From positions 4,624,501 through 4,688,500 of the forward strand of contig NZ_CP114786.1 in the NCBI RefSeq assembly GCF_027359675.1: a stretch of DNA of 64,000 nt, read 5' to 3'. A model generated the notes under the pieces. It was not told the DNA's origin. It ran no database searches and saw nothing but the letters and a program-made list of their open reading frames with translations. Shown here piece after piece: positions 1 to 64,000 of this stretch. The DNA is from Roseibium sp. Sym1 (lineage in GTDB: Bacteria > Pseudomonadota > Alphaproteobacteria > Rhizobiales > Stappiaceae). The stretch's first letter is position 1. Each line of letters begins with the position of its first letter. The translations under genes and the position numbers were made by a program.

Positions 1-153
1 GAGACACCGCTTTCGCTGAGGTTGGCCGCCGCCGGGGTCGGCTTTGCCGCATTTCTGCTCTCGAAGCAGCGGGTCATTGTCGGCGTTCTGGCTGCGGAAG
101 CGTTTCTCATCGCCGGCTGGTTTGGCCTCAACGCTCTCTCGGGTCTCGGCTGA
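1..153 (+). CDS. C-terminal end of a small membrane protein, possibly AzlD-like (partial)
   Basis: An open frame enters at base 1 and ends at TGA 151-153, leaving about 50 C-terminal residues. They form two hydrophobic segments separated by a short basic stretch (LLSKQRVIVGVL), typical of the end of a small polytopic inner-membrane protein. The spacing and the basic loop resemble the C-terminus of AzlD, the small subunit of AzlCD branched-chain amino acid exporters, but no signature survives in this fragment. The family call is therefore a guess; the membrane location is better supported. Confidence 0.4.
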   Translation, partial: ETPLSLRLAAAGVGFAAFLLSKQRVIVGVLAAEAFLIAGWFGLNALSGLG

Positions 154-381
154 CTTCTGCAGCCCTCGTGGTTCGTGACCTGTCTGGGCAGCTTCCGCGG
201 CACACCAGCACGCCCCCCTTGAGCCCGGTCAGCAGCAAGACGTTGGGCGCATGTCGTGGCAAAACGCGACTGACGTCTCCGGGTCCGGATCGTCGACGGA
301 TCGAGACAGCCTGTGGCTGCGGCAAACGGGATGCGGTAAGTTGTCGGAAAGGGAACCGCAATCCTGCGTAAGGAGAGGACA

Positions 382-1032
382 ATGGCCGACCAGGTGGAAC
401 TGTTCTACGCGCCGCAAACAAGGGCAACCGGTGTACGTGTCCTTCTGGAGGAACTCGGCGCGCCCTACAAACTCAACGTCTTGAATTTCAAGCTGGGCGA
501 AAACAGGCGCCCGGATTACCTCGCCGTCAATCCGGCGGGGAAAGTGCCGGCACTGCGTCACGGTCCGGCGGTGATCACCGAACAGGTGGCGATCTATCTC
601 TATCTTGCCGATCTCTTTCCGGACAACGGACTGACACCCTCGTTGAACGATCCGCTTCGCGGCCCGTACCTGCGCTGGTTTGTCCATATGGCTTCCTGTT
701 TCGAACCGGCGCTGGTTGACCGGGCGCTGAAACGCGAGGAACCGCCGCAATCCATGTCGCCCTACGGCAGCTTCGACACGGTGATGGAGAACATGCGCGC
801 GCAGCTTGCCTCCGGCCCCTTTGTGCTCGGCGCGCGGATGACCGCGGTCGACGTTCTCTGGGGCATGGGCCTCAGGTGGGGCATGGCCTTCGGCATCGTG
901 CCGGAACTGGAGGAGTTCAAGGCCTATACGGACCGGTTCATGGAACGGCCGGCCGTGGTGAAAGTGCTTCAGGAAGACCAGAACATGGCCAAGGAGCAGG
1001 AAGACGCCGCCATTCATGCCGGTGTTGCCTGA
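382..1032 (+). CDS. Glutathione S-transferase family protein
   Basis: 216 residues, the usual length of a cytosolic GST. Residues 1-80 form a thioredoxin-like domain that includes NPAGKVPAL (50-58), with the cis-proline of the glutathione site, and TEQ (66-68), the position that normally holds the glutathione gamma-glutamyl group. Residues 90-205 fit the all-helical C-terminal domain. It probably conjugates glutathione to electrophiles or acts as a thiol-dependent isomerase; the substrate cannot be read from sequence. ATG 382 has the purine-rich stretch aggagagg about 4 bases upstream. It appears monocistronic, with 166 bases before the next gene. Confidence 0.88.
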   Translation: MADQVELFYAPQTRATGVRVLLEELGAPYKLNVLNFKLGENRRPDYLAVNPAGKVPALRHGPAVITEQVAIYLYLADLFPDNGLTPSLNDPLRGPYLRWFVHMASCFEPALVDRALKREEPPQSMSPYGSFDTVMENMRAQLASGPFVLGARMTAVDVLWGMGLRWGMAFGIVPELEEFKAYTDRFMERPAVVKVLQEDQNMAKEQEDAAIHAGVA

Positions 1033-1198
1033 CACCCGGGCGGCGAGCAATTTTTGCGCCCATTTCGGCGAAAAGACGTTTTTAGAGCAGAAAACTTCGA
1101 ATGGAGCACCCTTGAAAGTTCTGACAATCCCACAAAATCGGACTTGAACACCAATACGACGCTAGAGGGCAGACATCGACAGGAGAGGTAATTCAACC

Positions 1199-2812
1199 AT
1201 GACCGGAAAATCCAGGAACAAGGACATGCTGGACCGCCTGGCACGGGCGGCACAGTCAGGTGGCATTTCACGCCGGGATTTCCTGAACTATTCCATGGCG
1301 GCCGGGGTCACGGCATCGGCCGCGACGGGCCTTTGGACAACGAGCGCCAAGGCACAGCCCAAGCAGGGCGGCACGTTCAAGGTGGGGATCCACGACGGCA
1401 ACACCTCAGACACCCACGATCCGGGAACCTATCTGACGATCGCCATGATCGTGCTGGCGCACACGCACCGAAGCTACCTCACCTTGATCGAACCGGACGG
1501 GTCGCTCGGACCCGACATTGCCACCGAATGGTCGGCCAACGCGGATGCCACGGAATGGACCTTCAAGCTGAACGAGAATGTCAGCTTCCACTCCGGCAGG
1601 AAGATGACCGCGGATGATGTCATCGCATCCATGAACCACCATCGCGGCGACAAGACCACGTCGGCCGCCAAGGCTCTGCTGACGGATGTCTCCGATATCG
1701 TCAAGGACGGGGACCACACGGTGGTCTTCAAGCTGTCTTCCGGCAACGCGGACCTTCCCTGGCTGATGACCGATTACCACCTGGCGATCTGTCCGGCGAA
1801 TGACGACGGCACGATTGACTGGCAGTCCGGCGACGGCACCGGCCCCTACAAGATTGACGACGGCGAGTTCGGGGTCCGCTTCGCCCTGACACGTCATGAC
1901 GGCTGGCATCTGGACGGGGCTCATTTCGACGGGGTCGAGCTGATCATCCTCGCCGACCCGAACGCGCGCCAGACAGCGCTTGTGACGGGGGATGTCGACG
2001 CGGTGTCGCTGATCGACCTGAAGACCATGGGACTGCTGCAGCGCAATCCGAGCCTGGTCATCGACAACGTGCCGTCCGCTTCGACGATCACGATGCCGAT
2101 GTTCTGCGACACGGCGCCGTTCGACAACAAGGACGTGCGCAACGCGCTGAAGCTGGCCATGAACCGCGACGAGATCATCCAGAAGATCGCGTTCGGGGCG
2201 GCGACCAAGGCGAACGACTTCCACCATTCGCCGGCCATGCCGTACTGGCCCGATGACATTCCCCAGCACGACTATGATCCGGACCAGGCCAGGTCCCTGC
2301 TGAAGAAGGCGGGCGCGGAAGGCCTGTCCATCAACATTTCCTCGGCAGAGTCGATCTATTCCGGCGCGGTCGACCTGTGCGTGCTCTATGCGGAGCACGC
2401 CAAGGCGGCGGGCATCAACCTCAACGTGGTGCGGGAGCCCAATGACGGCTACTACTCGGATGTCTGGCTGAAAAAACCGTTCTGCGTGGTTGCCTGGGGT
2501 GCGCGCCCGACGCCGGACGTGATGTATTCGCTCGCCTACAAGGACGATGCCGCCTGGAACGAGAGCCGCTGGAAAAATCCGCGCTTCAACGAATTGCTGC
2601 TGATGGCCAAGGCGGAACTGGACGACGCCAAACGGGCAGAGATGTACCGTGAAATGGCGCTCCTGGCCCATGATGACGGCGGCACGATCATCCCGTTCTT
2701 CCGAAACTTCGTCTATGCCCGCCGCAGCAACGTTCAGCATGGCGAACAGCTGGCAGCGAGCTGGGAGCTTGACGGCGCCCGTGCCTGCAGCCGCTGGTGG
2801 TTCGACGGCTGA
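1199..2812 (+). CDS. ABC transporter substrate-binding protein, peptide/nickel class (SBP_bac_5), Tat-exported
   Basis: 537 residues, typical of periplasmic oligopeptide-type binding proteins (COG0747 class). Residues 24-29 read SRRDFL, a twin-arginine motif, followed by a hydrophobic stretch and a likely cleavage after AKA (50-52), so the protein should be folded before export. Family-typical segments include the early LTLIEPDG-like region, TEWTFKLNENVSFHSGR and ADDV. It should bind a peptide or other amphipathic solute for an ABC importer. No permease or ATPase lies beside it: a strong terminator follows directly and the next gene is on the other strand. It is thus an orphan binding protein in this window. 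Start ATG 1199 follows an aggagagg ribosome-binding site. Confidence 0.9.
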   Translation: MTGKSRNKDMLDRLARAAQSGGISRRDFLNYSMAAGVTASAATGLWTTSAKAQPKQGGTFKVGIHDGNTSDTHDPGTYLTIAMIVLAHTHRSYLTLIEPDGSLGPDIATEWSANADATEWTFKLNENVSFHSGRKMTADDVIASMNHHRGDKTTSAAKALLTDVSDIVKDGDHTVVFKLSSGNADLPWLMTDYHLAICPANDDGTIDWQSGDGTGPYKIDDGEFGVRFALTRHDGWHLDGAHFDGVELIILADPNARQTALVTGDVDAVSLIDLKTMGLLQRNPSLVIDNVPSASTITMPMFCDTAPFDNKDVRNALKLAMNRDEIIQKIAFGAATKANDFHHSPAMPYWPDDIPQHDYDPDQARSLLKKAGAEGLSINISSAESIYSGAVDLCVLYAEHAKAAGINLNVVREPNDGYYSDVWLKKPFCVVAWGARPTPDVMYSLAYKDDAAWNESRWKNPRFNELLLMAKAELDDAKRAEMYREMALLAHDDGGTIIPFFRNFVYARRSNVQHGEQLAASWELDGARACSRWWFDG

Positions 2813-2833
2813 TCATCCAGGCGGGAAAACCAG

Positions 2834-2867
2834 GCCGCGCCCGCCTTGCCGCGGGCGCGGCTTTTTT
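2834..2867 (+). terminator. Rho-independent terminator after the binding-protein gene
   Basis: A perfect 11-bp GC-rich stem (2834-2844 with 2851-2861) and a 6-base loop are followed by six T. It lies 21 bases after the stop of the substrate-binding protein and just before the 3' end of the converging HIT gene. Confidence 0.92.
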
Positions 2868-2868
2868 G

Positions 2869-3297
2869 TCAGGTGAGAACCGCGCGGATCTTTTCCGCCT
2901 GGCCGGCGAGCAGGTCGTTGTCGGCCATCGCGCCGGTATGCGGCTTCAGCGACACGCCTTCAAAGCGTGGAATGACATGTACATGGGTGTGAAACACCAC
3001 CTGGCCACCGGCCGGTTCGGAGAACTGCTGGATCGTGGTGCCGTCCGCGCCGAAGGCCTTGACCACTGCACCTGCCATCTTCTGCACGGTTGCCATCACC
3101 GCATTGAGATCGTCGGTCGCAATGTCGAAAATGTTGCGCGAGGGCGCCTTCGGGATCACCAGGATGTGGCCGTCGCCGCGGGGCATGATGTCCATGATCA
3201 CCAGGGTCTTGTCGTCTTCGAAAACCTTGTGGCTCGGCAGTTCGCCGCGCAGGATCTTGGCAAAGACGTTTTGGTCGTCATAGGCGGGCGTGGACAT
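2869..3297 (-). CDS. HIT (histidine triad) family nucleotide-binding protein
   Basis: 142 residues from ATG 3297 (MSTPAYDDQ). The open frame extends to 3375, but the added residues are basic and unlike the family, so the shorter start is chosen. Residues 103-107 read HTHVH followed by VIP, the histidine triad of HIT hydrolases; the middle His is the nucleophile attacking nucleoside phosphoramidates or similar adenylated substrates. NVFAKILRGELP near residues 10-21 and the D..P...GH segment (36-44) are typical of HinT-like cytosolic enzymes. It converges on the upstream binding-protein gene across a terminator and seems monocistronic. Confidence 0.93.
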   Translation of the reverse strand: MSTPAYDDQNVFAKILRGELPSHKVFEDDKTLVIMDIMPRGDGHILVIPKAPSRNIFDIATDDLNAVMATVQKMAGAVVKAFGADGTTIQQFSEPAGGQVVFHTHVHVIPRFEGVSLKPHTGAMADNDLLAGQAEKIRAVLT

Positions 3298-3433
3298 GGT
3301 CTGAACTTCCTGTGAGATGAAAACAAGGGGCCGCAACGGTCGCTGGCGCGAGACTAATCCGTGAAGTCGTGCCACCGCAAGCCATCCCTTCAGGCAAGCG
3401 GTTCGGGTGCCGAAATGCCGGTGGCAACAAGGA

Positions 3434-3769
3434 TCAGGTGCCGGTTTCGGAGGCAGACGTCAGGGACAGCCCGAGCTCGGAGAGCTTCTGCCGGTCGGGC
3501 TTGTAGAACATCCAGTTGCCGATCCTCTTGCCGCTCACCAGGCCAGCTTCCGACAGTTTCTTCATGTGCGAACTGACGGTCGGCTGGCTCAGGCCGACCT
3601 TGTCCGTGATGAAGCCGACGCAGACGCCGTCATCGACGAGGTCGCCGTCCCGCTGAGGTGGAAAATGGGGCCGGGGATCGAGCAGCCACAAAAGGATCTG
3701 CAGCCGGACGGGGCTCGACAGGGCAGACATGGCCGTGGCGCTTGACTTCACATCTATATTGATATTCAT
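3434..3769 (-). CDS. ArsR-family winged-helix transcriptional regulator
   Basis: 111 residues. SSPVRLQILLWLL (18-30) and the recognition helix SQPTVSSHMKKL (61-72), followed by a LVSGKRIGNWMFY wing, are typical of ArsR repressors. The classical metal-site cysteine pair of the recognition helix is absent and only one Cys occurs (residue 50), so it probably senses something other than arsenic or zinc. It is divergent from the PLP decarboxylase gene at 3809, with only 39 bases between start codons, so it very likely controls that gene and itself from the shared region. Confidence 0.88.
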   Translation of the reverse strand: MNINIDVKSSATAMSALSSPVRLQILLWLLDPRPHFPPQRDGDLVDDGVCVGFITDKVGLSQPTVSSHMKKLSEAGLVSGKRIGNWMFYKPDRQKLSELGLSLTSASETGT

Positions 3770-3779
3770 CTATATAGAT
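3768..3779. promoter_or_regulatory. Probable ArsR operator (12-bp perfect palindrome)
   Basis: The palindrome atctatatagat lies in the 39-bp divergent spacer and touches the arsR start codon. A related half, atctatatt, begins at 3752. AT-rich dyads of this kind next to the regulator's own gene are typical ArsR binding sites. Binding by this protein is inferred from position only. Confidence 0.5.
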
Positions 3780-3808
3780 ACTCTTCAATATGGATTGGCG
3801 AACAGACC

Positions 3809-5176
3809 ATGCAAACTAGCCTTCTTGATCTTCAGGCGGAAGCCTTTTCCAGCGGGGCGGATCGCGGCGCACGCTATCTCAGAACGCTCAAGGAACGCCA
3901 GGTCAATCCGGATGTCCACCGTCTTGGTGCCCTGGCTCCGGATCTTCCGGACAACGGCCTCGACGTGGAAGCCATCCTGGATCTTATGGAGACGGTTGGC
4001 GGGGAGGGCACGGTCGCGTCCGCCGCAGGCCGCTATTTCGGTTATGTGATCGGCGGCGCGTTGCCGGCGGCCTCGGCCGCCCGCGCCTTGCTGTCCGCCT
4101 GGGACCAGACTGCCGATGATCTTACCGGACCGTCCGTGATCCGGATGGAGGAGGCTGCGATTTCCTGGATCAGGGATCTTCTGGCCCTGCCTGCGGAAAC
4201 GGACGGGGCATTTACCACCGGGGCGACCATGGCCAACATGACGTTGCTGGTGACGGCCCGCGACGCGTTGCTGGCCCGGCTCGGACATCAACGGGGGGAC
4301 GGTCTCTTCGGGGCTCCGAAACTGCGCATCGTCGCCAGCGCGGAAATTCATGCAACCGTGCTGAAATCCGTGCGCATGGCGGGACTTGGCACGAAGGACA
4401 TAGAATGGGTACCAACCGATGAGGAAGGGCGGATGCGCGCCGACAGCCTGCCCGAGCTTGACGAACGCACGCTGGTTCTTGCCCAGGCCGGCAATGTCTG
4501 CACGGGGGCCTTCGATCCCTTTGACGAACTGGGTGAGCGGTGCCGTCAGGCCGGCGCCTGGCTGCATGTCGACGGCGCGTTCGGCCTGTGGGCCCGCACC
4601 AGCCCGTCCCTGAACGTGGCATTGTCCGGACTGGAGAAGGCAGACAGCTGGGTCGTCGACAGCCACAAGACCCTCAACACCCCCTATGATTCCGGGCTGG
4701 CGATGTGCCGTCACCCGGAAGAGATGCAGGCGTCGATGGCGATCGGGGCCGCCTATCTGCCGGAAACCGCGGCCAACCCGGCCATGCGGGCGCCGGAATT
4801 CAGCCGGTCTGCCCGCGGGGCCGAAACCTGGGCCGCGCTGCTGTCGCTGGGACGCACGGGCGTGGCGGAGATGGTTGACCGGTTCCACGGGCATGCCGTG
4901 CGGATTGCGCGAGACCTGCGCGGTCTCGGCTTCGAGGTTCCGCATCAGGTGCATTTCAACCAGGTATTCGCGACCCTCCCGGACGATGAGGAGGCCTGTG
5001 CCCGGATCGCGGAACATGTCCAGTCTTCCGGGGAGGCCTGGTTCGGCCAGGCCTCCTGGAAGGGCAGGAAAGGCTTTCGCATCAGCGTGTCGAACTGGTC
5101 GACCCGTCAGGACGATGTCGACAGGCTCGTTGCGGCGGTGGAAAGAGCGAAGGACGAGGTGGCCGTTCCCGCTTGA
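3809..5176 (+). CDS. PLP-dependent decarboxylase (group II, GAD/DABA/aromatic amino acid type)
   Basis: 455 residues with the fold-type I decarboxylase pattern: TTGATMANM (136-144) for phosphate binding, HVDGAFG (253-259) whose Asp contacts the PLP ring nitrogen, and DSHKTLNTPYDSG with Lys287 as the expected Schiff-base lysine. It should decarboxylate an amino acid, or less likely carry out another PLP reaction such as C-C lyase chemistry; the substrate is not evident. It is divergent from the ArsR gene, whose operator lies just upstream. The upstream ribosome-binding site is weak. A 15-bp hairpin follows the gene. Confidence 0.85.
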   Translation: MQTSLLDLQAEAFSSGADRGARYLRTLKERQVNPDVHRLGALAPDLPDNGLDVEAILDLMETVGGEGTVASAAGRYFGYVIGGALPAASAARALLSAWDQTADDLTGPSVIRMEEAAISWIRDLLALPAETDGAFTTGATMANMTLLVTARDALLARLGHQRGDGLFGAPKLRIVASAEIHATVLKSVRMAGLGTKDIEWVPTDEEGRMRADSLPELDERTLVLAQAGNVCTGAFDPFDELGERCRQAGAWLHVDGAFGLWARTSPSLNVALSGLEKADSWVVDSHKTLNTPYDSGLAMCRHPEEMQASMAIGAAYLPETAANPAMRAPEFSRSARGAETWAALLSLGRTGVAEMVDRFHGHAVRIARDLRGLGFEVPHQVHFNQVFATLPDDEEACARIAEHVQSSGEAWFGQASWKGRKGFRISVSNWSTRQDDVDRLVAAVERAKDEVAVPA

Positions 5177-5202
5177 CGGAGAAACGTGCCCCCGCAAGTG
5201 TC

Positions 5203-5235
5203 CCCCGTCCCGGACATGGCATGTCCGGGACGGGG
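5203..5235. terminator. Strong hairpin between convergent genes, possible bidirectional terminator
   Basis: A perfect 15-bp stem (5203-5217 with 5221-5235) has a three-base loop. It sits between the decarboxylase stop (5176) and the 3' end of the Aas-type gene (5242). There is no T-tract on either strand, so termination efficiency is uncertain. Confidence 0.6.
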
Positions 5236-5241
5236 ACTTGA

Positions 5242-8200
5242 TCAGGCGGCGCTCTTCACGCCAGCGCCCTGTTCGACCAGCCGGTTGATGCCGGCAAAGT
5301 CGAGTTTGCCGGATCCAAGAACCGGTACGCCTTCGACGACACGGACTTCGGCGGGGATCATCAGGTCCTGGGCACCGCGTTCCTTGGCCCCTGCCACAAA
5401 GGCGGCACGGTCGGCCTCGGGGTTCTCTGTGATCAGCACGAGCTTTTCGCCCTTGCGGTCGTCCTTGATCGCGGCCACGGCAGACAGGTGTTCCGGCCAG
5501 ATCTGCCCGGCCAGTGCCTCGACGGCCGCGAGGGACACCATCTCGCCTCCGATCTTGGCGAACCGCTTGGCCCGGCCCTTGATGACGAGATAGCCCTCGG
5601 CATCGATCTCGACGATGTCGCCCGTGTCGTGCCAGCCATCGACGAGCGGTGCGACGACGCCAGGATTGTCCTCGGTCAGATAGCCGACCATCACGTTGGG
5701 ACCGGAGACGAACAGGCGGCCGCCGCCTTCGACGCCGGGCACCGGCTCCAGTCGGGCCTCCATTCCGGGCATCAGTTGTCCAACGGTTCCCGGCTTGTTG
5801 AACATCGGTGTGTTCAGGGCAATCACGGGGGCCGTTTCGGTGACGCCGTAGCCTTCCAGGACGCGCAGACCGAACTTTTCCATGTAGGTTTCCCGGGTTG
5901 ACGGCTTGACCGGTTCGGCACCGGCAAAACAGTAGCGCAGGGACCGGAAGTCATAGGCATGCGCCGTGCGCGCATAGCCGTTCAGGAACGTGTCCGTGCC
6001 GAACAGGATGGTGGCGTTGGAGGCGTAGATCAACTCCGGCACGATCCTGTAATGCAGCGGCGAGGGATAGAGATAGACCGGAACGCCGGAGGTCAGCGGC
6101 AGGATGGTCCCGGCCGTCAGGCCGAAGGAATGGAACATCGGCAGGACGTTGAACACCTTGTCCGAAGGCGTGAAATCTATCCGGGCTGCGGCCTGTGCGG
6201 CATTGGCCAGAATGTTCCTGTGGGTCAGCACCACCCCCTTGGGCTTGCCCTCGGATCCGGAGGTGAACAGGATCACCGCAGTGTCCTCGGCCTCTTGGGG
6301 GACCAGCGGGCGGGTACGGGTCGCCAGGCCGCGCAATTTGTCCAACAGGCCGATTTCGGTGCGCACCTCGTCCAGCCAGACGATGCGGACATGATCTTTC
6401 AACCCGTCGACCAGTTGCTCCAGCCTGGCCTGCTTGATGAAGGCCCGTGACGAGAATACCGTTTTGACCTTGGCTGCCCGGCAAGCCGACAGGATGTTCT
6501 CCTGGCCGGCGGTGAAATTGAGCATTGCGGGCACCTTGCCGGCAGACATGGTGGCCAGAAAGGCGACGGCCGCACCATTGGCATTCGGCAACAGGAGGCC
6601 GATCGTCTCCTCGCCCTTCGTCCGCCTGCGGATCGTGCGGGCAAGAACAGCCACACCGGTCAGCAGCTTGCCGTAGCTGAGCGTGCCGGCCACCGGGTCT
6701 TCCAGGGCTGTTGTCGAATTGCCGCGGTCACGGGCGGTCGCGATGACCTGTTCCAGAATGGTCCGGTTGCTTTCCAGGCTGGTTCTGAACATCAAGTCCG
6801 ACATGGTCTTGTAGAGTTTGGCACCGGCGGCGGCACGCCGTTTGCGGCCTTTCAGATCGTCGGGCAGGCTGAGTTTTCTCGGTTCCATGATGGTCACCTT
6901 CACTTTCGGAAACAAGTTTTTTCGGATCTGACCGGACTTCAGGTAGGAAAACGGCGTGCGTTCCAGTCCGTCGATGCGGACAGGCACGATCATCGCGCCG
7001 GTCTTGTCGGCGACCATGGCGGCACCGTCATAGATCTTCATCAGGCTGCCTGTGACCGTCAGGCGGCCTTCGGGGAAAATCACCATGGGTTCGCCGGAAC
7101 TGACCACCCTGATCAGCGTGCGCGTGGCCATCGGCTTGGCCGGGTTGATCGGCAGGGCGTTGGCGATGCGCAGGAAGGGTTTCACCCACCAGCGCTGGGC
7201 AATGCCGTGGTCCACCGCGAAGGTGGGTGCCTTGTCGGTCAGCGTCAGGGCAAGGCCGGCATCAAGGAGACTGACATGGTTCAGGGCCAGGATCGGTGCT
7301 TCACCGGCCTTCTCCAGGTTTTCAAGCCCCCGGACCTCCATGCGGAACACCGCGCGGTAGATGATGGAGACCAGATCCCTGAGCGGGCTGGTCGGCAGGA
7401 ACTTCAGCATTGCCGTGCAGGCAAGGGCATTCAACACGGCCAGGGCCGCCAGGATGGCCGGTGTGGAAACGCCGACCTTCTGTGCCCCGGCAAGGGCGAG
7501 GCCGCCAAGGGTCATCAAGGCTGCTCCAAGCGCATTGGTCGCGGCCAGGCGCCGGGCACGAACCTTCGGGTCGGCCCAGGTCTGCAGGGCGGTAAAGGTC
7601 GGCACCGCCAGCAGGCCGCCGGAAATCGCGAGACCGGCCATGTCGATGCTCAGGCGCAGGACGCCCTCCCGGGCGAGAAATTCGGTCAGCGATCCTGTCG
7701 GCGTGAAGGTTTCAAGGCCGGCCACGAGAAAAGCCGCGTCAAGACAGAACAAGGCCATCAGGGCGGTTGCCACCGGGGCCGGCAGCAACACGACCCGTCC
7801 GGCGGACAGCCAGGCAGCCAGGGCCGAACCGATCCCGATCGAGACGGCGAAGACGGTCAGGAACCAGGTCACCGCGGTTTCGTCACCGCCCAGGTGGGTC
7901 TTGACCAGAACCGGCAGGATCGACAGCACCATGGCGCCGACCAGCCAGAACCAGGCATTCATCAGGGCGACGCGAAACAGGCGCCGGTCCGCGGCAAGAT
8001 CCGCCAGGACACGCCACGTTGAGGTGGCTATATTCCAGTCGATCTTGAGATCGGGTGCCGCGGCGGCGGCTGCCGGGATCTGCCGGCTGCAGGCGTAGCA
8101 GGCCAGCGCCAGGGCGATCATGAGCGGTGCGAAGACAAGGGCCGGGGCCTCGGCCGCGAACAGCAGGCCGGCGGAAATGGTACCGCACAAAATCGCCAGA

Positions 8201-8646
8201 AACGTTCCGGCCTCCACCCAGGCATTGGCGCGCGGCAGGTCCGACGGCGCAAGATGATCGGGCAACAGGCCGTATTTGGCCGGGCTGAACAGGGCGGACA
8301 TGGCACCGAACACGAACAGGGCAAGAAACAGAAGAGGCAGCGACCCGAGGCTCATGCCGGCAACCGCAATGACCGCGCCGCCCACCTCCACGCCTTTCGT
8401 GATCCGGGCCAGCCGCGCCTTGTCGTGACGGTCCGCCAACTCGCCGCCGAGCGCGGACAGGAACAGGAAAGGTGCGATGAACACGGCTCCCGCAAGCGCG
8501 ATCAGGGCGCCGGTCTGCGCGGACGCGACCTCAAACAGCATCAGGAACACCAGCGCGTTTTTCAGGAAGTTGTCGTTGAATGCCGACAGGAACTGGGTCC
8601 AGAAAAGCGGGGCAAAGCGCCTGGACGTCATCAGGGTTGTGGACAT
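5242..8646 (-). CDS. aas: MFS lysophospholipid flippase - acyltransferase - acyl-ACP/AMP ligase fusion (Aas type)
   Basis: 1134 residues with three modules. Residues 1 to about 400 are a 12-helix MFS domain like the LplT flippase. A PlsC-type acyltransferase follows, with NHVSLLD (HX4D, about residue 456) and FPEGR (about 525). Last is an AMP-forming ligase with FTSGSEGKPKG (about 797), EGYGVTETAP and HDTGDIVE. The fusion joins flipping of lysophospholipid, activation of a fatty acid and reacylation, that is, phospholipid repair at the inner membrane. ATG 8646 follows a strong site, gaaggagg. It ends a unidirectional set with pspA-like and yiaAB-like genes, 97 bases downstream of the latter, which supports a membrane-maintenance role. 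Confidence 0.92.
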   Translation of the reverse strand: MSTTLMTSRRFAPLFWTQFLSAFNDNFLKNALVFLMLFEVASAQTGALIALAGAVFIAPFLFLSALGGELADRHDKARLARITKGVEVGGAVIAVAGMSLGSLPLLFLALFVFGAMSALFSPAKYGLLPDHLAPSDLPRANAWVEAGTFLAILCGTISAGLLFAAEAPALVFAPLMIALALACYACSRQIPAAAAAAPDLKIDWNIATSTWRVLADLAADRRLFRVALMNAWFWLVGAMVLSILPVLVKTHLGGDETAVTWFLTVFAVSIGIGSALAAWLSAGRVVLLPAPVATALMALFCLDAAFLVAGLETFTPTGSLTEFLAREGVLRLSIDMAGLAISGGLLAVPTFTALQTWADPKVRARRLAATNALGAALMTLGGLALAGAQKVGVSTPAILAALAVLNALACTAMLKFLPTSPLRDLVSIIYRAVFRMEVRGLENLEKAGEAPILALNHVSLLDAGLALTLTDKAPTFAVDHGIAQRWWVKPFLRIANALPINPAKPMATRTLIRVVSSGEPMVIFPEGRLTVTGSLMKIYDGAAMVADKTGAMIVPVRIDGLERTPFSYLKSGQIRKNLFPKVKVTIMEPRKLSLPDDLKGRKRRAAAGAKLYKTMSDLMFRTSLESNRTILEQVIATARDRGNSTTALEDPVAGTLSYGKLLTGVAVLARTIRRRTKGEETIGLLLPNANGAAVAFLATMSAGKVPAMLNFTAGQENILSACRAAKVKTVFSSRAFIKQARLEQLVDGLKDHVRIVWLDEVRTEIGLLDKLRGLATRTRPLVPQEAEDTAVILFTSGSEGKPKGVVLTHRNILANAAQAAARIDFTPSDKVFNVLPMFHSFGLTAGTILPLTSGVPVYLYPSPLHYRIVPELIYASNATILFGTDTFLNGYARTAHAYDFRSLRYCFAGAEPVKPSTRETYMEKFGLRVLEGYGVTETAPVIALNTPMFNKPGTVGQLMPGMEARLEPVPGVEGGGRLFVSGPNVMVGYLTEDNPGVVAPLVDGWHDTGDIVEIDAEGYLVIKGRAKRFAKIGGEMVSLAAVEALAGQIWPEHLSAVAAIKDDRKGEKLVLITENPEADRAAFVAGAKERGAQDLMIPAEVRVVEGVPVLGSGKLDFAGINRLVEQGAGVKSAA

Positions 8647-8743
8647 GCGTTCCTCCTTCGGAGACGCCAGAGGGCGTTCCGTCCGTGTCTTCCGATCCGG
8701 ATCCCGGCAGGGGGCCGGGACCCGTCAATGTCTCGGGGTCAGA

Positions 8744-9025
8744 TCAGACGTTGTCCGACTTGCTGACATCCATCAGCAGCTTTTCGGTCTTGGCGTCTTC
8801 CAGGCGGTTGTAGAACTTGTCCGCCTCGTCGCGGTCCCTGAGTGTCTTCGTCAGGGTTACGGCGGTGTGCACCAGCATGATCGCCGACATGGCGTAGAAG
8901 CCCTTGGCGGAAAAGCTGGCTTCCAGGTTGTAGATGCCGAGCGCCATCATGATGGCGGCGACGCCGAAGCTGGCGGCGGTGAAGAACATCCAGTTGTTGG
9001 AATGCTTGATCGTCGGTTCCTGCAT
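8744..9025 (-). CDS. YiaA/YiaB-family two-helix inner membrane protein
   Basis: 93 residues from ATG 9025, preceded by the site gagaaaggacc. An upstream in-frame TTG at 9043 would overlap the end of the pspA-like gene and is less likely. Two membrane segments (about 13-33 and 42-60) flank a short loop (ASFSAKGFYAM), as in the YiaAB family, and a charged C-terminal tail lies in the cytoplasm. The function of the family is unknown; linkage to PspA-like genes suggests a role at the stressed inner membrane. Confidence 0.82.
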   Translation of the reverse strand: MQEPTIKHSNNWMFFTAASFGVAAIMMALGIYNLEASFSAKGFYAMSAIMLVHTAVTLTKTLRDRDEADKFYNRLEDAKTEKLLMDVSKSDNV

Positions 9026-9039
9026 GGGATGGTCCTTTC

Positions 9040-9738
9040 TCAACGGTTTGCTTCAAGCAGGCAGGGAAGGTCCGATTTCAACCGCGCCAGGACGTCATCG
9101 GCACGGGTCTTCACGGGGGCGCCGCAGCCGGCGTCTCCCAGTTTCTCGATCAGGACCTCGGGACGGTCCGCGACGGCCAGCGCCGCATATTCGCGTTCCG
9201 CAAGCCGGTCACGCTCCTGTTGGTGGCGGATGTCCTCCAGACAGGTTTCGGCGGCGGCCAGCGCCGACTGGCCCTGGCCCGTATCGAAGGACTGGGCCTT
9301 GAGGACGTGGGCACGCACATCGACACTGCGTTCGCCGCGCTTCAGGGCCCGAAGGCGCGACTGCGCCCGGTGCAATGTCTCCGTGAGCGCCGCAAGGTCC
9401 TCGTCGAAAGCGGTTGTCGCGGTCTCCAGCGCGGCCTTCTCGTCTTCGAGCAAGGCGATGGCTTCCGCGGCTTCCCGTGCGAGTGCCTCGCTTCCCTTCA
9501 GCAACGCGTTTCTGGCGCGGTTTTCCAGGTCCTCGATGGAGGCCCTGATCTGTTGCAGACGCTTGCGGTCCTGCTGCTGTTCGGCCCGGGCACGCGCCAG
9601 GGCAATCCGGGCGGCACGGACGGAAGCGGCGGCTTCACGCAGGTTGACGGCAAGCGCCGCCCGGGATGGCCGGGTGTCACCAGCCGGGAAGCTGCCCTGG
9701 AGCAACGTCCTCAATTGGGTCATGAATGGTTCAAACAT
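9040..9738 (-). CDS. PspA/IM30-like coiled-coil membrane-stress protein
   Basis: 232 residues, mostly long Ala/Glu/Arg-rich coiled coil (about 25-190), starting MFEPFMTQLRTLLQG, the kind of amphipathic N-terminal helix by which PspA/IM30 proteins bind stressed membrane. The similarity is one of architecture more than strict motifs, so another coiled-coil family remains possible. The stop overlaps the early part of the yiaAB reading region, so the two are probably co-transcribed. Start ATG 9738 follows gggagagacc. The promoter region contains TetR-type operators shared with the divergent regulator gene. Confidence 0.72.
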   Translation of the reverse strand: MFEPFMTQLRTLLQGSFPAGDTRPSRAALAVNLREAAASVRAARIALARARAEQQQDRKRLQQIRASIEDLENRARNALLKGSEALAREAAEAIALLEDEKAALETATTAFDEDLAALTETLHRAQSRLRALKRGERSVDVRAHVLKAQSFDTGQGQSALAAAETCLEDIRHQQERDRLAEREYAALAVADRPEVLIEKLGDAGCGAPVKTRADDVLARLKSDLPCLLEANR

Positions 9739-9752
9739 GGTCTCTCCCTAAA

Positions 9753-9769
9753 AGTGAACACCGTTCACT
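9753..9769. promoter_or_regulatory. TetR-type operator 1
   Basis: A perfect 7-3-7 inverted repeat (agtgaac, acc, gttcact) lies 15 bases from the pspA-like start codon. Its half site recurs at 9811-9826. The core gtgaac...gttcac is typical of TetR-family dyads. Confidence 0.7.
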
Positions 9770-9771
9770 AT

Positions 9772-9800
9772 TTGACAAAGCCATAACAATCAGGTTAGGT
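9772..9800 (+). promoter_or_regulatory. Candidate promoter for the TetR gene, between two operators
   Basis: TTGACA at 9772-9777 is a perfect -35 hexamer. With a 17-base spacer the -10 would be TTAGGT, which is poor. The element lies between the two inverted repeats, so a bound repressor would occlude it. Confidence 0.4.
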
Positions 9801-9810
9801 CAAGAAAAAA

Positions 9811-9826
9811 ATGAACAGAGTTCACT
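9811..9826. promoter_or_regulatory. TetR-type operator 2
   Basis: The inverted repeat tgaac-aga-gttca, within atgaacagagttcact, repeats the half sites of operator 1 (centre-to-centre about 57 bp) and lies just upstream of the TetR start codon. Confidence 0.65.
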
Positions 9827-9844
9827 TTTAGAAGGTGTGCCGGA

Positions 9845-10432
9845 ATGGCGGGACTGCAGAAAGCAAAGAGCGAAGAAACGCGCCGGCGGGTGCTGGAGGC
9901 AGCCACTGCCGCGGTTGAGGCAGGGGGCATGGACGCGGTCAATATCCGCAACATTGCCGCGGACGCCGGTTACTCGGTCGGATCGGTCTACAAGCATTTC
10001 GCCGATCTGGACGCGCTGCTGATCGCCGTCAATTCCGTCACGCTGGCACGTATCAAGGAAGTGATGGGCGAGGCGGTGGAGGAGATCGATGATCCGCTGG
10101 CGCAGCTCAAGGTTCTGGCGCAGGCCTATCTGGAGTTTGCCCGCGCCAACAGGAACCTCTGGATCACCCTTTTCAGCCACCAGGTGCCGGACGGCAAGCC
10201 GGTGCCGGAATGGCATATCCAGGAGAATATCGCCCTGCTCGGTTTCATTGCCACGCCCCTGCGCCTTCTGAACCCGGATCTCGGCGAGGAGGCCCTGGCG
10301 GCCCGTTCGCGCACGTGCTTTGCCGCTGTGCACGGCCTTGTCACCATCAGCCTGGAGGCCCGGTTTGTCGGGCTGGGTGAAGGCACGCTGGAAAGCGAAA
10401 TGGACTTCCTGGTCGAGCGGCTGGCCGGGTAG
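9845..10432 (+). CDS. TetR/AcrR-family transcriptional regulator
   Basis: 195 residues. The N-terminal helix-turn-helix spans about 33-52 (NIRNIAADAGYSVGSVYKHF), the defining TetR segment. The C-terminal region (60-190) is helical and should bind a ligand or dimerise; FSHQVPDGKPVPEWH is the only distinctive stretch. Divergent transcription from the pspA-like/yiaAB/aas set and the paired dyads between them indicate autoregulation and control of that set. Membrane lipids or lysolipids are plausible inducers, but this is inference. Confidence 0.9.
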   Translation: MAGLQKAKSEETRRRVLEAATAAVEAGGMDAVNIRNIAADAGYSVGSVYKHFADLDALLIAVNSVTLARIKEVMGEAVEEIDDPLAQLKVLAQAYLEFARANRNLWITLFSHQVPDGKPVPEWHIQENIALLGFIATPLRLLNPDLGEEALAARSRTCFAAVHGLVTISLEARFVGLGEGTLESEMDFLVERLAG

Positions 10433-10687
10433 GGGGACCCGTGTTGGCGGTCCGTGCAATATCACATCCGTCGCCCAACACCGGAACGGATCGGCGCGAC
10501 ACACGACCGGATTGTCGGCAGACCGCTGGTGACAGCCAATTGTCGTAAAAGCAAGGCGAGATGCACGTTATGTGTGCGTGTTCCCGCAATATACTCCTGG
10601 ATTGCATTGCCTGTTCGAGCCTGTCTATTCTGTTTTCCTGTTATTGCCGGTTTAGGGGTCTTGACCCTGGCTTTTGGGGGAAATCGC

Positions 10688-11488
10688 ATGGGAAAGCTTG
10701 GATTGATTGCCATTCACGGTATGGGAAAAACTGAGAGAACATTTGCAGATCAATTTTTCGAAGATGTACGCGATCGCTTGTCGAACAGTCAGCGCTCCAG
10801 GATGGAAACTACTACGGTCTATTATCAGGATATTCTGCAGCCGCACGAGGAAGCCTATTTTTCAAAATCGAAGCGAAAGCTCGACTGGCTGGAATTGCGA
10901 CAGTTCGTGCTTTACGGATTCTGTGATGCTGCGAGCTTGGAATCCCGGAAGGAAGGGACAGAAAGTCCCTATTATCTGGCTCAGAAGGAGATCCTCAACG
11001 CGTTTCGTCGGCTCTTTCAGCTGAATGGGGCCGATGCGCCAATCGTTGTCGTGGCGCAGTCTCTCGGCGGGCAAGTCCTGTCCAATTATCTCTGGGACGC
11101 CCTCAAGGACGGCACTCCGAAAAACGGTATCTGGTCTGTGCCACCGACTCTGTCGACGGAAGAGGAGAAGGTCTGCCGGGGAAGGACGGTCGAGCGTTTG
11201 TTCACCACCGGCTGCAACATTCCCGTTTTTGTCGCCGGTCACCCGTCCGACCGCATCAGGCCCATTCCCAGGCCAAACGAAAATTTTCGCTGGGAGAACT
11301 ACTATGACAAAGACGACGTTCTTGGTTGGCCATTGCAAACACTGAGTGAAGACTACAAGCGTCTCGTCAAAGACAGACAGATTAATGCCGGATTCTTTTC
11401 CGGCATCACGCCGTTCAGCCATACGAGGTACTGGAAAGATCGCGATTTTCTGAAACCGCTGGTCAGGCATATCAAGCAGCTTATCTGA
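10688..11488 (+). CDS. Alpha/beta-hydrolase-like protein of unknown function, AT-rich relative to neighbours
   Basis: 266 residues from ATG 10688, which follows a gggggaaa site. The open frame reaches back to 10454, but that part lacks protein-like character. AIHGMGK (8-14) resembles the oxyanion-hole HG motif and VVAQSLGGQV (121-130) the nucleophile elbow, with Ser125 as nucleophile, so a serine esterase or lipase-like fold is likely. A catalytic acid and His cannot be placed with certainty; HPSD near residue 188 is one option. Base composition and codon choice are visibly more AT-rich than in the flanking genes, suggesting recent acquisition. Function unknown. Confidence 0.68.
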   Translation: MGKLGLIAIHGMGKTERTFADQFFEDVRDRLSNSQRSRMETTTVYYQDILQPHEEAYFSKSKRKLDWLELRQFVLYGFCDAASLESRKEGTESPYYLAQKEILNAFRRLFQLNGADAPIVVVAQSLGGQVLSNYLWDALKDGTPKNGIWSVPPTLSTEEEKVCRGRTVERLFTTGCNIPVFVAGHPSDRIRPIPRPNENFRWENYYDKDDVLGWPLQTLSEDYKRLVKDRQINAGFFSGITPFSHTRYWKDRDFLKPLVRHIKQLI

Positions 11489-11519
11489 TCAATGTGATCA
11501 AAGGTGAACTTCGGAAGAC

Positions 11520-13595
11520 CTACCATGCGTTCACGCGCTTTTCCGGCGGCAGCCACATCGGATCACCTTCCTCGATGCCGAATGTATCGTAGAAGGCATC
11601 GACGTGCTGAAGCGCCGAGACGGCACGGTAGGAGCTCGGCGGATGGCCATCGCCGGCGACCAGCATGCGCAACAGTTGCTCCGAAGTCTTGGCCGTCCAG
11701 AACTGTGCCCAGCCGACAAAGCAGCGCTCGGCCGGTGACATTCCGTCGATCTCGACATTTTCTTCCGGGTGTTCGGCCAGATAGTCCTCCAGTGCTTCAT
11801 AGGCCAGGGTGATGCCGCCGACATCGGCCATGTTTTCGCGGACATTCAACTCGCCGTTGGCCTGCAGCCCGGGCAGGACCTCGAAGGCATTCGCCTGGTC
11901 GATCAGCTTCTGCGCCTCCGCGTCGAAGGCCTGCGCGTCTTCCGCCGTCCACCAGTCGCGGAAGTTGCCCTCCGCGTCGTAGCGGCGGCCTCCGCTGTCA
12001 AATCCATGGGTCATTTCGTGACCGATGACCGCGCCGATCCGGCAGAAGCGCAAGGGGGCGTCCATGTCGTGGCTGTAGGCCGGCGGCTGGGTGATGGCCG
12101 CGTTGACCTCGAAGCCGTTGATGGAAGGCGTGTAGGCGGCATTGATGACGATCGGCAGTGTCGACTGGGTGTTGAATTCCTCGTGTTCGACCGGCCTGGT
12201 GATCTTGTCGAGCATGCGGTTCAATGAAAAGGTGCCAAGATTGCGCATGTTCGCAACGGGATCGGCTCCGATCTCGAGACTGGAATAATCGACCCAATGG
12301 TCGGGATAGCCGACCTTTTAATAGAAGCTGTCGATCTTTTTCAGGGCCTCGGCGCGGGTATCTTCCGACAACCAGTCCCGAGTCTCGACCCGCTCGCGAA
12401 ACTTGGCATGAATGCGTTCGACCATGTCCAGAACTTCGGCCCTGGTTTCGTCGGAATAGTAGGTTTCGACAAAGAGTTTGCTGGCGGGCTGGCCGAGATT
12501 TTCTTTCAGGAGATCATACATGTGCTCCTGGCGGGGGCGATCCTGCCTGGCGCCGGTCAGGACAAGATTGAAGTCCTTGACCGGTTCCTCGAAGGCCGGG
12601 GTCAGGAACTGCTTGTATTTGTTGATGACACGGAAGGCGGCGTAGTCCTTCAGGTCGTCAAGCGGAGTTTCCTTCAGGAGTTTCGAGAGCACCGGCAGCG
12701 CGCGTGGTTCAAACAGATAGACCGTTTCAGGAATGTCAAAGCCGACAATCCTGAAATAGGCATCCAGGTCGAACTCCGGGACCTGGGCTTGCACTTCGTC
12801 GAAGCCCAGCTTGCCGTAACGGTTTCGAGGGTCATTGCCTTCTTCCGGCGTCAGCATGCCCTCGTAAAGTGCGCTTTCGATCCGGAGGGTGATATCCGCA
12901 ATCCGGTCGGATTCCTCTTCGCTGTAACCTTCAATTTTCATGATTTCCGTCACGTAGGTGCGGTACGCCGGTATGCGCGGGTCGCCCTCCTTGTTGCGTA
13001 ACAGTTCAAGATGATGGTCTTCGACGGCAAAGGAGGGACCGGCGGAGAAGATCGCGAAGTGCTTGCTGTCTTGCGGATCCGCGCTCGGTGCGAAAATCGC
13101 AAACAGGGCCGGACCCGAAGTACTTGCCTGTTCGGCCATGAACCGCGTCAGATCCTCAAGCGAGTGAATCTCGTCGATCCGATCCAGTTCAGCGCGGACC
13201 GGCTCGATCCCGGCGGCCTCCATCGCCTCGACATTCATGTAGGCCTTGTAGAAGTCGCCAACGAGTTGCGTGTTGCTTCCCTTCGGCGCGTCCGCGGATG
13301 TTTCGCCGGCTGTTTCGGCAACGATCGCAAGCTGCTTGATCAGCCGTTCGCCAATAATCGTAAAGATGTCCCAGCGCGCCTTGTCTTCCGGTCGCTCGAC
13401 CCGGTCAAGCCACTTGCCTGACGCGTAGCGATAGAAATCCTCTCCCGGATCAACGGAGGTGTCCATGTTGCTTGCCGAAAACTGCAGATCATCTGGAGTA
13501 AGTGGCGGCAAACCGGTGTCCTGTGCCTGCGAGGCGTGAGCCAGTACGGCAGTTGAGAGCACCACGGATGCAAGAAGAGAGGGGATGGGGTTCAT
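11520..13595 (-). pseudogene. M13-family metallopeptidase (PepO/neprilysin type) broken by an in-frame TAA
   Basis: Two open frames in the same phase, 13595-12318 and the remainder to 11520, read as one M13 protein interrupted only by TAA at 12318-12320. The first part (425 residues) has a signal peptide (MNPIPSLLASVVLSTAVLAHA) and the M13 N-terminal domain. After the stop the frame continues KVGYPDHW, a conserved M13 stretch, then VIGHEMTHGFD (zinc HExxH, about residue 526) and ENMADVGG (the ENxxD motif). The whole zinc domain is thus downstream of the stop. The rest is intact, so this is a very young lesion, a sequencing error, or a read-through case. The intact product would be a periplasmic zinc endopeptidase. 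Confidence 0.9.
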
Positions 13596-13879
13596 GTTTT
13601 TGCTCCTCCAGGCAGATCAAGTGCCTGTTTCAACGAGTGCCTCAGGCGGACTCCCAATGAAACGGACATCTGCGGTCGGTATGGATGACAGCGCAGCAAA
13701 CAAAAGCGCCACGACAACGCCCTGGAAAACTCTTGAACTAAATCGCATGAGTGAAGTGCTCCACCCTGGGTACGTATCTTCCCTTAGGTGAGGTTAGCAC
13801 ACCGCTGCTGAATGACAATGTGCTGGCGGTTCAGCGTCTGATTGTTCTTTGCGGTGAAAATGACTGGTTTGGGACCGTG

Positions 13880-15373
13880 TCAGGTTCCGCAGAACGTCCG
13901 GTAGGGACCGAAACTGTCCGGTGCGGGGTCTGCATAAGCCTCTTGACCGGGCTGCTCCCTGAACGGGGACGCGAGCACCTGAAGCAGCGCCCTGACCGGT
14001 GCAAAGTCGCCATTCTCGGCGGCTTCCAGAGCCTCTTCCACCTTGTGGTTGCGCGGTATGTAGAGTGGGTTTGCACCATCCATGGCGGTCTTGACCTGCT
14101 CGGCAGGAAGTCCTTCCTGCGCACGTCTCCGGTTCCAGCGAGCCAGCCAGGGATCGATCGCTGTCGGGTCGACAAACAGGTCCCGCAACGGCTCTGGCGA
14201 CCCGGTTGCTGCATCGGATAGCCGGCGGAAACACAGCGTGTAATCGGCGCCCTGCTGGTGCATCACCGACAGAAGATCCTCGAACAGCGCCTGGTCGTCG
14301 CCGGTTTCGGTCTGCAGTCCGAGCTTGGCGCGCATGCCATCGAGCCAATGGGTCTTGTAGAGGTCTGGAAAGCGGCCGAGTTCAGCGCTGGCCAACTCCA
14401 CGGCCTTGTCGAGATCTTCGGGTTCGATCAGGGCCAGAAGAGCCTCGGCGAGACGGGCGAGGTTCCATTGCATGATCGCGGGCTGCCGGCCAAAGGCATA
14501 GCGGCCGCCATGGTCGATGGAACTGAACACCGCCGCCGGGTCATAGGCATCGATGAACGCGCAGGGGCCATAGTCGATGGTTTCGCCGGAAATGGCGGTG
14601 TTGTCCGTGTTCATGACCCCGTGAACGAAGCCAACGAGGACCCATCGGGCGACCAGTGCCGCCTGGCGCTCGATCACGCGCCGGAAGAGGTGGAGGTACC
14701 GATCCTCGGCGCCGGCAAGGTCCGGATCGTGACGTGTGATCGCGTAATCCGCGAGCTGGCGCACCTTGTCGGTCTCGCCGCGGGCGGCAAAATACTGGAA
14801 TGTGCCGACCCTGAGATGGCTGGCCGCGACGCGGGTCAGCACCGCGCCGGGTTTCGGGCCATCACGGTAGATGGTCTCTCCGGTGCTGACGGCGGCAAGC
14901 GCGCGTGTCGTGGGAACTCCGAGTGCATGCATGGCCTCGCCGAGGACATATTCCCGCAGGACAGGTCCGATCACGGCCTTGCCGTCGCCGCCGCGTGAGA
15001 ACGGCGTGGGGCCCGAGCCTTTCAGCTGGATGTCCCGCCGTTTGCCGTGCCGGTCGACCACCTCGCCGAGGAGAAGGGCCCGGCCGTCGCCAAGTTGAGG
15101 CGAGAAACCGCCGAACTGGTGTCCGGCATAGACCTGGGCCAGCGGAGAAGCGCCGTTCGGCAAACGGACACCCGCAAAGATTTCTGCACCTTTCGGCGTT
15201 TCGAGTGCGTCCGCCTCGAGGCCGAGCTCCTCAGCCAGCGCTCTGTTGAACAGCACCAGTTCGGGCGCGGGAACCTTCGCGCCTTCCCAGGTCACGTAAA
15301 ATCCGGGCAGGTCCCGGGCGTAGGAATTGTCGAACTCAAAAATGGAAGATGTGGCGGTCATGGCGTCTGGCAT
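13880..15373 (-). CDS. selO: SelO-family protein adenylyltransferase (YdiU/UPF0061)
   Basis: 497 residues from ATG 15373; ATG 15361 or 15391 are also possible, and the frame is open to 15499. It starts near FDNSYARDLPGFY and has QVYAGHQFGGFSPQLGDGRA, DIQLKGSGPTPFSRGGDGKA and GVPTTRALA, all hallmarks of SelO pseudokinases, plus HGVMNTDNT, where kinase-like catalytic residues sit. SelO transfers AMP from ATP to Ser/Thr/Tyr of target proteins, linked to oxidative stress. It ends YRTFCGT, a C-terminal ending seen in bacterial SelO with cysteine; no selenocysteine signal is implied. The upstream 370 bases are GC-rich with no clear gene. Confidence 0.93.
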   Translation of the reverse strand: MPDAMTATSSIFEFDNSYARDLPGFYVTWEGAKVPAPELVLFNRALAEELGLEADALETPKGAEIFAGVRLPNGASPLAQVYAGHQFGGFSPQLGDGRALLLGEVVDRHGKRRDIQLKGSGPTPFSRGGDGKAVIGPVLREYVLGEAMHALGVPTTRALAAVSTGETIYRDGPKPGAVLTRVAASHLRVGTFQYFAARGETDKVRQLADYAITRHDPDLAGAEDRYLHLFRRVIERQAALVARWVLVGFVHGVMNTDNTAISGETIDYGPCAFIDAYDPAAVFSSIDHGGRYAFGRQPAIMQWNLARLAEALLALIEPEDLDKAVELASAELGRFPDLYKTHWLDGMRAKLGLQTETGDDQALFEDLLSVMHQQGADYTLCFRRLSDAATGSPEPLRDLFVDPTAIDPWLARWNRRRAQEGLPAEQVKTAMDGANPLYIPRNHKVEEALEAAENGDFAPVRALLQVLASPFREQPGQEAYADPAPDSFGPYRTFCGT

Positions 15374-15865
15374 AACAGGTTTCTGCATAAGCATGTAGGG
15401 GGACCGGGCACTCCGGTCCAGTGGCTGGCTCCTTCTCAACATAACCGGGGCGCCTGCAATGCGTGTCCGCATCCTGTTGGGTGGTGGCGACGACGACAAA
15501 GGACATTGGTGTCTCCTCCGACGATGTCATCCGGCCGAGACTGTCGCGCGCCTCCAAGGCGCCGGGTCCGGGACCATTCTCGCCGGCACCCAGGCTGTCC
15601 GGGTCCTGGACAGTCAGCCGCAACACGGCCGCCTCCCTTGTGTTCCAGGTCCGGCCAAGGTCCCGGCACCGGAATTGCGCCATGGCATATCCGCAGGGCA
15701 GAAAGGTTTCGACATTCGGGGTTTGCCGTGGCTCACTCCCATTCAACGGATTCGCAGTTCCGCTTTGGGGATTTTTTACAAGGCGACACTATTTTTCGTG
15801 CCATTGTTCCAATCGGTCGACGGTTCGATCGCAGTCCAGTCCATTCGTAATTCAAGCACCAGCTC
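15374..15865. other. Intergenic region between divergent selO and the HMG-CoA reductase operon
   Basis: About 490 bases. Several overlapping open frames exist in GC-rich sequence, but none shows a domain or a convincing start. The last 100 bases before 15866 are more AT-rich and probably hold the operon promoter; no clear -35/-10 pair was found. Confidence 0.4.
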
Positions 15866-17140
15866 ATGCCGATCCCACCCAAAACGCTCCATTTTCTCAA
15901 GAAGCTCAAGTCGACCGCATCACCGGTGGAGATCGCCGCCCGGCTGAAACCGCGCGATGGTGCGCCGACACCGTTGATGACGCTGCCGAAACCGTCCGCC
16001 GCAGCCATCGAAAGGATCTGGGCACGGATGATCAAGGCCGGTGTAAAGCAATCCGCGCGGGCGGTGCTCGCCGATGAACGCACGCTCGCGGAGGCGGAAG
16101 CCTATGCCGGGAACATCGAGAACATGGTCGGCACGGTGAAGGTGCCGGTCGGCGTGGTCGGGCCGCTGCGGATCAACGGTGTTTTCGCCCATGATGATTA
16201 TTTCGTGCCGCTGGCGACCACGGAAGCCGCATTGGTGGCATCCTACGCCCGCGGCGCCAGGGCTGTCGGCAAATCCGGCGGTGTCAGCGTGGCAACGCTC
16301 GGGGAAGGGGTGCTCAGAACACCGGCGTTCCGGTTTGTCACGATTGCCGAGGCAGGCCTTTTTGTCGAATGGGCGGTGTCGTCGGTCCAAGGCCTGATCG
16401 CGGCAGCGGAAGCAACCACGCGCCACGGCAAACTGCTTTCCATCGATCCCGTTATCGACGGCGAGATCGTTTTCCTGATGTGCCGCTATGAAACCGGCGA
16501 TGCCTCCGGCCAGAACATGGTGACCTTCGCGACGGAGGCGTTGTGCGCGCACGCCCTGGAACAGTCGCCCGTGCAGCCCCGGTCCTGGTTCCTGGAAGCG
16601 AATTTCTCCGGCGACAAGAAGGCAAGCTTTCTTGGAACCATGCTCGGCCGCGGGCGCCGGGTGACCGCGCAGGTCGACATGCCGCGCGAGGTGGTCGAAA
16701 GCGTGCTCGGCGCCTCGATCGACCAGGTCCTGGAATATGGCCGCATCGCCAATCTCGGCGCGCTGATGACCGGGCAGGTGGGCGCCCAGGCCCACTTCGC
16801 CAATGGCCTCGCCGCGCTTTATCTGGCGACCGGCCAGGACGTCGCCTGCGTGGCCGAGTCGGCTGTCGGGTTTACCCGGATGGAACAAAGTGAAACCGGC
16901 CTTCTGGTGACGGTGACCTTGCCGAACCTGATCCTGGGTACCGTGGGGGGCGGCACGGGCTTGCCGTCGCAGGCGGCCGGGCTCGACATTCTTGGCCTGA
17001 AAGGCGGTGGAAACGCTACGGCGCTGGCCGAAGTCGCCGCTGCGCTGTGCCTGTGCGGTGAACTTTCCCTGACGGCGGCCGTTGCCGGCGGGCAGTTCGG
17101 CAGTGCGCACAAGCGTCTTGCCCGGGGCGGCAAGTCGTGA
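15866..17140 (+). CDS. Hydroxymethylglutaryl-CoA reductase (class I-like), first gene of the seven-gene operon
   Basis: 424 residues. All expected catalytic positions are visible: ENMVG with Glu85, KVPVGVVGPL (92-101), DASGQNM (212-218), SGDKK with Lys251/252, GQD with Asp325, GTVGGGT (358-364), and a C-terminal AHKRLAR with His415. It should reduce HMG-CoA to mevalonate with NAD(P)H. Class I-like motifs suggest a biosynthetic rather than degradative enzyme. No other mevalonate-pathway gene is nearby, and most alphaproteobacteria make isoprenoids by the MEP route. Mevalonate may therefore be a building block here, or the downstream genes may use it. Its TGA overlaps the GTG of the next gene by four bases. 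The ribosome-binding site is weak. Confidence 0.9.
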   Translation: MPIPPKTLHFLKKLKSTASPVEIAARLKPRDGAPTPLMTLPKPSAAAIERIWARMIKAGVKQSARAVLADERTLAEAEAYAGNIENMVGTVKVPVGVVGPLRINGVFAHDDYFVPLATTEAALVASYARGARAVGKSGGVSVATLGEGVLRTPAFRFVTIAEAGLFVEWAVSSVQGLIAAAEATTRHGKLLSIDPVIDGEIVFLMCRYETGDASGQNMVTFATEALCAHALEQSPVQPRSWFLEANFSGDKKASFLGTMLGRGRRVTAQVDMPREVVESVLGASIDQVLEYGRIANLGALMTGQVGAQAHFANGLAALYLATGQDVACVAESAVGFTRMEQSETGLLVTVTLPNLILGTVGGGTGLPSQAAGLDILGLKGGGNATALAEVAAALCLCGELSLTAAVAGGQFGSAHKRLARGGKS

Positions 17141-18069
17141 GCGTGCGCCCGGAGCAGGACATGTCCCTGCCGGCGCGGCTGTGGAGATATCAGGCCGAGC
17201 GGTTTCCGCTGGTGCAGACCGTTCCTCTTCTCGGCGCCTTTTCCGCCGCTTCGGTGACGGCCTCGGCCCGGCTCGCCGACCGGCCGCTGCCCGGTGTCAC
17301 TGCATATCTGGTGGCTTTCCTGATCGTGATGGTCTTTTTCTGGCAGATGCGCGCACTGGACGAGGTCAAGGACGCGGACACGGACCGCCGCTACAGGCCC
17401 GAGCGGCCGATCCCGCGCGGGCTGGTGTCCCTGAAGCTGATCCTGTCGCTGGCGGGCATTGCGGCGGTTCCCGCTGCCCTTGCCGCCTTTGTCCTGTCGC
17501 CGTTCGTGTTGGTTCTCGTCATCATCGCCTGGGTCTGGCTCGCCCTGATGAGCGTCGAGTTCTTTGCATCGGAGTTTCTGCACCGTTCACCGGCGCTCTA
17601 CCTGGTCTCGCACATGGCGATCATGCCGCTGATCGACCTCGTACTGACCGGATGCGAGTGGGTGCCGGCCGGGTCTGTTCCGAGCGGGATCTGGACCTTC
17701 CTCCTGATGAGTTTCGCCAATGGCTGCGTCATCGAGTTCGGGCGCAAGATCTGGGCGCCCGAAAACGAGCGCGAGGGCGTGGAGACCTATTCCTCCGCCT
17801 GGGGAATTCACCGCTCATTGATCGCGCTCGCGGTGATGACGGCTATCGCCTTCCTCGCGCTCGTCATCTGCGGCGTCTACCTGCAGCGTCCTCTGGTCAC
17901 GGCGCTGTGCGGCCTGGCGGTCCTGTTGCCATTTGCCTGGACCCTTTTTGATTTCGCGCGCAATCCCGATCTAAAACGCCAGAAACGTCTTGAAACCCTG
18001 TCGGGGGTCTGGGTGCTGGCCTGTTATCTTGCGGCTGCGTTCGCGCCGTCGCTGGGAGGGGCATCGTGA
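17137..18069 (+). CDS. UbiA-superfamily prenyltransferase-like membrane protein
   Basis: 310 residues starting with GTG in a GTGA overlap with the HMGR stop. About eight hydrophobic segments are present. The loop MRALDEVKDADTDRRYRPER (71-90) matches the first Asp-rich loop of UbiA enzymes, which binds Mg-prenyl diphosphate, in a DExxDxxxD-like form, and RPIPRG follows as in UbiA proteins. The second Asp motif is not obvious; ENEREGVETYSSAWG (about 209-223) lies where it is expected. It may attach a prenyl chain to a polar acceptor at the inner membrane. Operon position after HMGR supports isoprenoid chemistry, but the substrates are unknown. Confidence 0.8.
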   Translation: MSVRPEQDMSLPARLWRYQAERFPLVQTVPLLGAFSAASVTASARLADRPLPGVTAYLVAFLIVMVFFWQMRALDEVKDADTDRRYRPERPIPRGLVSLKLILSLAGIAAVPAALAAFVLSPFVLVLVIIAWVWLALMSVEFFASEFLHRSPALYLVSHMAIMPLIDLVLTGCEWVPAGSVPSGIWTFLLMSFANGCVIEFGRKIWAPENEREGVETYSSAWGIHRSLIALAVMTAIAFLALVICGVYLQRPLVTALCGLAVLLPFAWTLFDFARNPDLKRQKRLETLSGVWVLACYLAAAFAPSLGGAS

Positions 18070-20519
18070 CCGGGCCGATCAGGTTGGATGAGGCCGTTGC
18101 CGCGTCGGCGCAAATTGTCGGCGGCAAGGCCTTCGTGCTGGCGGAACTTGCTGCAAGCGGCTTCAAGGTGCCACCGTTTGTCGTGATCCCGCCCGAGACC
18201 TTTCGGGACGGCCGTCTCGATCCGGACAGCCGCGCTGCACTTGCCGAAGCCGTCGCTGCGCTGTCGGGATCGGCATTTGCCGTGCGCTCGTCCGGGCGCG
18301 CCGAGGACGGGGCCGCCGATTCCCATGCCGGACAGTTCCTGACACTGCTCAAGGTCGCAGCGGACGGCGTTCCGGAGGCCGCCGAAAGGGTTTTTGCCTC
18401 CGGGCTGGCGGACAGCGTGACCGCCTACCGGAGTGCGCGCGGCCTGAGCGAAACGGACATGCCTTCGGTCATCGTCCAGGTTATGATCGCGGCCCGGGCG
18501 GCCGGGGTTGCCTTTGCCGGCGATCCGGTCAGCGGGCGGCGCGACCAGGTCCTCGTTTCGGCGACGGCGGGTCTCGGGGAGGCCCTGGTTTCTGGTGAGG
18601 TCAGCGGCGAGACCTGGCGGTTCTCAAGACCAGAATTCGAAACCCTCGAAATGCCGGCTGGCGACTGTGCGCTCGGCGAGGAAGATGCCCGAAGGGTCGC
18701 GAAACTGTGCATGGACGTCACCGCCGCCAGAGGTGCGCCGCAGGACATCGAATGGGCCTTTGACGAGAAAGCGGTGGAGCCGCATCTTCTCCAGGCCCGT
18801 CCGATCACGACACAGCTTCTGCCGGAAGGAGCGACGGAGACCCGGCTGCTGGTGTTCGACAACTCCAACATCGTCGAAAGCTATCCGGGGCTGGTGTCAC
18901 CGCTGACCTTCAGTTTTGCGGTGACGGCCTATGCGCGGGTCTATCGCACGTTCCTCGACATGATCGGCATTCCGGAGCCGGTGGTGCGGGCGCACGGGCC
19001 GGAACTTGCCAACATGCTCGCGCGTATCGACGGGCGCATGTACTACAACCTCGGCAACTGGTACCGGCTGCTGTCGCTGCTGCCGTTCTTCTCCAGCAAC
19101 CGGCAGCACATGGAAACCATGATGGGGGTGTCCGAACCGCTGCCCGATGAGGTGATGGAGGGGATCGCGCCCTCCAGGGGGTTCACTTCGGCGGCCCGGA
19201 TGGTTGCCGGGCTCGCCCTGGCGGCCCTGCGCCTCAAAAAGACCCGGGCCGGATTCATGAAACGCATCGGCGAGACCGTGCCGCCGCGTGATACGTGGAG
19301 CGGTTTGAACCGGCGCCCGCTTTCGGAACTTGCCGGAGAATTCCGCCGCGTCGAGCTGGCGCTTCTGGATGACTGGGACGCGCCGATCGTCAATGATTTC
19401 ATGTGCATGATGGCCTTTGGCGGCTCGCGTGCACTGCTTGAGAAATGGGCGGGCGATGCCGGTCTGGCACTGCATAACGACGTCATGATCGGGCAGGGCG
19501 ATATCGTGTCGGCGGAACCAGCACGTCTGATCCGGCAGATGGGCGAGGTCGTGCGGGCGACACCGGGCGCCGCGGAAACGCTGGCCGAAGGCGACCGGGA
19601 CGGGATTTTCGCTCTGCCGGAGCTCGGGCCGTTGCTCAGGGACTATCTGGACCGCTTCGGGGATCGTCGCATCGGCGAGTTGAAACTGGAGGAGCCGACC
19701 CTTGACGAAGAACCGGGCGCGCTGTTCCGGGCCGTGCTGGCCTCGGCGTCCCACACGGCGGAAAAACACGAGCGCACCGCCCCGGACGCCGAACTGAAAC
19801 GGCTATTCCGAAGCCGGCCGCTTCGGCGCTTTCTCGCCGGGCGCGTGCTTTCCTATGCCAAGGCCCGCGTGCGTGACCGGGAGAACCTGCGCTTCGAGCG
19901 CACGCGCATCTTCGGTTACGCCAGGCGGGTGTTTCGCGCCATGGGATCTTCGCTTGCCGCGACCGGCCATCTGGAGACCGCGGACGATGTCTTTTTCCTC
20001 ACGCTGGAGGAGCTGCTTGCCATTGCAGAAGGTGCGGCCCCCGGTGACAACATCGCCGGCCTGGTAGCGCTGCGCCGTGGCGAGCAGGACGCGGCAAGGC
20101 GTCTGCCGGACCCGCCGGAGCGGATCCTGGTGCGCGGATCGGTCATCGACCGTGCACGGCGCCTGGCAACCACGCAGGAGGCCGATCCGGGCGAAACCGA
20201 AACCGAACGCCGCGGCACTGCCTGTGGCGGCGGCGTTGTGACAGGCATTGCCCGTGTCATCCACGATCCTGCGGAACAGCAGGTCCAGGCGGGCGAGATC
20301 CTCGTTGCCCGCCACACCGATCCGGGCTGGATTTCCCATTTTGCCAATGCCGCTGCGGTGATCGGCGAGCGCGGCAGCGTGCTCTCCCACTCTGCCATCG
20401 TCTCGCGGGAACTCGGCATCCCCTGCGTGGTCGCGGTTCGAGACGCGTGCAACTGGATCGAGACGGGTGACAGGGTCGAGGTCGACGGTTCCAACGGCTG
20501 GGTGAAGAAACTTCCATGA
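18066..20519 (+). CDS. PEP-synthase/rifampicin-phosphotransferase-like enzyme (ATP-grasp plus swivelling His domain)
   Basis: 817 residues, GTG start in a GTGA overlap. The N-terminal PPDK-type ATP-grasp is marked by VGGKAFVLAELAASGFKVP (18-36) and FAVRSSGRAEDG (71-82). The C-terminal phosphohistidine domain has GSVLSHSAIVSRELGIPC with His775. The total length and the absence of a recognisable PEP/pyruvate TIM barrel make it resemble rifampicin phosphotransferase, where ATP's beta-phosphate passes via His to a small molecule. The middle region (about 280-680) is probably the acceptor domain and matches nothing I recognise. In this operon the acceptor could be an alcohol intermediate rather than an antibiotic. 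Confidence 0.84.
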   Translation: MTGPIRLDEAVAASAQIVGGKAFVLAELAASGFKVPPFVVIPPETFRDGRLDPDSRAALAEAVAALSGSAFAVRSSGRAEDGAADSHAGQFLTLLKVAADGVPEAAERVFASGLADSVTAYRSARGLSETDMPSVIVQVMIAARAAGVAFAGDPVSGRRDQVLVSATAGLGEALVSGEVSGETWRFSRPEFETLEMPAGDCALGEEDARRVAKLCMDVTAARGAPQDIEWAFDEKAVEPHLLQARPITTQLLPEGATETRLLVFDNSNIVESYPGLVSPLTFSFAVTAYARVYRTFLDMIGIPEPVVRAHGPELANMLARIDGRMYYNLGNWYRLLSLLPFFSSNRQHMETMMGVSEPLPDEVMEGIAPSRGFTSAARMVAGLALAALRLKKTRAGFMKRIGETVPPRDTWSGLNRRPLSELAGEFRRVELALLDDWDAPIVNDFMCMMAFGGSRALLEKWAGDAGLALHNDVMIGQGDIVSAEPARLIRQMGEVVRATPGAAETLAEGDRDGIFALPELGPLLRDYLDRFGDRRIGELKLEEPTLDEEPGALFRAVLASASHTAEKHERTAPDAELKRLFRSRPLRRFLAGRVLSYAKARVRDRENLRFERTRIFGYARRVFRAMGSSLAATGHLETADDVFFLTLEELLAIAEGAAPGDNIAGLVALRRGEQDAARRLPDPPERILVRGSVIDRARRLATTQEADPGETETERRGTACGGGVVTGIARVIHDPAEQQVQAGEILVARHTDPGWISHFANAAAVIGERGSVLSHSAIVSRELGIPCVVAVRDACNWIETGDRVEVDGSNGWVKKLP

Positions 20520-21607
20520 CACAATCCATTGACCAGCGCGCCAGTTTCGACGCCATTCGCTACGCCCGGGCCTGGGAGGATGCCGACGTGCTTCTGGGCG
20601 CCATGCATCCGCGGCCCGGCCAGCGTTTCCTGTCGATCTGCGCGGCCGGGGACAATGTGCTGTCCCTGTTGCTGCTCGACCCGAAGAAGATTGTCGCGGC
20701 GGACCTGTCGCCGGCGCAGATCGCCTGCCTGAAGCTGCGCATCGCAGCCTTTCGTGCGCTCACCCATCCGGAGTTCCTCGAGCTGATCGGCGTCCTGCCG
20801 TCGACGCGGCGAGGGGAACTGCTTTCCCGCGTGACCGCCGACTGCGATCCGCAAACCCGTTCGTTCTGGCAGGGGCTTGCGCCTGATGTCGACCGGTTCG
20901 GTGCCGGAAATGTCGGCAAGTTCGAGAACTATTTCCGCCTTTTCCGCCGCTATATCCTGCCGCTGATCCATTCTCGAAAAACCATCGAAAGCGTTTTTGT
21001 CGCGCGCGAGGAAGCCGCGCGCGGTCGTTTTTTCGAGGACCGCTGGAACAATGGCCGCTGGAAGCTGGCGACCAGCCTGTTCTTTTCGCGAACGGTGATG
21101 GGTTGGCTCGGCAGGGATCCCGCCTTCTTCGATCATGTCGAGGGCAGCGCCGGAGCCCATGTCCGGCGCAAGGTCCGCTTCGCCGCGGTCGACCAGGACC
21201 CGAGCCGGAACCCCTATATGCGCCATATCCTGACGGGCACGAATGACGGGGTGCTGCCGACGGCGTGGCGACCCGAGAATTACGATACGATTGCCGCCCG
21301 CGTTGACCGGATCACTCTGGTGCAGGGACCGGTTGACCAGGTCGAGACGGGCGCGTTCGACGGCTTCAATCTCTCCGACATCTTCGAGTACATGTCCCTG
21401 GAAGAGACCGCGCAGGTCTATGGCCGGTTGCTGCAGCGGGCCGCGCCGGGTGCTCGCTTCGTTTACTGGAACATGATGGCGCCGCGTTCCGCGCCGGCGG
21501 CGTTCGGTGACCGGGTCCACCGATTGCCGGAGTTGGAGGCGCGAATGAAGCTGGTCGACAAGGCGTTCTTCTATGCCGACCTCGTCATCGAGGAAGTGGC
21601 CCCGTGA
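20516..21607 (+). CDS. DUF3419 family protein, BtaA-like SAM-dependent aminocarboxypropyl transferase
   Basis: 363 residues, ATG start in an ATGA overlap. SICAAGDNVLSLLLLDPKKI (40-59) followed by VAADLSPAQIACLKLR is the SAM-binding segment of DUF3419/BtaA proteins. FDGFNLSDIFEYMS (about 281-294) and RFVYWNMMAP near the C-terminus are family features. BtaA moves the 3-amino-3-carboxypropyl group of SAM to diacylglycerol, giving the homoserine head group of betaine lipids. The partner methylase BtaB is not in this window, so the product may stay unmethylated or differ from a betaine lipid. Whether the acceptor is diacylglycerol is unknown. Confidence 0.85.
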   Translation: MTQSIDQRASFDAIRYARAWEDADVLLGAMHPRPGQRFLSICAAGDNVLSLLLLDPKKIVAADLSPAQIACLKLRIAAFRALTHPEFLELIGVLPSTRRGELLSRVTADCDPQTRSFWQGLAPDVDRFGAGNVGKFENYFRLFRRYILPLIHSRKTIESVFVAREEAARGRFFEDRWNNGRWKLATSLFFSRTVMGWLGRDPAFFDHVEGSAGAHVRRKVRFAAVDQDPSRNPYMRHILTGTNDGVLPTAWRPENYDTIAARVDRITLVQGPVDQVETGAFDGFNLSDIFEYMSLEETAQVYGRLLQRAAPGARFVYWNMMAPRSAPAAFGDRVHRLPELEARMKLVDKAFFYADLVIEEVAP

Positions 21608-22905
21608 CCGCGCAGGTTCTGATTGCCGTTGCCTCGGTGATTGCGTTGTTCGCCCTGGCGGCGATCATTCGCAAGATTGCCGAGCGGTTTGTGATCGGTG
21701 CCGAAAGCCAGCGCAAGGTGGTTCATGTCGGCGTCGGCGTGCACGCGATGGTACTGCCGCTTTTGCTGACCCGGGAGGGTTTCCTGGTCTTTGCAGGTCT
21801 GGCGGCTGCGGCGCTTCTGGTGCTGCGCATTCCCGGGATCGCATCCGAGGGCATCGGCGCGTCACTGCATTCGGTGGAACGCCGCTCCTGGGGCGACTTC
21901 CTGTTCCTTGTGGCCGTCACCGTGCTGTTCGTGCTCTCGCCCGGCCATCCCGCGCTCTACATCTTGCCGATCGCGGTCCTGACCCTGTCCGATGCCGCCG
22001 CCGCTCTCGTTGGTACGGAATACGGCCGGCTGCGCTTCGGCGACGGCGACAGGGTCAAGAGCGTCGAGGGCAGCGTCGCCTTCTTCGTCGTGACCTGGAT
22101 CACCGCCGTGGTGATCATGCAACTGGCAACGGAGATCCCGCGACCCAACGTGATCCTGCTGGCGACGCTGGTGTCGGTGTTTGCGACCTATGTCGAGGCC
22201 GACAGCTGGCGTGGTCTCGACAATCTCTTTGTCCCGGTCGGCATTTTCGTGCTGCTGAGCACCTGGGCGCAGTCCGCACCCGTTGTTCTGACGGCGCTGA
22301 CCGTCGGCTGGCTTGTATTGCTGCTGCTGGCCAGGCTTTCGGCGTCGCATCTCGGCATGACGCCCCATGCCGCGCGGTCCGCTGCCGTCGCGCTGTTCCT
22401 GTCCGCCATCGTGGCTTCGCCGATCAATTCGGTGATGCCCGTGCTGGCCTTTGCTGCCGCACTTTTGGCTCGCTCCACGGAAGGTGACACGGAATCGATC
22501 CTGGATTTCGTCGCAACACTGATCATGACGGGCGTTGCCTGGTTGGTCATCGGCAATGTCTTCGGTGTCAACGCCATTGCCTTCTACGCGGCGAGTTTCG
22601 TGGGTATCGGCGCCGGCTACGCGACCTTTGCCTTACGCGAGAGCCGGTTCAGGTCTCCCGGGAGCGCCGCCGCGCTGGCCGTCTTTCTGCTGGCCTACTG
22701 GTTGCTGCTGCCCGGCATGATCGGCTTCATGAACTGGGTTCCGCAACTGCCGCTGTTTGCCGTTGTGGCGACGGTGAGCACCATGGTGGTGCTCGTCGAA
22801 ATGCTGTGCCCCCGGACCTGGCAGGCGCGGCCGCCAGGCTTGCGGCTTGCCATTTCCGCTCTCGTGATGCTCGTTCCCGTCTATCTCTATGAGGTCCTTT
22901 CATGA
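21604..22905 (+). CDS. Phytol/dolichol kinase-like CTP-dependent membrane protein (VTE5/SEC59/DGK1 class)
   Basis: 433 residues, GTG start in a GTGA overlap. About a dozen hydrophobic segments. RKVVHVGVGVH (37-47), LTLSDAAAALVGTEYGR (127-142 region, Asp130) and KSVEGS (152-157) are the conserved elements of VTE5/dolichol kinase/DGK1 lipid kinases, which phosphorylate a long-chain alcohol or diacylglycerol using CTP. The protein is about twice the length of the minimal kinase: residues 210-433 add another membrane block (SPINSVMPVLAFAAALLAR and beyond) of unclear role. In this operon it probably phosphorylates an isoprenoid or lipid alcohol. A phosphatidate cytidylyltransferase annotation is the main alternative. 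Confidence 0.78.
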   Translation: MTAQVLIAVASVIALFALAAIIRKIAERFVIGAESQRKVVHVGVGVHAMVLPLLLTREGFLVFAGLAAAALLVLRIPGIASEGIGASLHSVERRSWGDFLFLVAVTVLFVLSPGHPALYILPIAVLTLSDAAAALVGTEYGRLRFGDGDRVKSVEGSVAFFVVTWITAVVIMQLATEIPRPNVILLATLVSVFATYVEADSWRGLDNLFVPVGIFVLLSTWAQSAPVVLTALTVGWLVLLLLARLSASHLGMTPHAARSAAVALFLSAIVASPINSVMPVLAFAAALLARSTEGDTESILDFVATLIMTGVAWLVIGNVFGVNAIAFYAASFVGIGAGYATFALRESRFRSPGSAAALAVFLLAYWLLLPGMIGFMNWVPQLPLFAVVATVSTMVVLVEMLCPRTWQARPPGLRLAISALVMLVPVYLYEVLS

Positions 22906-23699
22906 CGTTGCCGAAGATTCACCGTGACGTGCCCTCCTGGAACGGGCGGCGCACCGCATCCATCGGCTGCGGGACGTTCGCAGACGCGGAGGTCGGCGCC
23001 ATCTTCCTGAGAGAGGCTTGCGACAAGCTGCGTGGTGAAGGTTTCGAGGCCGTTGTCGGGCCGATGGACGGTTCGACCTGGGGCGCCTACCGCCTGCCGG
23101 TCTGGTCAGACGGTAGCCCGGAATTTTTCATGGAGCCTTCCGCCGGTCCGCATGATCTCGCTGCCTACGAGGCGGCCGGGTTCGAGGTTGCCGAACTGCA
23201 TGTCTCGTCGACGGCCGCGCCCGGATCCCGCGGTTATGCGGGCCTGGTGCCCGGCCTCGGCGTCGACAGCTGGGACGGCACCGAGCCGGAAAAGCTGCTC
23301 GCCAGCGCGCACGCGCTGGTCATGGCGGGTTTTGCGAAAACCCCGTTCTTCACACCGGTGCCGGAAGAGATGTTCATCGCGCGCTACGCACCGCTGCTTG
23401 CCCATGCCGATCCGCGCCTGATCCTGCGGGCAACCGACGAGGCCGGTGCGGTCAAGGGGCTGACGCTCGCCTTTCCCGATCCGATGCGCAAGGGCGCGGT
23501 GGTGCTGAAGACCTATGTCGGCGCGGTGCCGGGCGCCGGCCGGGTGATGGCTGACCGCGTGCACGAACTCGCGGGCGAACTCGGCTATCGTGAAGTGATC
23601 CACGCCCTGATGCGCGAGGGCATCGCCTCGGAGGCCCAGAGCCGCAAGTTCGGCGGCACGGTCTTCCGCCGCTATGCCCTGATGGGACGGGTCCTTTGA
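22902..23699 (+). CDS. GNAT-like acyltransferase, unknown substrate
   Basis: 265 residues, ATG in an ATGA overlap. The N-terminal half has VGPMDGSTWGAYRLP (about 48-62), resembling the VGP...YR segment of a group of long GNAT-fold proteins, followed by FFMEPSAGP. The C-terminal half has a beta-rich region and GAVVLKTYVGAVPGAGRVMA, where acetyl-CoA pyrophosphate binding would be expected. The GNAT assignment rests on this layout only. It could N- or O-acylate a small metabolite made by the operon, using the acyl group activated by the next gene. Confidence 0.55.
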   Translation: MTLPKIHRDVPSWNGRRTASIGCGTFADAEVGAIFLREACDKLRGEGFEAVVGPMDGSTWGAYRLPVWSDGSPEFFMEPSAGPHDLAAYEAAGFEVAELHVSSTAAPGSRGYAGLVPGLGVDSWDGTEPEKLLASAHALVMAGFAKTPFFTPVPEEMFIARYAPLLAHADPRLILRATDEAGAVKGLTLAFPDPMRKGAVVLKTYVGAVPGAGRVMADRVHELAGELGYREVIHALMREGIASEAQSRKFGGTVFRRYALMGRVL

Positions 23700-25120
23700 A
23701 CCTCATCGAGGACTTCCTTGCCGAGGCGGTCCGCCGGCCGGAGCGCACCGCGATCATCGACAAGGCCGGCACGGCGATTTCCTATGGCGATCTTGAGACC
23801 CGTTCGGCCCGGCTCGCCGCCGGATTTGCCGCGAAGGGGATCGGAGAAGGCGACCGGGTGCTGATCGGGTTGTTTCCCGGTCTGGACCTTTATGCCGGGC
23901 TTGCGGCCCTGTGGCGGCTGGGAGCGGTGGCGGTTTTTCCCGAACCGGCCATGGGCCTTGCCGGGTTCCGGCATGCGGCTGGGGCAACCCGGCCGAAAGC
24001 GCTGCTCGCGGCAACGCTGGTCGGTCTGATCGCGCGTATTCTGCCGGAGACGCGGCGCATTCCCGTGCGCCTGTCGCCTTCGGGGGACTGGCCGGAGGGG
24101 CGAAGTGACTGCGCCCCACGCGGGGAAAACGATCCGGCACTGATCTCCTTCACCAGCGGCAGTACCGGTGAACCGAAAGCCATCGAGCGCTCGCATGGCC
24201 TGATGCGGGCCCAGCACGCGGCGCTAGCGCCGTTGATTGCCTCGGATCGCGACGAGATCGACATCGTCGCCTTTCCCGCCTTTGTGCTCACCTGCATCGG
24301 CCACGGCACCACCGCCGTGATGCCAAACTGGAACCTGCGACGGCACGACCGCATGCCGCCTGAGGCCCTTGTGAAGCTCGTCAAGGCAACCGGCGCGACC
24401 CGGCTGCTGGTGCCGCCGGTGGTTGTCTCGAGGCTCATCGGCACAGACCTGCCGGAGACCGTACGCAGGGTGATGACGGGTGGCGGTCCGCTTTATCCGG
24501 ACGTTGCGCGGCGCTTCCTGGACGCCCATCCTGGCATCGGGCTGACCAATGTCTACGGTTCCACGGAAGCCGAGCCGATTGCCCATGCACATCTGGAGTG
24601 TTTGAGCGACACGGACTGGGAGGTAGCTGCCTCCGGCGGCGGGCTGCCGGTCGGAAGGCCGGTTGCGGAGGCGTCTGTGAAATTCGTCGACGATGAAATC
24701 CTGGTCTCCGGCCCGCATGTCAATCGCGGCTATCTCGATCCGGCGCGCAATGCGGAAACCAAGCTGATCGAGGGCGATACCGTCTGGCACCGTACCGGCG
24801 ACGCCGGCCGTCTCGACGATCAGGGGCGTCTCTGGCTGCTCGGCCGCCACGGCGCGGCGACGGACGGCCTGTTCGCTTTTGCTGTCGAGACCGCCGCCCG
24901 CCTGTGGCCGGGCGTCACCGCCGCCGCCTTCGCGGTGGATGGCAAGGGCAGACCGGTCCTGTTTCTTTCGGGCGATACTGCCAACCTGCCGGACTGGCGT
25001 GAAAGAGCCGAGGCGCTCGGTGCGCTGGACGTGCTTTGCGTTGATGCCATCCCGATGGACCGTCGGCACCGCTCGAAGCCCGATACACGGCAGTTGCTGA
25101 AGCGGTTCGGCCGGGGGTAG
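23696..25120 (+). CDS. AMP-forming acyl/aryl-CoA synthetase-type ligase, last gene of the operon
   Basis: 474 residues with a TTG start in a TTGA overlap with the previous stop; such a start is rare but agrees with the operon's pattern. Motifs of the ANL superfamily are all present: SFTSGSTGEPKA (151-162), NVYGSTEAEP (about 283-292), WHRTGDAG (about 364-371) and, near the C-terminus, RRHRSKPD with the likely adenylation lysine. It should adenylate a carboxylic acid and form a thioester or pass it to a nucleophile. It is shorter than typical fatty acyl-CoA ligases. The substrate cannot be read; a fatty or isoprenoid acid would suit the neighbours. Confidence 0.88.
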   Translation: MNLIEDFLAEAVRRPERTAIIDKAGTAISYGDLETRSARLAAGFAAKGIGEGDRVLIGLFPGLDLYAGLAALWRLGAVAVFPEPAMGLAGFRHAAGATRPKALLAATLVGLIARILPETRRIPVRLSPSGDWPEGRSDCAPRGENDPALISFTSGSTGEPKAIERSHGLMRAQHAALAPLIASDRDEIDIVAFPAFVLTCIGHGTTAVMPNWNLRRHDRMPPEALVKLVKATGATRLLVPPVVVSRLIGTDLPETVRRVMTGGGPLYPDVARRFLDAHPGIGLTNVYGSTEAEPIAHAHLECLSDTDWEVAASGGGLPVGRPVAEASVKFVDDEILVSGPHVNRGYLDPARNAETKLIEGDTVWHRTGDAGRLDDQGRLWLLGRHGAATDGLFAFAVETAARLWPGVTAAAFAVDGKGRPVLFLSGDTANLPDWRERAEALGALDVLCVDAIPMDRRHRSKPDTRQLLKRFGRG

Positions 25121-25267
25121 GGGGCTCGCTGCGGCGAACCTCTTTCAAGACCGGTCATGCAGAGACGGTATCGTATGGCCGTATCCGATTGCGCAGCCAC
25201 ATGCAGGTGCCGGACAGTTATGCCGTGATGTGCAATTGGCTCCCGCCTGTCGAGTGTCTTGCGGTTC

Positions 25268-26020
25268 TCAGTTCACGACGTCCATGCCGGCTTGGCGAAA
25301 GGCCGCTATCTCTTCTGCCGAGGCCGCCTTGTTTGTCACCAGCCTGCCGATCTCTCCAGTTTCCCAGGACTGAACCCTGCTGGTTTTGCCAAGCTTGCTC
25401 TGGTCGGCCAGGATGACTGTCTGTTGGGCCTGTGCCGCCATGGCGATGGAGATTTCGGCTTCCTGCAGGTCGTAGAAGAACGCGCCCTTGGTCGGATGCA
25501 CGGCGACCGGAGCCGAGAAGCACAGGTCGACCCGGAACCGGCGGATCTCGGACAGGGTAAGCTCGCCCACCGTTGCCGGGACGTCGGCGGCCATCCGGCC
25601 ACCGAGCAGCAGCACATCCTTGCCTGCCCCCTGCAGCGTGGTGGCAATATCGATCGAGTTGGTGATCACAGACAGATCCGACAGCTTGGCCAGTTCACGG
25701 GCAAACAGGGCTGTGGTGGTGCCCGCGTCCACAAGGATTGTCTGCCCGGGCTGGATCAGACCGGCGGCCTTGCGGGCAATCTCGGACTTTGCCCGTATCT
25801 GTTTCGTCATCCGTTGGCGGAAGGGCTCCTCCGACCGCGGCTCTGGCAGGACCGCGCCGCCGTGGACGCGGTTGACCTGTCCGGATTGCTCGAGGTCCAG
25901 CAGGTCGCGGCGCACGGTCTCGCGAGAGACGTTCAGCATTTGCGCCAGGTCGTTGGCGCTCACCTGCTGGCTTGCGTTCAGCATCGACAGGATGAGCCGG
26001 TGACGTTCCTTTGCCCACAT
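25268..26020 (-). CDS. DeoR/GlpR-family transcriptional regulator
   Basis: 250 residues. MWAKERHRLILSMLN, then helix-turn-helix (about 19-45, VSANDLAQMLNVSRETVRRD) and GQVNRVHGGAV are the DeoR N-terminal signature. The C-terminal DeoRC sensor domain has ILVDAGTTTALFARELAKL, a sugar-phosphate-binding loop in this family. ATG 26020 overlaps the TGA of the permease gene, so it is the last gene of the ABC transporter operon and probably represses it until a phosphorylated sugar or polyol accumulates. Confidence 0.9.
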   Translation of the reverse strand: MWAKERHRLILSMLNASQQVSANDLAQMLNVSRETVRRDLLDLEQSGQVNRVHGGAVLPEPRSEEPFRQRMTKQIRAKSEIARKAAGLIQPGQTILVDAGTTTALFARELAKLSDLSVITNSIDIATTLQGAGKDVLLLGGRMAADVPATVGELTLSEIRRFRVDLCFSAPVAVHPTKGAFFYDLQEAEISIAMAAQAQQTVILADQSKLGKTSRVQSWETGEIGRLVTNKAASAEEIAAFRQAGMDVVN

Positions 26021-27705
26021 CAGGCCGACCCCTTGATCCGGTTGCGGTGTCCCATCAATGCCAGCGTTCCCTTCATGCCCAGGAGCGCGATGCTGACGAC
26101 AGCCATCACGCAGGTGGAGAAGGCCGCCGCCTGCGAGGTCAGGCCGGCATCGTCAAGCCGCATGATCGTGACTGCCGCGACGCTCAGGTCCGGTGTGGTG
26201 AGGAAGACGACCGCCGACAGGGTCACCATGGATCGCATGAACAGGAAGTAGAACACCGAGACGAGCATGGGCGCAATGAAGGGCGCGACGATATCGACGG
26301 CTGTTCGCGCAAGGCCTGCGCCAAGGCTGTCCGCCGCTTCCTCAAGTGCGCGGGGCAACTGGCGGAAGCCGGTCATCACCGTCAGAAAGCCCTGTGTGTG
26401 ATAGTGGTAGAAGTTGACGATCGCGATGAGGGCGGCCGTGCCATAGAGAAGGTAGAGCGGCGTCGCCGTTGAATTGAAGGTCAGGATATAGGCAAGCCCC
26501 AGAACCATCCCGGGCACCGCGGCCGGCATGGCGGCCAGCATCTGGATCGGCTGGGCCACACTGCGTGGAAGGCGGCGCAGGCCCAGGCACAGCAGGAAGA
26601 CGGCAAGGGTTCCACCGGCCGCTGCCATCAGCGATATCACGATGGTTATCCAGAGCGAGGAATAGCCACCGGCGAGCGTGATGTCGTAGTGCTTGAACGA
26701 CAGGGCCATGTTGTAGGGCCACAGGGTGACGAAGCTTGCGTAGACGACGATGCCGATGACCGCGACGATCCCGGCGCAGATCACCAGCGACAGGAAGGCC
26801 ATGACCGTGTCGCGGACCGGCGCGAAGGATGGCCGGTACGGTACCTGGCCGGCGGGCTGTCCATGCTGTTGCCGTTTCATCGCCTGGCGCTCGATGGCGT
26901 AGGAAATGACGGTCGGCAGCAACAGCATGATGCCGACCACGGCCCCCATGTTGAAGTTCCGCTGTCCGACCACCTGGGAGTAGATTTCGGTTGCCAGAAC
27001 CGAATAGTCCCCGCCGATCACCGCAGCGTTGCCGAAATCGGTGATCGTGATCGTGAAGCAGACGAATGCCGCGTTCAGGATCCCGAAGCGTGCCGCGGGC
27101 AGGGTCAGGTCGCGGAACTGGCGTGACGGCGAGGCGCCGATGACTTCCGCTGCTTCGTAGACGCGGGCATCCAGCAGGACCAGCGCCGCTCCGATGATCA
27201 TCACCGCCTGTGGCAATGCGTAAAGCGTGTTGGCGATCAGCAGACCCCAGAACCCGTAGATCTCGATCTCGACACCCAGGGCGCGGCTGAGAACACCGTT
27301 GCGCCCCAGAAGAAAGATAAGCCCGAGTGCCTGCACCAGGGACGGTGCCAGCAGCGGCAGGACAATCACACCGCGGATCAGCCACTTGCCCCGGAAGGCG
27401 CAGCGATGGAGCCCGTGCGCGATGACGAAACCCAGGAAAACGCTGAGGAGCGTCGTCGCGCCTCCCATGATCAGGGAATGTTCGGTCGCGCGCCAGAAAC
27501 CCGTCGAGCCCAGAACCCGCGTGTAGTTGGCAAGCCCATAGCCGTCATCAACCGTCAGGGAGCGCAAGAACACGATCGCCATCGGGTAGAGGAAAAAGAG
27601 GACGAGCCCGAGCAGCGGCAGTCCGACACAGACAAGCGTCAGCAGTCGGTCCGCATCCGGTTGTCTGCTGCGCACGGACGTGATCATCGGCTCCACAGCG
27701 CTCAT
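26020..27705 (-). CDS. ABC transporter permease, fused double-domain type (Fe3+/2-aminoethylphosphonate class)
   Basis: 561 residues with about 12 membrane segments and two BPD_transp_1 halves. EAAEVIGASPSRQFRDLTLP (about 192-211) and EEAADSLGAGLARTAVDIVAP (second half) are the EAA loops that dock the ATPase. Fused permeases of this shape occur in Fe3+ (FbpB/SfuB) and phosphonate (PhnU2) importers. The neighbouring binding protein favours the latter class. It is overlapped by four bases with the ATPase gene upstream and by one base with the DeoR gene downstream. Confidence 0.9.
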   Translation of the reverse strand: MSAVEPMITSVRSRQPDADRLLTLVCVGLPLLGLVLFFLYPMAIVFLRSLTVDDGYGLANYTRVLGSTGFWRATEHSLIMGGATTLLSVFLGFVIAHGLHRCAFRGKWLIRGVIVLPLLAPSLVQALGLIFLLGRNGVLSRALGVEIEIYGFWGLLIANTLYALPQAVMIIGAALVLLDARVYEAAEVIGASPSRQFRDLTLPAARFGILNAAFVCFTITITDFGNAAVIGGDYSVLATEIYSQVVGQRNFNMGAVVGIMLLLPTVISYAIERQAMKRQQHGQPAGQVPYRPSFAPVRDTVMAFLSLVICAGIVAVIGIVVYASFVTLWPYNMALSFKHYDITLAGGYSSLWITIVISLMAAAGGTLAVFLLCLGLRRLPRSVAQPIQMLAAMPAAVPGMVLGLAYILTFNSTATPLYLLYGTAALIAIVNFYHYHTQGFLTVMTGFRQLPRALEEAADSLGAGLARTAVDIVAPFIAPMLVSVFYFLFMRSMVTLSAVVFLTTPDLSVAAVTIMRLDDAGLTSQAAAFSTCVMAVVSIALLGMKGTLALMGHRNRIKGSA

Positions 27706-28742
27706 GCGTGGGTCCCGGCCGGCTCGCGGGCCATGTCGTCAGCCACCCAGGTGCAGGCCTCCGGCGGTATGTTCACATTGACGCGGTCGCCTTCGCGATA
27801 GGGATTGCTTCCGTGGGTCTCCACGACCAGCGGGCCAATTGCGCTGTCCACCTCGAGCCGCCGCAGATTGCCGAGGAAACTGATACTTCGCACGGTGGCG
27901 CTGCCTTCCTGCGCCGGGGTCAGGCCGATCTGTTCCGGGCGTATGCAGGCAACATGTGCCGCGTCCGTCTCCTCCGGTCGATTTGCCATCAGATCCGGAA
28001 ATGCGCGACGGATCGGGTCGGCGGGGACGAGGTTGCTGATCCCCATGAAATCCGCGACGAAGCGCGTTGCCGGACGGTGATAGAGATCTTCCGGCGTTCC
28101 AGCCTGCACCACGACACCGTGGTTCATGCAGATGATCTTGTCCGCCAGCGCCAGCGCCTCTTCCTGGTCGTGCGTCACCATCAGGGTCGGAATGCCGAGC
28201 GAACGCTGAACCTGGCGGATCTCGCCGCGAAGTTCCGCCCGCACCTTCGCGTCCAGCGCGGACAGGGGTTCGTCCAGCAGCAACACGCGCGGGTCGACGG
28301 CGATGGCCCTGGCCAGCGCGATGCGCTGCTGCTGTCCACCAGACAATTGACCGGGAAACTTGTTAGCGACCTGTGGCAACTTCACCAGTTCCAAAAGCTC
28401 GGTCACGCGCTGCGAGATCTCGGGTCGCGGCGTGCCACGTATCTTCAACCCGTAACCGATGTTCTCGGCCACCGTCATGTTGGGAAAGAGCGAGTAGGAC
28501 TGGAACACGATCCCGAAACCCCGCTTGCGTGCGGGAAGGTTCGAAAGCGCTGCCCCCTCCAGAAGGATTTCGCCGTTGTCCAGATCCGACAGCCCTGCGA
28601 TCAGCCGCAGGAGCGTCGTCTTTCCGCAGCCCGACGGGCCCAGCAGGCAGACGAATTCCCCACGGTCGATCTCGATCGAGACATTGTCGAGCGCAGTGAA
28701 GGACCCGAAGGTCTTGGTGGCGTTGCGGACGGTCAGATACAC
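27702..28742 (-). CDS. ABC transporter ATP-binding protein (PotA/FbpC/PhnT class)
   Basis: 346 residues. Walker A GPSGCGKTT (35-43), Q-loop FQSYSLFPNMTV, signature LSGGQQQR, Walker B LLLDEPLSALD and the switch His in VTHDQEEA are all intact. The C-terminal third (about 240-346) is a TOBE-like regulatory domain, as in the polyamine/iron/phosphonate importers. It powers the fused permease encoded just downstream with a 4-base overlap. Confidence 0.94.
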   Translation of the reverse strand: MYLTVRNATKTFGSFTALDNVSIEIDRGEFVCLLGPSGCGKTTLLRLIAGLSDLDNGEILLEGAALSNLPARKRGFGIVFQSYSLFPNMTVAENIGYGLKIRGTPRPEISQRVTELLELVKLPQVANKFPGQLSGGQQQRIALARAIAVDPRVLLLDEPLSALDAKVRAELRGEIRQVQRSLGIPTLMVTHDQEEALALADKIICMNHGVVVQAGTPEDLYHRPATRFVADFMGISNLVPADPIRRAFPDLMANRPEETDAAHVACIRPEQIGLTPAQEGSATVRSISFLGNLRRLEVDSAIGPLVVETHGSNPYREGDRVNVNIPPEACTWVADDMAREPAGTHA

Positions 28743-28800
28743 GGCGGGTCAGGTCTCCTGTCATGGGGACGCGCGCCTCCGGTGAAGGCCCGCGCGCAGG

Positions 28801-28824
28801 CCGGGGCAGCTTTTGCCGCCCCGG
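28801..28824 (-). terminator. Intercistronic stem-loop between binding-protein and ATPase genes
   Basis: A GC stem of at least 7 bp (28801-28807 with 28818-28824) lies 8 bases after the binding-protein stop. It has no T-tract. Such hairpins commonly protect the abundant binding-protein mRNA and lower expression of the downstream membrane components. Confidence 0.55.
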
Positions 28825-28831
28825 GGAACGA

Positions 28832-29839
28832 TCAGCGGCCCAGCTTTTCCTTCCAGGTCTCCTTGACGGCCGTCTGGTTTTGGGCGGCCTCGACGAAGTC
28901 GATATCCGCCAGCACGGACGAAATGTCCGCCGGCAGGCCGGCTTTTTCGGCCGCTTGCGACGCATCCACACCCGGAATCGTAATCAATGCCTTGTACTTC
29001 TGATAGAGGTCGATGGCCTCGTCCGACATTGTCCAGTCGAGGAAGGCCTTGGCCGCCGCCTTGTTGTCGGAGCTTTCCATCAGGCCGGAAGCTTCCAGTT
29101 CATAGCCAACGCCTTCTTCGGGGAAGACCATGGCAAGCGGGTAGCCTTCCTCGATGGACTGCATCGCGGTGAATGCCAGGGAGATGCCGACGGTGTATTC
29201 GCCGACCCGGGCGGACTTGCAGGGCTTGGATCCGGACGAGGTATATTGCGCCATGTTCGGATCGACGGCTTCGAGCTGCGCCCAACCGGCCTCTTCGCCC
29301 ATGGTTTGCAGAACCGCGTTGACGTGCAGGTATCCGGTGCCGGAGGAATTCGGGTCGGGCATCAGCACTTCGCCCTTGAAGTCCGGGTTCTCCAGATCCT
29401 TCCAGCTCTTGGGCATGGGCAGACCCTTTTCCTCAAGACGTGCGGTGTTCACGCAAAATGCACCCATGTATCCGATCGGAGCGAACCACTTGCCGTCTTC
29501 CGCGCGGAATGTGGCGGGCAGGACATCGGCACCCTTGGCCGCGTAGGGTTCGAGCATCTTCAGGATCTGCGGGTCCATCATGGCGCTGACGGCCCATCCC
29601 CAGATCACGTCGGCCTGCGGGTTCCCCGCTTCGGCCAGGAGGCGCGCACCCAGCTTGCCCGTGGACAGGCGCAGCACGTTGATCTCGGTTTCGGGCATCG
29701 CCTTCTTGGCTGCCTCGACATAGGCAGCAATCTCTTCTTCCTCAAGCGCCGTGTAGACGGTGATTTCGTCGGCGGAGGCATTTGCCGCCATGCCGACGGC
29801 AAACAGCGAAGCCAAGGTGAATTTGGTCCAGGTCTTCAT
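28832..29839 (-). CDS. Periplasmic binding protein, 2-aminoethylphosphonate/Fe3+ class (PhnS2-like)
   Basis: 335 residues from ATG 29839 (MKTWTKFTLASLFAVGMAA), giving a clear Sec signal peptide ending near ANASA; the frame is open further upstream to 29911 but without a signal. The mature start DEITVYTALEEEEIAAY and VLRLSTGKLGARLLAEAGNP are typical of the group annotated as putative 2-aminoethylphosphonate binding proteins, related to Fe3+ binding proteins. The Tyr pair that binds iron in FbpA is not evident. First gene of the importer operon. The ligand is probably an anionic organophosphorus compound, not proven. Confidence 0.86.
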   Translation of the reverse strand: MKTWTKFTLASLFAVGMAANASADEITVYTALEEEEIAAYVEAAKKAMPETEINVLRLSTGKLGARLLAEAGNPQADVIWGWAVSAMMDPQILKMLEPYAAKGADVLPATFRAEDGKWFAPIGYMGAFCVNTARLEEKGLPMPKSWKDLENPDFKGEVLMPDPNSSGTGYLHVNAVLQTMGEEAGWAQLEAVDPNMAQYTSSGSKPCKSARVGEYTVGISLAFTAMQSIEEGYPLAMVFPEEGVGYELEASGLMESSDNKAAAKAFLDWTMSDEAIDLYQKYKALITIPGVDASQAAEKAGLPADISSVLADIDFVEAAQNQTAVKETWKEKLGR

Positions 29840-29953
29840 GTCGTCTCTCCTTGTTGATCCACGTGTTCCTTTGCCAGTGCCTGCCCCGGATCGGATCCTC
29901 CCGAGACCCATTCTGATTGCCGCGCCCTCTGCGCACGGACTTGGGGATTTTTG

Positions 29954-29986
29954 TGTAGTCTTGCACTTTTGTGGATTTTGTCTACA
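29954..29986. promoter_or_regulatory. Candidate regulator site between the importer operon and the phosphatase gene
   Basis: An interrupted dyad tgtag...ctaca encloses two T-rich half repeats (cttttgtgg, attttgtc) in the AT-rich 206-base divergent spacer. DeoR-family sites are often such repeats. This is a weak, position-based suggestion. Confidence 0.25.
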
Positions 29987-30045
29987 GTTAATTTTGCTGG
30001 CTAACCGCCTTGGCCGGCCAAAATCCCGCAGACTAAGGACATTTC

Positions 30046-30834
30046 ATGCAGAGCTCCACGACGCTGCCCGACACAGAGATTCTGGCGCGTTTTGCCCAAG
30101 GGGTCGCCGATGCGGCCGACGCCATGGCGATGACCTACTTCCGCAAACCATTGGACGTGGAGCAAAAGTCCGACCTCTCGCCGGTCACGCAGGCTGACCG
30201 CGCGATCGAGGCGGCCATGCGGGAAAGCATCGCCCAACGCTTTCCCACCCACGGCATCCTTGGCGAAGAGCACGAGGACGCCCGCCTGGGAGCCGACTAT
30301 GTCTGGGTGCTCGACCCGATTGACGGCACGAAGAGCTTCGTTTCCGGGATGCCGACCTTCGGCACGCTGATCGCCTGCCTTCACAGCGGGACGCCGGAGC
30401 TCGGCATCATCTCGATACCGCCGACCGGCGAACGCTGGACGGGACTTCGCGGCAAACCCTCGACATTCAATGGTGCGCCTTGCCGCAGTAGCGGCCGGAC
30501 CCGGCTGGCCGACGCGATCCTTTACGCGACCACGCCCGACACGTTCGACACGGAAGGCAGCGCGCAGTTCGAGGCGCTCTCAGGCAAGGTCGCCATGCGC
30601 CGCTTCGGGGGCGACTGCTACGCTTACGGGCTGCTGGCTTCGGGCCACATTGATCTGGTCTTTGAAATGAACCTGCATCCCTATGACTACATGGCCCTGG
30701 TGCCGGTGATCGAGGGGGCGGGAGGCGTGATCACGGACTGGAGGGGCGAGACCCTTGGCCTGCAGTCGGAGGGCAAGGTCCTTGCCGCGGCCAACCCGGC
30801 CCTGCACGCCGAGGCCCTTGCCGCCTTGTCCTGA
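30046..30834 (+). CDS. Inositol-monophosphatase-family phosphatase (HisN-like)
   Basis: 262 residues. GEEHE (73-77), the metal-binding LDPIDGTKSF (89-98) and the C-terminal NLHPYDYMALVPVIEGAGG carry the acidic residues of the two- or three-metal site of this family. The variant LDPIDGTKSF together with GGDCYAYGLLASG is common in HisN-type histidinol-phosphatases and sugar-phosphatases. It is divergent from the phosphonate/phosphate-ester-type importer with DeoR control, so it may dephosphorylate the imported compound. A housekeeping histidinol-phosphatase role is the alternative. Confidence 0.86.
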   Translation: MQSSTTLPDTEILARFAQGVADAADAMAMTYFRKPLDVEQKSDLSPVTQADRAIEAAMRESIAQRFPTHGILGEEHEDARLGADYVWVLDPIDGTKSFVSGMPTFGTLIACLHSGTPELGIISIPPTGERWTGLRGKPSTFNGAPCRSSGRTRLADAILYATTPDTFDTEGSAQFEALSGKVAMRRFGGDCYAYGLLASGHIDLVFEMNLHPYDYMALVPVIEGAGGVITDWRGETLGLQSEGKVLAAANPALHAEALAALS

Positions 30835-31285
30835 CCCGAGAGGGTTCCCAAAAAAACAGCACTCCCTGTTCGAAGGTGGGACCCTTCCGGCTTGAACGGC
30901 GCAGTCTCTCTGCCGCCGTGTGGTCGGTGTTTCCCGCGCGCGGTGCTGCCGGTTCAGGAATCGGCTGTCCTGACTCGCGCTGCTGCGCGCCCGGGGCACT
31001 AACGGCTTCTACACACGCCCCTGAGTTTGTCTGAGATCTGCATGGATCTGCCTTGCGTTTTTGCGATCAGACCAGGTTTCTCTGCGTTGATTTCCGGTCG
31101 TCGGCAAGGTTCCCGAGGTGATGTTCCGGGATGTCGGGACGCGACCCGGAACACTTCCTCATATTTCAATCGATTAGTCTTCAAACGGCTTATGGACATT
31201 GCGTTTGTACAAGAGCTAAAAGCCCGTGCGCAGGTTAAAGACTTGCCAATCGGTGCGCTGAAAAGACCATAAGGAGTTGTTGAAT
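30835..31285. other. Intergenic region upstream of the GAPDH gene
   Basis: 451 bases without a convincing gene. The last 150 bases become AT-richer and must contain the gap promoter; the distance suggests a long leader or a distant start. An AAGGAG ribosome-binding site ends it at 31271-31276. No recognised riboswitch was seen. Confidence 0.5.
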
Positions 31286-32719
31286 ATGGCGGCTATGGAT
31301 AATCACTTCGATAACTGGAAGGAACAACAATCCGCCGCCGAGCAGATGATCCCGCTGGTTGGTCATCTCTACCGTGACTACGGCATCAACATCCGGATTT
31401 TCGGACGGCGCCTGCTGAACAACTCCGCAATCGAGATCATCAAGGCGCACCGGTATGCCCTGCAGATTACCGGGCAGGAGCTGGAAGTTTCCAAAAGCCT
31501 CGAAATCGTCAAGGCCATGCTCGAGATGGACCTTGCCGCCTCCCGTGTCGACCTCGGCAAGCTGTGTCACCGCTACATGGAGCAGGGCGGCGATGTGAAG
31601 AGCTTCCTGGAAGAGCAGCTTGCCGGCATCAACACCGGCAAGACCTCCATTCTGCAGGAACCGCAGGACGTCGTACTTTACGGGTTCGGGCGCATTGGCC
31701 GTCTTCTTGCCCGCATGCTGATCGAGCGCGTCGGTGCCGGGAACAAGATGCGCCTGCGCGCAATTGTCGTGCGCGGCGGCAAGGAAGGCGATCTCAGGAA
31801 ACGCTCCAGCCTGCTGCGGCGCGATTCCGTCCACGGTGCGTTCAGCGGATCGATCACGGTTGACGAAGACCAGAACGCGATCATCGCAAACGGCAACTAC
31901 ATCCAGGTGATCTACGCCAACTCGCCCGCCGAGGTCGACTACACCAAATACGGCATCAAGAATGCGCTGGTGGTCGACAACACGGGGATGTGGCGCGACG
32001 AGGACGGCCTCGGCCAGCACCTGAAATGCCCGGGCGCATCGAAGGTCATTCTGACCGCGCCGGGAAAGGGCAACATCAAGAATGTCGTCTTTGGCGTGAA
32101 CCATGGTGACATTACCGAAGACGACGACATCCTGAGCGCGGCCTCGTGCACCACCAACGCGATCACGCCGGTGCTCAAGGTGATCAACGACGAGTTCGGG
32201 GTCGAGAACGGCCACGTGGAAACCATCCACTCCTATACCAACGACCAGAACCTGATCGACAACTACCACAAGGGAGACCGCCGTGGACGCTCCGCACCCT
32301 TGAACATGGTGCTGACGAGCACGGGCGCGGCAAGTGCCGTTGCCAAGTGCCTGCCTGAAATGAAGGGCAAGCTGACCGGCAACGCGGTTCGTGTGCCGAC
32401 CCCCAATGTCTCCATGGCCATCCTCAACCTGAACCTCAAGCGCGAGACGACGGCCGGGGAAATGAACGACTACCTGCGCAGGATTTCCGTGCAGTCCCCG
32501 TTCCAGGACCAGATCGACTACACGGCCTCGACCGAGCTGGTTTCCTCCGACCTGGTTGGCTCCACCCATGCCGGCGTGGTCGACAGCCAGGCCACGATCG
32601 TCGACGGCAACCGCCTTGTCCTTTACGTCTGGTACGACAACGAGGCGGGATACAGCACCCAGGTGATCCGGTTGATGCAGGAAGTCGCCGGCATGAAATA
32701 CCCCTCTGTCCCCGCTTGA
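31286..32719 (+). CDS. gap: Glyceraldehyde-3-phosphate dehydrogenase, long form with N-terminal extension
   Basis: 477 residues from ATG 31286, 9 bases after AAGGAG; two TTG codons just upstream are less likely. The NAD-binding VVLYGFGRIGRLLAR begins near residue 123, and the catalytic SCTTNAITPVLKVI has Cys288. A helical extension of about 120 residues precedes the normal domain, as in the long (about 480-residue) GAPDHs of Pseudomonas and some alphaproteobacteria. It interconverts glyceraldehyde-3-phosphate and 1,3-bisphosphoglycerate. Long forms often serve gluconeogenesis. The PPi-phosphofructokinase 1.5 kb on fits central carbon flux in both directions. Confidence 0.93.
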   Translation: MAAMDNHFDNWKEQQSAAEQMIPLVGHLYRDYGINIRIFGRRLLNNSAIEIIKAHRYALQITGQELEVSKSLEIVKAMLEMDLAASRVDLGKLCHRYMEQGGDVKSFLEEQLAGINTGKTSILQEPQDVVLYGFGRIGRLLARMLIERVGAGNKMRLRAIVVRGGKEGDLRKRSSLLRRDSVHGAFSGSITVDEDQNAIIANGNYIQVIYANSPAEVDYTKYGIKNALVVDNTGMWRDEDGLGQHLKCPGASKVILTAPGKGNIKNVVFGVNHGDITEDDDILSAASCTTNAITPVLKVINDEFGVENGHVETIHSYTNDQNLIDNYHKGDRRGRSAPLNMVLTSTGAASAVAKCLPEMKGKLTGNAVRVPTPNVSMAILNLNLKRETTAGEMNDYLRRISVQSPFQDQIDYTASTELVSSDLVGSTHAGVVDSQATIVDGNRLVLYVWYDNEAGYSTQVIRLMQEVAGMKYPSVPA

Positions 32720-32811
32720 TGCAGGTGCATTTTCCGACGGTTGCGTGCGGTCCCGCCCTGTCGACATGACGGCCGGACGTGCTAATGGGAAAGCCTGATC
32801 GGGAGATGTAC

Positions 32812-34092
32812 ATGAGCGAACCGAGGGTACTCATCGCCGGCGGCGGGATCGGGGGATTGTCCCTGGCGCTGACGCTGCACCAGATTGGCGTTGACTGCGT
32901 CGTCTTCGAAGCCGTGCGCGAGCTGAAACCGCTCGGGGTCGGCATCAACCTGCAGCCCAACGCCGTCCGGGAACTGATGGACATGGGCTTCACCGAGGCC
33001 GACCTGGATTCCTTCGGCGTCCCGGCCAGGGAATGGGCCCTGGTGGGCCGCAAGGGGCAGGAAATCTACTCCGAACCGCGCGGCCGCTTCGCCGGCTACA
33101 ACTGGCCGCAATATGCCGTTCACCGCGGCGAGTTCCACATGGCGCTCTACCGCCGGTTCCGCGATCTTGCCGGCGCGGACAGGGTCCGTGCCGGTCACAG
33201 GGCGCAAGGCTACGAGATCAACCCCGACGGCACGGTGACGCTGACCCTTGAGGCAAACGGCGAGCTTGTCCGGGAAACCGGGACGGTGCTGATCGGCGCG
33301 GACGGCATTCACTCCGCGATCCGCGCGCAGATGCATCCGGGTCAGCCGCCGATCCACTGGGGCGGTGCCGTGATGTGGCGCGGCACGACCCGGGCGAAAC
33401 CGGTCAGGACCGGATCCTCCTTCGTCGGTCTTGGAACCCATCGGCAGCGCATGGTGATCTATCCGATCTCGGCACCCGATCCCGACACCGGGCTGGCCCT
33501 GATCAACTGGATTGCCGAGGTCACCTATGACGACCCGTCAGAGCACGAGACCATGGGCTGGTTCCGGCAGGTCGGGATCGACGATTTCCTCCACCATTTC
33601 AAGGACTGGACCTATGACTGGCTGGATGTCCCGGCGCTGATCCAGGGCTCGGACGTCGCCTATGAAAACCCGATGATCGACCGGGACCCGGTTCCGACCT
33701 GGGTGGACGGGCCGGTCGCCCTGATGGGGGACGCCGCCCATGCGATGTATCCGACCGGGTCGAACGGTGCCAGCCAGGCGGTGATCGATGCCCGCACGCT
33801 GGGACAGAAATTCATCGAGAACGGGGTCGGGGCCGCTGCGCTCGCCGGTTTTAACGACCAGCTCTGCGGTCCGGTGTCCGAGCTGATCCTGCGCAACCGC
33901 GGCGCCGGCCCGTTCGGTCTTCTGAACATGGTCAACGACCGCTGCGAAGGCGAGTTCGACGCCATCGACGATGTCATTCCCGAGGCCGAGCGCAGGGACT
34001 TCATGGCGAGATACCAGCAGGCCGCGGGCTTTGCCCGCGACGCCCTCAACGCCGCCGGGCCGACGATCCCGGCCGGCGCGAAGGTGGGCTGA
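32812..34092 (+). CDS. FAD-dependent aromatic-ring monooxygenase-like protein
   Basis: 426 residues from ATG 32812 (MSEPRVLIAGGGIGG), after a gggag site; the in-frame ATG at 32806 is the alternative. GGGIGG (10-15) binds the ADP of FAD, VLIGADGIHSAIR is the DG motif, and ALMGDAAHAMYP with TGSNGASQ (about 302-321) is the second FAD motif. The group includes salicylate and 3-hydroxybenzoate hydroxylases and other class A flavoprotein hydroxylases. It uses NAD(P)H and O2 to hydroxylate an aromatic or related substrate; no catabolic partner is adjacent, so the substrate is open. Confidence 0.88.
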   Translation: MSEPRVLIAGGGIGGLSLALTLHQIGVDCVVFEAVRELKPLGVGINLQPNAVRELMDMGFTEADLDSFGVPAREWALVGRKGQEIYSEPRGRFAGYNWPQYAVHRGEFHMALYRRFRDLAGADRVRAGHRAQGYEINPDGTVTLTLEANGELVRETGTVLIGADGIHSAIRAQMHPGQPPIHWGGAVMWRGTTRAKPVRTGSSFVGLGTHRQRMVIYPISAPDPDTGLALINWIAEVTYDDPSEHETMGWFRQVGIDDFLHHFKDWTYDWLDVPALIQGSDVAYENPMIDRDPVPTWVDGPVALMGDAAHAMYPTGSNGASQAVIDARTLGQKFIENGVGAAALAGFNDQLCGPVSELILRNRGAGPFGLLNMVNDRCEGEFDAIDDVIPEAERRDFMARYQQAAGFARDALNAAGPTIPAGAKVG

Positions 34093-34244
34093 CGGTTTTC
34101 TGGCGCATGGGCCATGTGCCCGTGGGCCTGATGTGTCCGGTTTTGTCGCCTTGGCCGCGTGGTCAGGCGCTTGTTCGTTGACCGCGGCCGGTGCCGGTCT
34201 GTATAGACCGGTTTGGAAAGATGCGGGCGGGAGGAGATGCTCTG

Positions 34245-35459
34245 ATGTTTCACGGCAAGGTACTGGTCGCCCAGGGCGGCGGTCCGACGGCGGTTATCAA
34301 CCAGTCCATGGTGGGGGCGGTCCTGGAATCGCGCAAGTTCCGCTCCGTCGAACTGATCTACGGCGCCGTGCACGGCGTGCGCGGCATCCTGGACGAGGAT
34401 TTCTACGATCTGACCCAGGAGACCACCCACAATCTGGAGATGGTCGCCAACACGCCGTCTTCCGCGCTCGGATCGACGCGCGACAAGCCGGATCTGAAAT
34501 ACTGCCAGGAAATCTTCAAGGTCCTGCGGGCGCACCAGATCGGCTATTTCTTCTACACCGGCGGCAATGATTCCTCCGACACCGTTCGCATCGTCAACGA
34601 CGAGGCGCGCAAGGCGGGTTACGATCTGCGCTGCATCCACATTCCCAAGACCATCGACAACGACCTGGTCGAAAACGACCACACGCCGGGCTTCCCCTCG
34701 GCCGCGCGCTATGTGGCCCAGGCGTTCATGGGGATCAATCTGGACAATGCCGCACTGACCGGCGTCTATATCGGTGTCGTCATGGGGCGCCATGCGGGCT
34801 TTCTCACCGCCGCCTCGGCCTTGGGAAAGAAATTCTCGGATGACGGGCCGCATCTCATCTACATGCCCGAGCGGACCTTCGAGATCGACCAGTTCCTGAA
34901 GGACGTCAAGCAGGTGTATGACCGCCACGGGCGCTGCGTGGTCGCCGTCAGCGAAGGCATCCATGACGGCTCGGGCCAGCCGATCATCGCCAAGCTGGCC
35001 AAGGAGGTCGAGCGCGACGCGCACGGCAACGTGCAATTGTCCGGCAGCGGCGCGCTGGCCGACCTTTTGACGCAGAAGGTCAAGGACGCGCTGCAGATCA
35101 CGCGGGTCCGGGGCGACACGCTCGGCTATATCCAGCGCAGCTTCGTCGGATGCGTCTCCGATGTCGACCAGAACGAAGCCCGCGAAGTCGGCGAAAAGGC
35201 CGTCCAGTACGGCATGTTCGGCGACCGCGACGGATCGGTGACGATCAAGCGGACAGGCCACTACTCGGTCGACTACGAACTGGTGCCGCTGGAACGGGTC
35301 GCGGGAAAGACCCGGATCATGCCCGACGACTTCATCGCTGCGTCCGGTCACGACGTGACCGACGCCTTCCGGCTGTATCTGCGCCCCCTCCTGGGCAGCG
35401 GCATGCCCGACGCCCATCGCCTGCGGCCGAACAAGGTGCCGAAGATCCTGGCGCGGTGA
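34245..35459 (+). CDS. 6-phosphofructokinase, pyrophosphate-dependent type
   Basis: 404 residues from ATG 34245 after a gggaggag site. GGGPT (11-15), GGNDSSDT with Asp109, PKTIDNDL with Lys135 and VMGRHAGF (about 174-181) are present. Asp and Lys at these two positions, in place of the Gly residues of ATP enzymes, mark PPi-type enzymes. It reversibly phosphorylates fructose-6-phosphate with pyrophosphate and so can act in glycolysis or gluconeogenesis. The genomic neighbour GAPDH is in the same direction, though the genes are probably separate transcription units. Confidence 0.9.
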   Translation: MFHGKVLVAQGGGPTAVINQSMVGAVLESRKFRSVELIYGAVHGVRGILDEDFYDLTQETTHNLEMVANTPSSALGSTRDKPDLKYCQEIFKVLRAHQIGYFFYTGGNDSSDTVRIVNDEARKAGYDLRCIHIPKTIDNDLVENDHTPGFPSAARYVAQAFMGINLDNAALTGVYIGVVMGRHAGFLTAASALGKKFSDDGPHLIYMPERTFEIDQFLKDVKQVYDRHGRCVVAVSEGIHDGSGQPIIAKLAKEVERDAHGNVQLSGSGALADLLTQKVKDALQITRVRGDTLGYIQRSFVGCVSDVDQNEAREVGEKAVQYGMFGDRDGSVTIKRTGHYSVDYELVPLERVAGKTRIMPDDFIAASGHDVTDAFRLYLRPLLGSGMPDAHRLRPNKVPKILAR

Positions 35460-35578
35460 CGGGAAACGCCTCAAGCAGGTGAGGGCGGCCCCGCCGCGGC
35501 CGGGCAGGCGCAAGCCGGATTGCGCTTGATGGGGCGGAACCCGCGCGACAACATCTCACCGTGGTTCCCCCAAAGAGT

Positions 35579-35948
35579 GGCAGGGCAATCGCATTTGGCA
35601 GAGCATGGCTCCCTCTCTCTGTGGGAGAGGTAAATTTGGTGACTGCGGACAGGAGGTTAGGCTGTAGTGACAAATTAACGACTGGCGTCGTTGGGGTCAG
35701 GATCGTTCCTGAACAGGCGGAAAGCGCAAGGAAGTGCAGCGCACTTTCGAGCATTTCCAACGCTTTCAGGGACGATCCTGGACCAACCCCGAAGGGGCCG
35801 TCCGAAAATTGGGTCCTTTCAGCGTCGCATGTCGTCGAATATGCCCCGCATGTCCGTCCTCCACGCTCCTTTAAATGACCCAATTTCCGGGCGGCGCTGC
35901 CAATCGTTAATTTGTCACTACAGCCTAGTCAAATGCGATTGCCCTGCC
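35579..35948. repeat. Outer 18-bp inverted repeat pair enclosing a second palindromic element
   Basis: The arms 35579-35596 and 35931-35948 are perfect reverse complements (ggcagggcaatcgcattt and its complement), 334 bases apart. The left flank also contains a small hairpin, ccctctctctgtgggagagg. The arms look like an older palindromic intergenic repeat, now split by the element at 35658-35927. Confidence 0.85.
35658..35927. mobile_element. MITE-like element with 23-bp perfect terminal inverted repeats
   Basis: Terminal arms aggctgtagtgacaaattaa-cga (35659-35681) and its complement (35904-35926) are identical over 23 bases, and over 28 with one mismatch. TA borders both ends, as expected for a TA target duplication (IS630/Tc1-like) or as part of the arms. 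The 220-base interior also folds on itself (ggatcgt...acgatcc; ggaaagcg...cgctttc). No transposase is encoded, so it is non-autonomous. Confidence 0.72.
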
Positions 35949-36089
35949 TCCGGCCGGCCGCTTCCGTGCAATCAGAAATTATGGTATGCTTGGCACTATA
36001 TCTATGAGTGTTTCAGGCGCGTGCGATTGTTTTCATAAGCACCCGAAATTTTTTTAAAGCGCATGCCCGCATTTGATTGGGAGGACATC

Positions 36090-36488
36090 ATGAAAAAATC
36101 CCGTCGCAAGGGAGAGGCGCCGCGTGTCGCGCTGGATCCCGGCAGTTTTGTGCCGCCAGCGGGCTACAGGCCCGGCAGCGGCCGTCACGGACATCAAAAG
36201 AGCTTCACCTCCACGCGCGAGGCACTGCACCGGGGCCACAGGATCAAGGTCAGGACCACCTATGTCATCGAGATCGACGACGAGCCGCTGACCGTCCACA
36301 CGATGGTCATGGATGACGGCTCCGTTCAATGTCACGGCTTGCCGAACTACGCGTTCACCTCCGCAATCGACATGGTCCGGGCCATTGTCGATGCGGAACG
36401 GCTGACGAGTTATGCGCGTGACGATCTCGGCGCAGGCGCGGGTGGCCATGATGGCGCTCACAACGCATCGCACGAGGGAGACAGGTGA
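36090..36488 (+). CDS. Small His-rich protein preceding the tyrosinase gene (possible copper chaperone)
   Basis: 132 residues from ATG 36090 after gggagga. Unrecognised family. The N-terminal part is basic and holds several His (GSGRHGHQKS, EALHRGHRIK); a beta-rich middle (TYVIEIDDEPLTVHTMVM) follows, then a C-terminal tail GAGGHDGAHNASHEGDR with three more His. There is no signal peptide. Its TGA overlaps the start of the tyrosinase gene (TGATG), so the two are translationally coupled. Streptomyces tyrosinase is paired with a small chaperone (MelC1) that delivers copper through His residues; an analogous role here is inference, with no sequence similarity to MelC1 noted. Confidence 0.72.
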   Translation: MKKSRRKGEAPRVALDPGSFVPPAGYRPGSGRHGHQKSFTSTREALHRGHRIKVRTTYVIEIDDEPLTVHTMVMDDGSVQCHGLPNYAFTSAIDMVRAIVDAERLTSYARDDLGAGAGGHDGAHNASHEGDR

Positions 36489-37447
36489 TGGCCGGAACGC
36501 GCGAGAACATCTTCGTCAGCACACAGGTGCGCGACGCTTTTCTTCAGGCCATGGTGGCGCTCGATCAGCCGAACTCCGGCGTGATGGCCAGCGACCTGGC
36601 GAATTTCCTGCAAGCCAACAATCTGCCGATGACCATGATTGGAGAGGAGCAGGAGCTTTCGATCTACGACATTTTCGTCTTTTGGCACGTCCTTGCCATG
36701 AACCTGGATCTTTCCGTCGGCAATGCCGCCCACGGCGGGCCGATCTTCCTGCCCTGGCATCGCATGTACATGATCCGGCTGGAGCAAATGTGCCAGCAGG
36801 TCCTGGGCGATCCAGATTTCGGGCTGCCCTACTGGGACTGGGCCGCGGACGGCGAATTGCCCGTTCAGGAGCAGTGGCGGACGGATCTCTGGTCGGCGGA
36901 CTATCTCGGCGAGGCGCGCGGCCGGGTCCGCAGCGGTCCGCTTGCGCAAATGCAGGTGCGCCTTGTCGCGGGCGCAAGACGGCGGGAGATTGCCTCGGTG
37001 ACCCCGAGACCCGTCTTCCGGCAAGCCGGCATGGACCGGCGCTGGCCGGATCTGCCGACGCAGGCCCAGGTGGACGCGGCGCTCGACCAGACCGAGTATG
37101 ATGTCAGTCCCTGGGGGCGGGGCGTGATCAGCCACCGGAACATCCTGGAAGGCTGGGTCCAGGGGCCGCAGCTTCACAACCGCGTTCACACGTGGATCGG
37201 CGGCGACATGGCGCCGGGAACCTCTCCCAACGACCCGGCCTTTTTCCTCAACCACTGCAATGTCGACCGCATCTGGGAACTCTGGATGGGTCAGCACGGA
37301 CTTGCCTATGCCCCCGGCCGGAACCGGGGTCCGCAAGGGCACAGGATCGACAGTACGATGTTCTCGATCATCGGGCAGGCCCTGACCCCCGAGCAGATTC
37401 TCGATCCCTCCGCCTGGTATGCCTATGACCATCAGCTGATCGCGTGA
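36488..37447 (+). CDS. Tyrosinase-type type-3 copper oxidase
   Basis: 319 residues from ATG 36488; a GTG at 36485 directly before it is also possible. The CuA site is formed by His67 (FVFWHVLAM), His82 (NAAHGG) and His91 in GPIFLPWHRMYM, followed by LPYWDWAADG. CuB is His230 and His234 (LHNRVHTWIGG) and His256 in FFLNHCNVDRIWELW. All six copper ligands are present. It oxidises mono- or diphenols to quinones. No signal peptide, so it is cytosolic or exported with a partner. It lacks the long C-terminal lid of plant and fungal enzymes. Coupled to the His-rich small gene. Confidence 0.92.
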   Translation: MAGTRENIFVSTQVRDAFLQAMVALDQPNSGVMASDLANFLQANNLPMTMIGEEQELSIYDIFVFWHVLAMNLDLSVGNAAHGGPIFLPWHRMYMIRLEQMCQQVLGDPDFGLPYWDWAADGELPVQEQWRTDLWSADYLGEARGRVRSGPLAQMQVRLVAGARRREIASVTPRPVFRQAGMDRRWPDLPTQAQVDAALDQTEYDVSPWGRGVISHRNILEGWVQGPQLHNRVHTWIGGDMAPGTSPNDPAFFLNHCNVDRIWELWMGQHGLAYAPGRNRGPQGHRIDSTMFSIIGQALTPEQILDPSAWYAYDHQLIA

Positions 37448-37525
37448 CGGGGGATTGTCCGGTTGTTCAGGCGGCGGGGGCGGCGCTGGCCCGAGGCGCG
37501 CGCGCTCGCTGCTGAAGGCCGGTAT

Positions 37526-38467
37526 TCATTCCACAAGTGCCTCGTTCCGGGTGCGCCTTTGCGCCTGCAGGGCAAGCCTTTCGCGGTTGAGGGTATAAAG
37601 GCCGGTCGCCACGATGATCGCGGCGCCCGCCCAGGTCCATCCGTCCGGCAGCTGCCCGAACACGAGGAAACCATAAAGGGTCCCCCAGATCAGCAGGCTG
37701 TACTGGACGGGCGCGACGACAACCGCCTGGGCGGCGTCCAGCGCCATGATCACGAGGGTCTCGCCGATCGCCGCCAGGACGGCCATGGCAAGCAGCAGGC
37801 CGAGCTCCAGTGCACCCGATGGCGTCTGCCAGATGAACGGCAAGGGAAGCGTCAGAAGGCCCCAGGACACGATGGCGGTATAGGCGACCGTGGTGCGTGT
37901 CCTGTCTTCGCCGGCAAGGATACGCGACAGGACCTGGCGCAGGGCGAAGGCGGAGGCCGCGACGACCAGTAGGAGGGCTGCGGGATGAACGACGCCCATG
38001 CCGGGCCGGATGACGAGCAGGGTGCCCAGGAAACCGATCACGACGGCGGACCACCTGCGGATGCCCACCGGCTCGCGCAGGATCAGGGCCCCCATGACGG
38101 TGACCATGAAGGGCGCCACGAAGGTGATCGCGACGGCATCGGCAAGGGGAACATAGCCGACGCCGACGATGAAGAGCGTCGCCGAACAGGCCGCCAGAGC
38201 GCCGCGTCCGATCTGCAGTTTTGGGTTGGACGATTTCAGGAGGGACCGGCCCTGAAGAGCGATCAGGACGAGTACGCCCAAGAGCAGTCCGCTCTGGCGA
38301 AACCACACGATCTGGACGGGATGGACCGTTTCGGTCAGGAACTTTCCCATCGTGTCGACGCCGGAAAACAGGAACATGCCCATTGCCATCAGCGCGATGC
38401 CGCGCAGGCTGTCGGTGCGGCGGGCGGACGGCACCTGCCTGTTCTGAATAATCGGGGTGATTGCCAT
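37526..38467 (-). CDS. EamA/DMT-family transporter
   Basis: 313 residues from ATG 38467 (MAITPIIQN); a TTG at 38479 in the same frame is less likely. Ten membrane segments form two EamA repeats of five, the second starting about residue 165. It belongs to the drug/metabolite transporter superfamily, which exports amino acids, metabolites or toxic compounds by proton exchange. It converges on the tyrosinase gene. The substrate is not predictable. Confidence 0.88.
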   Translation of the reverse strand: MAITPIIQNRQVPSARRTDSLRGIALMAMGMFLFSGVDTMGKFLTETVHPVQIVWFRQSGLLLGVLVLIALQGRSLLKSSNPKLQIGRGALAACSATLFIVGVGYVPLADAVAITFVAPFMVTVMGALILREPVGIRRWSAVVIGFLGTLLVIRPGMGVVHPAALLLVVAASAFALRQVLSRILAGEDRTRTTVAYTAIVSWGLLTLPLPFIWQTPSGALELGLLLAMAVLAAIGETLVIMALDAAQAVVVAPVQYSLLIWGTLYGFLVFGQLPDGWTWAGAAIIVATGLYTLNRERLALQAQRRTRNEALVE

Positions 38468-38844
38468 GGGGGAGTCCAATAGAGCAGGGACGGGGATGAG
38501 GCGAGGGAAATCTGCCGGGTGGCGGGATTTGGGGTTCGGGGGTGAGGCTGGGTGTCACGCCTGGGCGGTGTCATAGGACACGTTGTGCGAATAAGTGGGG
38601 TAGGGATTCAGGTCACACCAATTCGTTTGGAGTGGGGAATTGCGATCACATTCCGTTGCAAGTTCTTCTCCGAGCGAATGACCGCTTTGCAGCCTCAGGT
38701 CGGAAGTTTTCAGGATTTCGGTCTGGTCTGCAAAGCTGCCGTTCGCTGCATGCTGATCCAATGCCTTGAAAGGGCGGAGAGCGGACTTTCGTTTCATTTT
38801 GAACGAATGACAGTAATGGGCCGGTGTTGCCGCCGGCCACTTCG
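38468..38844. other. Intergenic region beside the recombinase pseudogene
   Basis: About 377 bases, less GC-rich from 38560 on. Overlapping open frames have no domain signal. No tRNA end or direct repeat that could be an attachment site was found by eye. Confidence 0.4.
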
Positions 38845-39477
38845 TCATATCTCTACGCCTTCAGAGATCGTTAGCGCGTCTTCGAGTTCCACGCCGAGGT
38901 ATCGGACGGTGCTGTCCATCTTCGTGTGGCCGAGAAGAAGCTGAACCGCTCGAAGGTTGCCGGTCTATTTATAGATTTGGGCGACCTTGGTGCGTCTCAT
39001 GGAATGCGTGCCAAACGCGCTCGGTTCCAAACCGATCGAGCGCACCCAGTCTTTCAAGAGACGAGCGTATTGCCGCGTTGAAATATGCGGGCGATCGTGG
39101 AAACGGTCGGGCCAGAGGTATTCGTGGCCGGTCATCACCGGATTGCTGATCCACTCCATAAGGGCCTTGCGGGTGCCCTCGGTGATCTCGAACCGGACCG
39201 GCGATTTTGTCTTGCTCTGCAAGATTGAGGTTCGTTCCTTGACAGCGCCAGCCGAGAAAACGTCTGCGACTTTCAGCCGGACCAAATCGCAGCCACGCAG
39301 TTTGCTATCGACTGCCATATTGAAGAGCGCCAGATCACGGACGGCGCCAGCCAATTCGAGCCTAACACGGATCGCCCAGACATGCTTTGGGAGCAGTGGC
39401 CTCTTCTGACCGATAATGCGACCGTGGTTCCATGCCTTCTTGGCGGGCACCACCATCGGCAAGTTGAAAGCAGACAT
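38845..39477 (-). pseudogene. Tyrosine recombinase/integrase interrupted by an in-frame TAG
   Basis: The frame from ATG 39477 gives 170 residues (MSAFNLPMVVPAKKAW...) with SKLRGCDLV (first catalytic Arg), HSMRRTKVAQIYK (H..R box), then TAG at 38965-38967. Reading on in frame gives TGNLRAVQLLLGHTKMDSTV and RYLGVELEDA, the expected C-terminal end with the GH motif and the nucleophile Tyr, ending at TGA 38845-38847. Family members usually have Lys or Arg at the stop position, so a single A-to-T change in AAG explains it. The truncated protein lacks the catalytic Tyr. At about 210 residues it matches a group of short alphaproteobacterial integrases. Confidence 0.88.
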
Positions 39478-39659
39478 AGCGGTTGCTCCGAACCACTCCT
39501 ACCCACCGCAACACTCGTGATATTCGAGCAAGCAATGATATGTCGCTTCCTGGTGAAAGGGGGCAACGGCAGCTTCGAACCCGCTTCAGGCCTTGATCCA
39601 GATCAGATACATCTGCCCCAGCCTATGCAATTTTGCGTGTCCAGAAGAGGTGCGAAGCT

Positions 39660-40709
39660 ATGTTCAGAAAGATCTTCACGGCAATCCTCGTCGTGCAGGC
39701 ATACGCCGGGAGTGCCGGCGCGCAGTCCTTCGGGGACACCCCTGATGCCTTTCTGGAAGCGCGCGAGACCCCGGTCACCCTCAACAATTTTGTGCGGGTC
39801 GCGACGGACATAGAAATCGACAAGTACGTCGCGCTCGCGGGCGGTGTGAACCGCTTCTTCCATTTTCGCGAGCCGACGCCCGTGGAAAATCAGCCCACCA
39901 TCCGGATGAATCGCGACACGCTCTACAGCACGGTAGTCGTCGACATCTCCGAGGGCGCGACGCTCACCCTGCCGGAGGCGGGCCACCGCTACATGTCGGC
40001 GATGGTCATCAACCAGGATCACTACATCAACGAGGTCTTCCATGGCGGCGGTACCTACACGCTCGACATGGAGACCTTCGACACCCCCTACGTGATCATC
40101 TTCATGCGCACGCTGGTCGATGCCGACGATCCCGACGACGTCGCGGAGGTCAATGCGCTTCAGGACCAGATGACCATCAAGGCGGCGTCTGCCGATCCCT
40201 TCATTTTGCCCGATTACGACGAGGAGAGTTTCGAAGGGATCGTCCAGGCCGCGCTGGAGCTTGAACGCTACGCCGCGGGCAGCGCGGGCGCCGCCGGATC
40301 AAAAAACGAGGTCAACGCCGTTCTGCATTTTATCGTCACGGCTGCGGGCTGGGGCCTGCTTCCTGAAGACGAGGCATTTTATCTCGGCGTCACGCCGCGA
40401 CTGCCGGTCGGTGAATACAAGATAGAAGTGCCCGCCGATGTCCCGGTGGGCGCTTTCTGGTCCGTCAGCCTCTACAACGCCAACGGCTTTTTCGAGCCGA
40501 ACCAGCTCGACGCTTACGTCGTCAATTCGGTTATGGGCGAGCGCAGCGATGACGGCTCCATGACAATCCATCTGGGCGGCTGCGAAGACGGGCGGGTGAA
40601 CTGCCTGCCGATCATGGAAGGTTGGAACTACACCGTGCGGATGTACCAGCCGGGTCCGGAAATCATCGACGGAAGCTGGACCTTCCCGGATGTGGAGCCC
40701 GTGAAATAA
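39660..40709 (+). CDS. DUF1254/DUF1214 periplasmic protein, copy 1
   Basis: 349 residues from ATG 39660 (MFRKIFTAILVVQAYAG), with a signal peptide ending near GAQ; the frame opens upstream at 39633. An N-terminal DUF1254 region (IRMNRDTLYSTVVVDIS, INQDHY) and a C-terminal DUF1214 region (VPVGAFWSVSLYNANGFFEP, GRVNCLPIMEGWNY) are both present. The biochemical role of the family is not established. Two Cys near the C-terminus are shared with the second copy. First gene of a same-direction cluster with the sulfatase-like gene (18-base gap) and a paralogue. Confidence 0.86.
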   Translation: MFRKIFTAILVVQAYAGSAGAQSFGDTPDAFLEARETPVTLNNFVRVATDIEIDKYVALAGGVNRFFHFREPTPVENQPTIRMNRDTLYSTVVVDISEGATLTLPEAGHRYMSAMVINQDHYINEVFHGGGTYTLDMETFDTPYVIIFMRTLVDADDPDDVAEVNALQDQMTIKAASADPFILPDYDEESFEGIVQAALELERYAAGSAGAAGSKNEVNAVLHFIVTAAGWGLLPEDEAFYLGVTPRLPVGEYKIEVPADVPVGAFWSVSLYNANGFFEPNQLDAYVVNSVMGERSDDGSMTIHLGGCEDGRVNCLPIMEGWNYTVRMYQPGPEIIDGSWTFPDVEPVK

Positions 40710-40727
40710 ACCGAGAGAAAATCAACC

Positions 40728-42626
40728 ATGTGCGAAAAATGCCTGAGCGTGACCCGCCGCGATTTGCTGACGTCCACTGCCGGGCTTGTAGCCGTGTCCG
40801 CGACCGGCGCTTTGGTTCCCTCCGCCGCCGCCGCCCGCTCGCCCGGTTCATGGGAGCTCTCGACGTCCACGGCTCAAATCGACGCATACATGGGCGCTCC
40901 GGTCGAACTGGCGACAGCAAAGAACGGTGCGATAACCAACAAGCGACTTCTCGACGGGATCGATACCGTTGCCTGGCCCGAACCCACCATCGAAACCCCT
41001 GCGGAAGGGGTCTGGGTCTTCGGCGGCTACGGCCTCGCCCCTATGGCGGTGATCGACACCCCGGACGGGCTGATTGCCTTCGACACCGGCGACACCAGGC
41101 ATGACGGCGAGTTGATGTTTGAGGCGCTGCGCACCGTATCCGACAAGCCGGTCAAGGCGATCATCTACGGTCATTCGCATACCTGTTTCGGGGCAGGCGT
41201 CCTGGCCGAGGGGAACGACGATATCATGGTGATCGGTCACCCTGATCTGAACGATGTGGTCGAGAAGAACGCAGGCGGGGCACCAGCCTATTTCCCGGAA
41301 ATCGGGCCCTATCTGACGGCGCGTGTAATGATCCAGTTCAATACGTTCATGCCCAGCGAGGGACCGGACGCTTGGGTCGTCCCCACCAATCTGGAACCCG
41401 ACGAGGGCGCCTTCATCCCGGTCAACACGCCAGTCGAGGACGGTCAGGAAATGGACGTGCTCGGTGTAAAAATGCAGTTCTTCACAAAGTACGGCTCGGA
41501 CGACAAGGTGCACACCACTGTCTGGCTGCCGGAGCGCGAAATCCTGATGACCACCATGTTATGGTCGAGTCCGCCGCAGCTTTACTCGGTGCGGGGCGAC
41601 GTGTTTCGCGACCCGCGTGAGTGGATCGCCGGTCTCAAGCAGAACCGCGATCTGCGGCCCGAGGTGCTGATCTCTGCCGCCACCCGCCCGCTCGTGGGCA
41701 AGGAAAATATCCAGAGGACTCTGGAGGGCTATCTCGACGGTGCGAGCTTCGTGCTCGATCAGAGCCTGCGGGGTATTCTCGGCGGGAAAGGTCCGAACGA
41801 ACTCCGGCACCTTGTCACCTTCCCCGAGTACCTCAACGAGACGCCGCACAACCTTCAGAATTATGGAGAAATTTCAAGCTACTCGCCCGCCATCCACTAT
41901 CAATGCGTCGGCTGGTACGACAACGACGCCGCCAACCTGAAGCCGGTCGCCCCGTGGGACGAGGCCGAGCGGATGGTGCCGCTGATGGGTGGGCGAGAGG
42001 CGGTGCTGGTGGCGGCGGCGGATGCGATGGAGAAGAAGGAATACGCCTGGGCCGCGCAACTGGTGAATTATCTCTATCGGCTCGACCCGCAAGATGCCGA
42101 GGTGCGGCAGGCCAAGGCCGATGCGCTGCGCCAGATGGCTTATGTCGCGACCGGAGCCAATGATCGCGCCCACCTGATGTCGCAAGCCCTGGCGCTGGAA
42201 GGCAAGGTGACGCTACCCAAGGTCATCCCGCCCGCCCCCGAGGTCATCGCAGCCGATCCGACGACTTATGTTGACCACTTTCGGATCCGAATTAATCCGG
42301 AGCTCAGTGGCAACACCGAAGCGATGATGCGTTTTGACTTCTCAGACGATAGAAGCGTGGGCCTGCACATCCGCCGAGCGGTGGCCGAGTTCGTGGCAGA
42401 ACCCGACCAGCACTATCGGGATCCTGATCTGGTGCTGAGAATGGCGGGAGAGACGTGGGCCAAGGTCTTTGTCAGCTCAGAGACACCCGAGGCGCTAATC
42501 TCCAGCGGAGAAATTGAAGTTATGGGCGATGCAGAGGAAGCTGCACGGCTGATCGATCTTTTCGGCCGCTATATACCTGAAAAAGCTGTGGTCGTGCCTG
42601 TTGGGGCGTTGTTCCACAATCACTGA
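40728..42626 (+). CDS. Alkylsulfatase-like (SdsA1/MBL-fold family) protein with altered metal site, Tat-exported
   Basis: 632 residues. Tat motif SVTRRDLLTS (about 6-15) and a hydrophobic stretch give export. The layout follows SdsA1-type alkylsulfatases: MBL domain, then the alkylsulfatase dimerisation domain (GWYDNDAANLKPV; AADAMEKKEYAWAAQLVNYL) and a C-terminal SCP2-like part. However, where active members have HxHxDH, this one reads HSHTCF, and the later positions that normally hold the second-metal Glu and His (usually ASHHWP-like) read SAATRP. It is therefore a divergent or non-sulfatase member. The flanking genes are DUF1254 paralogues. Confidence 0.82.
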   Translation: MCEKCLSVTRRDLLTSTAGLVAVSATGALVPSAAAARSPGSWELSTSTAQIDAYMGAPVELATAKNGAITNKRLLDGIDTVAWPEPTIETPAEGVWVFGGYGLAPMAVIDTPDGLIAFDTGDTRHDGELMFEALRTVSDKPVKAIIYGHSHTCFGAGVLAEGNDDIMVIGHPDLNDVVEKNAGGAPAYFPEIGPYLTARVMIQFNTFMPSEGPDAWVVPTNLEPDEGAFIPVNTPVEDGQEMDVLGVKMQFFTKYGSDDKVHTTVWLPEREILMTTMLWSSPPQLYSVRGDVFRDPREWIAGLKQNRDLRPEVLISAATRPLVGKENIQRTLEGYLDGASFVLDQSLRGILGGKGPNELRHLVTFPEYLNETPHNLQNYGEISSYSPAIHYQCVGWYDNDAANLKPVAPWDEAERMVPLMGGREAVLVAAADAMEKKEYAWAAQLVNYLYRLDPQDAEVRQAKADALRQMAYVATGANDRAHLMSQALALEGKVTLPKVIPPAPEVIAADPTTYVDHFRIRINPELSGNTEAMMRFDFSDDRSVGLHIRRAVAEFVAEPDQHYRDPDLVLRMAGETWAKVFVSSETPEALISSGEIEVMGDAEEAARLIDLFGRYIPEKAVVVPVGALFHNH

Positions 42627-42693
42627 AGCGCTTTGCGCCGTGAACCTGTCAACAGGTAATGGCGCAAAGCGTATTGTCTACGAAGGAAACACC

Positions 42694-43692
42694 ATGAGAT
42701 TTCTTCTAGCCCTCGCGCTCTGCGCCCCCACCCTCGCATTCGCCGAGGATGTCACTCTCGACAACCTTGTGCGGGCGGAGACGGATCACATGATCCGCGC
42801 CAACATGAAGGCCTTCGGGCTGGAGATTGGACAACTCGTTCACCAACGGGAGACGGTTGATGTCGACAACCAGCCGGTGATCCGGATGAACGTGGACACA
42901 GTCTACTCCTCGCTGATGCTGGATTTGTCCGAGCCTGTAGGGGTCGCGCTGCCCGAGATCGGCGGGCGCTATCAGTCGATGCAGGTCATCAACCAGGATC
43001 ACTACATGTTTGTTGAAGCCGCACCCGGCACATACCGCTTGACCGAGAACAGGGTGGGGACCCGCTTCGCCGCCGTGGTGTTCCGCACCTTCATTGACCC
43101 GACGGATCCCGAAGACGTAGCCGCCGCCCATGCCGCGCAAGACGGGATTTCCGTTTCCGGCGGAGGCGCGGGTCCGTTTGACGCGCCGGACTGGGACCTT
43201 TCGAAACTGGCCACCGCGCGCAAGGCCATGAATGATCTTGCGGCGGATATCGGCTTCAACGCCCGCCATGCCTTCGGGCTCGAAGATGAGGTCCGCCCGG
43301 TAGACTACATGGTTGGTGCCATGGTCGGCTGGGGCGGACTGCCGGCGAACGCCGCCATGTATGTTGTCGACAGCGTTGAACAGAACGATGGCGAGACACC
43401 CTTCGCCGTGACGGCAAAAGACGTGCCGGTCGATGCATTCTGGTCGATTACCGTTTACAACGCGGACGGATACATGGAACCAAATGAGCTCGGTCGGAAC
43501 AATTTCAACAACGTCACCGCCGAGCCGAACGATGATGGCTCCCGCACCATTCATTTCGGCGCATGCGATGACGGTCGTATCAACTGCATCCCCATCACAC
43601 CCGGCTGGAACTACGCCATCCGGCTCTATGAGCCAACAGAGGAAATACTGAACGGTAGCTGGACGTTCCCGAGCTTCGAAAAAGTCAACTGA
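42694..43692 (+). CDS. DUF1254/DUF1214 periplasmic protein, copy 2
   Basis: 332 residues from ATG 42694 (MRFLLALALCAPTLAFAED), with a clear signal peptide after gaaggaaa; the open frame extends upstream to 42601 and overlaps the previous gene, which is unlikely to be coding. It carries the same DUF1254 (IRMNVDTVYSSLMLDLS, INQDHY) and DUF1214 (VPVDAFWSITVYNADGYMEP, GRINCIPITPGWNY) segments as copy 1, clearly by duplication. Function unknown. Confidence 0.86.
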   Translation: MRFLLALALCAPTLAFAEDVTLDNLVRAETDHMIRANMKAFGLEIGQLVHQRETVDVDNQPVIRMNVDTVYSSLMLDLSEPVGVALPEIGGRYQSMQVINQDHYMFVEAAPGTYRLTENRVGTRFAAVVFRTFIDPTDPEDVAAAHAAQDGISVSGGGAGPFDAPDWDLSKLATARKAMNDLAADIGFNARHAFGLEDEVRPVDYMVGAMVGWGGLPANAAMYVVDSVEQNDGETPFAVTAKDVPVDAFWSITVYNADGYMEPNELGRNNFNNVTAEPNDDGSRTIHFGACDDGRINCIPITPGWNYAIRLYEPTEEILNGSWTFPSFEKVN

Positions 43693-43884
43693 ATACAAGG
43701 CAGTTCTTTCCATGCGGCGCCGAATATCCAACAACTGTGCTCATGCGACGAGGGCGGCCGCGATCCTGTTCTCTCCCGCTTCTTGCGGAGTGGGCCGGTC
43801 TCTATTGGGTGCAAGACGGAAGCGACTGCGTTTGCTGAAAAGCACAGGTTGCGAGGTATAGCGCCAAGAAAAGGGGTCATTTCG

Positions 43885-44742
43885 ATGCATTTGTTCCAAC
43901 ACGTACTGAATGGTCATTTCAACCTTCGGAATTGTCTGGCGGCCGCAGCAATCGGCGTTCCTTTCGTTTTCGTACCAACGAATGCGACGTTGCACGCAGC
44001 TGACTTGCAGGAAACAACAACGCCAATGCAAGAGCCGGTTGAGCGTATCAATCGCACTTGGGAGTTTCTGTTCGCGCCATATTTATTCGGGGCAAACATT
44101 ACGGGTACCTCACAGGTAGGCCGTCTGCCGAACACGCCTTTAGATGTGGGTTTTGACGATATCCTGAACAATATGCGCTTTGCGGCGATGGCGCGCGCCG
44201 AAGCGCTGTACCGCCAGAAAGTGGGCGTGATTGTCGATCTTTCCTACACCAACCTTGGAAACGCCACGGACACGCCTCTGACGGGCGGTCGCGCGCGGTT
44301 TGATGTGAAGCAGACGATTATCGAAGGACTTCTGAGCTATCGGGCGTTCGCCGGTCAAAAAGGGTCAGTCGATGTCTACGGTGGTGCGCGCTACTGGGAT
44401 GTTTCCTTGGGACTGAATGCCACGGGAACGATTGCGGGCAACTTCAACGTCAGCCGCGGAGATAGCTGGGTGGATCCGGTAATCGGTTTGCGGGGCTTCT
44501 ACCAGATGACCGAAAAATGGTCGGTGAATGCCCGCGGTGATGTCGGCGGCTTTGGTGTTGGTTCTGATTTCACCTGGAATGTTCAGGGTGGAATTGGCTA
44601 CCACTTCAATGAAACATGGTCGACGCATGTACAGTACAAGGCGCTAGGCGTGGATTTCGACAATGGTCGAACCGGCACCGGAAGCTTTGCCTATGACACG
44701 GTCACACACGGTCCGTTGCTTGGGCTTGTAGCGAGGTTCTGA
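43885..44742 (+). CDS. Outer-membrane beta-barrel protein
   Basis: 285 residues from ATG 43885 after aaaagggg; the frame opens further up at 43783. It has a long basic N-region, then a signal-like stretch (AAAAIGVPFVFVPTNATLHA). Alternating hydrophobic strands (WEFLFAPYLFGANITG, GVIVDLSYTNLG, VDVYGGARYWDVSLGL) end in a terminal aromatic residue (LLGLVARF), the insertion signal of outer-membrane barrels. It resembles the OmpW-like or 8-strand group. Codons are more AT-rich than core genes. It probably belongs to the DUF1254/sulfatase-like cluster as an outer-membrane partner; the substrate is unknown. Confidence 0.75.
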   Translation: MHLFQHVLNGHFNLRNCLAAAAIGVPFVFVPTNATLHAADLQETTTPMQEPVERINRTWEFLFAPYLFGANITGTSQVGRLPNTPLDVGFDDILNNMRFAAMARAEALYRQKVGVIVDLSYTNLGNATDTPLTGGRARFDVKQTIIEGLLSYRAFAGQKGSVDVYGGARYWDVSLGLNATGTIAGNFNVSRGDSWVDPVIGLRGFYQMTEKWSVNARGDVGGFGVGSDFTWNVQGGIGYHFNETWSTHVQYKALGVDFDNGRTGTGSFAYDTVTHGPLLGLVARF

Positions 44743-45258
44743 ACACGTTGTAGGAAGAAGCATTATAGGTCTGCCGACCGGTTCTGCTAACACAGATAGG
44801 GACGGCTTTGGCTGATCCTGAGACTTTGATTTTTACCGCAGCGATTGTCTGCTTTCAGTATCAGATCAGCAAACTGCATTCGACCGAATCTGGGGGCGCA
44901 AAGCCGCCACTGATTGGTAAGGTGCCTAATGTCAGCTCCGGGCCGGAACCGCCACCACAATCTGAGCCGATTAGTGTCAGCTGATGACGGTCGGAGTACG
45001 TAAGCCGACAAGTCTCTTACCGGCCCCGCTCAAGCATTCGCCAAGACGCACTTCTTGCCCCGTCAGCGCCCGGAGCTGAAAACAGAGCCGCAGACACAAA
45101 AAAAACCGCCCACCGTCTCCGGCAAGCGGGTTTTCTTGTTGTCTGGGCGCCGGGAGCCGCGCTGAGGCCGGTGGACTGACCGGCCTGGGCGAACTCCCGG
45201 CTAAGCTTGTGTCAGCCGAAGCAATCAGGCCTCCGTTTGAGCGGAGACCTGTTGATCC
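44743..45258. other. Intergenic region between the OMP gene and nrdJ
   Basis: 516 bases at the boundary of the accessory segment. A short open frame at 44787-45011 on the minus strand has no domain. No repeats were seen apart from the terminator-like hairpin at 45100-45140. Confidence 0.4.
45097..45138 (-). terminator. Terminator-like hairpin downstream of nrdJ
   Basis: On the minus strand an imperfect stem (aaacccgc...gggcggttt) is followed by a run of eight or nine T. It lies about 120 bases beyond the nrdJ stop. A shorter T-rich tract on the other side suggests weak activity in the plus direction too. Confidence 0.6.
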
Positions 45259-48200
45259 TTAGCTGCAGCCGCTGGTCGAGCCGCAGGTGTCGCATTTCAG
45301 GCAGGTGCCGTTGCGGACCATGGTGAAGTTGCCGCATTCGCCGCAGCTTTCGCCTTCATAGCCCTTCATGCGCGCCTGGGCGATCTGCTGTGCGGCGGTC
45401 TTGGCCGGGGCGGTGGAGACTTCCACGGCTGCCGCCGCGCCGCCTTCCGAACCGCGGGCGAAGGCCGTGGCCACCGCCGAGGTCTGCGCCGAGACGGAGC
45501 CCGCCAGTTCGACCTTTACCGCTTCGGTGATCTCGCCGGCCGGCTCGGAGCCGGAGACGAGGCGGAAGCGCTCGGTCTGGCCGCGCACCAGGCCGTGGGA
45601 GACGACGCCGCCCGAGGAGCCCTTGTCCATGTTCTTGACCGCGCCCGCGCTGACCGGGCCGTTGAAGGCTTCCGGCGGCACATGGGCAAGGTCGTGGCGG
45701 CCGAGATAGGAGACCGCCAGTTCGCGGAAGACATAGTCGAGGATCGACGTCGCGTTCTTGATCGCGTCGTTGCCCTGGACCATGCCGGCCGGCTCGAACT
45801 TGGTAAAGGTGAAGGCGTCGACATATTCCTCCAGCGGCACGCCGTATTGCAGGCCGAGCGAGACGGAGATGGCGAAGTTGTTGATGAAGGCGCGCAGGGC
45901 CGAGCCTTCCTTGTTCATGTCCAGGAAGATCTCGCCGAGACGGCCGTCGTCATATTCGCCGGTGCGCAAGAACACCGTGTGGCCGCCGATCTTGGCCTTC
46001 TGGGTGTAGCCCTTGCGGCGTGCGGGCAGCTTTTCCTGTTCGCGTACGACCCGCTCGACGATGCGCTCGACGATGCGTTCGGCGACAACCTCGGCCTTGG
46101 CGGCGGCCGGCTTGGCGGCCAGATCCTCGATGGCCTCGTCTTCGTCCTCGTCCTCATCGGCCAGAAGCTGGGCGTTGAGCGGCTGGCTGAGCTTGGAGCC
46201 GTCGCGGTAGAGCGCGTTGGCCTTCAGCGCCAGCTTCCAGGACAGCATGTAGGCTTCCTTGCAGTCCTCGACCGTCGCATCGTTCGGCATGTTGATCGTC
46301 TTGGAGATCGCGCCGGAGATGAACGGCTGGGCCGCGGCCATCATGCGGATGTGGCTTTCGACCGACAGGAAGCGCTTGCCGATGCGGCCGCACGGGTTGG
46401 CGCAGTCGAAGACGGGCAGGTGCTCTTGCTTGAGGAAGGGTGCGCCTTCCAGGGTCATGGCGCCGCAGACATGGGTGTTGGCGGCCTCGATCTCAGACTT
46501 CGAGTAGCCGAGGAAGGTCAACAGGTCGAATTCCGGATCCTCCAGCTGCTCGTCGGTGACGCCGAGCGCCTTCATCTGCTCGTCGCCGAGGGTCCAGCGG
46601 TTGAAGACGAACTTGATGTCGAAGGCCGACTTCATGCCGTCCTTCAGCTTGGTCAGGCTCTCGTCGGTGAAGCCCTTGGCTGTGAGCGCCGACGGGTTGA
46701 CGCCCGGGGCCTGGTCGAGGGAGCCGTGGCCGACCGCATAGGCCTCGATCTCGCCGATTTCGGCTTCCGAATAGCCGAGCACGCGCAGGGCTTCGGGAAC
46801 GGCGCGGTTGATGATCTTGAAGTAGCCGCCGCCGGCCAGCTTCTTGAACTTCACCAGCGCGAAGTCCGGTTCGATGCCGGTGGTGTCGCAGTCCATGACC
46901 AGGCCGATCGTACCGGTCGGCGCGATCACCGTGGACTGGGCGTTGCGGTAGCCGTTCTTTTCACCGAGCTCCAGGGCGCGGTCCCAGGCCTTCCTGGCCC
47001 GCTCGACGATGATCGGGTCCGGGCAGGAGGCATGGTCGAGGGCGACCGGGTTGGTGTTCAGGTCCTCGTAGCCGTCCGCTTCGCCGTGGGCGGCGCGGCG
47101 GTGGTTGCGGATGACCTTGAGCATGTGCTTGGCGTTTTTCTTGTAGCCCGGGAACGAGCCGAGCTCGCCGGCCATCTCGGCCGAAGTCGCATAGGCGACA
47201 CCGGTCATGACGGCGGTCAGCGCACCGCAAAGCGCGCGGCCTTCATCCGAATCGTAGGAAATGCCGGAGGTCATCAGGAGGCCGCCGATATTGGCGTAGC
47301 CGAGGCCGAGCGTGCGGAACTTGTAGGAGAGTTCCGCGATTTCCTTCGACGGGAACTGCGCCATCAGCACCGAGATTTCCAGAACGATGGTCCAAAGCCG
47401 GACGGCGTGCTCGTAGTTGTCGATGTCGAAGGAGCGGTCCTCGCGGCGGAACTGCATCAGGTTCAGCGACGCCAGGTTACAGGCCGTGTCGTCGAGGAAC
47501 ATGTATTCCGAGCAGGGGTTGGACGCGCGGATTTCGCCATCGGCCAGGCAGGTGTGCCAGTCGTTGATGGTGGTGTGGTACTGCAGGCCCGGATCGGCGG
47601 AGGCCCAGGCGGCATAGCCGATCTGTTCCCACAGCTCCTTGGCCTTGACGGTCTTCAGCACGCCGCCGTTCTTGCGGGCGGTCAGGTCCCAGTCGCTGTC
47701 GGCGACGACCGCATTGAGGAAGCCGTCGGTGACGCGCACCGAGTTGTTGGAATTCTGGCCGGCCACCGTCAGGTAGGCTTCACTGTCCCAATCCGTGTTG
47801 TAGGTCGGGAAGTCGATCTTGGAAAAGCCCTGTTTGGCGAACTGGATGACGCGCTGGATGTAGTTCTCCGGCACCATCATCTTCTTGGCGGCGCGGATCT
47901 CGCGCTTCAGCGCCGGGTTCTTGGCCGGGTCGAAGCAGTCGCCATTGTCGGCCTCGCAATTGACGCAGGCGCGCATGATCGCGGTCAGGTGCTTCTGGCA
48001 GATCTTCGAGCCGGTGACGAGGGCGGCCACCTTCTGCTCTTCCTTGACCTTCCAGTTGACATATTCCTCGATATCCGGGTGATCGACGTCAACGACGACC
48101 ATCTTGGCCGCGCGGCGGGTGGTGCCGCCGGACTTGATCGCGCCGGCTGCCCGGTCACCGATCTTCAGGAAGCTCATCAGGCCGGAGGACTTGCCGCCGC

Positions 48201-48939
48201 CGGAAAGCTTTTCGCCCTCGGAGCGCACATGGGAGAAGTTGGAGCCGGTGCCGGAGCCGTATTTGAACAGGCGCGCCTCACGGACCCACAGGTCCATGAT
48301 GCCGCCTTCATTGACCAGGTCGTCGCCGACGGACTGGATGAAGCAGGCATGGGGCTGCGGGTGCTCGTAGGCGCTCTTGGACTTGGTGAGCTTGCCGGTC
48401 TGGAAGTCGACATAGAAGTGACCCTGGCCCGGACCGTCGATGCCATAGGCCCAGTGCAGGCCGGTGTTGAACCATTGCGGGGAGTTCGGCGCCACCTTCT
48501 GGGTCGCCAGCATGTAACGCAGTTCGTCATAGAAGGCCTGGGCGTCGGCTTCCTTGTCGAAATAGCCGCCCTTCCAGCCCCAGTAGGTCCAGGTGCCGGC
48601 GAGACGGTCGAAGACCTGGCGGCCGTCGATTTCCGAGCCGTACTGCTCGTCCTCGGGCAGATCGGCCAGGGCGGCCTCGTCGGCCTCGTGGCGCCACAGC
48701 CAGGACGGGACGGTGTTTTCCTCGACCGGCTTCAGCTTGGCCGGCACGCCTGCCTTGCGGAAATATTTCTGCGCCAGGATGTCGGACGCGACCTGGGAGA
48801 ACTGTGCCGGGACCTGGATGTTCTCCAGCCGGAACACGATGGAGCCGTCCGGATTCCGGATTTCGCTGGTCGCGTTCCGAAATTCGATGCTTGCGTAAGG
48901 CGATTGACCTTCCTTGGTGTAGCGCCGCTCGATCCGCAT
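45259..48939 (-). CDS. nrdJ: Adenosylcobalamin-dependent (class II) ribonucleoside-diphosphate reductase
   Basis: 1226 residues from ATG 48939 ([15 protein letters not shown]); the frame continues to 48999 without support. Features of the class II family include [20 protein letters not shown] (substrate-site Cys and Glu), [13 protein letters not shown] and the C-terminal zinc-ribbon [20 protein letters not shown]. Length is typical of the alphaproteobacterial vitamin B12-dependent enzyme. It makes deoxyribonucleotides with a B12 radical and so works with or without oxygen. Two NrdR-box-like sites lie upstream. A cobalamin riboswitch was looked for and not seen. Confidence 0.96.
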
Positions 48940-49062
48940 TCTCAAAGTCCCCTTTAGATCCCCGCCGGTTCCCCCGAACCGGACTTTACCGCATCTCACC
49001 CGGCGTGGCGTTACCGCCTGCCTCGTTACCGGATGTCGCCCTGCATGCTACAGGCTTGTCGA

Positions 49063-49076
49063 TCCTGTATGTAGCG
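49063..49076. promoter_or_regulatory. NrdR box 2 (degenerate)
   Basis: tcctgtatgtagcg matches 9 of 14 positions of the perfect box at 49094-49107, and the two centres are 31 bp apart. NrdR sites normally occur as such pairs about three helical turns apart on one face of the DNA, which is the main support for this weak half. Confidence 0.6.
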
Positions 49077-49093
49077 TATCTCGTATGTTGATC

Positions 49094-49107
49094 CACTATA
49101 TATAGTG
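49094..49107. promoter_or_regulatory. NrdR box 1 (perfect palindrome)
   Basis: cactatatatagtg is a perfect 14-bp palindrome and fits the NrdR consensus (acaCwAtATaTwGtgt). It lies about 155 bases upstream of the nrdJ start. NrdR represses ribonucleotide reductase genes when dATP is high, so nrdJ is probably controlled here. Confidence 0.85.
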
Positions 49108-49578
49108 TTCATCAACAGGTTTGTCACGATATGCGCCGGAAACTCGGCACACAAAAACCCGTCTCCCGGCTTCGGTTAAAAAGACCCGGAACGGTACTCG
49201 GATACTGGTGGTTTTGGATGACGGGAGCGCCCGGCAGGGCTTCCGACTACGCACATCGCAATGATTAGGAAACTAATGTAAATGAATTCTTAAGGTCAAG
49301 GCGTGAGTGACAACAGGTAGTGCCGAGATTGTGGGCAAACGCAAAATATTGTGTGCCGGTGTGGATAGTGGGGAGCGGAGTGGGGACGGCTGAAGCGCAA
49401 GGAAAATAGCGCTTGCTTTCCAGGCGAAGGAGTGCCCGATCCGGCGCTGAGAAACCCTGTGGATGAGGGTAGATCGAATTTTATGAAAATTTGAAGAAAA
49501 TGGCGCGGACCGATTTCAACCGGGTTTAAGCCGGGTCTGGTTTCATGCGGGCTGGTTAGGGAAAAGGGTCCGCATTTC
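49108..49578. other. Intergenic region between nrdJ and the response regulator gene
   Basis: About 470 bases with mixed composition. It should contain the nrdJ promoter and that of the response regulator at 49579. A minus-strand frame (49296-49580) has no recognisable domain and is probably not a gene. Confidence 0.5.
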
Positions 49579-50307
49579 ATGAAACATCACGCCGCATTCG
49601 GACTGGCCATGGAGGATATCGATGCTGTTGTCGTTGAAGACAGCAAGCCGATGCAAACGATTCTCCGTTCGATTCTGCTCAGCTTCAAGGTGTCACGGGT
49701 GCGGGTCTATGATTCGGTCGATGAAGCACTGGAAGCCAGCCTCGCCGAACCGCCCAACGTGATTCTCACGGACTGGCGCATGGCGCCGACCTCCGGTTAC
49801 CAGTTCCTGCGCCTGGTCCGGCACCGGCACATGGAACCCCTGTGCTATGTCCCGATCCTGTTCATCACGGCCCACGGAACGCGGCCGCTGGTGGACAAGG
49901 CCTTGAGGGCCGGGGCCCATCATGTCCTGGTCAAGCCGGTGTCGCCCTCGACCCTCTACAAGCGCCTGCGCTGGCTTTTGAACGACGACCGGCCGATGAT
50001 CCTGGAGAATTCCGGCTTCTACAACATCTATGGCATCCAGAAGACCATGGACGACCAGGCCGAAAAGATGCAGTCGCTGGCCGGGGCGCGGCTTCATCAC
50101 CGAATCGCGGTGCAGAAGCGGGCCGAAGTGGAAGATGCGGTCGAGGCGGCGTTCGACAAGAAAGAGCCCGAGACGCCCAAGGCCTATGCGCGCCCGCGCA
50201 AGACCAAGGCCGAGGAAGAGCCGAAGGAAGCGAAGAAGCACTCCGCCGCGGCCAAGCATATCCGCAACGCCAGCTTTGCCGCCGTCAAGGGCGTGAAGAT
50301 CCACTGA
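49579..50307 (+). CDS. CheY-like response regulator with basic C-terminal extension
   Basis: 242 residues. A receiver domain (about 13-135) has the acidic pair in VVVEDSKP, the phospho-acceptor Asp in ILTDWRMAP, Thr in FITAHGT and Lys in LVKPVSP. Beyond it a lysine/alanine/glutamate-rich tail (about 180-242, KTKAEEEPKEAKKH) has no recognised output domain and is probably disordered. It is likely a single-domain regulator acting by protein-protein contact; no histidine kinase is nearby. Confidence 0.85.
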   Translation: MKHHAAFGLAMEDIDAVVVEDSKPMQTILRSILLSFKVSRVRVYDSVDEALEASLAEPPNVILTDWRMAPTSGYQFLRLVRHRHMEPLCYVPILFITAHGTRPLVDKALRAGAHHVLVKPVSPSTLYKRLRWLLNDDRPMILENSGFYNIYGIQKTMDDQAEKMQSLAGARLHHRIAVQKRAEVEDAVEAAFDKKEPETPKAYARPRKTKAEEEPKEAKKHSAAAKHIRNASFAAVKGVKIH

Positions 50308-50526
50308 AGATCCGCGCGCTGGCGGCGGCACGCCGGCCGGTCTCCTCCTGACTGCGGCATAGGGACCGGCCCGCGGCAATCCCGCGATTTTTGCTGACTG
50401 AACTCTGGACAGACACGGACGTTGACGCCATAGTCCGCAAAACTTCGCGCAGGCCTGCCCGCGCGGAGCGTACGTTCATGTGACCGGCAATTTTGCTGCC
50501 GGCAATCAAGGGACCTTCATCGGGCC

Positions 50527-50913
50527 ATGAAAACTCTGCTGCTTGAACTTTTCACCTGGTGGAACAGCCAGACCATGGGCACCCGCTTCTTCACCTGGCG
50601 CAAGGGGGAGTTTGTCGGCGAGGACGAGTTCGGCAACAAGTACTACAAGGAACGGGCCGGCAAGAAGCGCTGGGTGATCTACAACGGTCTCGCGGAAGCC
50701 TCTTCCATTCCTCCGGGCTGGCACGGCTGGATGCATCACCGTGTCGACACGCCGCCGAGCGAGGAAACCTACCATGCCAAGCACTGGCAGCAGGGCCACA
50801 AGGCGAATCCGACAGGCACGCCCGCGGCCTACCGCCCGCACGGCTCGATCCTGACCCCGGAAAAACGCCCGGATGTCACCGGCGATTACGAGGCCTGGAC
50901 GCCGGGCAACTGA
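50527..50913 (+). CDS. NDUFA12-family NADH:ubiquinone oxidoreductase accessory subunit
   Basis: 128 residues. LFTWWNSQTMGTRFFTWRKG, VGEDEFGNKYYKER and PPGWHGWMHHRVD are the signature of the NDUFA12 (B17.2) family, an accessory complex I subunit also found in alphaproteobacteria, the mitochondrial lineage. It binds the complex I peripheral arm. It is followed by a good terminator and is monocistronic. Confidence 0.95.
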   Translation: MKTLLLELFTWWNSQTMGTRFFTWRKGEFVGEDEFGNKYYKERAGKKRWVIYNGLAEASSIPPGWHGWMHHRVDTPPSEETYHAKHWQQGHKANPTGTPAAYRPHGSILTPEKRPDVTGDYEAWTPGN

Positions 50914-50944
50914 TCGGCGCAAGACTGCATATTTGGATTGGAGA

Positions 50945-50968
50945 GCCCCGCATGCGCGGGGCTTTTTT
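50945..50968 (+). terminator. Rho-independent terminator after the NDUFA12-type gene
   Basis: A 7-bp stem (gccccgc with gcggggc), a four-base loop atgc and six T follow the stop by 31 bases. Confidence 0.92.
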
Positions 50969-50995
50969 GTTGTCGTTTCTTATCGTCATCCCATG

Positions 50996-51324
50996 GCTTG
51001 ACCCACTGCTGTCCGGTTTAACTCGGCTCAGTTACAACAGGTCATTGATTTCTTGTCGATATTTACGCTTCTCCCGATCCGGGACACGCAGTGCCTTGCC
51101 ACTTGCGCCCCTCTCCCCCCTTGCGGGGGAGATGTCCGGGAACCGGACAGAGGGGGGGCGCAGCGGTTCCTCGTATTCGGAAAAGGCCTTGTATGCCGAG
51201 AGGTTGAGCCCCCCCTCTGTCTCCTTCCGGAGACATCTCCCCCTCAAGGGGGGAGAGGGGAACAAGCGGCGAAACCTGTTTGCATACAGAGGCTCCTGCT
51301 TAACCGGACAGCAGTGGGTCAAGC
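50996..51324. repeat. Outer 23-bp inverted repeat pair of a nested palindromic region
   Basis: gcttgacccactgctgtccg and three more bases (50996-51018) are the exact reverse complement of 51302-51324, 283 bases apart. Between them lies a separate, GC-rich palindromic element. The nesting parallels that at 35.6-35.9 kb, though the sequences differ. Confidence 0.85.
51108..51260. repeat. REP/RIME-like palindromic intergenic element
   Basis: The outer arms, about 29 bases at 51108-51137 and 51232-51260 (cccctctccccccttgcggg and complement), are near-perfect inverted repeats. A further pair, acagagggggg and ccccccctctgt, lies inside. The cccctctcccc...gggggagatgtccgg type of sequence is a frequent dispersed repeat in rhizobial-type alphaproteobacteria. 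No gene is present. Confidence 0.78.
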
Positions 51325-51421
51325 CCTGCAATGACGAAGGGTGGAGTATTGGGCTACGGATGGCCCGCCTAACCGAACCACGCCCGCAATTTTCATCCCG
51401 GACGTCGCGCAGCGACAAGCC

Positions 51422-51487
51422 GGGACCCAGGACTCCCGGGCGGGGGCGATATACATCCGAGACGTCGTACGAAGAGTCCTGGGTCCC
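51422..51487. repeat. Third inverted repeat in the same gap
   Basis: gggacccaggactc (51422-51435) and its exact complement (51474-51487) are separated by 38 bases. It lies just upstream of the aat stop and could also act as a hairpin on the aat transcript. Confidence 0.75.
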
Positions 51488-51521
51488 CGCTTGCGAACGG
51501 ATGACACATGCGGGACCGGCC

Positions 51522-52202
51522 TTACCGCGCCGGCCAGTTGTCGAGGACGTCCAGCACTTCCTGGCCGCAGGCCTGCGGGGAGAGGGCGTAGAAGTCCGTT
51601 TCGAGTTTGAGCGCTTCCGACAGCCTCGTGTTGTAGTCGGCCTGGGAGACTTCCATCGTGCCGAACTTGCTGAGGTGCTCCGTCACGAATTGCGTGTCGA
51701 GCAGGGAATAGCCGCCGACGATCAGCCGGGCGACCAGATGTGCCAGGCAGACCTTGGAGGCGTCGGTGCGGAACGTGAACATGCTTTCGCCGAAGAACGC
51801 CCCGTTCAGGCTGACACCATAAAGGCCGCCGACCAGCTCGCCGTCCTGCCAGGCTTCGACCGTGTGGCAATAGCCCATCTCGAAGAGTTCGCCGTAAAGG
51901 CGGCGGATCTCTTTGTTGATCCAGGTTTTCTGCCGTCCGGGCATCGGTTCGGAGCAGCCGTCGATGACGCCCTGGAAGTCGGTGCTTACCCGGATTTCAA
52001 AGACGTCATTGCGGATCGTCCGGCGCAGGCGCCGGGGCAGGTGGAATCCGTCAAGGGGAAGAATGCCGCGGCGTTCCGGTTCCAGCCAGAACAGACCGGG
52101 GTCGTCCGCGGATTCGGCCATGGGAAACAGGCCGCAGGCATAGGCCTTCAGAAGCACCTGCGGGGTAATTTCCATCACGATGTCGTCTTTGTAACCAGCC
52201 AT
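51522..52202 (-). CDS. aat: Leucyl/phenylalanyl-tRNA--protein transferase
   Basis: 226 residues. [44 protein letters not shown] and [18 protein letters not shown] are the Aat signature; the FFGESMF segment is part of the active site. It transfers Leu or Phe from tRNA to N-terminal Arg/Lys proteins and marks them for ClpAP degradation. It is 51 bases downstream of accC in the same direction, a common order in this class of bacteria. Confidence 0.97.
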
Positions 52203-52253
52203 AAGGCCTCACTGTCCAGGCGCCAAGGGGCCCGGCCCCTTGGCCTTCAGCGG

Positions 52254-53600
52254 TCAGCTCGACTTTTCAGCCAGGTGTTTTTCCAGCCAGTGGATGTCGT
52301 ACTGACCGTTCGCTATGTCCTGATTGTCCACCAGATCGCGGAAAAGCGGAATAGTCGACTTGATTTCGTCAACGACAAATTCGTCCAGGCACCGGCGCAG
52401 GCGCATCATGCACTCCACGCGGTTGCGGCCGTGCACGATCAGCTTGCCGATCAGGCTGTCGTAATAGGGCGGGATCTTGTAGCCCTGATAGACGCCGGAA
52501 TCGACCCGCACCCCCAGTCCGCCCGGCGGATGGTAATAGGTGATCGTGCCCGGGGAAGGGGTGAAATTGACCGGGTCTTCCGCGTTGATACGGCATTCGA
52601 TGGCATGGCCCTCGAACGTTATGTCGTCCTGGGTCATGTCCAGATCGCCGCCCGCGGCAATGCGGATCTGCTCGTTGACCAGGTCGATGCCGGTGATCAT
52701 CTCGGTGACCGGGTGTTCCACCTGCAGACGGGTGTTCATCTCGATGAAATAGAACTCGCCGTTCTCGTAGAGGAACTCGACCGTGCCGACGCCGCGGTAT
52801 TTCAGCTTGCGCATCGCAGTGGCGACGATTTCGCCGATCTCGTTGCGCTGGTCGGCATTGAGGCTCGGAGACGGGGCTTCCTCGAGGACCTTCTGGTGGC
52901 GACGCTGCAGGGAACAGTCGCGTTCGCCCAGATGGACCGCGTTGCCCTTGCCGTCACCCAGAACCTGGATCTCGATGTGCCTCGGCTTGCCGAGATACTT
53001 TTCCATGTAGAGCGCGTCGTCGCCGAAGGCAGCCTTTGCCTCGGAACGGGCGGTCGACAGGGCCGTGTCCAGCTCCGCTTCGCTCCTGGCTACCTTCATG
53101 CCGCGGCCACCGCCGCCGGCGGCGGCCTTGACCAGAACCGGATAGCCGATTTCACGGGCAATGGCATGCGCGTCATCGCTGAGCGTCACGGCACCGTCCG
53201 ACCCCGGGACGACCGGAATGCCCAGGTCCTTTGCCGTCTGCTTGGCCTGGATCTTGTCACCCATGATGCGGATATGCTCCGCGGTCGGGCCGATGAACTC
53301 GATGTTATGAGCCTCAAGGATCTCGGCGAAACGGGCGTTTTCGGACAGGAAACCGTAACCCGGGTGGACTGCATCGGCGCCGGTGATCTCGCATGCGGCC
53401 AGAAGCTGCGGGATGTTCAGGTAGCTGTCACGTGCCGCGGGCGGACCGATGCACACGCTTTCGTCGGCAAGGCGCACATGCATGGCGTCGGCATCCGCAG
53501 TCGAATGCACGGCCACCGTCGAGATGCCGAGTTCCTTGCAGGCACGCAGGATGCGCAGCGCGATCTCGCCGCGATTGGCAATGAGAATTTTGGAGAACAT
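52254..53600 (-). CDS. accC: Acetyl-CoA carboxylase biotin carboxylase subunit
   Basis: 448 residues from ATG 53600 ([16 protein letters not shown]); a GTG two codons upstream is less likely. ATP-grasp motifs include [12 protein letters not shown] (about 157-168), [15 protein letters not shown] and [14 protein letters not shown]. It carboxylates biotin on AccB with ATP and bicarbonate, the first half-reaction of fatty-acid synthesis. Its start lies 15 bases after the accB stop, so the two are co-transcribed. Confidence 0.97.
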
Positions 53601-53615
53601 GGCCACATCGGCTCC

Positions 53616-54089
53616 TTATTCGACGATGATGAGCGGTTCGCCGAATTCCACCGGCTGGGCATCGTCAACCAGGATCTGCTTCACGGTGCCGGACTTGGTG
53701 GAGGGAATGTGGTTCATGGTCTTCATGGCTTCGATGATCAGGATCGTCTGGCCCTCGGTGACCTTGTCGCCAACCTGAATGAACACGGGGGCACCGGGTT
53801 CCGGTGCAAGATAGGCCGTGCCCACCATCGGTGACGACACGGTGGTCCCCGACGAGGCCGGTTCCGCGGGAGCTGCGGGCGCAGCGGCCGGGGCCGCGGC
53901 TGCGGGAGCTGCGGCAGGTGCCGCCGGAGGCGCGACATTGACCGGCGCACTGATCGTCATCTGCCGGGCCACGCGAATGCGGGTGTCACCCTGTTCCAGT
54001 TCGATTTCCGAGAGATTTGTCTCGTCCAGCAGGACGGCGAGATCCCGGATCAGGGCCGTGTCGAATTTCTTGTTATCATTACGCATCAT
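53616..54089 (-). CDS. accB: Biotin carboxyl carrier protein of acetyl-CoA carboxylase
   Basis: 157 residues. The N-terminal helix is followed by an Ala/Pro-rich flexible linker (about 50-80) and a biotinyl domain with EAMKTMN, where the Lys is biotinylated. It carries the carboxyl group between AccC and the carboxyltransferase. Start ATG 54089 (MMRNDNKK); a second ATG one codon on is possible. Confidence 0.96.
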
Positions 54090-54273
54090 GTCGTTTGGCT
54101 CTCATACTCGGTCCGCAAGCAGCGCGGCAGGCCGGTCCACGGGATGACCGCTCCATGTGTTCATGGGGTCTGTCCCGTCTGTTCCGGAGCCCTCTGTCCT
54201 GCAGGGCTGTCAGAAACTTCCCGGTGAAACCGCGCTCCTTGCGCCGTCGCTTCCGGACGGACAAAGATCTTTT

Positions 54274-54300
54274 GGCCCGTCTCCTCACGGGAGGCGGGCC
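54274..54300. promoter_or_regulatory. Stem-loop in the leader region of accBC
   Basis: An 11-base stem with one wobble pair (ggcccgtctcc with ggaggcgggcc) and a five-base loop lies in the 311-base spacer between the DsbA-like gene and accB. It has no T-tract in the direction of accB. It may end the upstream transcript or influence accB expression. Confidence 0.45.
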
Positions 54301-54400
54301 AAGCTTCTTATAGGGATTCAATTGTATCAGGAAAACCCCCGATTTCTCATTGACATCGAGGTTACGACGTTTCCAACAGCCTAATACCGGGCGCTCCGGT

Positions 54401-55189
54401 TCAGCAGGTGGTCTGATCGCAATTCAAAAGCGCATCGATTTTCTCGTTGAGAGCGTCATAGCCGACGGCTCCCATGACAACCTCGTTGCCGATCACATAG
54501 GACGGTGTGCCTGTCAGGCCGAGCCGGTTGGCAAGGGCATAGACTTCCTCGATGGTTTGTCCTGCCTCATCCGTTTTCATGGCGGCGAGCAGGTCTTCCT
54601 CGGCGATGCCGACAGAGCTGGCGGCTTCCAGGGCACTGGCCTGGTTGGCCTGACCGCGGCTGAGCAGCAGTTCCTCGTGGAAGTCGGCGTATTTTTCCGG
54701 CGCTACGGAGTTCACCGCCACGGCGACCTGTGCGGCTTCGACCGAGCCCTGACCCAGGACCGGGAATTCCTTCAGGACCACTTTCAGATCGGGATTGCCT
54801 TCAATCAGCTTGACCATGTCGCCATGGGCGCGTTTGCAGTAGCCGCAATTGTAGTCAAAGAACTCGACAAGCGTGACGGATCCTTCCGGATTGCCGAGCA
54901 CGACCTGGCGTGTGGAGTTGAACAGAATGTCGGCACTGTCGGTCAGGGTCTGCAGGCGCGCGGCTTCGGCGGCTTCCTTCTCGCGGCGGTCCAGTTCCGT
55001 CAGGGCCTCGGCAATCACTTCCGGGTTTGCCAGAAGATACTCCCGTACGATCTTTTCGATCTCCGCGCGGTCGCGGTCCTGTGCGGAAGCGGGCAGGGCC
55101 AGGAGGGACAGAAGCAGCGCGCAGATCGAAAGGATGCGCATCAGCACCGGCGGATAAAGGGGCCGGATCGTTTGCAGTGAGTTGGTCAT
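54401..55189 (-). CDS. DsbA-family thiol:disulfide protein (DsbA/Com1-like)
   Basis: 262 residues from ATG 55189 (MTNSLQTIRPLYPPVLMRI) after aggagcccc; the frame opens upstream at 55246. A signal peptide follows (LSICALLLSLLALPASA). After an extra N-terminal helical stretch comes FFDYNCGYCKRAH with the CGYC active site and, later, GTPSYVIGNEVV with the cis-Pro. It should oxidise or isomerise periplasmic disulfides. Neighbour to the accBC and M48 genes. Confidence 0.92.
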   Translation of the reverse strand: MTNSLQTIRPLYPPVLMRILSICALLLSLLALPASAQDRDRAEIEKIVREYLLANPEVIAEALTELDRREKEAAEAARLQTLTDSADILFNSTRQVVLGNPEGSVTLVEFFDYNCGYCKRAHGDMVKLIEGNPDLKVVLKEFPVLGQGSVEAAQVAVAVNSVAPEKYADFHEELLLSRGQANQASALEAASSVGIAEEDLLAAMKTDEAGQTIEEVYALANRLGLTGTPSYVIGNEVVMGAVGYDALNEKIDALLNCDQTTC

Positions 55190-55251
55190 CAGGGGCTCCT
55201 CGGGCGGCGTTTTCGTTTCCGTGGGATCCGCCGCCATGCGTGTCACAGGTC

Positions 55252-56679
55252 TTATCGGCGATTCGGTAGATTAGGTGGGTTGTACGCGACAATGTCGTCC
55301 GCTTGAAGCCATGCCGGCGATCCGCGCTTCAAACTTTTTTGAGCACGGGCCGCGTAACGCTTCGCGGCCTGGAAATCGCCGGTGACCATGAGCCCCCTCG
55401 CGGTCGCCAGATCCGCCTCGGCGCGCTCGCCCTGCCGGCCATGCGCAATCGCCAGCTGACTGTAGGCCACGCCCGAGTTGGGGTCGCGTTGAATGGCCTG
55501 TTTCAGGATCCGTTCGGCCTCTGGCAGCCTCGCGTTGTCATTCGAGGCGACCAGCGCATAACCCAGCCAGACCAGGAACTGGGGCTCGTTCGGCTTGAAG
55601 GAAAGTGCCTTGCGGAAAGGCGCGATGGCGCGCTTGGGATCCCCGCCTTCCAGAAGGGCCTGGCCTTTGAGTTCGTAATAGTAGGGATTGTTCGGCTGGC
55701 TGCGGATCAGTGCGTCGATTTCCTTGACCGCTCCCTTGCCGCGGCTCTTCATCGTGGCGATCGCACGAGCGTATTGGGCGGCCGGGCTCTTGTCGCTGCG
55801 CGGGTAGGCCCTGAGGGTTGCGGACGGATGGCTGGTGTAGGCGAAGAGCTTTGCGCGCACCTGCTCGTGCCGGTATTGCAGGACATAGTCCTCCGGCTGA
55901 TCAAAATATTTCGATTTCTGGGCGTCGCGCAGGAGACCGTTGTAGCGGTCCTGGGCCATCGGGTGGCTTTGTGCGTAAGGGTCCGCATACTGGCTCTTGA
56001 ACATTTGCTGTTCGGACATGCGCTGGAAGGTCTTGAGCATGCCGCGGGCACTCTGGCCGGTGGCATTCAGGTAGCGCAAGGCGGCCCGGTCAGCGGCGGC
56101 TTCCTCGCCGCGCTGGTAGGACAGAAGGGAACGCTGGCCCACAGAACCGGCGCCGACGATCAGGGCACCACCACCCGAGGCCACGCCGCCGGAGCCGGAA
56201 GCCGCACCGGCCGCAGCGGCACCGGCCCCGACGATCATGCCGATCACGGACATGATCTGGGCATTCGCGGCCGCGCTGCGCAGACGCACAAGGTGGCGCC
56301 CCGCGATATGGCCGGTTTCATGTGCGATGACGCCGATGACCTCGCTGGGAGTGTCGGCTTCCATCAGGACGCCGATGTTTATGAACATGCGCCGGCTGTT
56401 CGGGACAAAAGCGTTGAAGCTCTTGTCATTGACCAGGATGATCTCAGGTTCCGAGTTGGCAATTCCTGCTGCCTTGAAGATCGGTTTGGCATAGTCGCGC
56501 AGCAGGGCTTCCGCCTCCGCGTCCCGCACGAGGGGCAGTTTTCCGCGTTGCGCCGCAGCCGGCGTGATTGCCAGCGGCAGCAGCAGTGCCATGGACAGGA
56601 CGGAGGCCATGGTTTTCCGGACTGGACTGAAACCGGACTTGGGTCGCAACGGGGTGGAACCAGACAGGGTGCGCGGCAA
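55252..56679 (-). CDS. M48-family metalloprotease with TPR domain (BepA/YfgC-like)
   Basis: 475 residues. A signal peptide (about 20-45), then VIAHETGHIAGRH (zinc HExxH, about 119-123), a Gly/Ala-rich hydrophobic segment ([15 protein letters not shown]) and EEAAADRAALRYL, which holds the third zinc ligand. TPR repeats follow (about 330-450). BepA-like proteins act in outer-membrane protein assembly and quality control. It lies 62 bases upstream of the DsbA-like gene in the same direction, and both suit periplasmic protein handling. Confidence 0.93.
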   Translation of the reverse strand: MPRTLSGSTPLRPKSGFSPVRKTMASVLSMALLLPLAITPAAAQRGKLPLVRDAEAEALLRDYAKPIFKAAGIANSEPEIILVNDKSFNAFVPNSRRMFINIGVLMEADTPSEVIGVIAHETGHIAGRHLVRLRSAAANAQIMSVIGMIVGAGAAAAGAASGSGGVASGGGALIVGAGSVGQRSLLSYQRGEEAAADRAALRYLNATGQSARGMLKTFQRMSEQQMFKSQYADPYAQSHPMAQDRYNGLLRDAQKSKYFDQPEDYVLQYRHEQVRAKLFAYTSHPSATLRAYPRSDKSPAAQYARAIATMKSRGKGAVKEIDALIRSQPNNPYYYELKGQALLEGGDPKRAIAPFRKALSFKPNEPQFLVWLGYALVASNDNARLPEAERILKQAIQRDPNSGVAYSQLAIAHGRQGERAEADLATARGLMVTGDFQAAKRYAARAQKSLKRGSPAWLQADDIVAYNPPNLPNRR

Positions 56680-56907
56680 GGTTCGTATTCTCCACTGATC
56701 TCAAGGAGCGCCATCCACGCTCATCGTTCTTTTCTGTGGCGAAGGTATGGAGTGCCGTGGTTCGGGTCAAGAATACCCGGATTACAAACAGGTCAGAAAC
56801 GGTGCCGGAGGGCGGCGATACCGGCACATGCGGCGACCATTCGCGTTGCATCGCGCCGGAAAATTCGCGATAGGGGAGGTCCCTTCGAGCCGTATCAGCA
56901 GGACACC

Positions 56908-58071
56908 ATGACCAAAAGCGCGTTTCAGCCCTCCCGCCGCAGCGATGTCGCCCCCTTCATTGCCATGGATGTTCTGGCCGAAGCGGCAAGACTGGAGGCC
57001 GAGGGGCGCAAGATCATACACATGGAAGTGGGCCAGCCCTCGGCGCCGGCACCGGGGGCCGCCCTGGAGGCCGCCCGCCTGGCCCTGGAACACGGCCGGC
57101 TCGGCTATACGGAGGCTCTCGGGATCGCGCCGCTGCGCCAGGCGCTTGCAGTTCATTACAGGAGCACCTACGGGGTCGATGTTCCCGTCGAACGGATCAT
57201 GGCGACGACCGGTTCCTCGGCCGGCTTCAACCTGGCGTTTCTCGCCGCCTTCGACCCGGGAGACAGGGTGGTCCTGACCGCGCCCGGGTATCCTGCCTAT
57301 CGCAACATCCTGAAAGCCCTCGGACTGGTGCCGGTGGAGATCGAGGTAGGTGCGGAAACGCGCTGGAGCCTGACACCGGATCTTCTGGACAGGGCACAGG
57401 CGGAAGGCCCCGTGAAAGGCGTGCTGGTGGCAAGTCCCGCCAATCCGACGGGGACCATGATGACCCCGGAAGCGCTGGATGATCTTGTCCGCTATTGCGA
57501 AGAGGCCGGCATCTGGTTCATCTCGGACGAGATCTATCATGGCCTGGACTATGCGGCGGGCCAGAAAAGCGCGCTGGAAACGTCGGACAACGTCATCGTC
57601 ATCAACAGCTTCTCGAAATATTACTGCATGACGGGATGGCGCATCGGCTGGATGGTTCTGCCGGAACAACTGGTTCGTCCGGCCGAGCGAATTGCTCAGA
57701 GCCTCTATATCTCGCCGCCTGAACTCTCGCAGATCGCGGCCACCGCAGCTCTTGGCGCCGTGCAGGAACTGGAAGCCGTCAAGGCCGTCTACGCGGCCAA
57801 TCGCGATCTTCTGGTGTCCGGACTGCCGCGCGTAGGGCTCGACAGGCTGTTGCCGGTCGACGGGGCGTTCTACATCTATGCCGATATCAGCCGGTTCAGC
57901 TCCGACAGCCTCGCATTCGCCCGGCAGATCCTCCAGGAAGCCGGTGTCGCGGCAACGCCCGGCGTTGATTTCGACCCGGTCCACGGTCACGATTTCCTGA
58001 GGTTCTCGTTCGCCGGTGCGCATGAGGACATGCAGGAGGCGTTGCAGCGCCTGTCCCGTTTCCTCACCTGA
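56908..58071 (+). CDS. Class I/II PLP-dependent aminotransferase
   Basis: 387 residues from ATG 56908, preceded by caggacacc; a much longer open frame upstream is a shadow of the M48 gene. MEVGQPSAPAP, SPANPTGTMM (Asn contacts PLP), SDEIYHGLDY and SFSKYYCMTGWRIGW with the PLP lysine, ending LRFSFAGAHEDM with the carboxylate-binding Arg, are those of fold-type I aminotransferases of the aspartate/aromatic group. The substrate amino acid is not determined. It converges on rne across a bidirectional terminator. Confidence 0.92.
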   Translation: MTKSAFQPSRRSDVAPFIAMDVLAEAARLEAEGRKIIHMEVGQPSAPAPGAALEAARLALEHGRLGYTEALGIAPLRQALAVHYRSTYGVDVPVERIMATTGSSAGFNLAFLAAFDPGDRVVLTAPGYPAYRNILKALGLVPVEIEVGAETRWSLTPDLLDRAQAEGPVKGVLVASPANPTGTMMTPEALDDLVRYCEEAGIWFISDEIYHGLDYAAGQKSALETSDNVIVINSFSKYYCMTGWRIGWMVLPEQLVRPAERIAQSLYISPPELSQIAATAALGAVQELEAVKAVYAANRDLLVSGLPRVGLDRLLPVDGAFYIYADISRFSSDSLAFARQILQEAGVAATPGVDFDPVHGHDFLRFSFAGAHEDMQEALQRLSRFLT

Positions 58072-58106
58072 CGGCCGGATGGTTCGGCGCAAGCCGGAAC
58101 CAGACA

Positions 58107-58133
58107 GAAAAGGCGGCCGGTGGCCGCCTTTTC
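58107..58133. terminator. Bidirectional rho-independent terminator (aminotransferase and rne)
   Basis: A perfect 12-bp inverted repeat (gaaaaggcggcc with ggccgccttttc) and a three-base loop place A/T tracts on both sides, ending both convergent genes. Confidence 0.92.
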
Positions 58134-58156
58134 CTCTTGTCAGATAAACCTCAGGC

Positions 58157-60970
58157 TCAGAAGAACGAGCGGCCGCGTTGCCACCAGCCGACGCGCTTCG
58201 GCTTGTCTTCTTCCTGCTCGTTACCGGAAGTTTCGCTGGTCACGACCGGTTCGGCCGACGCTGCTTCCTCGGCCTTTTCCGCGGTCTCGTTGGCGACTGG
58301 CTGTTCGGAGGTCGGTGTCTCCACGACAATCGTGCCTTGATCGCCGTCCTCTTCTCCTGCGGTAGCAACCTCACCATCGCGTTCGGACTCCGCGGCAACT
58401 TCCCCTTCGGTCGGGGACGCATCCGTGGTGGCGTCTGCCGGAGACTCCGAAGGGGCTTCGTTGCCTTCTTCCGAAGAGGCCGCGCTTGCTGCATCTGCGT
58501 CCTCGACGGCCGGTGCCGGGGGCTCGGCCGACTGCTCGGATGCATCCATTTCCGCTGCGACGGCGGGTTCGGCTTCATCCTGCGGCTGTTCGGCGTCGGC
58601 ATTGCTGTCGTCGGCGGACTGTGCGTCACCGGCCTCGGCTGCAGCGTTGTCACCTTCGCCGTTGCGGCGGCCACGACGACCGCCCCGGCGGCCACGACGG
58701 CGCTTGCGGCGGGGCTCGTCGTCCGAGCTGTCGTCGTCTTCCGAGCGGGCGTCCTGAGTCTGAGCGCTGTCGGAGTCGGTTTCGTCGTCACCCGCGGACG
58801 CCTGACGGTTGTCACCATCGTCCTGCTGATTGTCCGAACCGCCTCTCCGGCGCTTGCGGCGGCGGCGGCGGCGGCGGCCATCGCCCTCGGAATCGTCGTC
58901 CTGTGCGCTCTCCAGGTAGTCGTCGGGCTGTTCGGTTTCCTCGTCGATGATCTCGATCGTGTCGGGTTGAACCGTCGGCGAAGGAGTGGGGAAACGGTCC
59001 CGGTCGACCGCAGCACCACGCTCGAGCACATAAAGCTGGCCGTTGACCATATCGTCGGCGTGCACCTCGATCTCGATCGCGAAACGGGTCTCGAGATCGA
59101 CCAGGTTGGTGCGCTTCTGGTTGAGAATGTAGAGCGCCACCTGGGTGGTGGTGCGGATGATCAGGTTGTGCGAGGCCCCCTTGAGGAGGTTGTCCTCGAT
59201 CGACCGCAGCACATGCAGGGCAACCGATTCCACCGAGCGGATCATGCCGGTGCCCTGGCAATGCGGACAGGGTGTCGTCGAGCTTTCCAGAACGCCCGTG
59301 CGAATACGCTGGCGGGACATTTCCAGAAGGCCGAAATGAGAGATCCGGCCGACCTGGATGCGGGCCCGGTCGTTCTTCAGGCAATCCTTGAGCTTGCGTT
59401 CGACGGACCGGTTGTTCTTCGACTCTTCCATGTCGATGAAGTCGATCACGACGAGGCCGGCCAGATCACGCAGACGCAACTGCCGGGTAACCTCTTCCGC
59501 GGCCTCCAGGTTGGTCTGAAGTGCCGTGTCCTCGATATTGTGCTCGCGGGTCGACTTGCCGGAGTTCACGTCGATCGAGACCAGCGCCTCGGTCTGGTTG
59601 ATGACAATGTAGCCGCCGGACTTGAGCGTCACCTGTGGCGAGAACATCGCGTCGAGCTGTGGTTCGACGCCATAGCGGATGAACAGGGGCGAGGGGTCCC
59701 GGTAGGGCTGGACGTTCTTGGCATGGCTCGGCATGAGCATGCGCATGAAGTCCTTCGCCTCGCGGTAGCCCTCGTCACCGGCCACAAGGACTTCGTTGAT
59801 GTCCTTGTTGTAAAGGTCGCGGATCGAGCGCTTGACCAGGCTGCCCTCCTCGTAGACGAGGCTTGGGGCGCTCGATTTGAGGGTCAACTCCCGGACATTT
59901 TCCCAGAGCCGCATCAGGTATTCGAAATCGCGCTTGATTTCGGCCTTCGTGCGGCTGGCACCGGCGGTGCGCAGGATCACGCCCATGCCTTCCGGCACCT
60001 CCAGTTCCGAGGCGATCTTCTTGAGACGCTTGCGGTCGGTCGGCTGGGTGATCTTGCGGGAAATGCCGCCGCCACGCGCGGTGTTCGGCATGAGCACGGA
60101 ATAGCGGCCGGCCAGGGACAGGTAGGTTGTCAGGGCCGCGCCCTTGTTGCCGCGTTCTTCCTTGACGACCTGCACCAGAATGATCTGGCGGCGCTTGATG
60201 ACTTCCTGGATCTTGTACTGCTTGCGCATCGGTACGACACGCTCCGGAACTTCTTCCATGGCGTCTTCGGCACCGACAGACTCGACCGCGTCGTCATCGG
60301 ATTCGCCGTCATCGTCGTCATCGTTCTTGCGGCGGCGGCGGCGACCACGTGCCCGGGTCGGAGCCGCTTCGACCTCTTCGGTGTCGTCTTCGTCTTCCTG
60401 GGCGCTGGCGTCGGCGTCGTCCTCGTCGGCGTCGCCGGTTTCGTCGTCGGAACGCGCACTCACGGACGCATCTTCGGCTTCGTCACCGGATGCGGCTTGT
60501 TCGTTCACATCGCTGGTGCCGTTTTCGTCACCGGCGGCGTCTGCGGTGCCGTCCGCGTCCTCGGACGCGTCGTCTTCAATTTTTTCGCTGGCGACGGTCT
60601 CGGCGGCTGCCTCGTTCTTCGCGGCGCGGGAACGGCGCCGGCGCTTCGGTTTCTCGTCCGCGTCCGAATCGTCACGCTGACGATCGGCAGCCTCGGCCGC
60701 GAGCAGGGCTTCGCGGTCGGCGACCGGGATCTGGTAATAGTCTGGATGAATTTCGCTGAAAGCGAGGAACCCGTGCCGGTTTCCACCATACTCGACGAAA
60801 GCTGCCTGAAGCGAAGGCTCGACCCGCGTTACTTTCGCCAGATAGATATTCCCGCGCAGCTGCTTTCGGTTTGCTGCCTCGAAGTCGAATTCTTCAACCC
60901 GATTGCCACGCACGACGACAACCCGGGTCTCTTCCGGGTGGCCCGCGTCGATCAGCATTTTGTTTGCCAT
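58157..60970 (-). CDS. rne: Ribonuclease E
   Basis: 937 residues. MANKMLIDAGHPEETRVVVV, an S1 RNA-binding domain (NIYLAKVTRVEPSLQAAFVE) and the catalytic DNase I-like part with SIDVNSGK, LRLRDLAGLVVIDFIDME and the CPHCQGTG zinc link are clear. The S1 domain is interrupted by an acidic Asp/Glu/Ala-rich insert (about 90-250) and the C-terminal region (about 650-937) is again acidic and Arg-rich, the flexible scaffold for degradosome partners. It starts mRNA decay and processes stable RNAs. The upstream 700 bases probably include its regulated leader. Confidence 0.96.
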   Translation of the reverse strand: MANKMLIDAGHPEETRVVVVRGNRVEEFDFEAANRKQLRGNIYLAKVTRVEPSLQAAFVEYGGNRHGFLAFSEIHPDYYQIPVADREALLAAEAADRQRDDSDADEKPKRRRRSRAAKNEAAAETVASEKIEDDASEDADGTADAAGDENGTSDVNEQAASGDEAEDASVSARSDDETGDADEDDADASAQEDEDDTEEVEAAPTRARGRRRRRKNDDDDDGESDDDAVESVGAEDAMEEVPERVVPMRKQYKIQEVIKRRQIILVQVVKEERGNKGAALTTYLSLAGRYSVLMPNTARGGGISRKITQPTDRKRLKKIASELEVPEGMGVILRTAGASRTKAEIKRDFEYLMRLWENVRELTLKSSAPSLVYEEGSLVKRSIRDLYNKDINEVLVAGDEGYREAKDFMRMLMPSHAKNVQPYRDPSPLFIRYGVEPQLDAMFSPQVTLKSGGYIVINQTEALVSIDVNSGKSTREHNIEDTALQTNLEAAEEVTRQLRLRDLAGLVVIDFIDMEESKNNRSVERKLKDCLKNDRARIQVGRISHFGLLEMSRQRIRTGVLESSTTPCPHCQGTGMIRSVESVALHVLRSIEDNLLKGASHNLIIRTTTQVALYILNQKRTNLVDLETRFAIEIEVHADDMVNGQLYVLERGAAVDRDRFPTPSPTVQPDTIEIIDEETEQPDDYLESAQDDDSEGDGRRRRRRRKRRRGGSDNQQDDGDNRQASAGDDETDSDSAQTQDARSEDDDSSDDEPRRKRRRGRRGGRRGRRNGEGDNAAAEAGDAQSADDSNADAEQPQDEAEPAVAAEMDASEQSAEPPAPAVEDADAASAASSEEGNEAPSESPADATTDASPTEGEVAAESERDGEVATAGEEDGDQGTIVVETPTSEQPVANETAEKAEEAASAEPVVTSETSGNEQEEDKPKRVGWWQRGRSFF

Positions 60971-61688
60971 TATTGAACGTCTCCACGGCAGCGCTCATGG
61001 GCGCGTATGCAAAACGCGCATCGCCCGAAAGGAGGATGGCTGCCGTACTTGTTTTGCTAAGATGTGCAAGGGCGTCTGCGCCCGGCGCGGTCGTATGATC
61101 AACGCAAGCGGCCGCAAAAGCGGTTCCTTGCTGAATGTCGATCACCATGTGCATCGCGCGGGTCCTTCGGGGCAACGCAGGCCCTTGAGTTAAGTCGTTG
61201 TACTGTTGTCCGGTGTGCAGGTTTGGCTTCGCCGCTTGACCTGCATCCGGTTTCGGAAGGGTTCGCCCTTTTTCATATCCGCCGCGAACCTCGCCGGAAA
61301 AACTGCCAATTGATCAGGGCATCACGTTGCGAGGCGGGGCGGTCTCAAAGAGGTGCCGATACCTTTTCCGCCGCCTTCCAGACGCTGTCGCGGAGCATCA
61401 GGACGGCCTCTGTCCTGCTGCCCGGAAGCCTGGGAATGCGATGACGTTGTGGATAGACACCCATGTCCGCCATCCGGGAAGGTATCGGTATCAAACCGAA
61501 ATCCGTAAGGTACTATTACGTTCCGCCGCGCCGCATTGCAAGCAATGTGAATTGGATAAGGCATTTTCCTCTGGTCGCGGTTGGCGTATGACAGGGCGGG
61601 CGTGTTCTCCGCCACACGGTTCAAAAGCATGATGGCCGGAACAATTGAATTGATACGTGATACAAAACCCCAGGTGGATCTTGGTCTG
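60971..61688. other. Divergent intergenic region between rne and amiC
   Basis: About 720 bases. It must contain the rne promoter and leader, which in proteobacteria are long and used for autoregulation; near rne a hairpin-forming stretch, gcgcgttttgcatacgcgc, lies at about 61003-61021. Open frames here have no domain. The part near 61500 is more AT-rich and probably contains the amiC promoter. Confidence 0.45.
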
Positions 61689-62939
61689 ATGAGCGGTGGA
61701 CGTCTGTTGAGACGCTTGGCGATGGTCCTCGCCCTGCTGGCGGCTGCCATATCGGCACAGGCGGGGCCGGCGGTTGCCGAGGCGGACAAGCCGGTCGTCA
61801 CCGGGGCTCGGGTGGCCGGCGACGAGTCGCGGACGCGATTCGTGCTCGACATGGACCGTCAGGTCACACCTGTTATCTCGGGACTGCCCAGCCCGTACCG
61901 GCTGATCATCGACCTGCCGGAGGTGACCTTCTCCCTTCCGGCCGATGCCGGCAAGGAGGGGCGGGGCCTTGTCGGCGACTGGCGTTTCGGCCTTTTCGCG
62001 ACCGGCAAGTCGCGCGTCGTCATGGATCTGACCGGCCCGGTCAAGGTCGACAAGACCTTCTTTCTGCCTGCCGTTGACGATCAGCCGGCCCGCCTGGTCG
62101 TGGATCTTGTGCGTTCGTCCGCGAAGGATTTCGACGCATTTGTCGAATCATCGAAGGTGAAGAAAAGCGCCCAGGTCACGAAACCTGCGCCGAAGAGCGA
62201 CCGGTTGACGGATCCAAAGGAAAAGGACAAGCCGCTGATTGTCCTTGATCCCGGCCATGGCGGCATCGACAGCGGCGCAACCGGCGTTCATGGAGCGCTG
62301 GAAAAGGCGATCGTGCTGGACTTCGCAAATCTGTTGAAGGCGAAACTCGACGAAAGCGGGCTTTACACGGTGGAACTGACGCGCGATGACGACACGTTCG
62401 TGCCGCTGTCGCGCCGTGTGGAGATCGGTCACGAGCTGGAAGCGGACCTGTTCATCTCGATCCATGCCGATTCCGTGCGCCGCGGGCAGAAATTCGCGCG
62501 TGGTGCGACGGTCTACACAATCTCGGACAAGGCCTCCGACCAGCTTTCCGAGGATCTCGCCGTTTCGGAAAACATGTCTGACGTGATCGCAGGTGTCGAT
62601 CTGGACGAGGAGCCTACCGATGTCACCGATATCCTGCTGGACCTTGCGCGCCGGGAGACGCGGTCATTCTCGGTCTATTTCGCGCGGTCTCTCGTCAGCG
62701 AGCTGGAAAGTGCCGTCCGGCTGATCAACAATCCGCACAGGTCGGCGGGTTTCCGGGTGCTGAAGGCGCACGACGTGCCTTCCGTTCTCGTGGAGCTCGG
62801 CTACCTGTCGAACGAACATGACGAGAAACTTCTGATCTCAGACGAATGGCGCGAGCGCATGGCCAGTGCCATGACGGAGGCCGTGCACGGGTTTTTCAGG
62901 CCCCGGCTGGCCCGACAGCAAGAGGCACCATCGCAGTAA
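61689..62939 (+). CDS. amiC: N-acetylmuramoyl-L-alanine amidase (AmiC type)
   Basis: 416 residues from ATG 61689 (MSGGRLLRRLAMVLALLAAA), which gives a good signal peptide; upstream in-frame starts at 61629 (ATG) and 61581 (TTG) would extend it without need. An AMIN domain (about 35-140) targets it to the cell wall. The Amidase_3 domain follows, with LDPGHGGIDSG, the zinc Glu in ALEKAIVLDFA, FISIHADS and VLVELGYLSNEHDEKLL. It cleaves the amide between muramic acid and the peptide to separate daughter cells. It stands just before mrcA, the usual alphaproteobacterial order. Confidence 0.94.
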   Translation: MSGGRLLRRLAMVLALLAAAISAQAGPAVAEADKPVVTGARVAGDESRTRFVLDMDRQVTPVISGLPSPYRLIIDLPEVTFSLPADAGKEGRGLVGDWRFGLFATGKSRVVMDLTGPVKVDKTFFLPAVDDQPARLVVDLVRSSAKDFDAFVESSKVKKSAQVTKPAPKSDRLTDPKEKDKPLIVLDPGHGGIDSGATGVHGALEKAIVLDFANLLKAKLDESGLYTVELTRDDDTFVPLSRRVEIGHELEADLFISIHADSVRRGQKFARGATVYTISDKASDQLSEDLAVSENMSDVIAGVDLDEEPTDVTDILLDLARRETRSFSVYFARSLVSELESAVRLINNPHRSAGFRVLKAHDVPSVLVELGYLSNEHDEKLLISDEWRERMASAMTEAVHGFFRPRLARQQEAPSQ

Positions 62940-63143
62940 AAACATTGAATTGCCTTGTAAAACCGGAGGGTCGTGCCGGAATTGCCTCAGCATCGCCATA
63001 TTAGTGCACGAGGAAGGCGGACAAGTTTGTGCGACAGTCGGTATCTGGGCGTGCCGTGTTCAGGTTTCCGTGTTAAAAGCCGGAGACGACTGAGCGCAAC
63101 GATCTCAGACTGATTCAAAGACGGGGAAAGACGAGCCCGCGGT

Positions 63144-64000
63144 ATGAAATTCCTGGTGAAGTTTTTTGGCTACCTGTTCGGAATCGGGGCGGTGTTCGCG
63201 CTTCTGATTGCGGCCGGCGTGTGGATGTATCTGCAGACCCTTTCAGAGGATCTGCCGGACTATACAGCGCTGAAGAATTACGAGCCTCCGGTCATGACCC
63301 GCGTTCATGCCGCGGACGGCAGCCTGATGGCCGAATACGCGACACAGAGGCGCATGTTCCTGCCGATCCAGGCGATTCCAGACCGGGTGAAGCAGGCGTT
63401 CATCGCGGCGGAAGACAAGAACTTCTACAAACATATCGGGGTGGACCCGGAAGGCATTGCCCGTGCGGTCGTGAGGCTCGTTCAGAACTACGGCTCCGGA
63501 CGGCGCCCGGAAGGCGCTTCGACCATCACCCAGCAGGTGGCGAAGAACTTTCTCCTGTCGGACCTCGTGAGCGAAGAGCGCCAACGCCGTTCCGCCGCCT
63601 ACGAGCGCAAGGTCAAGGAAGCGATCCTCTCGCTCAGGATCGAGCAGGCCTACACCAAGGACGAGATTCTCGAACTCTATCTCAACGAGATCTATTTCGG
63701 CTTCGGCGCCTACGGCGTGGCCGCTGCCTCGCTGATCTATTTCGACAAGTCGGTGCATGAACTGACGCTCGAAGAGATCGCCTACATGGCGGCGTTGCCC
63801 AAGGGGCCGAGCAACTATCATCCCTACCGGAAGACCGAAGCGGCGATCGCGCGCCGCAACTACGTGCTCGACCGCATGATGGCCGATGGCTACATCAGCA
63901 CGGAGGACGGCGAGGAAGCCAAGCAGAAGCCGATCGTGGTCAAGCCGCGCGAAACCGGCTCGCGGCTGTTTGCCGCCGAGTATTTCACCGAGGAGGTCCG
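63144..64000 (+). CDS. mrcA: Penicillin-binding protein 1A, N-terminal part (cut by window end)
   Basis: 285 residues are visible and the frame runs off the end. A short cytoplasmic start and one transmembrane helix (about 5-30) precede the GT51 transglycosylase: AAEDKNFYKHIGVDPEGI with the catalytic Glu, EGASTITQQVAKNFLLS, YLNEIYFGFGAYGVAAA and AALPKGPSNY. It polymerises peptidoglycan strands in the periplasm; the transpeptidase domain lies beyond the window. It follows amiC, fitting a cell-wall cluster. Confidence 0.95.
   Translation, partial: MKFLVKFFGYLFGIGAVFALLIAAGVWMYLQTLSEDLPDYTALKNYEPPVMTRVHAADGSLMAEYATQRRMFLPIQAIPDRVKQAFIAAEDKNFYKHIGVDPEGIARAVVRLVQNYGSGRRPEGASTITQQVAKNFLLSDLVSEERQRRSAAYERKVKEAILSLRIEQAYTKDEILELYLNEIYFGFGAYGVAAASLIYFDKSVHELTLEEIAYMAALPKGPSNYHPYRKTEAAIARRNYVLDRMMADGYISTEDGEEAKQKPIVVKPRETGSRLFAAEYFTEEV

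Follow-up and report, generated by a model that had tools for sequence, protein, structure and literature searches.

What do seven tightly packed genes of Roseibium sp. Sym1 make, and do they form a unit? The window, a 64,000-nucleotide stretch of contig NZ_CP114786.1, holds seven plus-strand ORFs filling positions 15866-25120 (Table 1). Neighbours share 4 bases at each of the six junctions, reading GTGA, GTGA, ATGA, GTGA, ATGA, and TTGA from g1/g2 to g6/g7; these overlap letters and the outer coordinates of the block match an earlier note on this DNA. Overlaps of 4 bases are the commonest type in bacterial operons. Among the 80 loci described below, such an overlap is possible at 57/69, 53/70, and 31/76 of the junctions examined from g1/g2 to g3/g4, and at 74/80, 62/78, and 45/75 from g4/g5 to g6/g7. 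Hence, the tight packing is conserved while the exact 4-base overlap is not universal. The earlier note had spoken of strict translational coupling; six successive overlaps are consistent with coupling without proving it. Conserved gene content is stronger evidence for a unit than the overlaps.

Table 1. Genes of the seven-gene block, with positions in the window.
Gene	Positions	Strand	Assignment
g1	15866..17140	+	class I HMG-CoA-reductase-fold enzyme; presumed NADPH-dependent thioester reductase
g2	17137..18069	+	UbiA-fold membrane transferase; Pfam PF01040
g3	18066..20519	+	dikinase-type phosphotransferase; PF01326 + PF00391
g4	20516..21607	+	DUF3419 (BtaA-like) SAM-dependent transferase; presumed 3-amino-3-carboxypropyl transferase; PF11899
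g5	21604..22905	+	hydrophobic, presumed integral-membrane protein; kinase label via homologue names
g6	22902..23699	+	tandem GNAT acyltransferase; fold from predicted structure
g7	23696..25120	+	AMP-forming acid ligase; Pfam PF00501

We compared 80 loci, namely the window and 79 reached through g5, retained from 118 candidates. As the loci were collected via g5, this gene is present by construction and half-cassettes lacking it escape. The set of seven and its gene order recur: the neighbourhood, whose co-localisation the earlier note had proposed to check, is conserved, with all seven genes in 68/80 of these g5-selected loci, 67 of them collinear on a single strand. Each of the 12 incomplete loci reaches a contig end. 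Loci with the whole set come from Alpha- and Gammaproteobacteria, Gemmatimonadetes, Opitutales, and Trueperaceae, and a plasmid record carries g2-g7 together with the end of g1, which is truncated by the record start. Two Halomonas loci nest among Alphaproteobacteria in the topology of the cassette tree. Pairwise distance correlations among the seven genes are 0.80-0.90 over the 68 complete loci, values that plain vertical descent also predicts. Within the genus the distribution is patchy, a cassette-type g4 being present in 6/37 genomes; the five besides the window all contain the seven genes. A search with g6 in 398 genomes of the phylum gave 26 matches. Only that in the own genome is near full length (12-277 of 278), one in another genome (G317) covers 29-254, and the remaining 24 fall within about 20-209 in longer ORFs (380-487 aa); this sample thus yielded no other recognisable cassette. 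No additional gene is widely conserved within 6 kb of the cassette across the 80 loci. The largest flank cluster in this range is an ABC ATPase in 14 loci, and the other larger clusters are Hyphomonadaceae-type neighbours. Over the same 6 kb, 8/80 loci have a P450-type ORF, four of them with a sulfotransferase-type ORF as well; one representative of each type was confirmed by Pfam. The best reading is that the seven genes are a transferable cassette, retained and passed on as a unit. Judged by titles and abstract openings, the literature we searched holds no description of it. The names of its members in databases (dolichol/phytol kinase, UbiA, PEP/pyruvate-binding, DUF3419, hypothetical) reveal no joint pathway.

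We then inspected the family assignments. The calls of the earlier note were borne out by Pfam for g1, g2, g3, g4, and g7, while g5 is placed by names and g6 as a GNAT by predicted structure. g1 clearly belongs to the class I HMG-CoA reductase family (PF00368, 2e-103, 346 bits), and its nearest solved structure is archaeal 6hr7. As judged from aligned sequences, g1 and g3 retain their catalytic residues. In cassette g1 these are E559 (67/67), K691 (69/69), D767 (68/68), and H866 (68/68 rows with a letter), and R590, D690, K692, and N755 are also retained. Two other positions, corresponding to human S684 and K735, are replaced in 69/69 cassette proteins, the former by Glu (Glu244 in the window protein) and the latter by Ala, Ser, or Thr (Ala295). 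Both are unchanged in 120/120 methanogen enzymes among the matches listed and in the human and plant sequences, a narrow reference of 120 listed of 8000 matches, mostly methanogens by name, plus two eukaryotic fragments. A review names S684 and K735 as HMG-pocket residues, and seven of the ten pocket residues listed there are invariant in cassette g1 (rows with a letter; PMC7503714). The CoA pocket is altered too, K722 and N567 being found in 2/69 and 3/69 rows, respectively (gaps counted), and no carrier protein was noticed among the seven genes; the thioester carrier is therefore uncertain. At the NADP site M655/M657 are changed, and much of the remainder is the same as in class I enzymes. 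The uniformly altered acyl pocket, in a family that is a drug target, predicts a new substrate, and g1 probably no longer makes mevalonate.

The genomic context was examined in the same genus. In the six cassette-positive genomes, HMG-CoA synthase, mevalonate kinase, and mevalonate-diphosphate decarboxylase were found in 0/6 and dxs (DXS) in 6/6. HMG-CoA reductase occurs in 9/17 genus genomes searched. Three of the nine enzymes are non-cassette, reach only 45-51 bits with the g1 profile, and adjoin transporter-like ORFs; given these low scores and neighbours, they are read as the catabolic class II type. The earlier note had proposed HMG-CoA reductase as the source of an isoprenoid alcohol. 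With two pocket residues lost in all g1 proteins and three mevalonate partners absent from the six genomes, that role is unsupported, and the g1 match could wrongly make cassette genomes look like mevalonate producers.

g4 matches PF11899 with 5e-52 over residues 9-358 of 363. Its predicted model (pLDDT 92.0) has a SAM Rossmann core, and both the fold search and the solved relatives returned generic SAM folds only. The protein is about 25-33% identical to other DUF3419 proteins in same-genus genomes. The window's genome itself has another DUF3419 gene, btaA-like, which lies beside a methyltransferase gene as a btaAB-like pair.

g6 has no match in Pfam or NCBIfam at E 0.1, and its predicted structure is a tandem GNAT fold. 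The g6 profile aligns with that of an Spt-associated GNAT family (hhalign probability 99.6, E 1.2e-23). A clear Spt lies near 11/23 genes of this family, and 12/23 neighbourhoods are without one. One of the 11, L116, supplied the query and has an Spt exceeding the NCBIfam cut-off; one of the 12, L137, has a 159-bit Spt match and was left uncounted. g6 thus appears to be distantly related to a GNAT family read as bacterial ceramide synthase (bCerS), a label given by gene neighbourhood. A literature search for bCerS with GNAT or acetyltransferase found none.

g2 exceeds the UbiA cut-off (PF01040, 1e-14, 54.9 bits; cut-off 34.2). Like UbiA enzymes such as digeranylgeranylglyceryl phosphate synthase, it has the first Asp-rich motif, D75xxxD79xxxD83, in 71/71 members. 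Different from them, a second Asp-rich motif is not apparent; the region instead reads E200xxR203K204...E211xxGV (68-69 of 69-70), with a conserved Arg-Lys pair and Glu211 and without a conserved Asp. PDB 6m31 matches at E 0.004 in the motif 1 region, and its alignment around motif 2 is weak (score 22). g5 has no match in Pfam or NCBIfam at E 0.1, 23 members of its family gave no relevant match in these libraries at the same threshold, and the PDB gave nothing relevant. Its homologues carry dolichol, phytol, or diacylglycerol kinase names (JGI, NCBI), and its C-terminal half is the less conserved half. The putative kinase role of g5 derives from these names, and partly from a putative kinase motif. 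Hence, the UbiA and phytol-kinase labels of the earlier note hold at the level of fold or name and not beyond it.

g3 is composed of an ATP-grasp domain, a central domain, and a mobile His domain, with Pfam matches to PPDK_N and the PEP-utilizers mobile domain and none to the PEP-binding barrel. The catalytic His775 is present in 75/75 members, and the best PDB rows are 5fbs/5hv1. This architecture of ATP-grasp and catalytic His domain with no PEP-barrel match resembles rifampin phosphotransferase and the RedH/PigC dikinases. However, g3 falls under the NCBIfam cut-off for PRK06241.2-2, RedH, PigC, and RIF phosphotransferase (210.5 bits for rifamycin phosphotransferase; cut-off 999), and its central region holds conserved motifs of its own. 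g7 matches AMP-binding PF00501 with 5e-46 and has no solved relative in the PDB at E 1e-20. The nearest NCBIfam models, both with scores under cut-off, are PRK09274 and olefin beta-lactone synthetase. The C-terminal Lys461 is present in 72/72 members, and g7 appears to keep the catalytic motifs of such ligases.

A set that stays fixed across several phyla almost certainly serves a single product, here probably an amino-lipid or lipid-like molecule not described before. The reading that we prefer, tentatively and with slightly less than even confidence, is that of one self-contained cassette, maintained and transmitted as a unit, for an N-acylated amino-lipid or a lipid-like amino metabolite and not for mevalonate. 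We infer the product and the order of steps as follows. A lipid alcohol core would be built or phosphorylated by two membrane proteins, the UbiA-fold g2 and g5, the latter named polyprenol/diacylglycerol kinase, and g4 would supply a 3-amino-3-carboxypropyl (homoserine-type) group from SAM. g7 would adenylate a carboxylate and load it as a thioester, which g1 would reduce with NADPH to an aldehyde or alcohol. g3 may transfer a phosphate of ATP to a hydroxyl, with release of AMP, or, like the related RedH/PigC, drive a condensation, and g6 would acylate the free amine in the manner of bacterial ceramide synthase acting on long-chain bases. The earlier note had put forward a joint lipid-type pathway with homoserine-type transfer and acylation; the data are compatible with it, and its N-acylation step is strengthened by the g6 kinship. 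A more specific version, which we regard as improbable, makes the product a 'homoserinol lipid', which would be a new sphingolipid-like class and a ceramide-phosphate mimic formed without serine palmitoyltransferase. Here g4 would put the 3-amino-3-carboxypropyl group of SAM on the g2/g5 lipid alcohol, g7 would adenylate the new carboxylate, and g1 would yield the primary alcohol, with Glu244 binding the substrate ammonium and Ala295 opening the pocket for the lipid tail; g6 would then N-acylate the amine and g3 phosphorylate the alcohol. If so, an HMG-CoA reductase would have been turned into an aminoacyl-thioester reductase.

Four other explanations were weighed against the N-acylated amino-lipid. 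That seven independent housekeeping genes were packed together by chance might be suggested by the broad Pfam families to which five of them belong; the chance is negligible, being refuted by the conservation of all seven in 68/80 loci of several phyla. If g1 were a working HMG-CoA reductase, its mevalonate would feed isoprenoids and the other genes would use the prenyl product. The 346-bit class I family membership and the intact tetrad with R590, D690, K692, and N755 agree with this, but the changes at S684 and K735 and the host genomes tested, in which no mevalonate pathway was found, do not; we consider it very unlikely, and as the main reading it was rejected on the loss of S684/K735 in every g1 and the missing partner genes, 0/6 against 6/6 for dxs. 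In a doubtful variant, g1 would turn HMG-CoA from leucine breakdown into mevalonate or a closely similar acid, which would serve as a building block and not as an isoprenoid precursor; it would be activated by g7, phosphorylated by g3, and coupled to an amine by g6. Beta-lactone synthetases, which are among the families nearest to g7, act on beta-hydroxy acids, and the seven invariant pocket residues fit such a substrate, yet the two residues replaced throughout belong to the same HMG pocket. The last possibility, somewhat unlikely, replaces the membrane lipid by a natural product with a prenyl or acyl tail, an antibiotic or a signal that is either soluble or secreted. The patchy, exchangeable distribution of the cassette is typical of specialised metabolism and the occasional P450- and sulfotransferase-type neighbours would suit it, but the lack of a widely conserved neighbour leaves no conserved exporter, and the kinship of g6 with ceramide synthases, along with the presumed membrane proteins g2 and g5, points rather towards a lipid.

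Three further known systems bear partial likeness to the cassette. In the btaAB betaine-lipid operon, too, the amino-acid-adding step is presumed to fall to a SAM-dependent transferase of the DUF3419/BtaA type, whereas the cassette adds six other enzymes and the btaA-like gene of the host lies elsewhere. No BtaB relative was found among all ORFs of the 80 loci (phmmer, host candidate BtaB, E 1e-15). The ebo cluster is likewise a conserved, mobile, UbiA-containing cassette whose product is unclear. However, g2 reaches 26 bits against an EboC cut-off of 250, and the ebo genes other than EboC differ from those of the cassette. The spt-bcerS-cerR cluster shares a dual-GNAT acyltransferase family and an AMP-forming ligase; g6 is shorter and distant, and the cassette has an HMG-CoA-reductase-family reductase instead. 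A CerR relative was found in 0/80 loci at E 1e-15, and no Spt lies inside the cassette. Downstream of it, alpha-oxoamine-synthase-type matches to the Spt query occur in 2/80 loci (L024 and L054) and are weaker, at 171-193 bits.

The seven genes (g1-g7) of the cassette are all on the plus strand in the ORF listing of the window, and are flanked by a SelO gene and a DeoR regulator gene. All six junctions are four-base overlaps (GTGA, GTGA, ATGA, GTGA, ATGA, and TTGA), their sequences being those reported in the earlier note. The family assignments made there are supported by Pfam for g1 (HMG-CoA reductase), g2 (UbiA-like), g3 (dikinase-type phosphotransferase), g4 (DUF3419), and g7 (AMP-forming ligase), and not for g5 (called phytol/dolichol kinase-like) and g6 (called GNAT-like), neither of which has a convincing family match in Pfam or NCBIfam.

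Coordinates of the cassette, its flanks, and related loci
Location	Feature	Coordinates	Strand
Window	M13-type metallopeptidase-like ORF pair	11520-12248, 12318-13595	minus
Window	SelO	13880-15499	opposite to cassette
Window	Cassette g1-g7	15866-25120	plus
Window	DeoR regulator	25268-26020	opposite to cassette
Window	DeoR-type regulator and following ORFs	25268-29911	minus
L024	Serine-palmitoyltransferase-type ORF	13794-15050	
L054	Serine-palmitoyltransferase-type ORF	18988-20265	
L078	Rotated seven-gene cassette	1213-11305	
L117	Different HMG-CoA reductase	8989-10266	
L118	Different HMG-CoA reductase	9081-10364	
L119	Different HMG-CoA reductase	9478-10755	
L120 (NZ_CP121116.1)	g1 end and g2-g7	2-8507	
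L121 (NZ_CP117268.1)	Region with another DUF3419 gene	1764-8155	

The g5 search matched 129 proteins, and the 120 listed include proteins named after Roseibium, Sphingomonas gei, Taklimakanibacter, and Roseiarcus as well as one Bacteroidota MAG. An alignment of 22 matches and the window's g5, searched against a species-level genome collection, gave 79 loci (the best 80 of 118 candidates were kept). With the window included, iterated profiles (E < 1e-20) detected g1 to g7 in 69, 71, 78, 80, 80, 80, and 75 of the 80 loci, respectively, g5 being present in every locus by construction because the loci were selected through it. The complete set is found in 68/80 loci, with hosts among Alphaproteobacteria, Halomonas and other Gammaproteobacteria, Gemmatimonadetes, Opitutales, and Trueperaceae; 67 of these loci are collinear on a single strand and 66 are tight. 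A Gemmatimonadetes MAG (L078) has the rotated order g6-g7-g1-g2-g3-g4-g5, and in L073 a gap of ~7 kb separates g5 from g6. All 12 incomplete loci reach a contig end, which does not account for the absence of g7 from L044. The Krumholzibacteriia locus L074 lacks g1 and g7 in this detection, and the presence of g1 is not judgeable there because g2 sits between g5 and g6. Titles and abstract openings of the open-access papers that matched term searches contain no description of the seven-gene set.

We compared g1 with the 120 methanogen-type enzymes listed and with the human and plant enzymes, using human residue numbers. According to a review of the human enzyme (PMC7503714), the catalytic residues are E559, K691, D767, and H866, the ten HMG-pocket residues include S684, K735, and L853, and the NADP site includes M655 and M657. 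The four catalytic residues are retained in g1, and so are R590, D690, K692, and N755. The S684 position is occupied by Glu (Glu244 of g1) and the K735 position by Ala, Ser, or Thr in 69/69 g1 rows, and L853 is replaced by Ile in 59/68. M657 becomes Gln and M655 becomes Ala, Ser, or Gly (68/68 each), N750 becomes Gln in all 68 rows bearing a letter, and G560 becomes Ala (67/67). Among CoA-pocket residues listed in that review, S565 and R568 are retained and two are mostly lost, N567 being kept in 3/69 rows and K722 in 2/69, gaps counted. The six cassette genomes of the genus all have dxs (6/6), and none gave a match for HMG-CoA synthase, mevalonate kinase, or mevalonate-diphosphate decarboxylase (0/6); a cassette-negative relative (G003) has an HMG-CoA synthase match. 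We infer that g1 is a reductase for an acyl thioester other than HMG-CoA, perhaps a substrate that places a cationic group close to Glu244. Three other genomes of the genus (L117-L119) carry a different HMG-CoA reductase, adjoined by ORFs that we take to be TRAP-transporter-like; these loci probably serve mevalonate use.

The g2 protein retains D75xxxD79xxxD83 in 71/71 rows, and at the family's second Asp-rich motif, where the alignment to the solved UbiA structure is weak, R203, K204 (69/70 each), and E211 (68/69) are conserved instead. The g3 protein has an ATP-grasp and a mobile His domain, with His775 in 75/75 rows and no PEP-barrel match in Pfam; its closest solved structures form the 5fbs/5hv1 group, listed under the title phosphoenolpyruvate synthase, which we take to be rifampin phosphotransferase. 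The near-invariant g5 motifs KSxEG and SWxGxDNxFxP presumably resemble those of CTP-using lipid kinases, an identity without support in Pfam, NCBIfam, or PDB searches. Motifs conserved among the g7 members are presumably the adenylation signature. The simplest joint product would be an N-acylated amino-lipid: g4 would presumably provide the amino-group donor step, g6 is an N-acyltransferase relative, g7 would activate an acid, g1 would reduce a thioester, g3 would serve as phosphotransferase, and g2 and g5 are two presumed membrane enzymes. The boldest possibility would be a homoserinol lipid, made via reduction of the transferred carboxyl group. Another DUF3419 gene, scoring 126 bits against the g4 profile, lies on a Rhizobium rhododendri plasmid (L121) in a row with presumably ketoacyl-synthase-like and epimerase-like ORFs, and marks a distinct DUF3419 cluster, which may likewise be undescribed.

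Inter-locus distances correlate at 0.80-0.90 for every pair among the seven genes, which would also be expected from shared vertical descent. The midpoint-rooted cassette tree, built from joined alignments with branch supports not considered, places the two Halomonas loci among Alphaproteobacteria, and the whole cassette of Bartonella apihabitans (L009), a small genome with a 2.6-Mb chromosome, on a long branch. Within the window's genus, which is Roseibium judging from the names of the nearest loci, 6/37 genomes have a cassette-type g4, and the five besides the window each have all seven genes. The cassette of Roseinatronobacter sp. S2 (L120) lies at the record edge of a 137-kb plasmid, a circular record typed non-mobilizable, so that g1 is cut by the record start; g2-g7 are annotated there as UbiA, PEP/pyruvate-binding, DUF3419, hypothetical, hypothetical, and AMP-binding.

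The flanks of the 80 loci hold no widely conserved additional gene within 6 kb of the cassette. P450-type ORFs are nearby in eight loci (L010, L012, L015, L017, L020, L021, L023, and L030), four of which (L010, L012, L017, and L030) also have sulfotransferase-type ORFs, Pfam confirming one representative of each type; tailoring enzymes are a possible role for both. Downstream of the cassette, L024 and L054 have serine-palmitoyltransferase/alpha-oxoamine-synthase-type ORFs (171-193 bits). In the window, the ORFs after the DeoR-type regulator, separate from the cassette, presumably encode an ABC transporter (permease, ATPase, and substrate-binding protein). The ORF pair beyond SelO looks like a single protein split into its C- and N-terminal parts, from the letters presumably an M13-type metallopeptidase, and the break between the halves (12248-12318) looks like a pseudogene or an assembly error.
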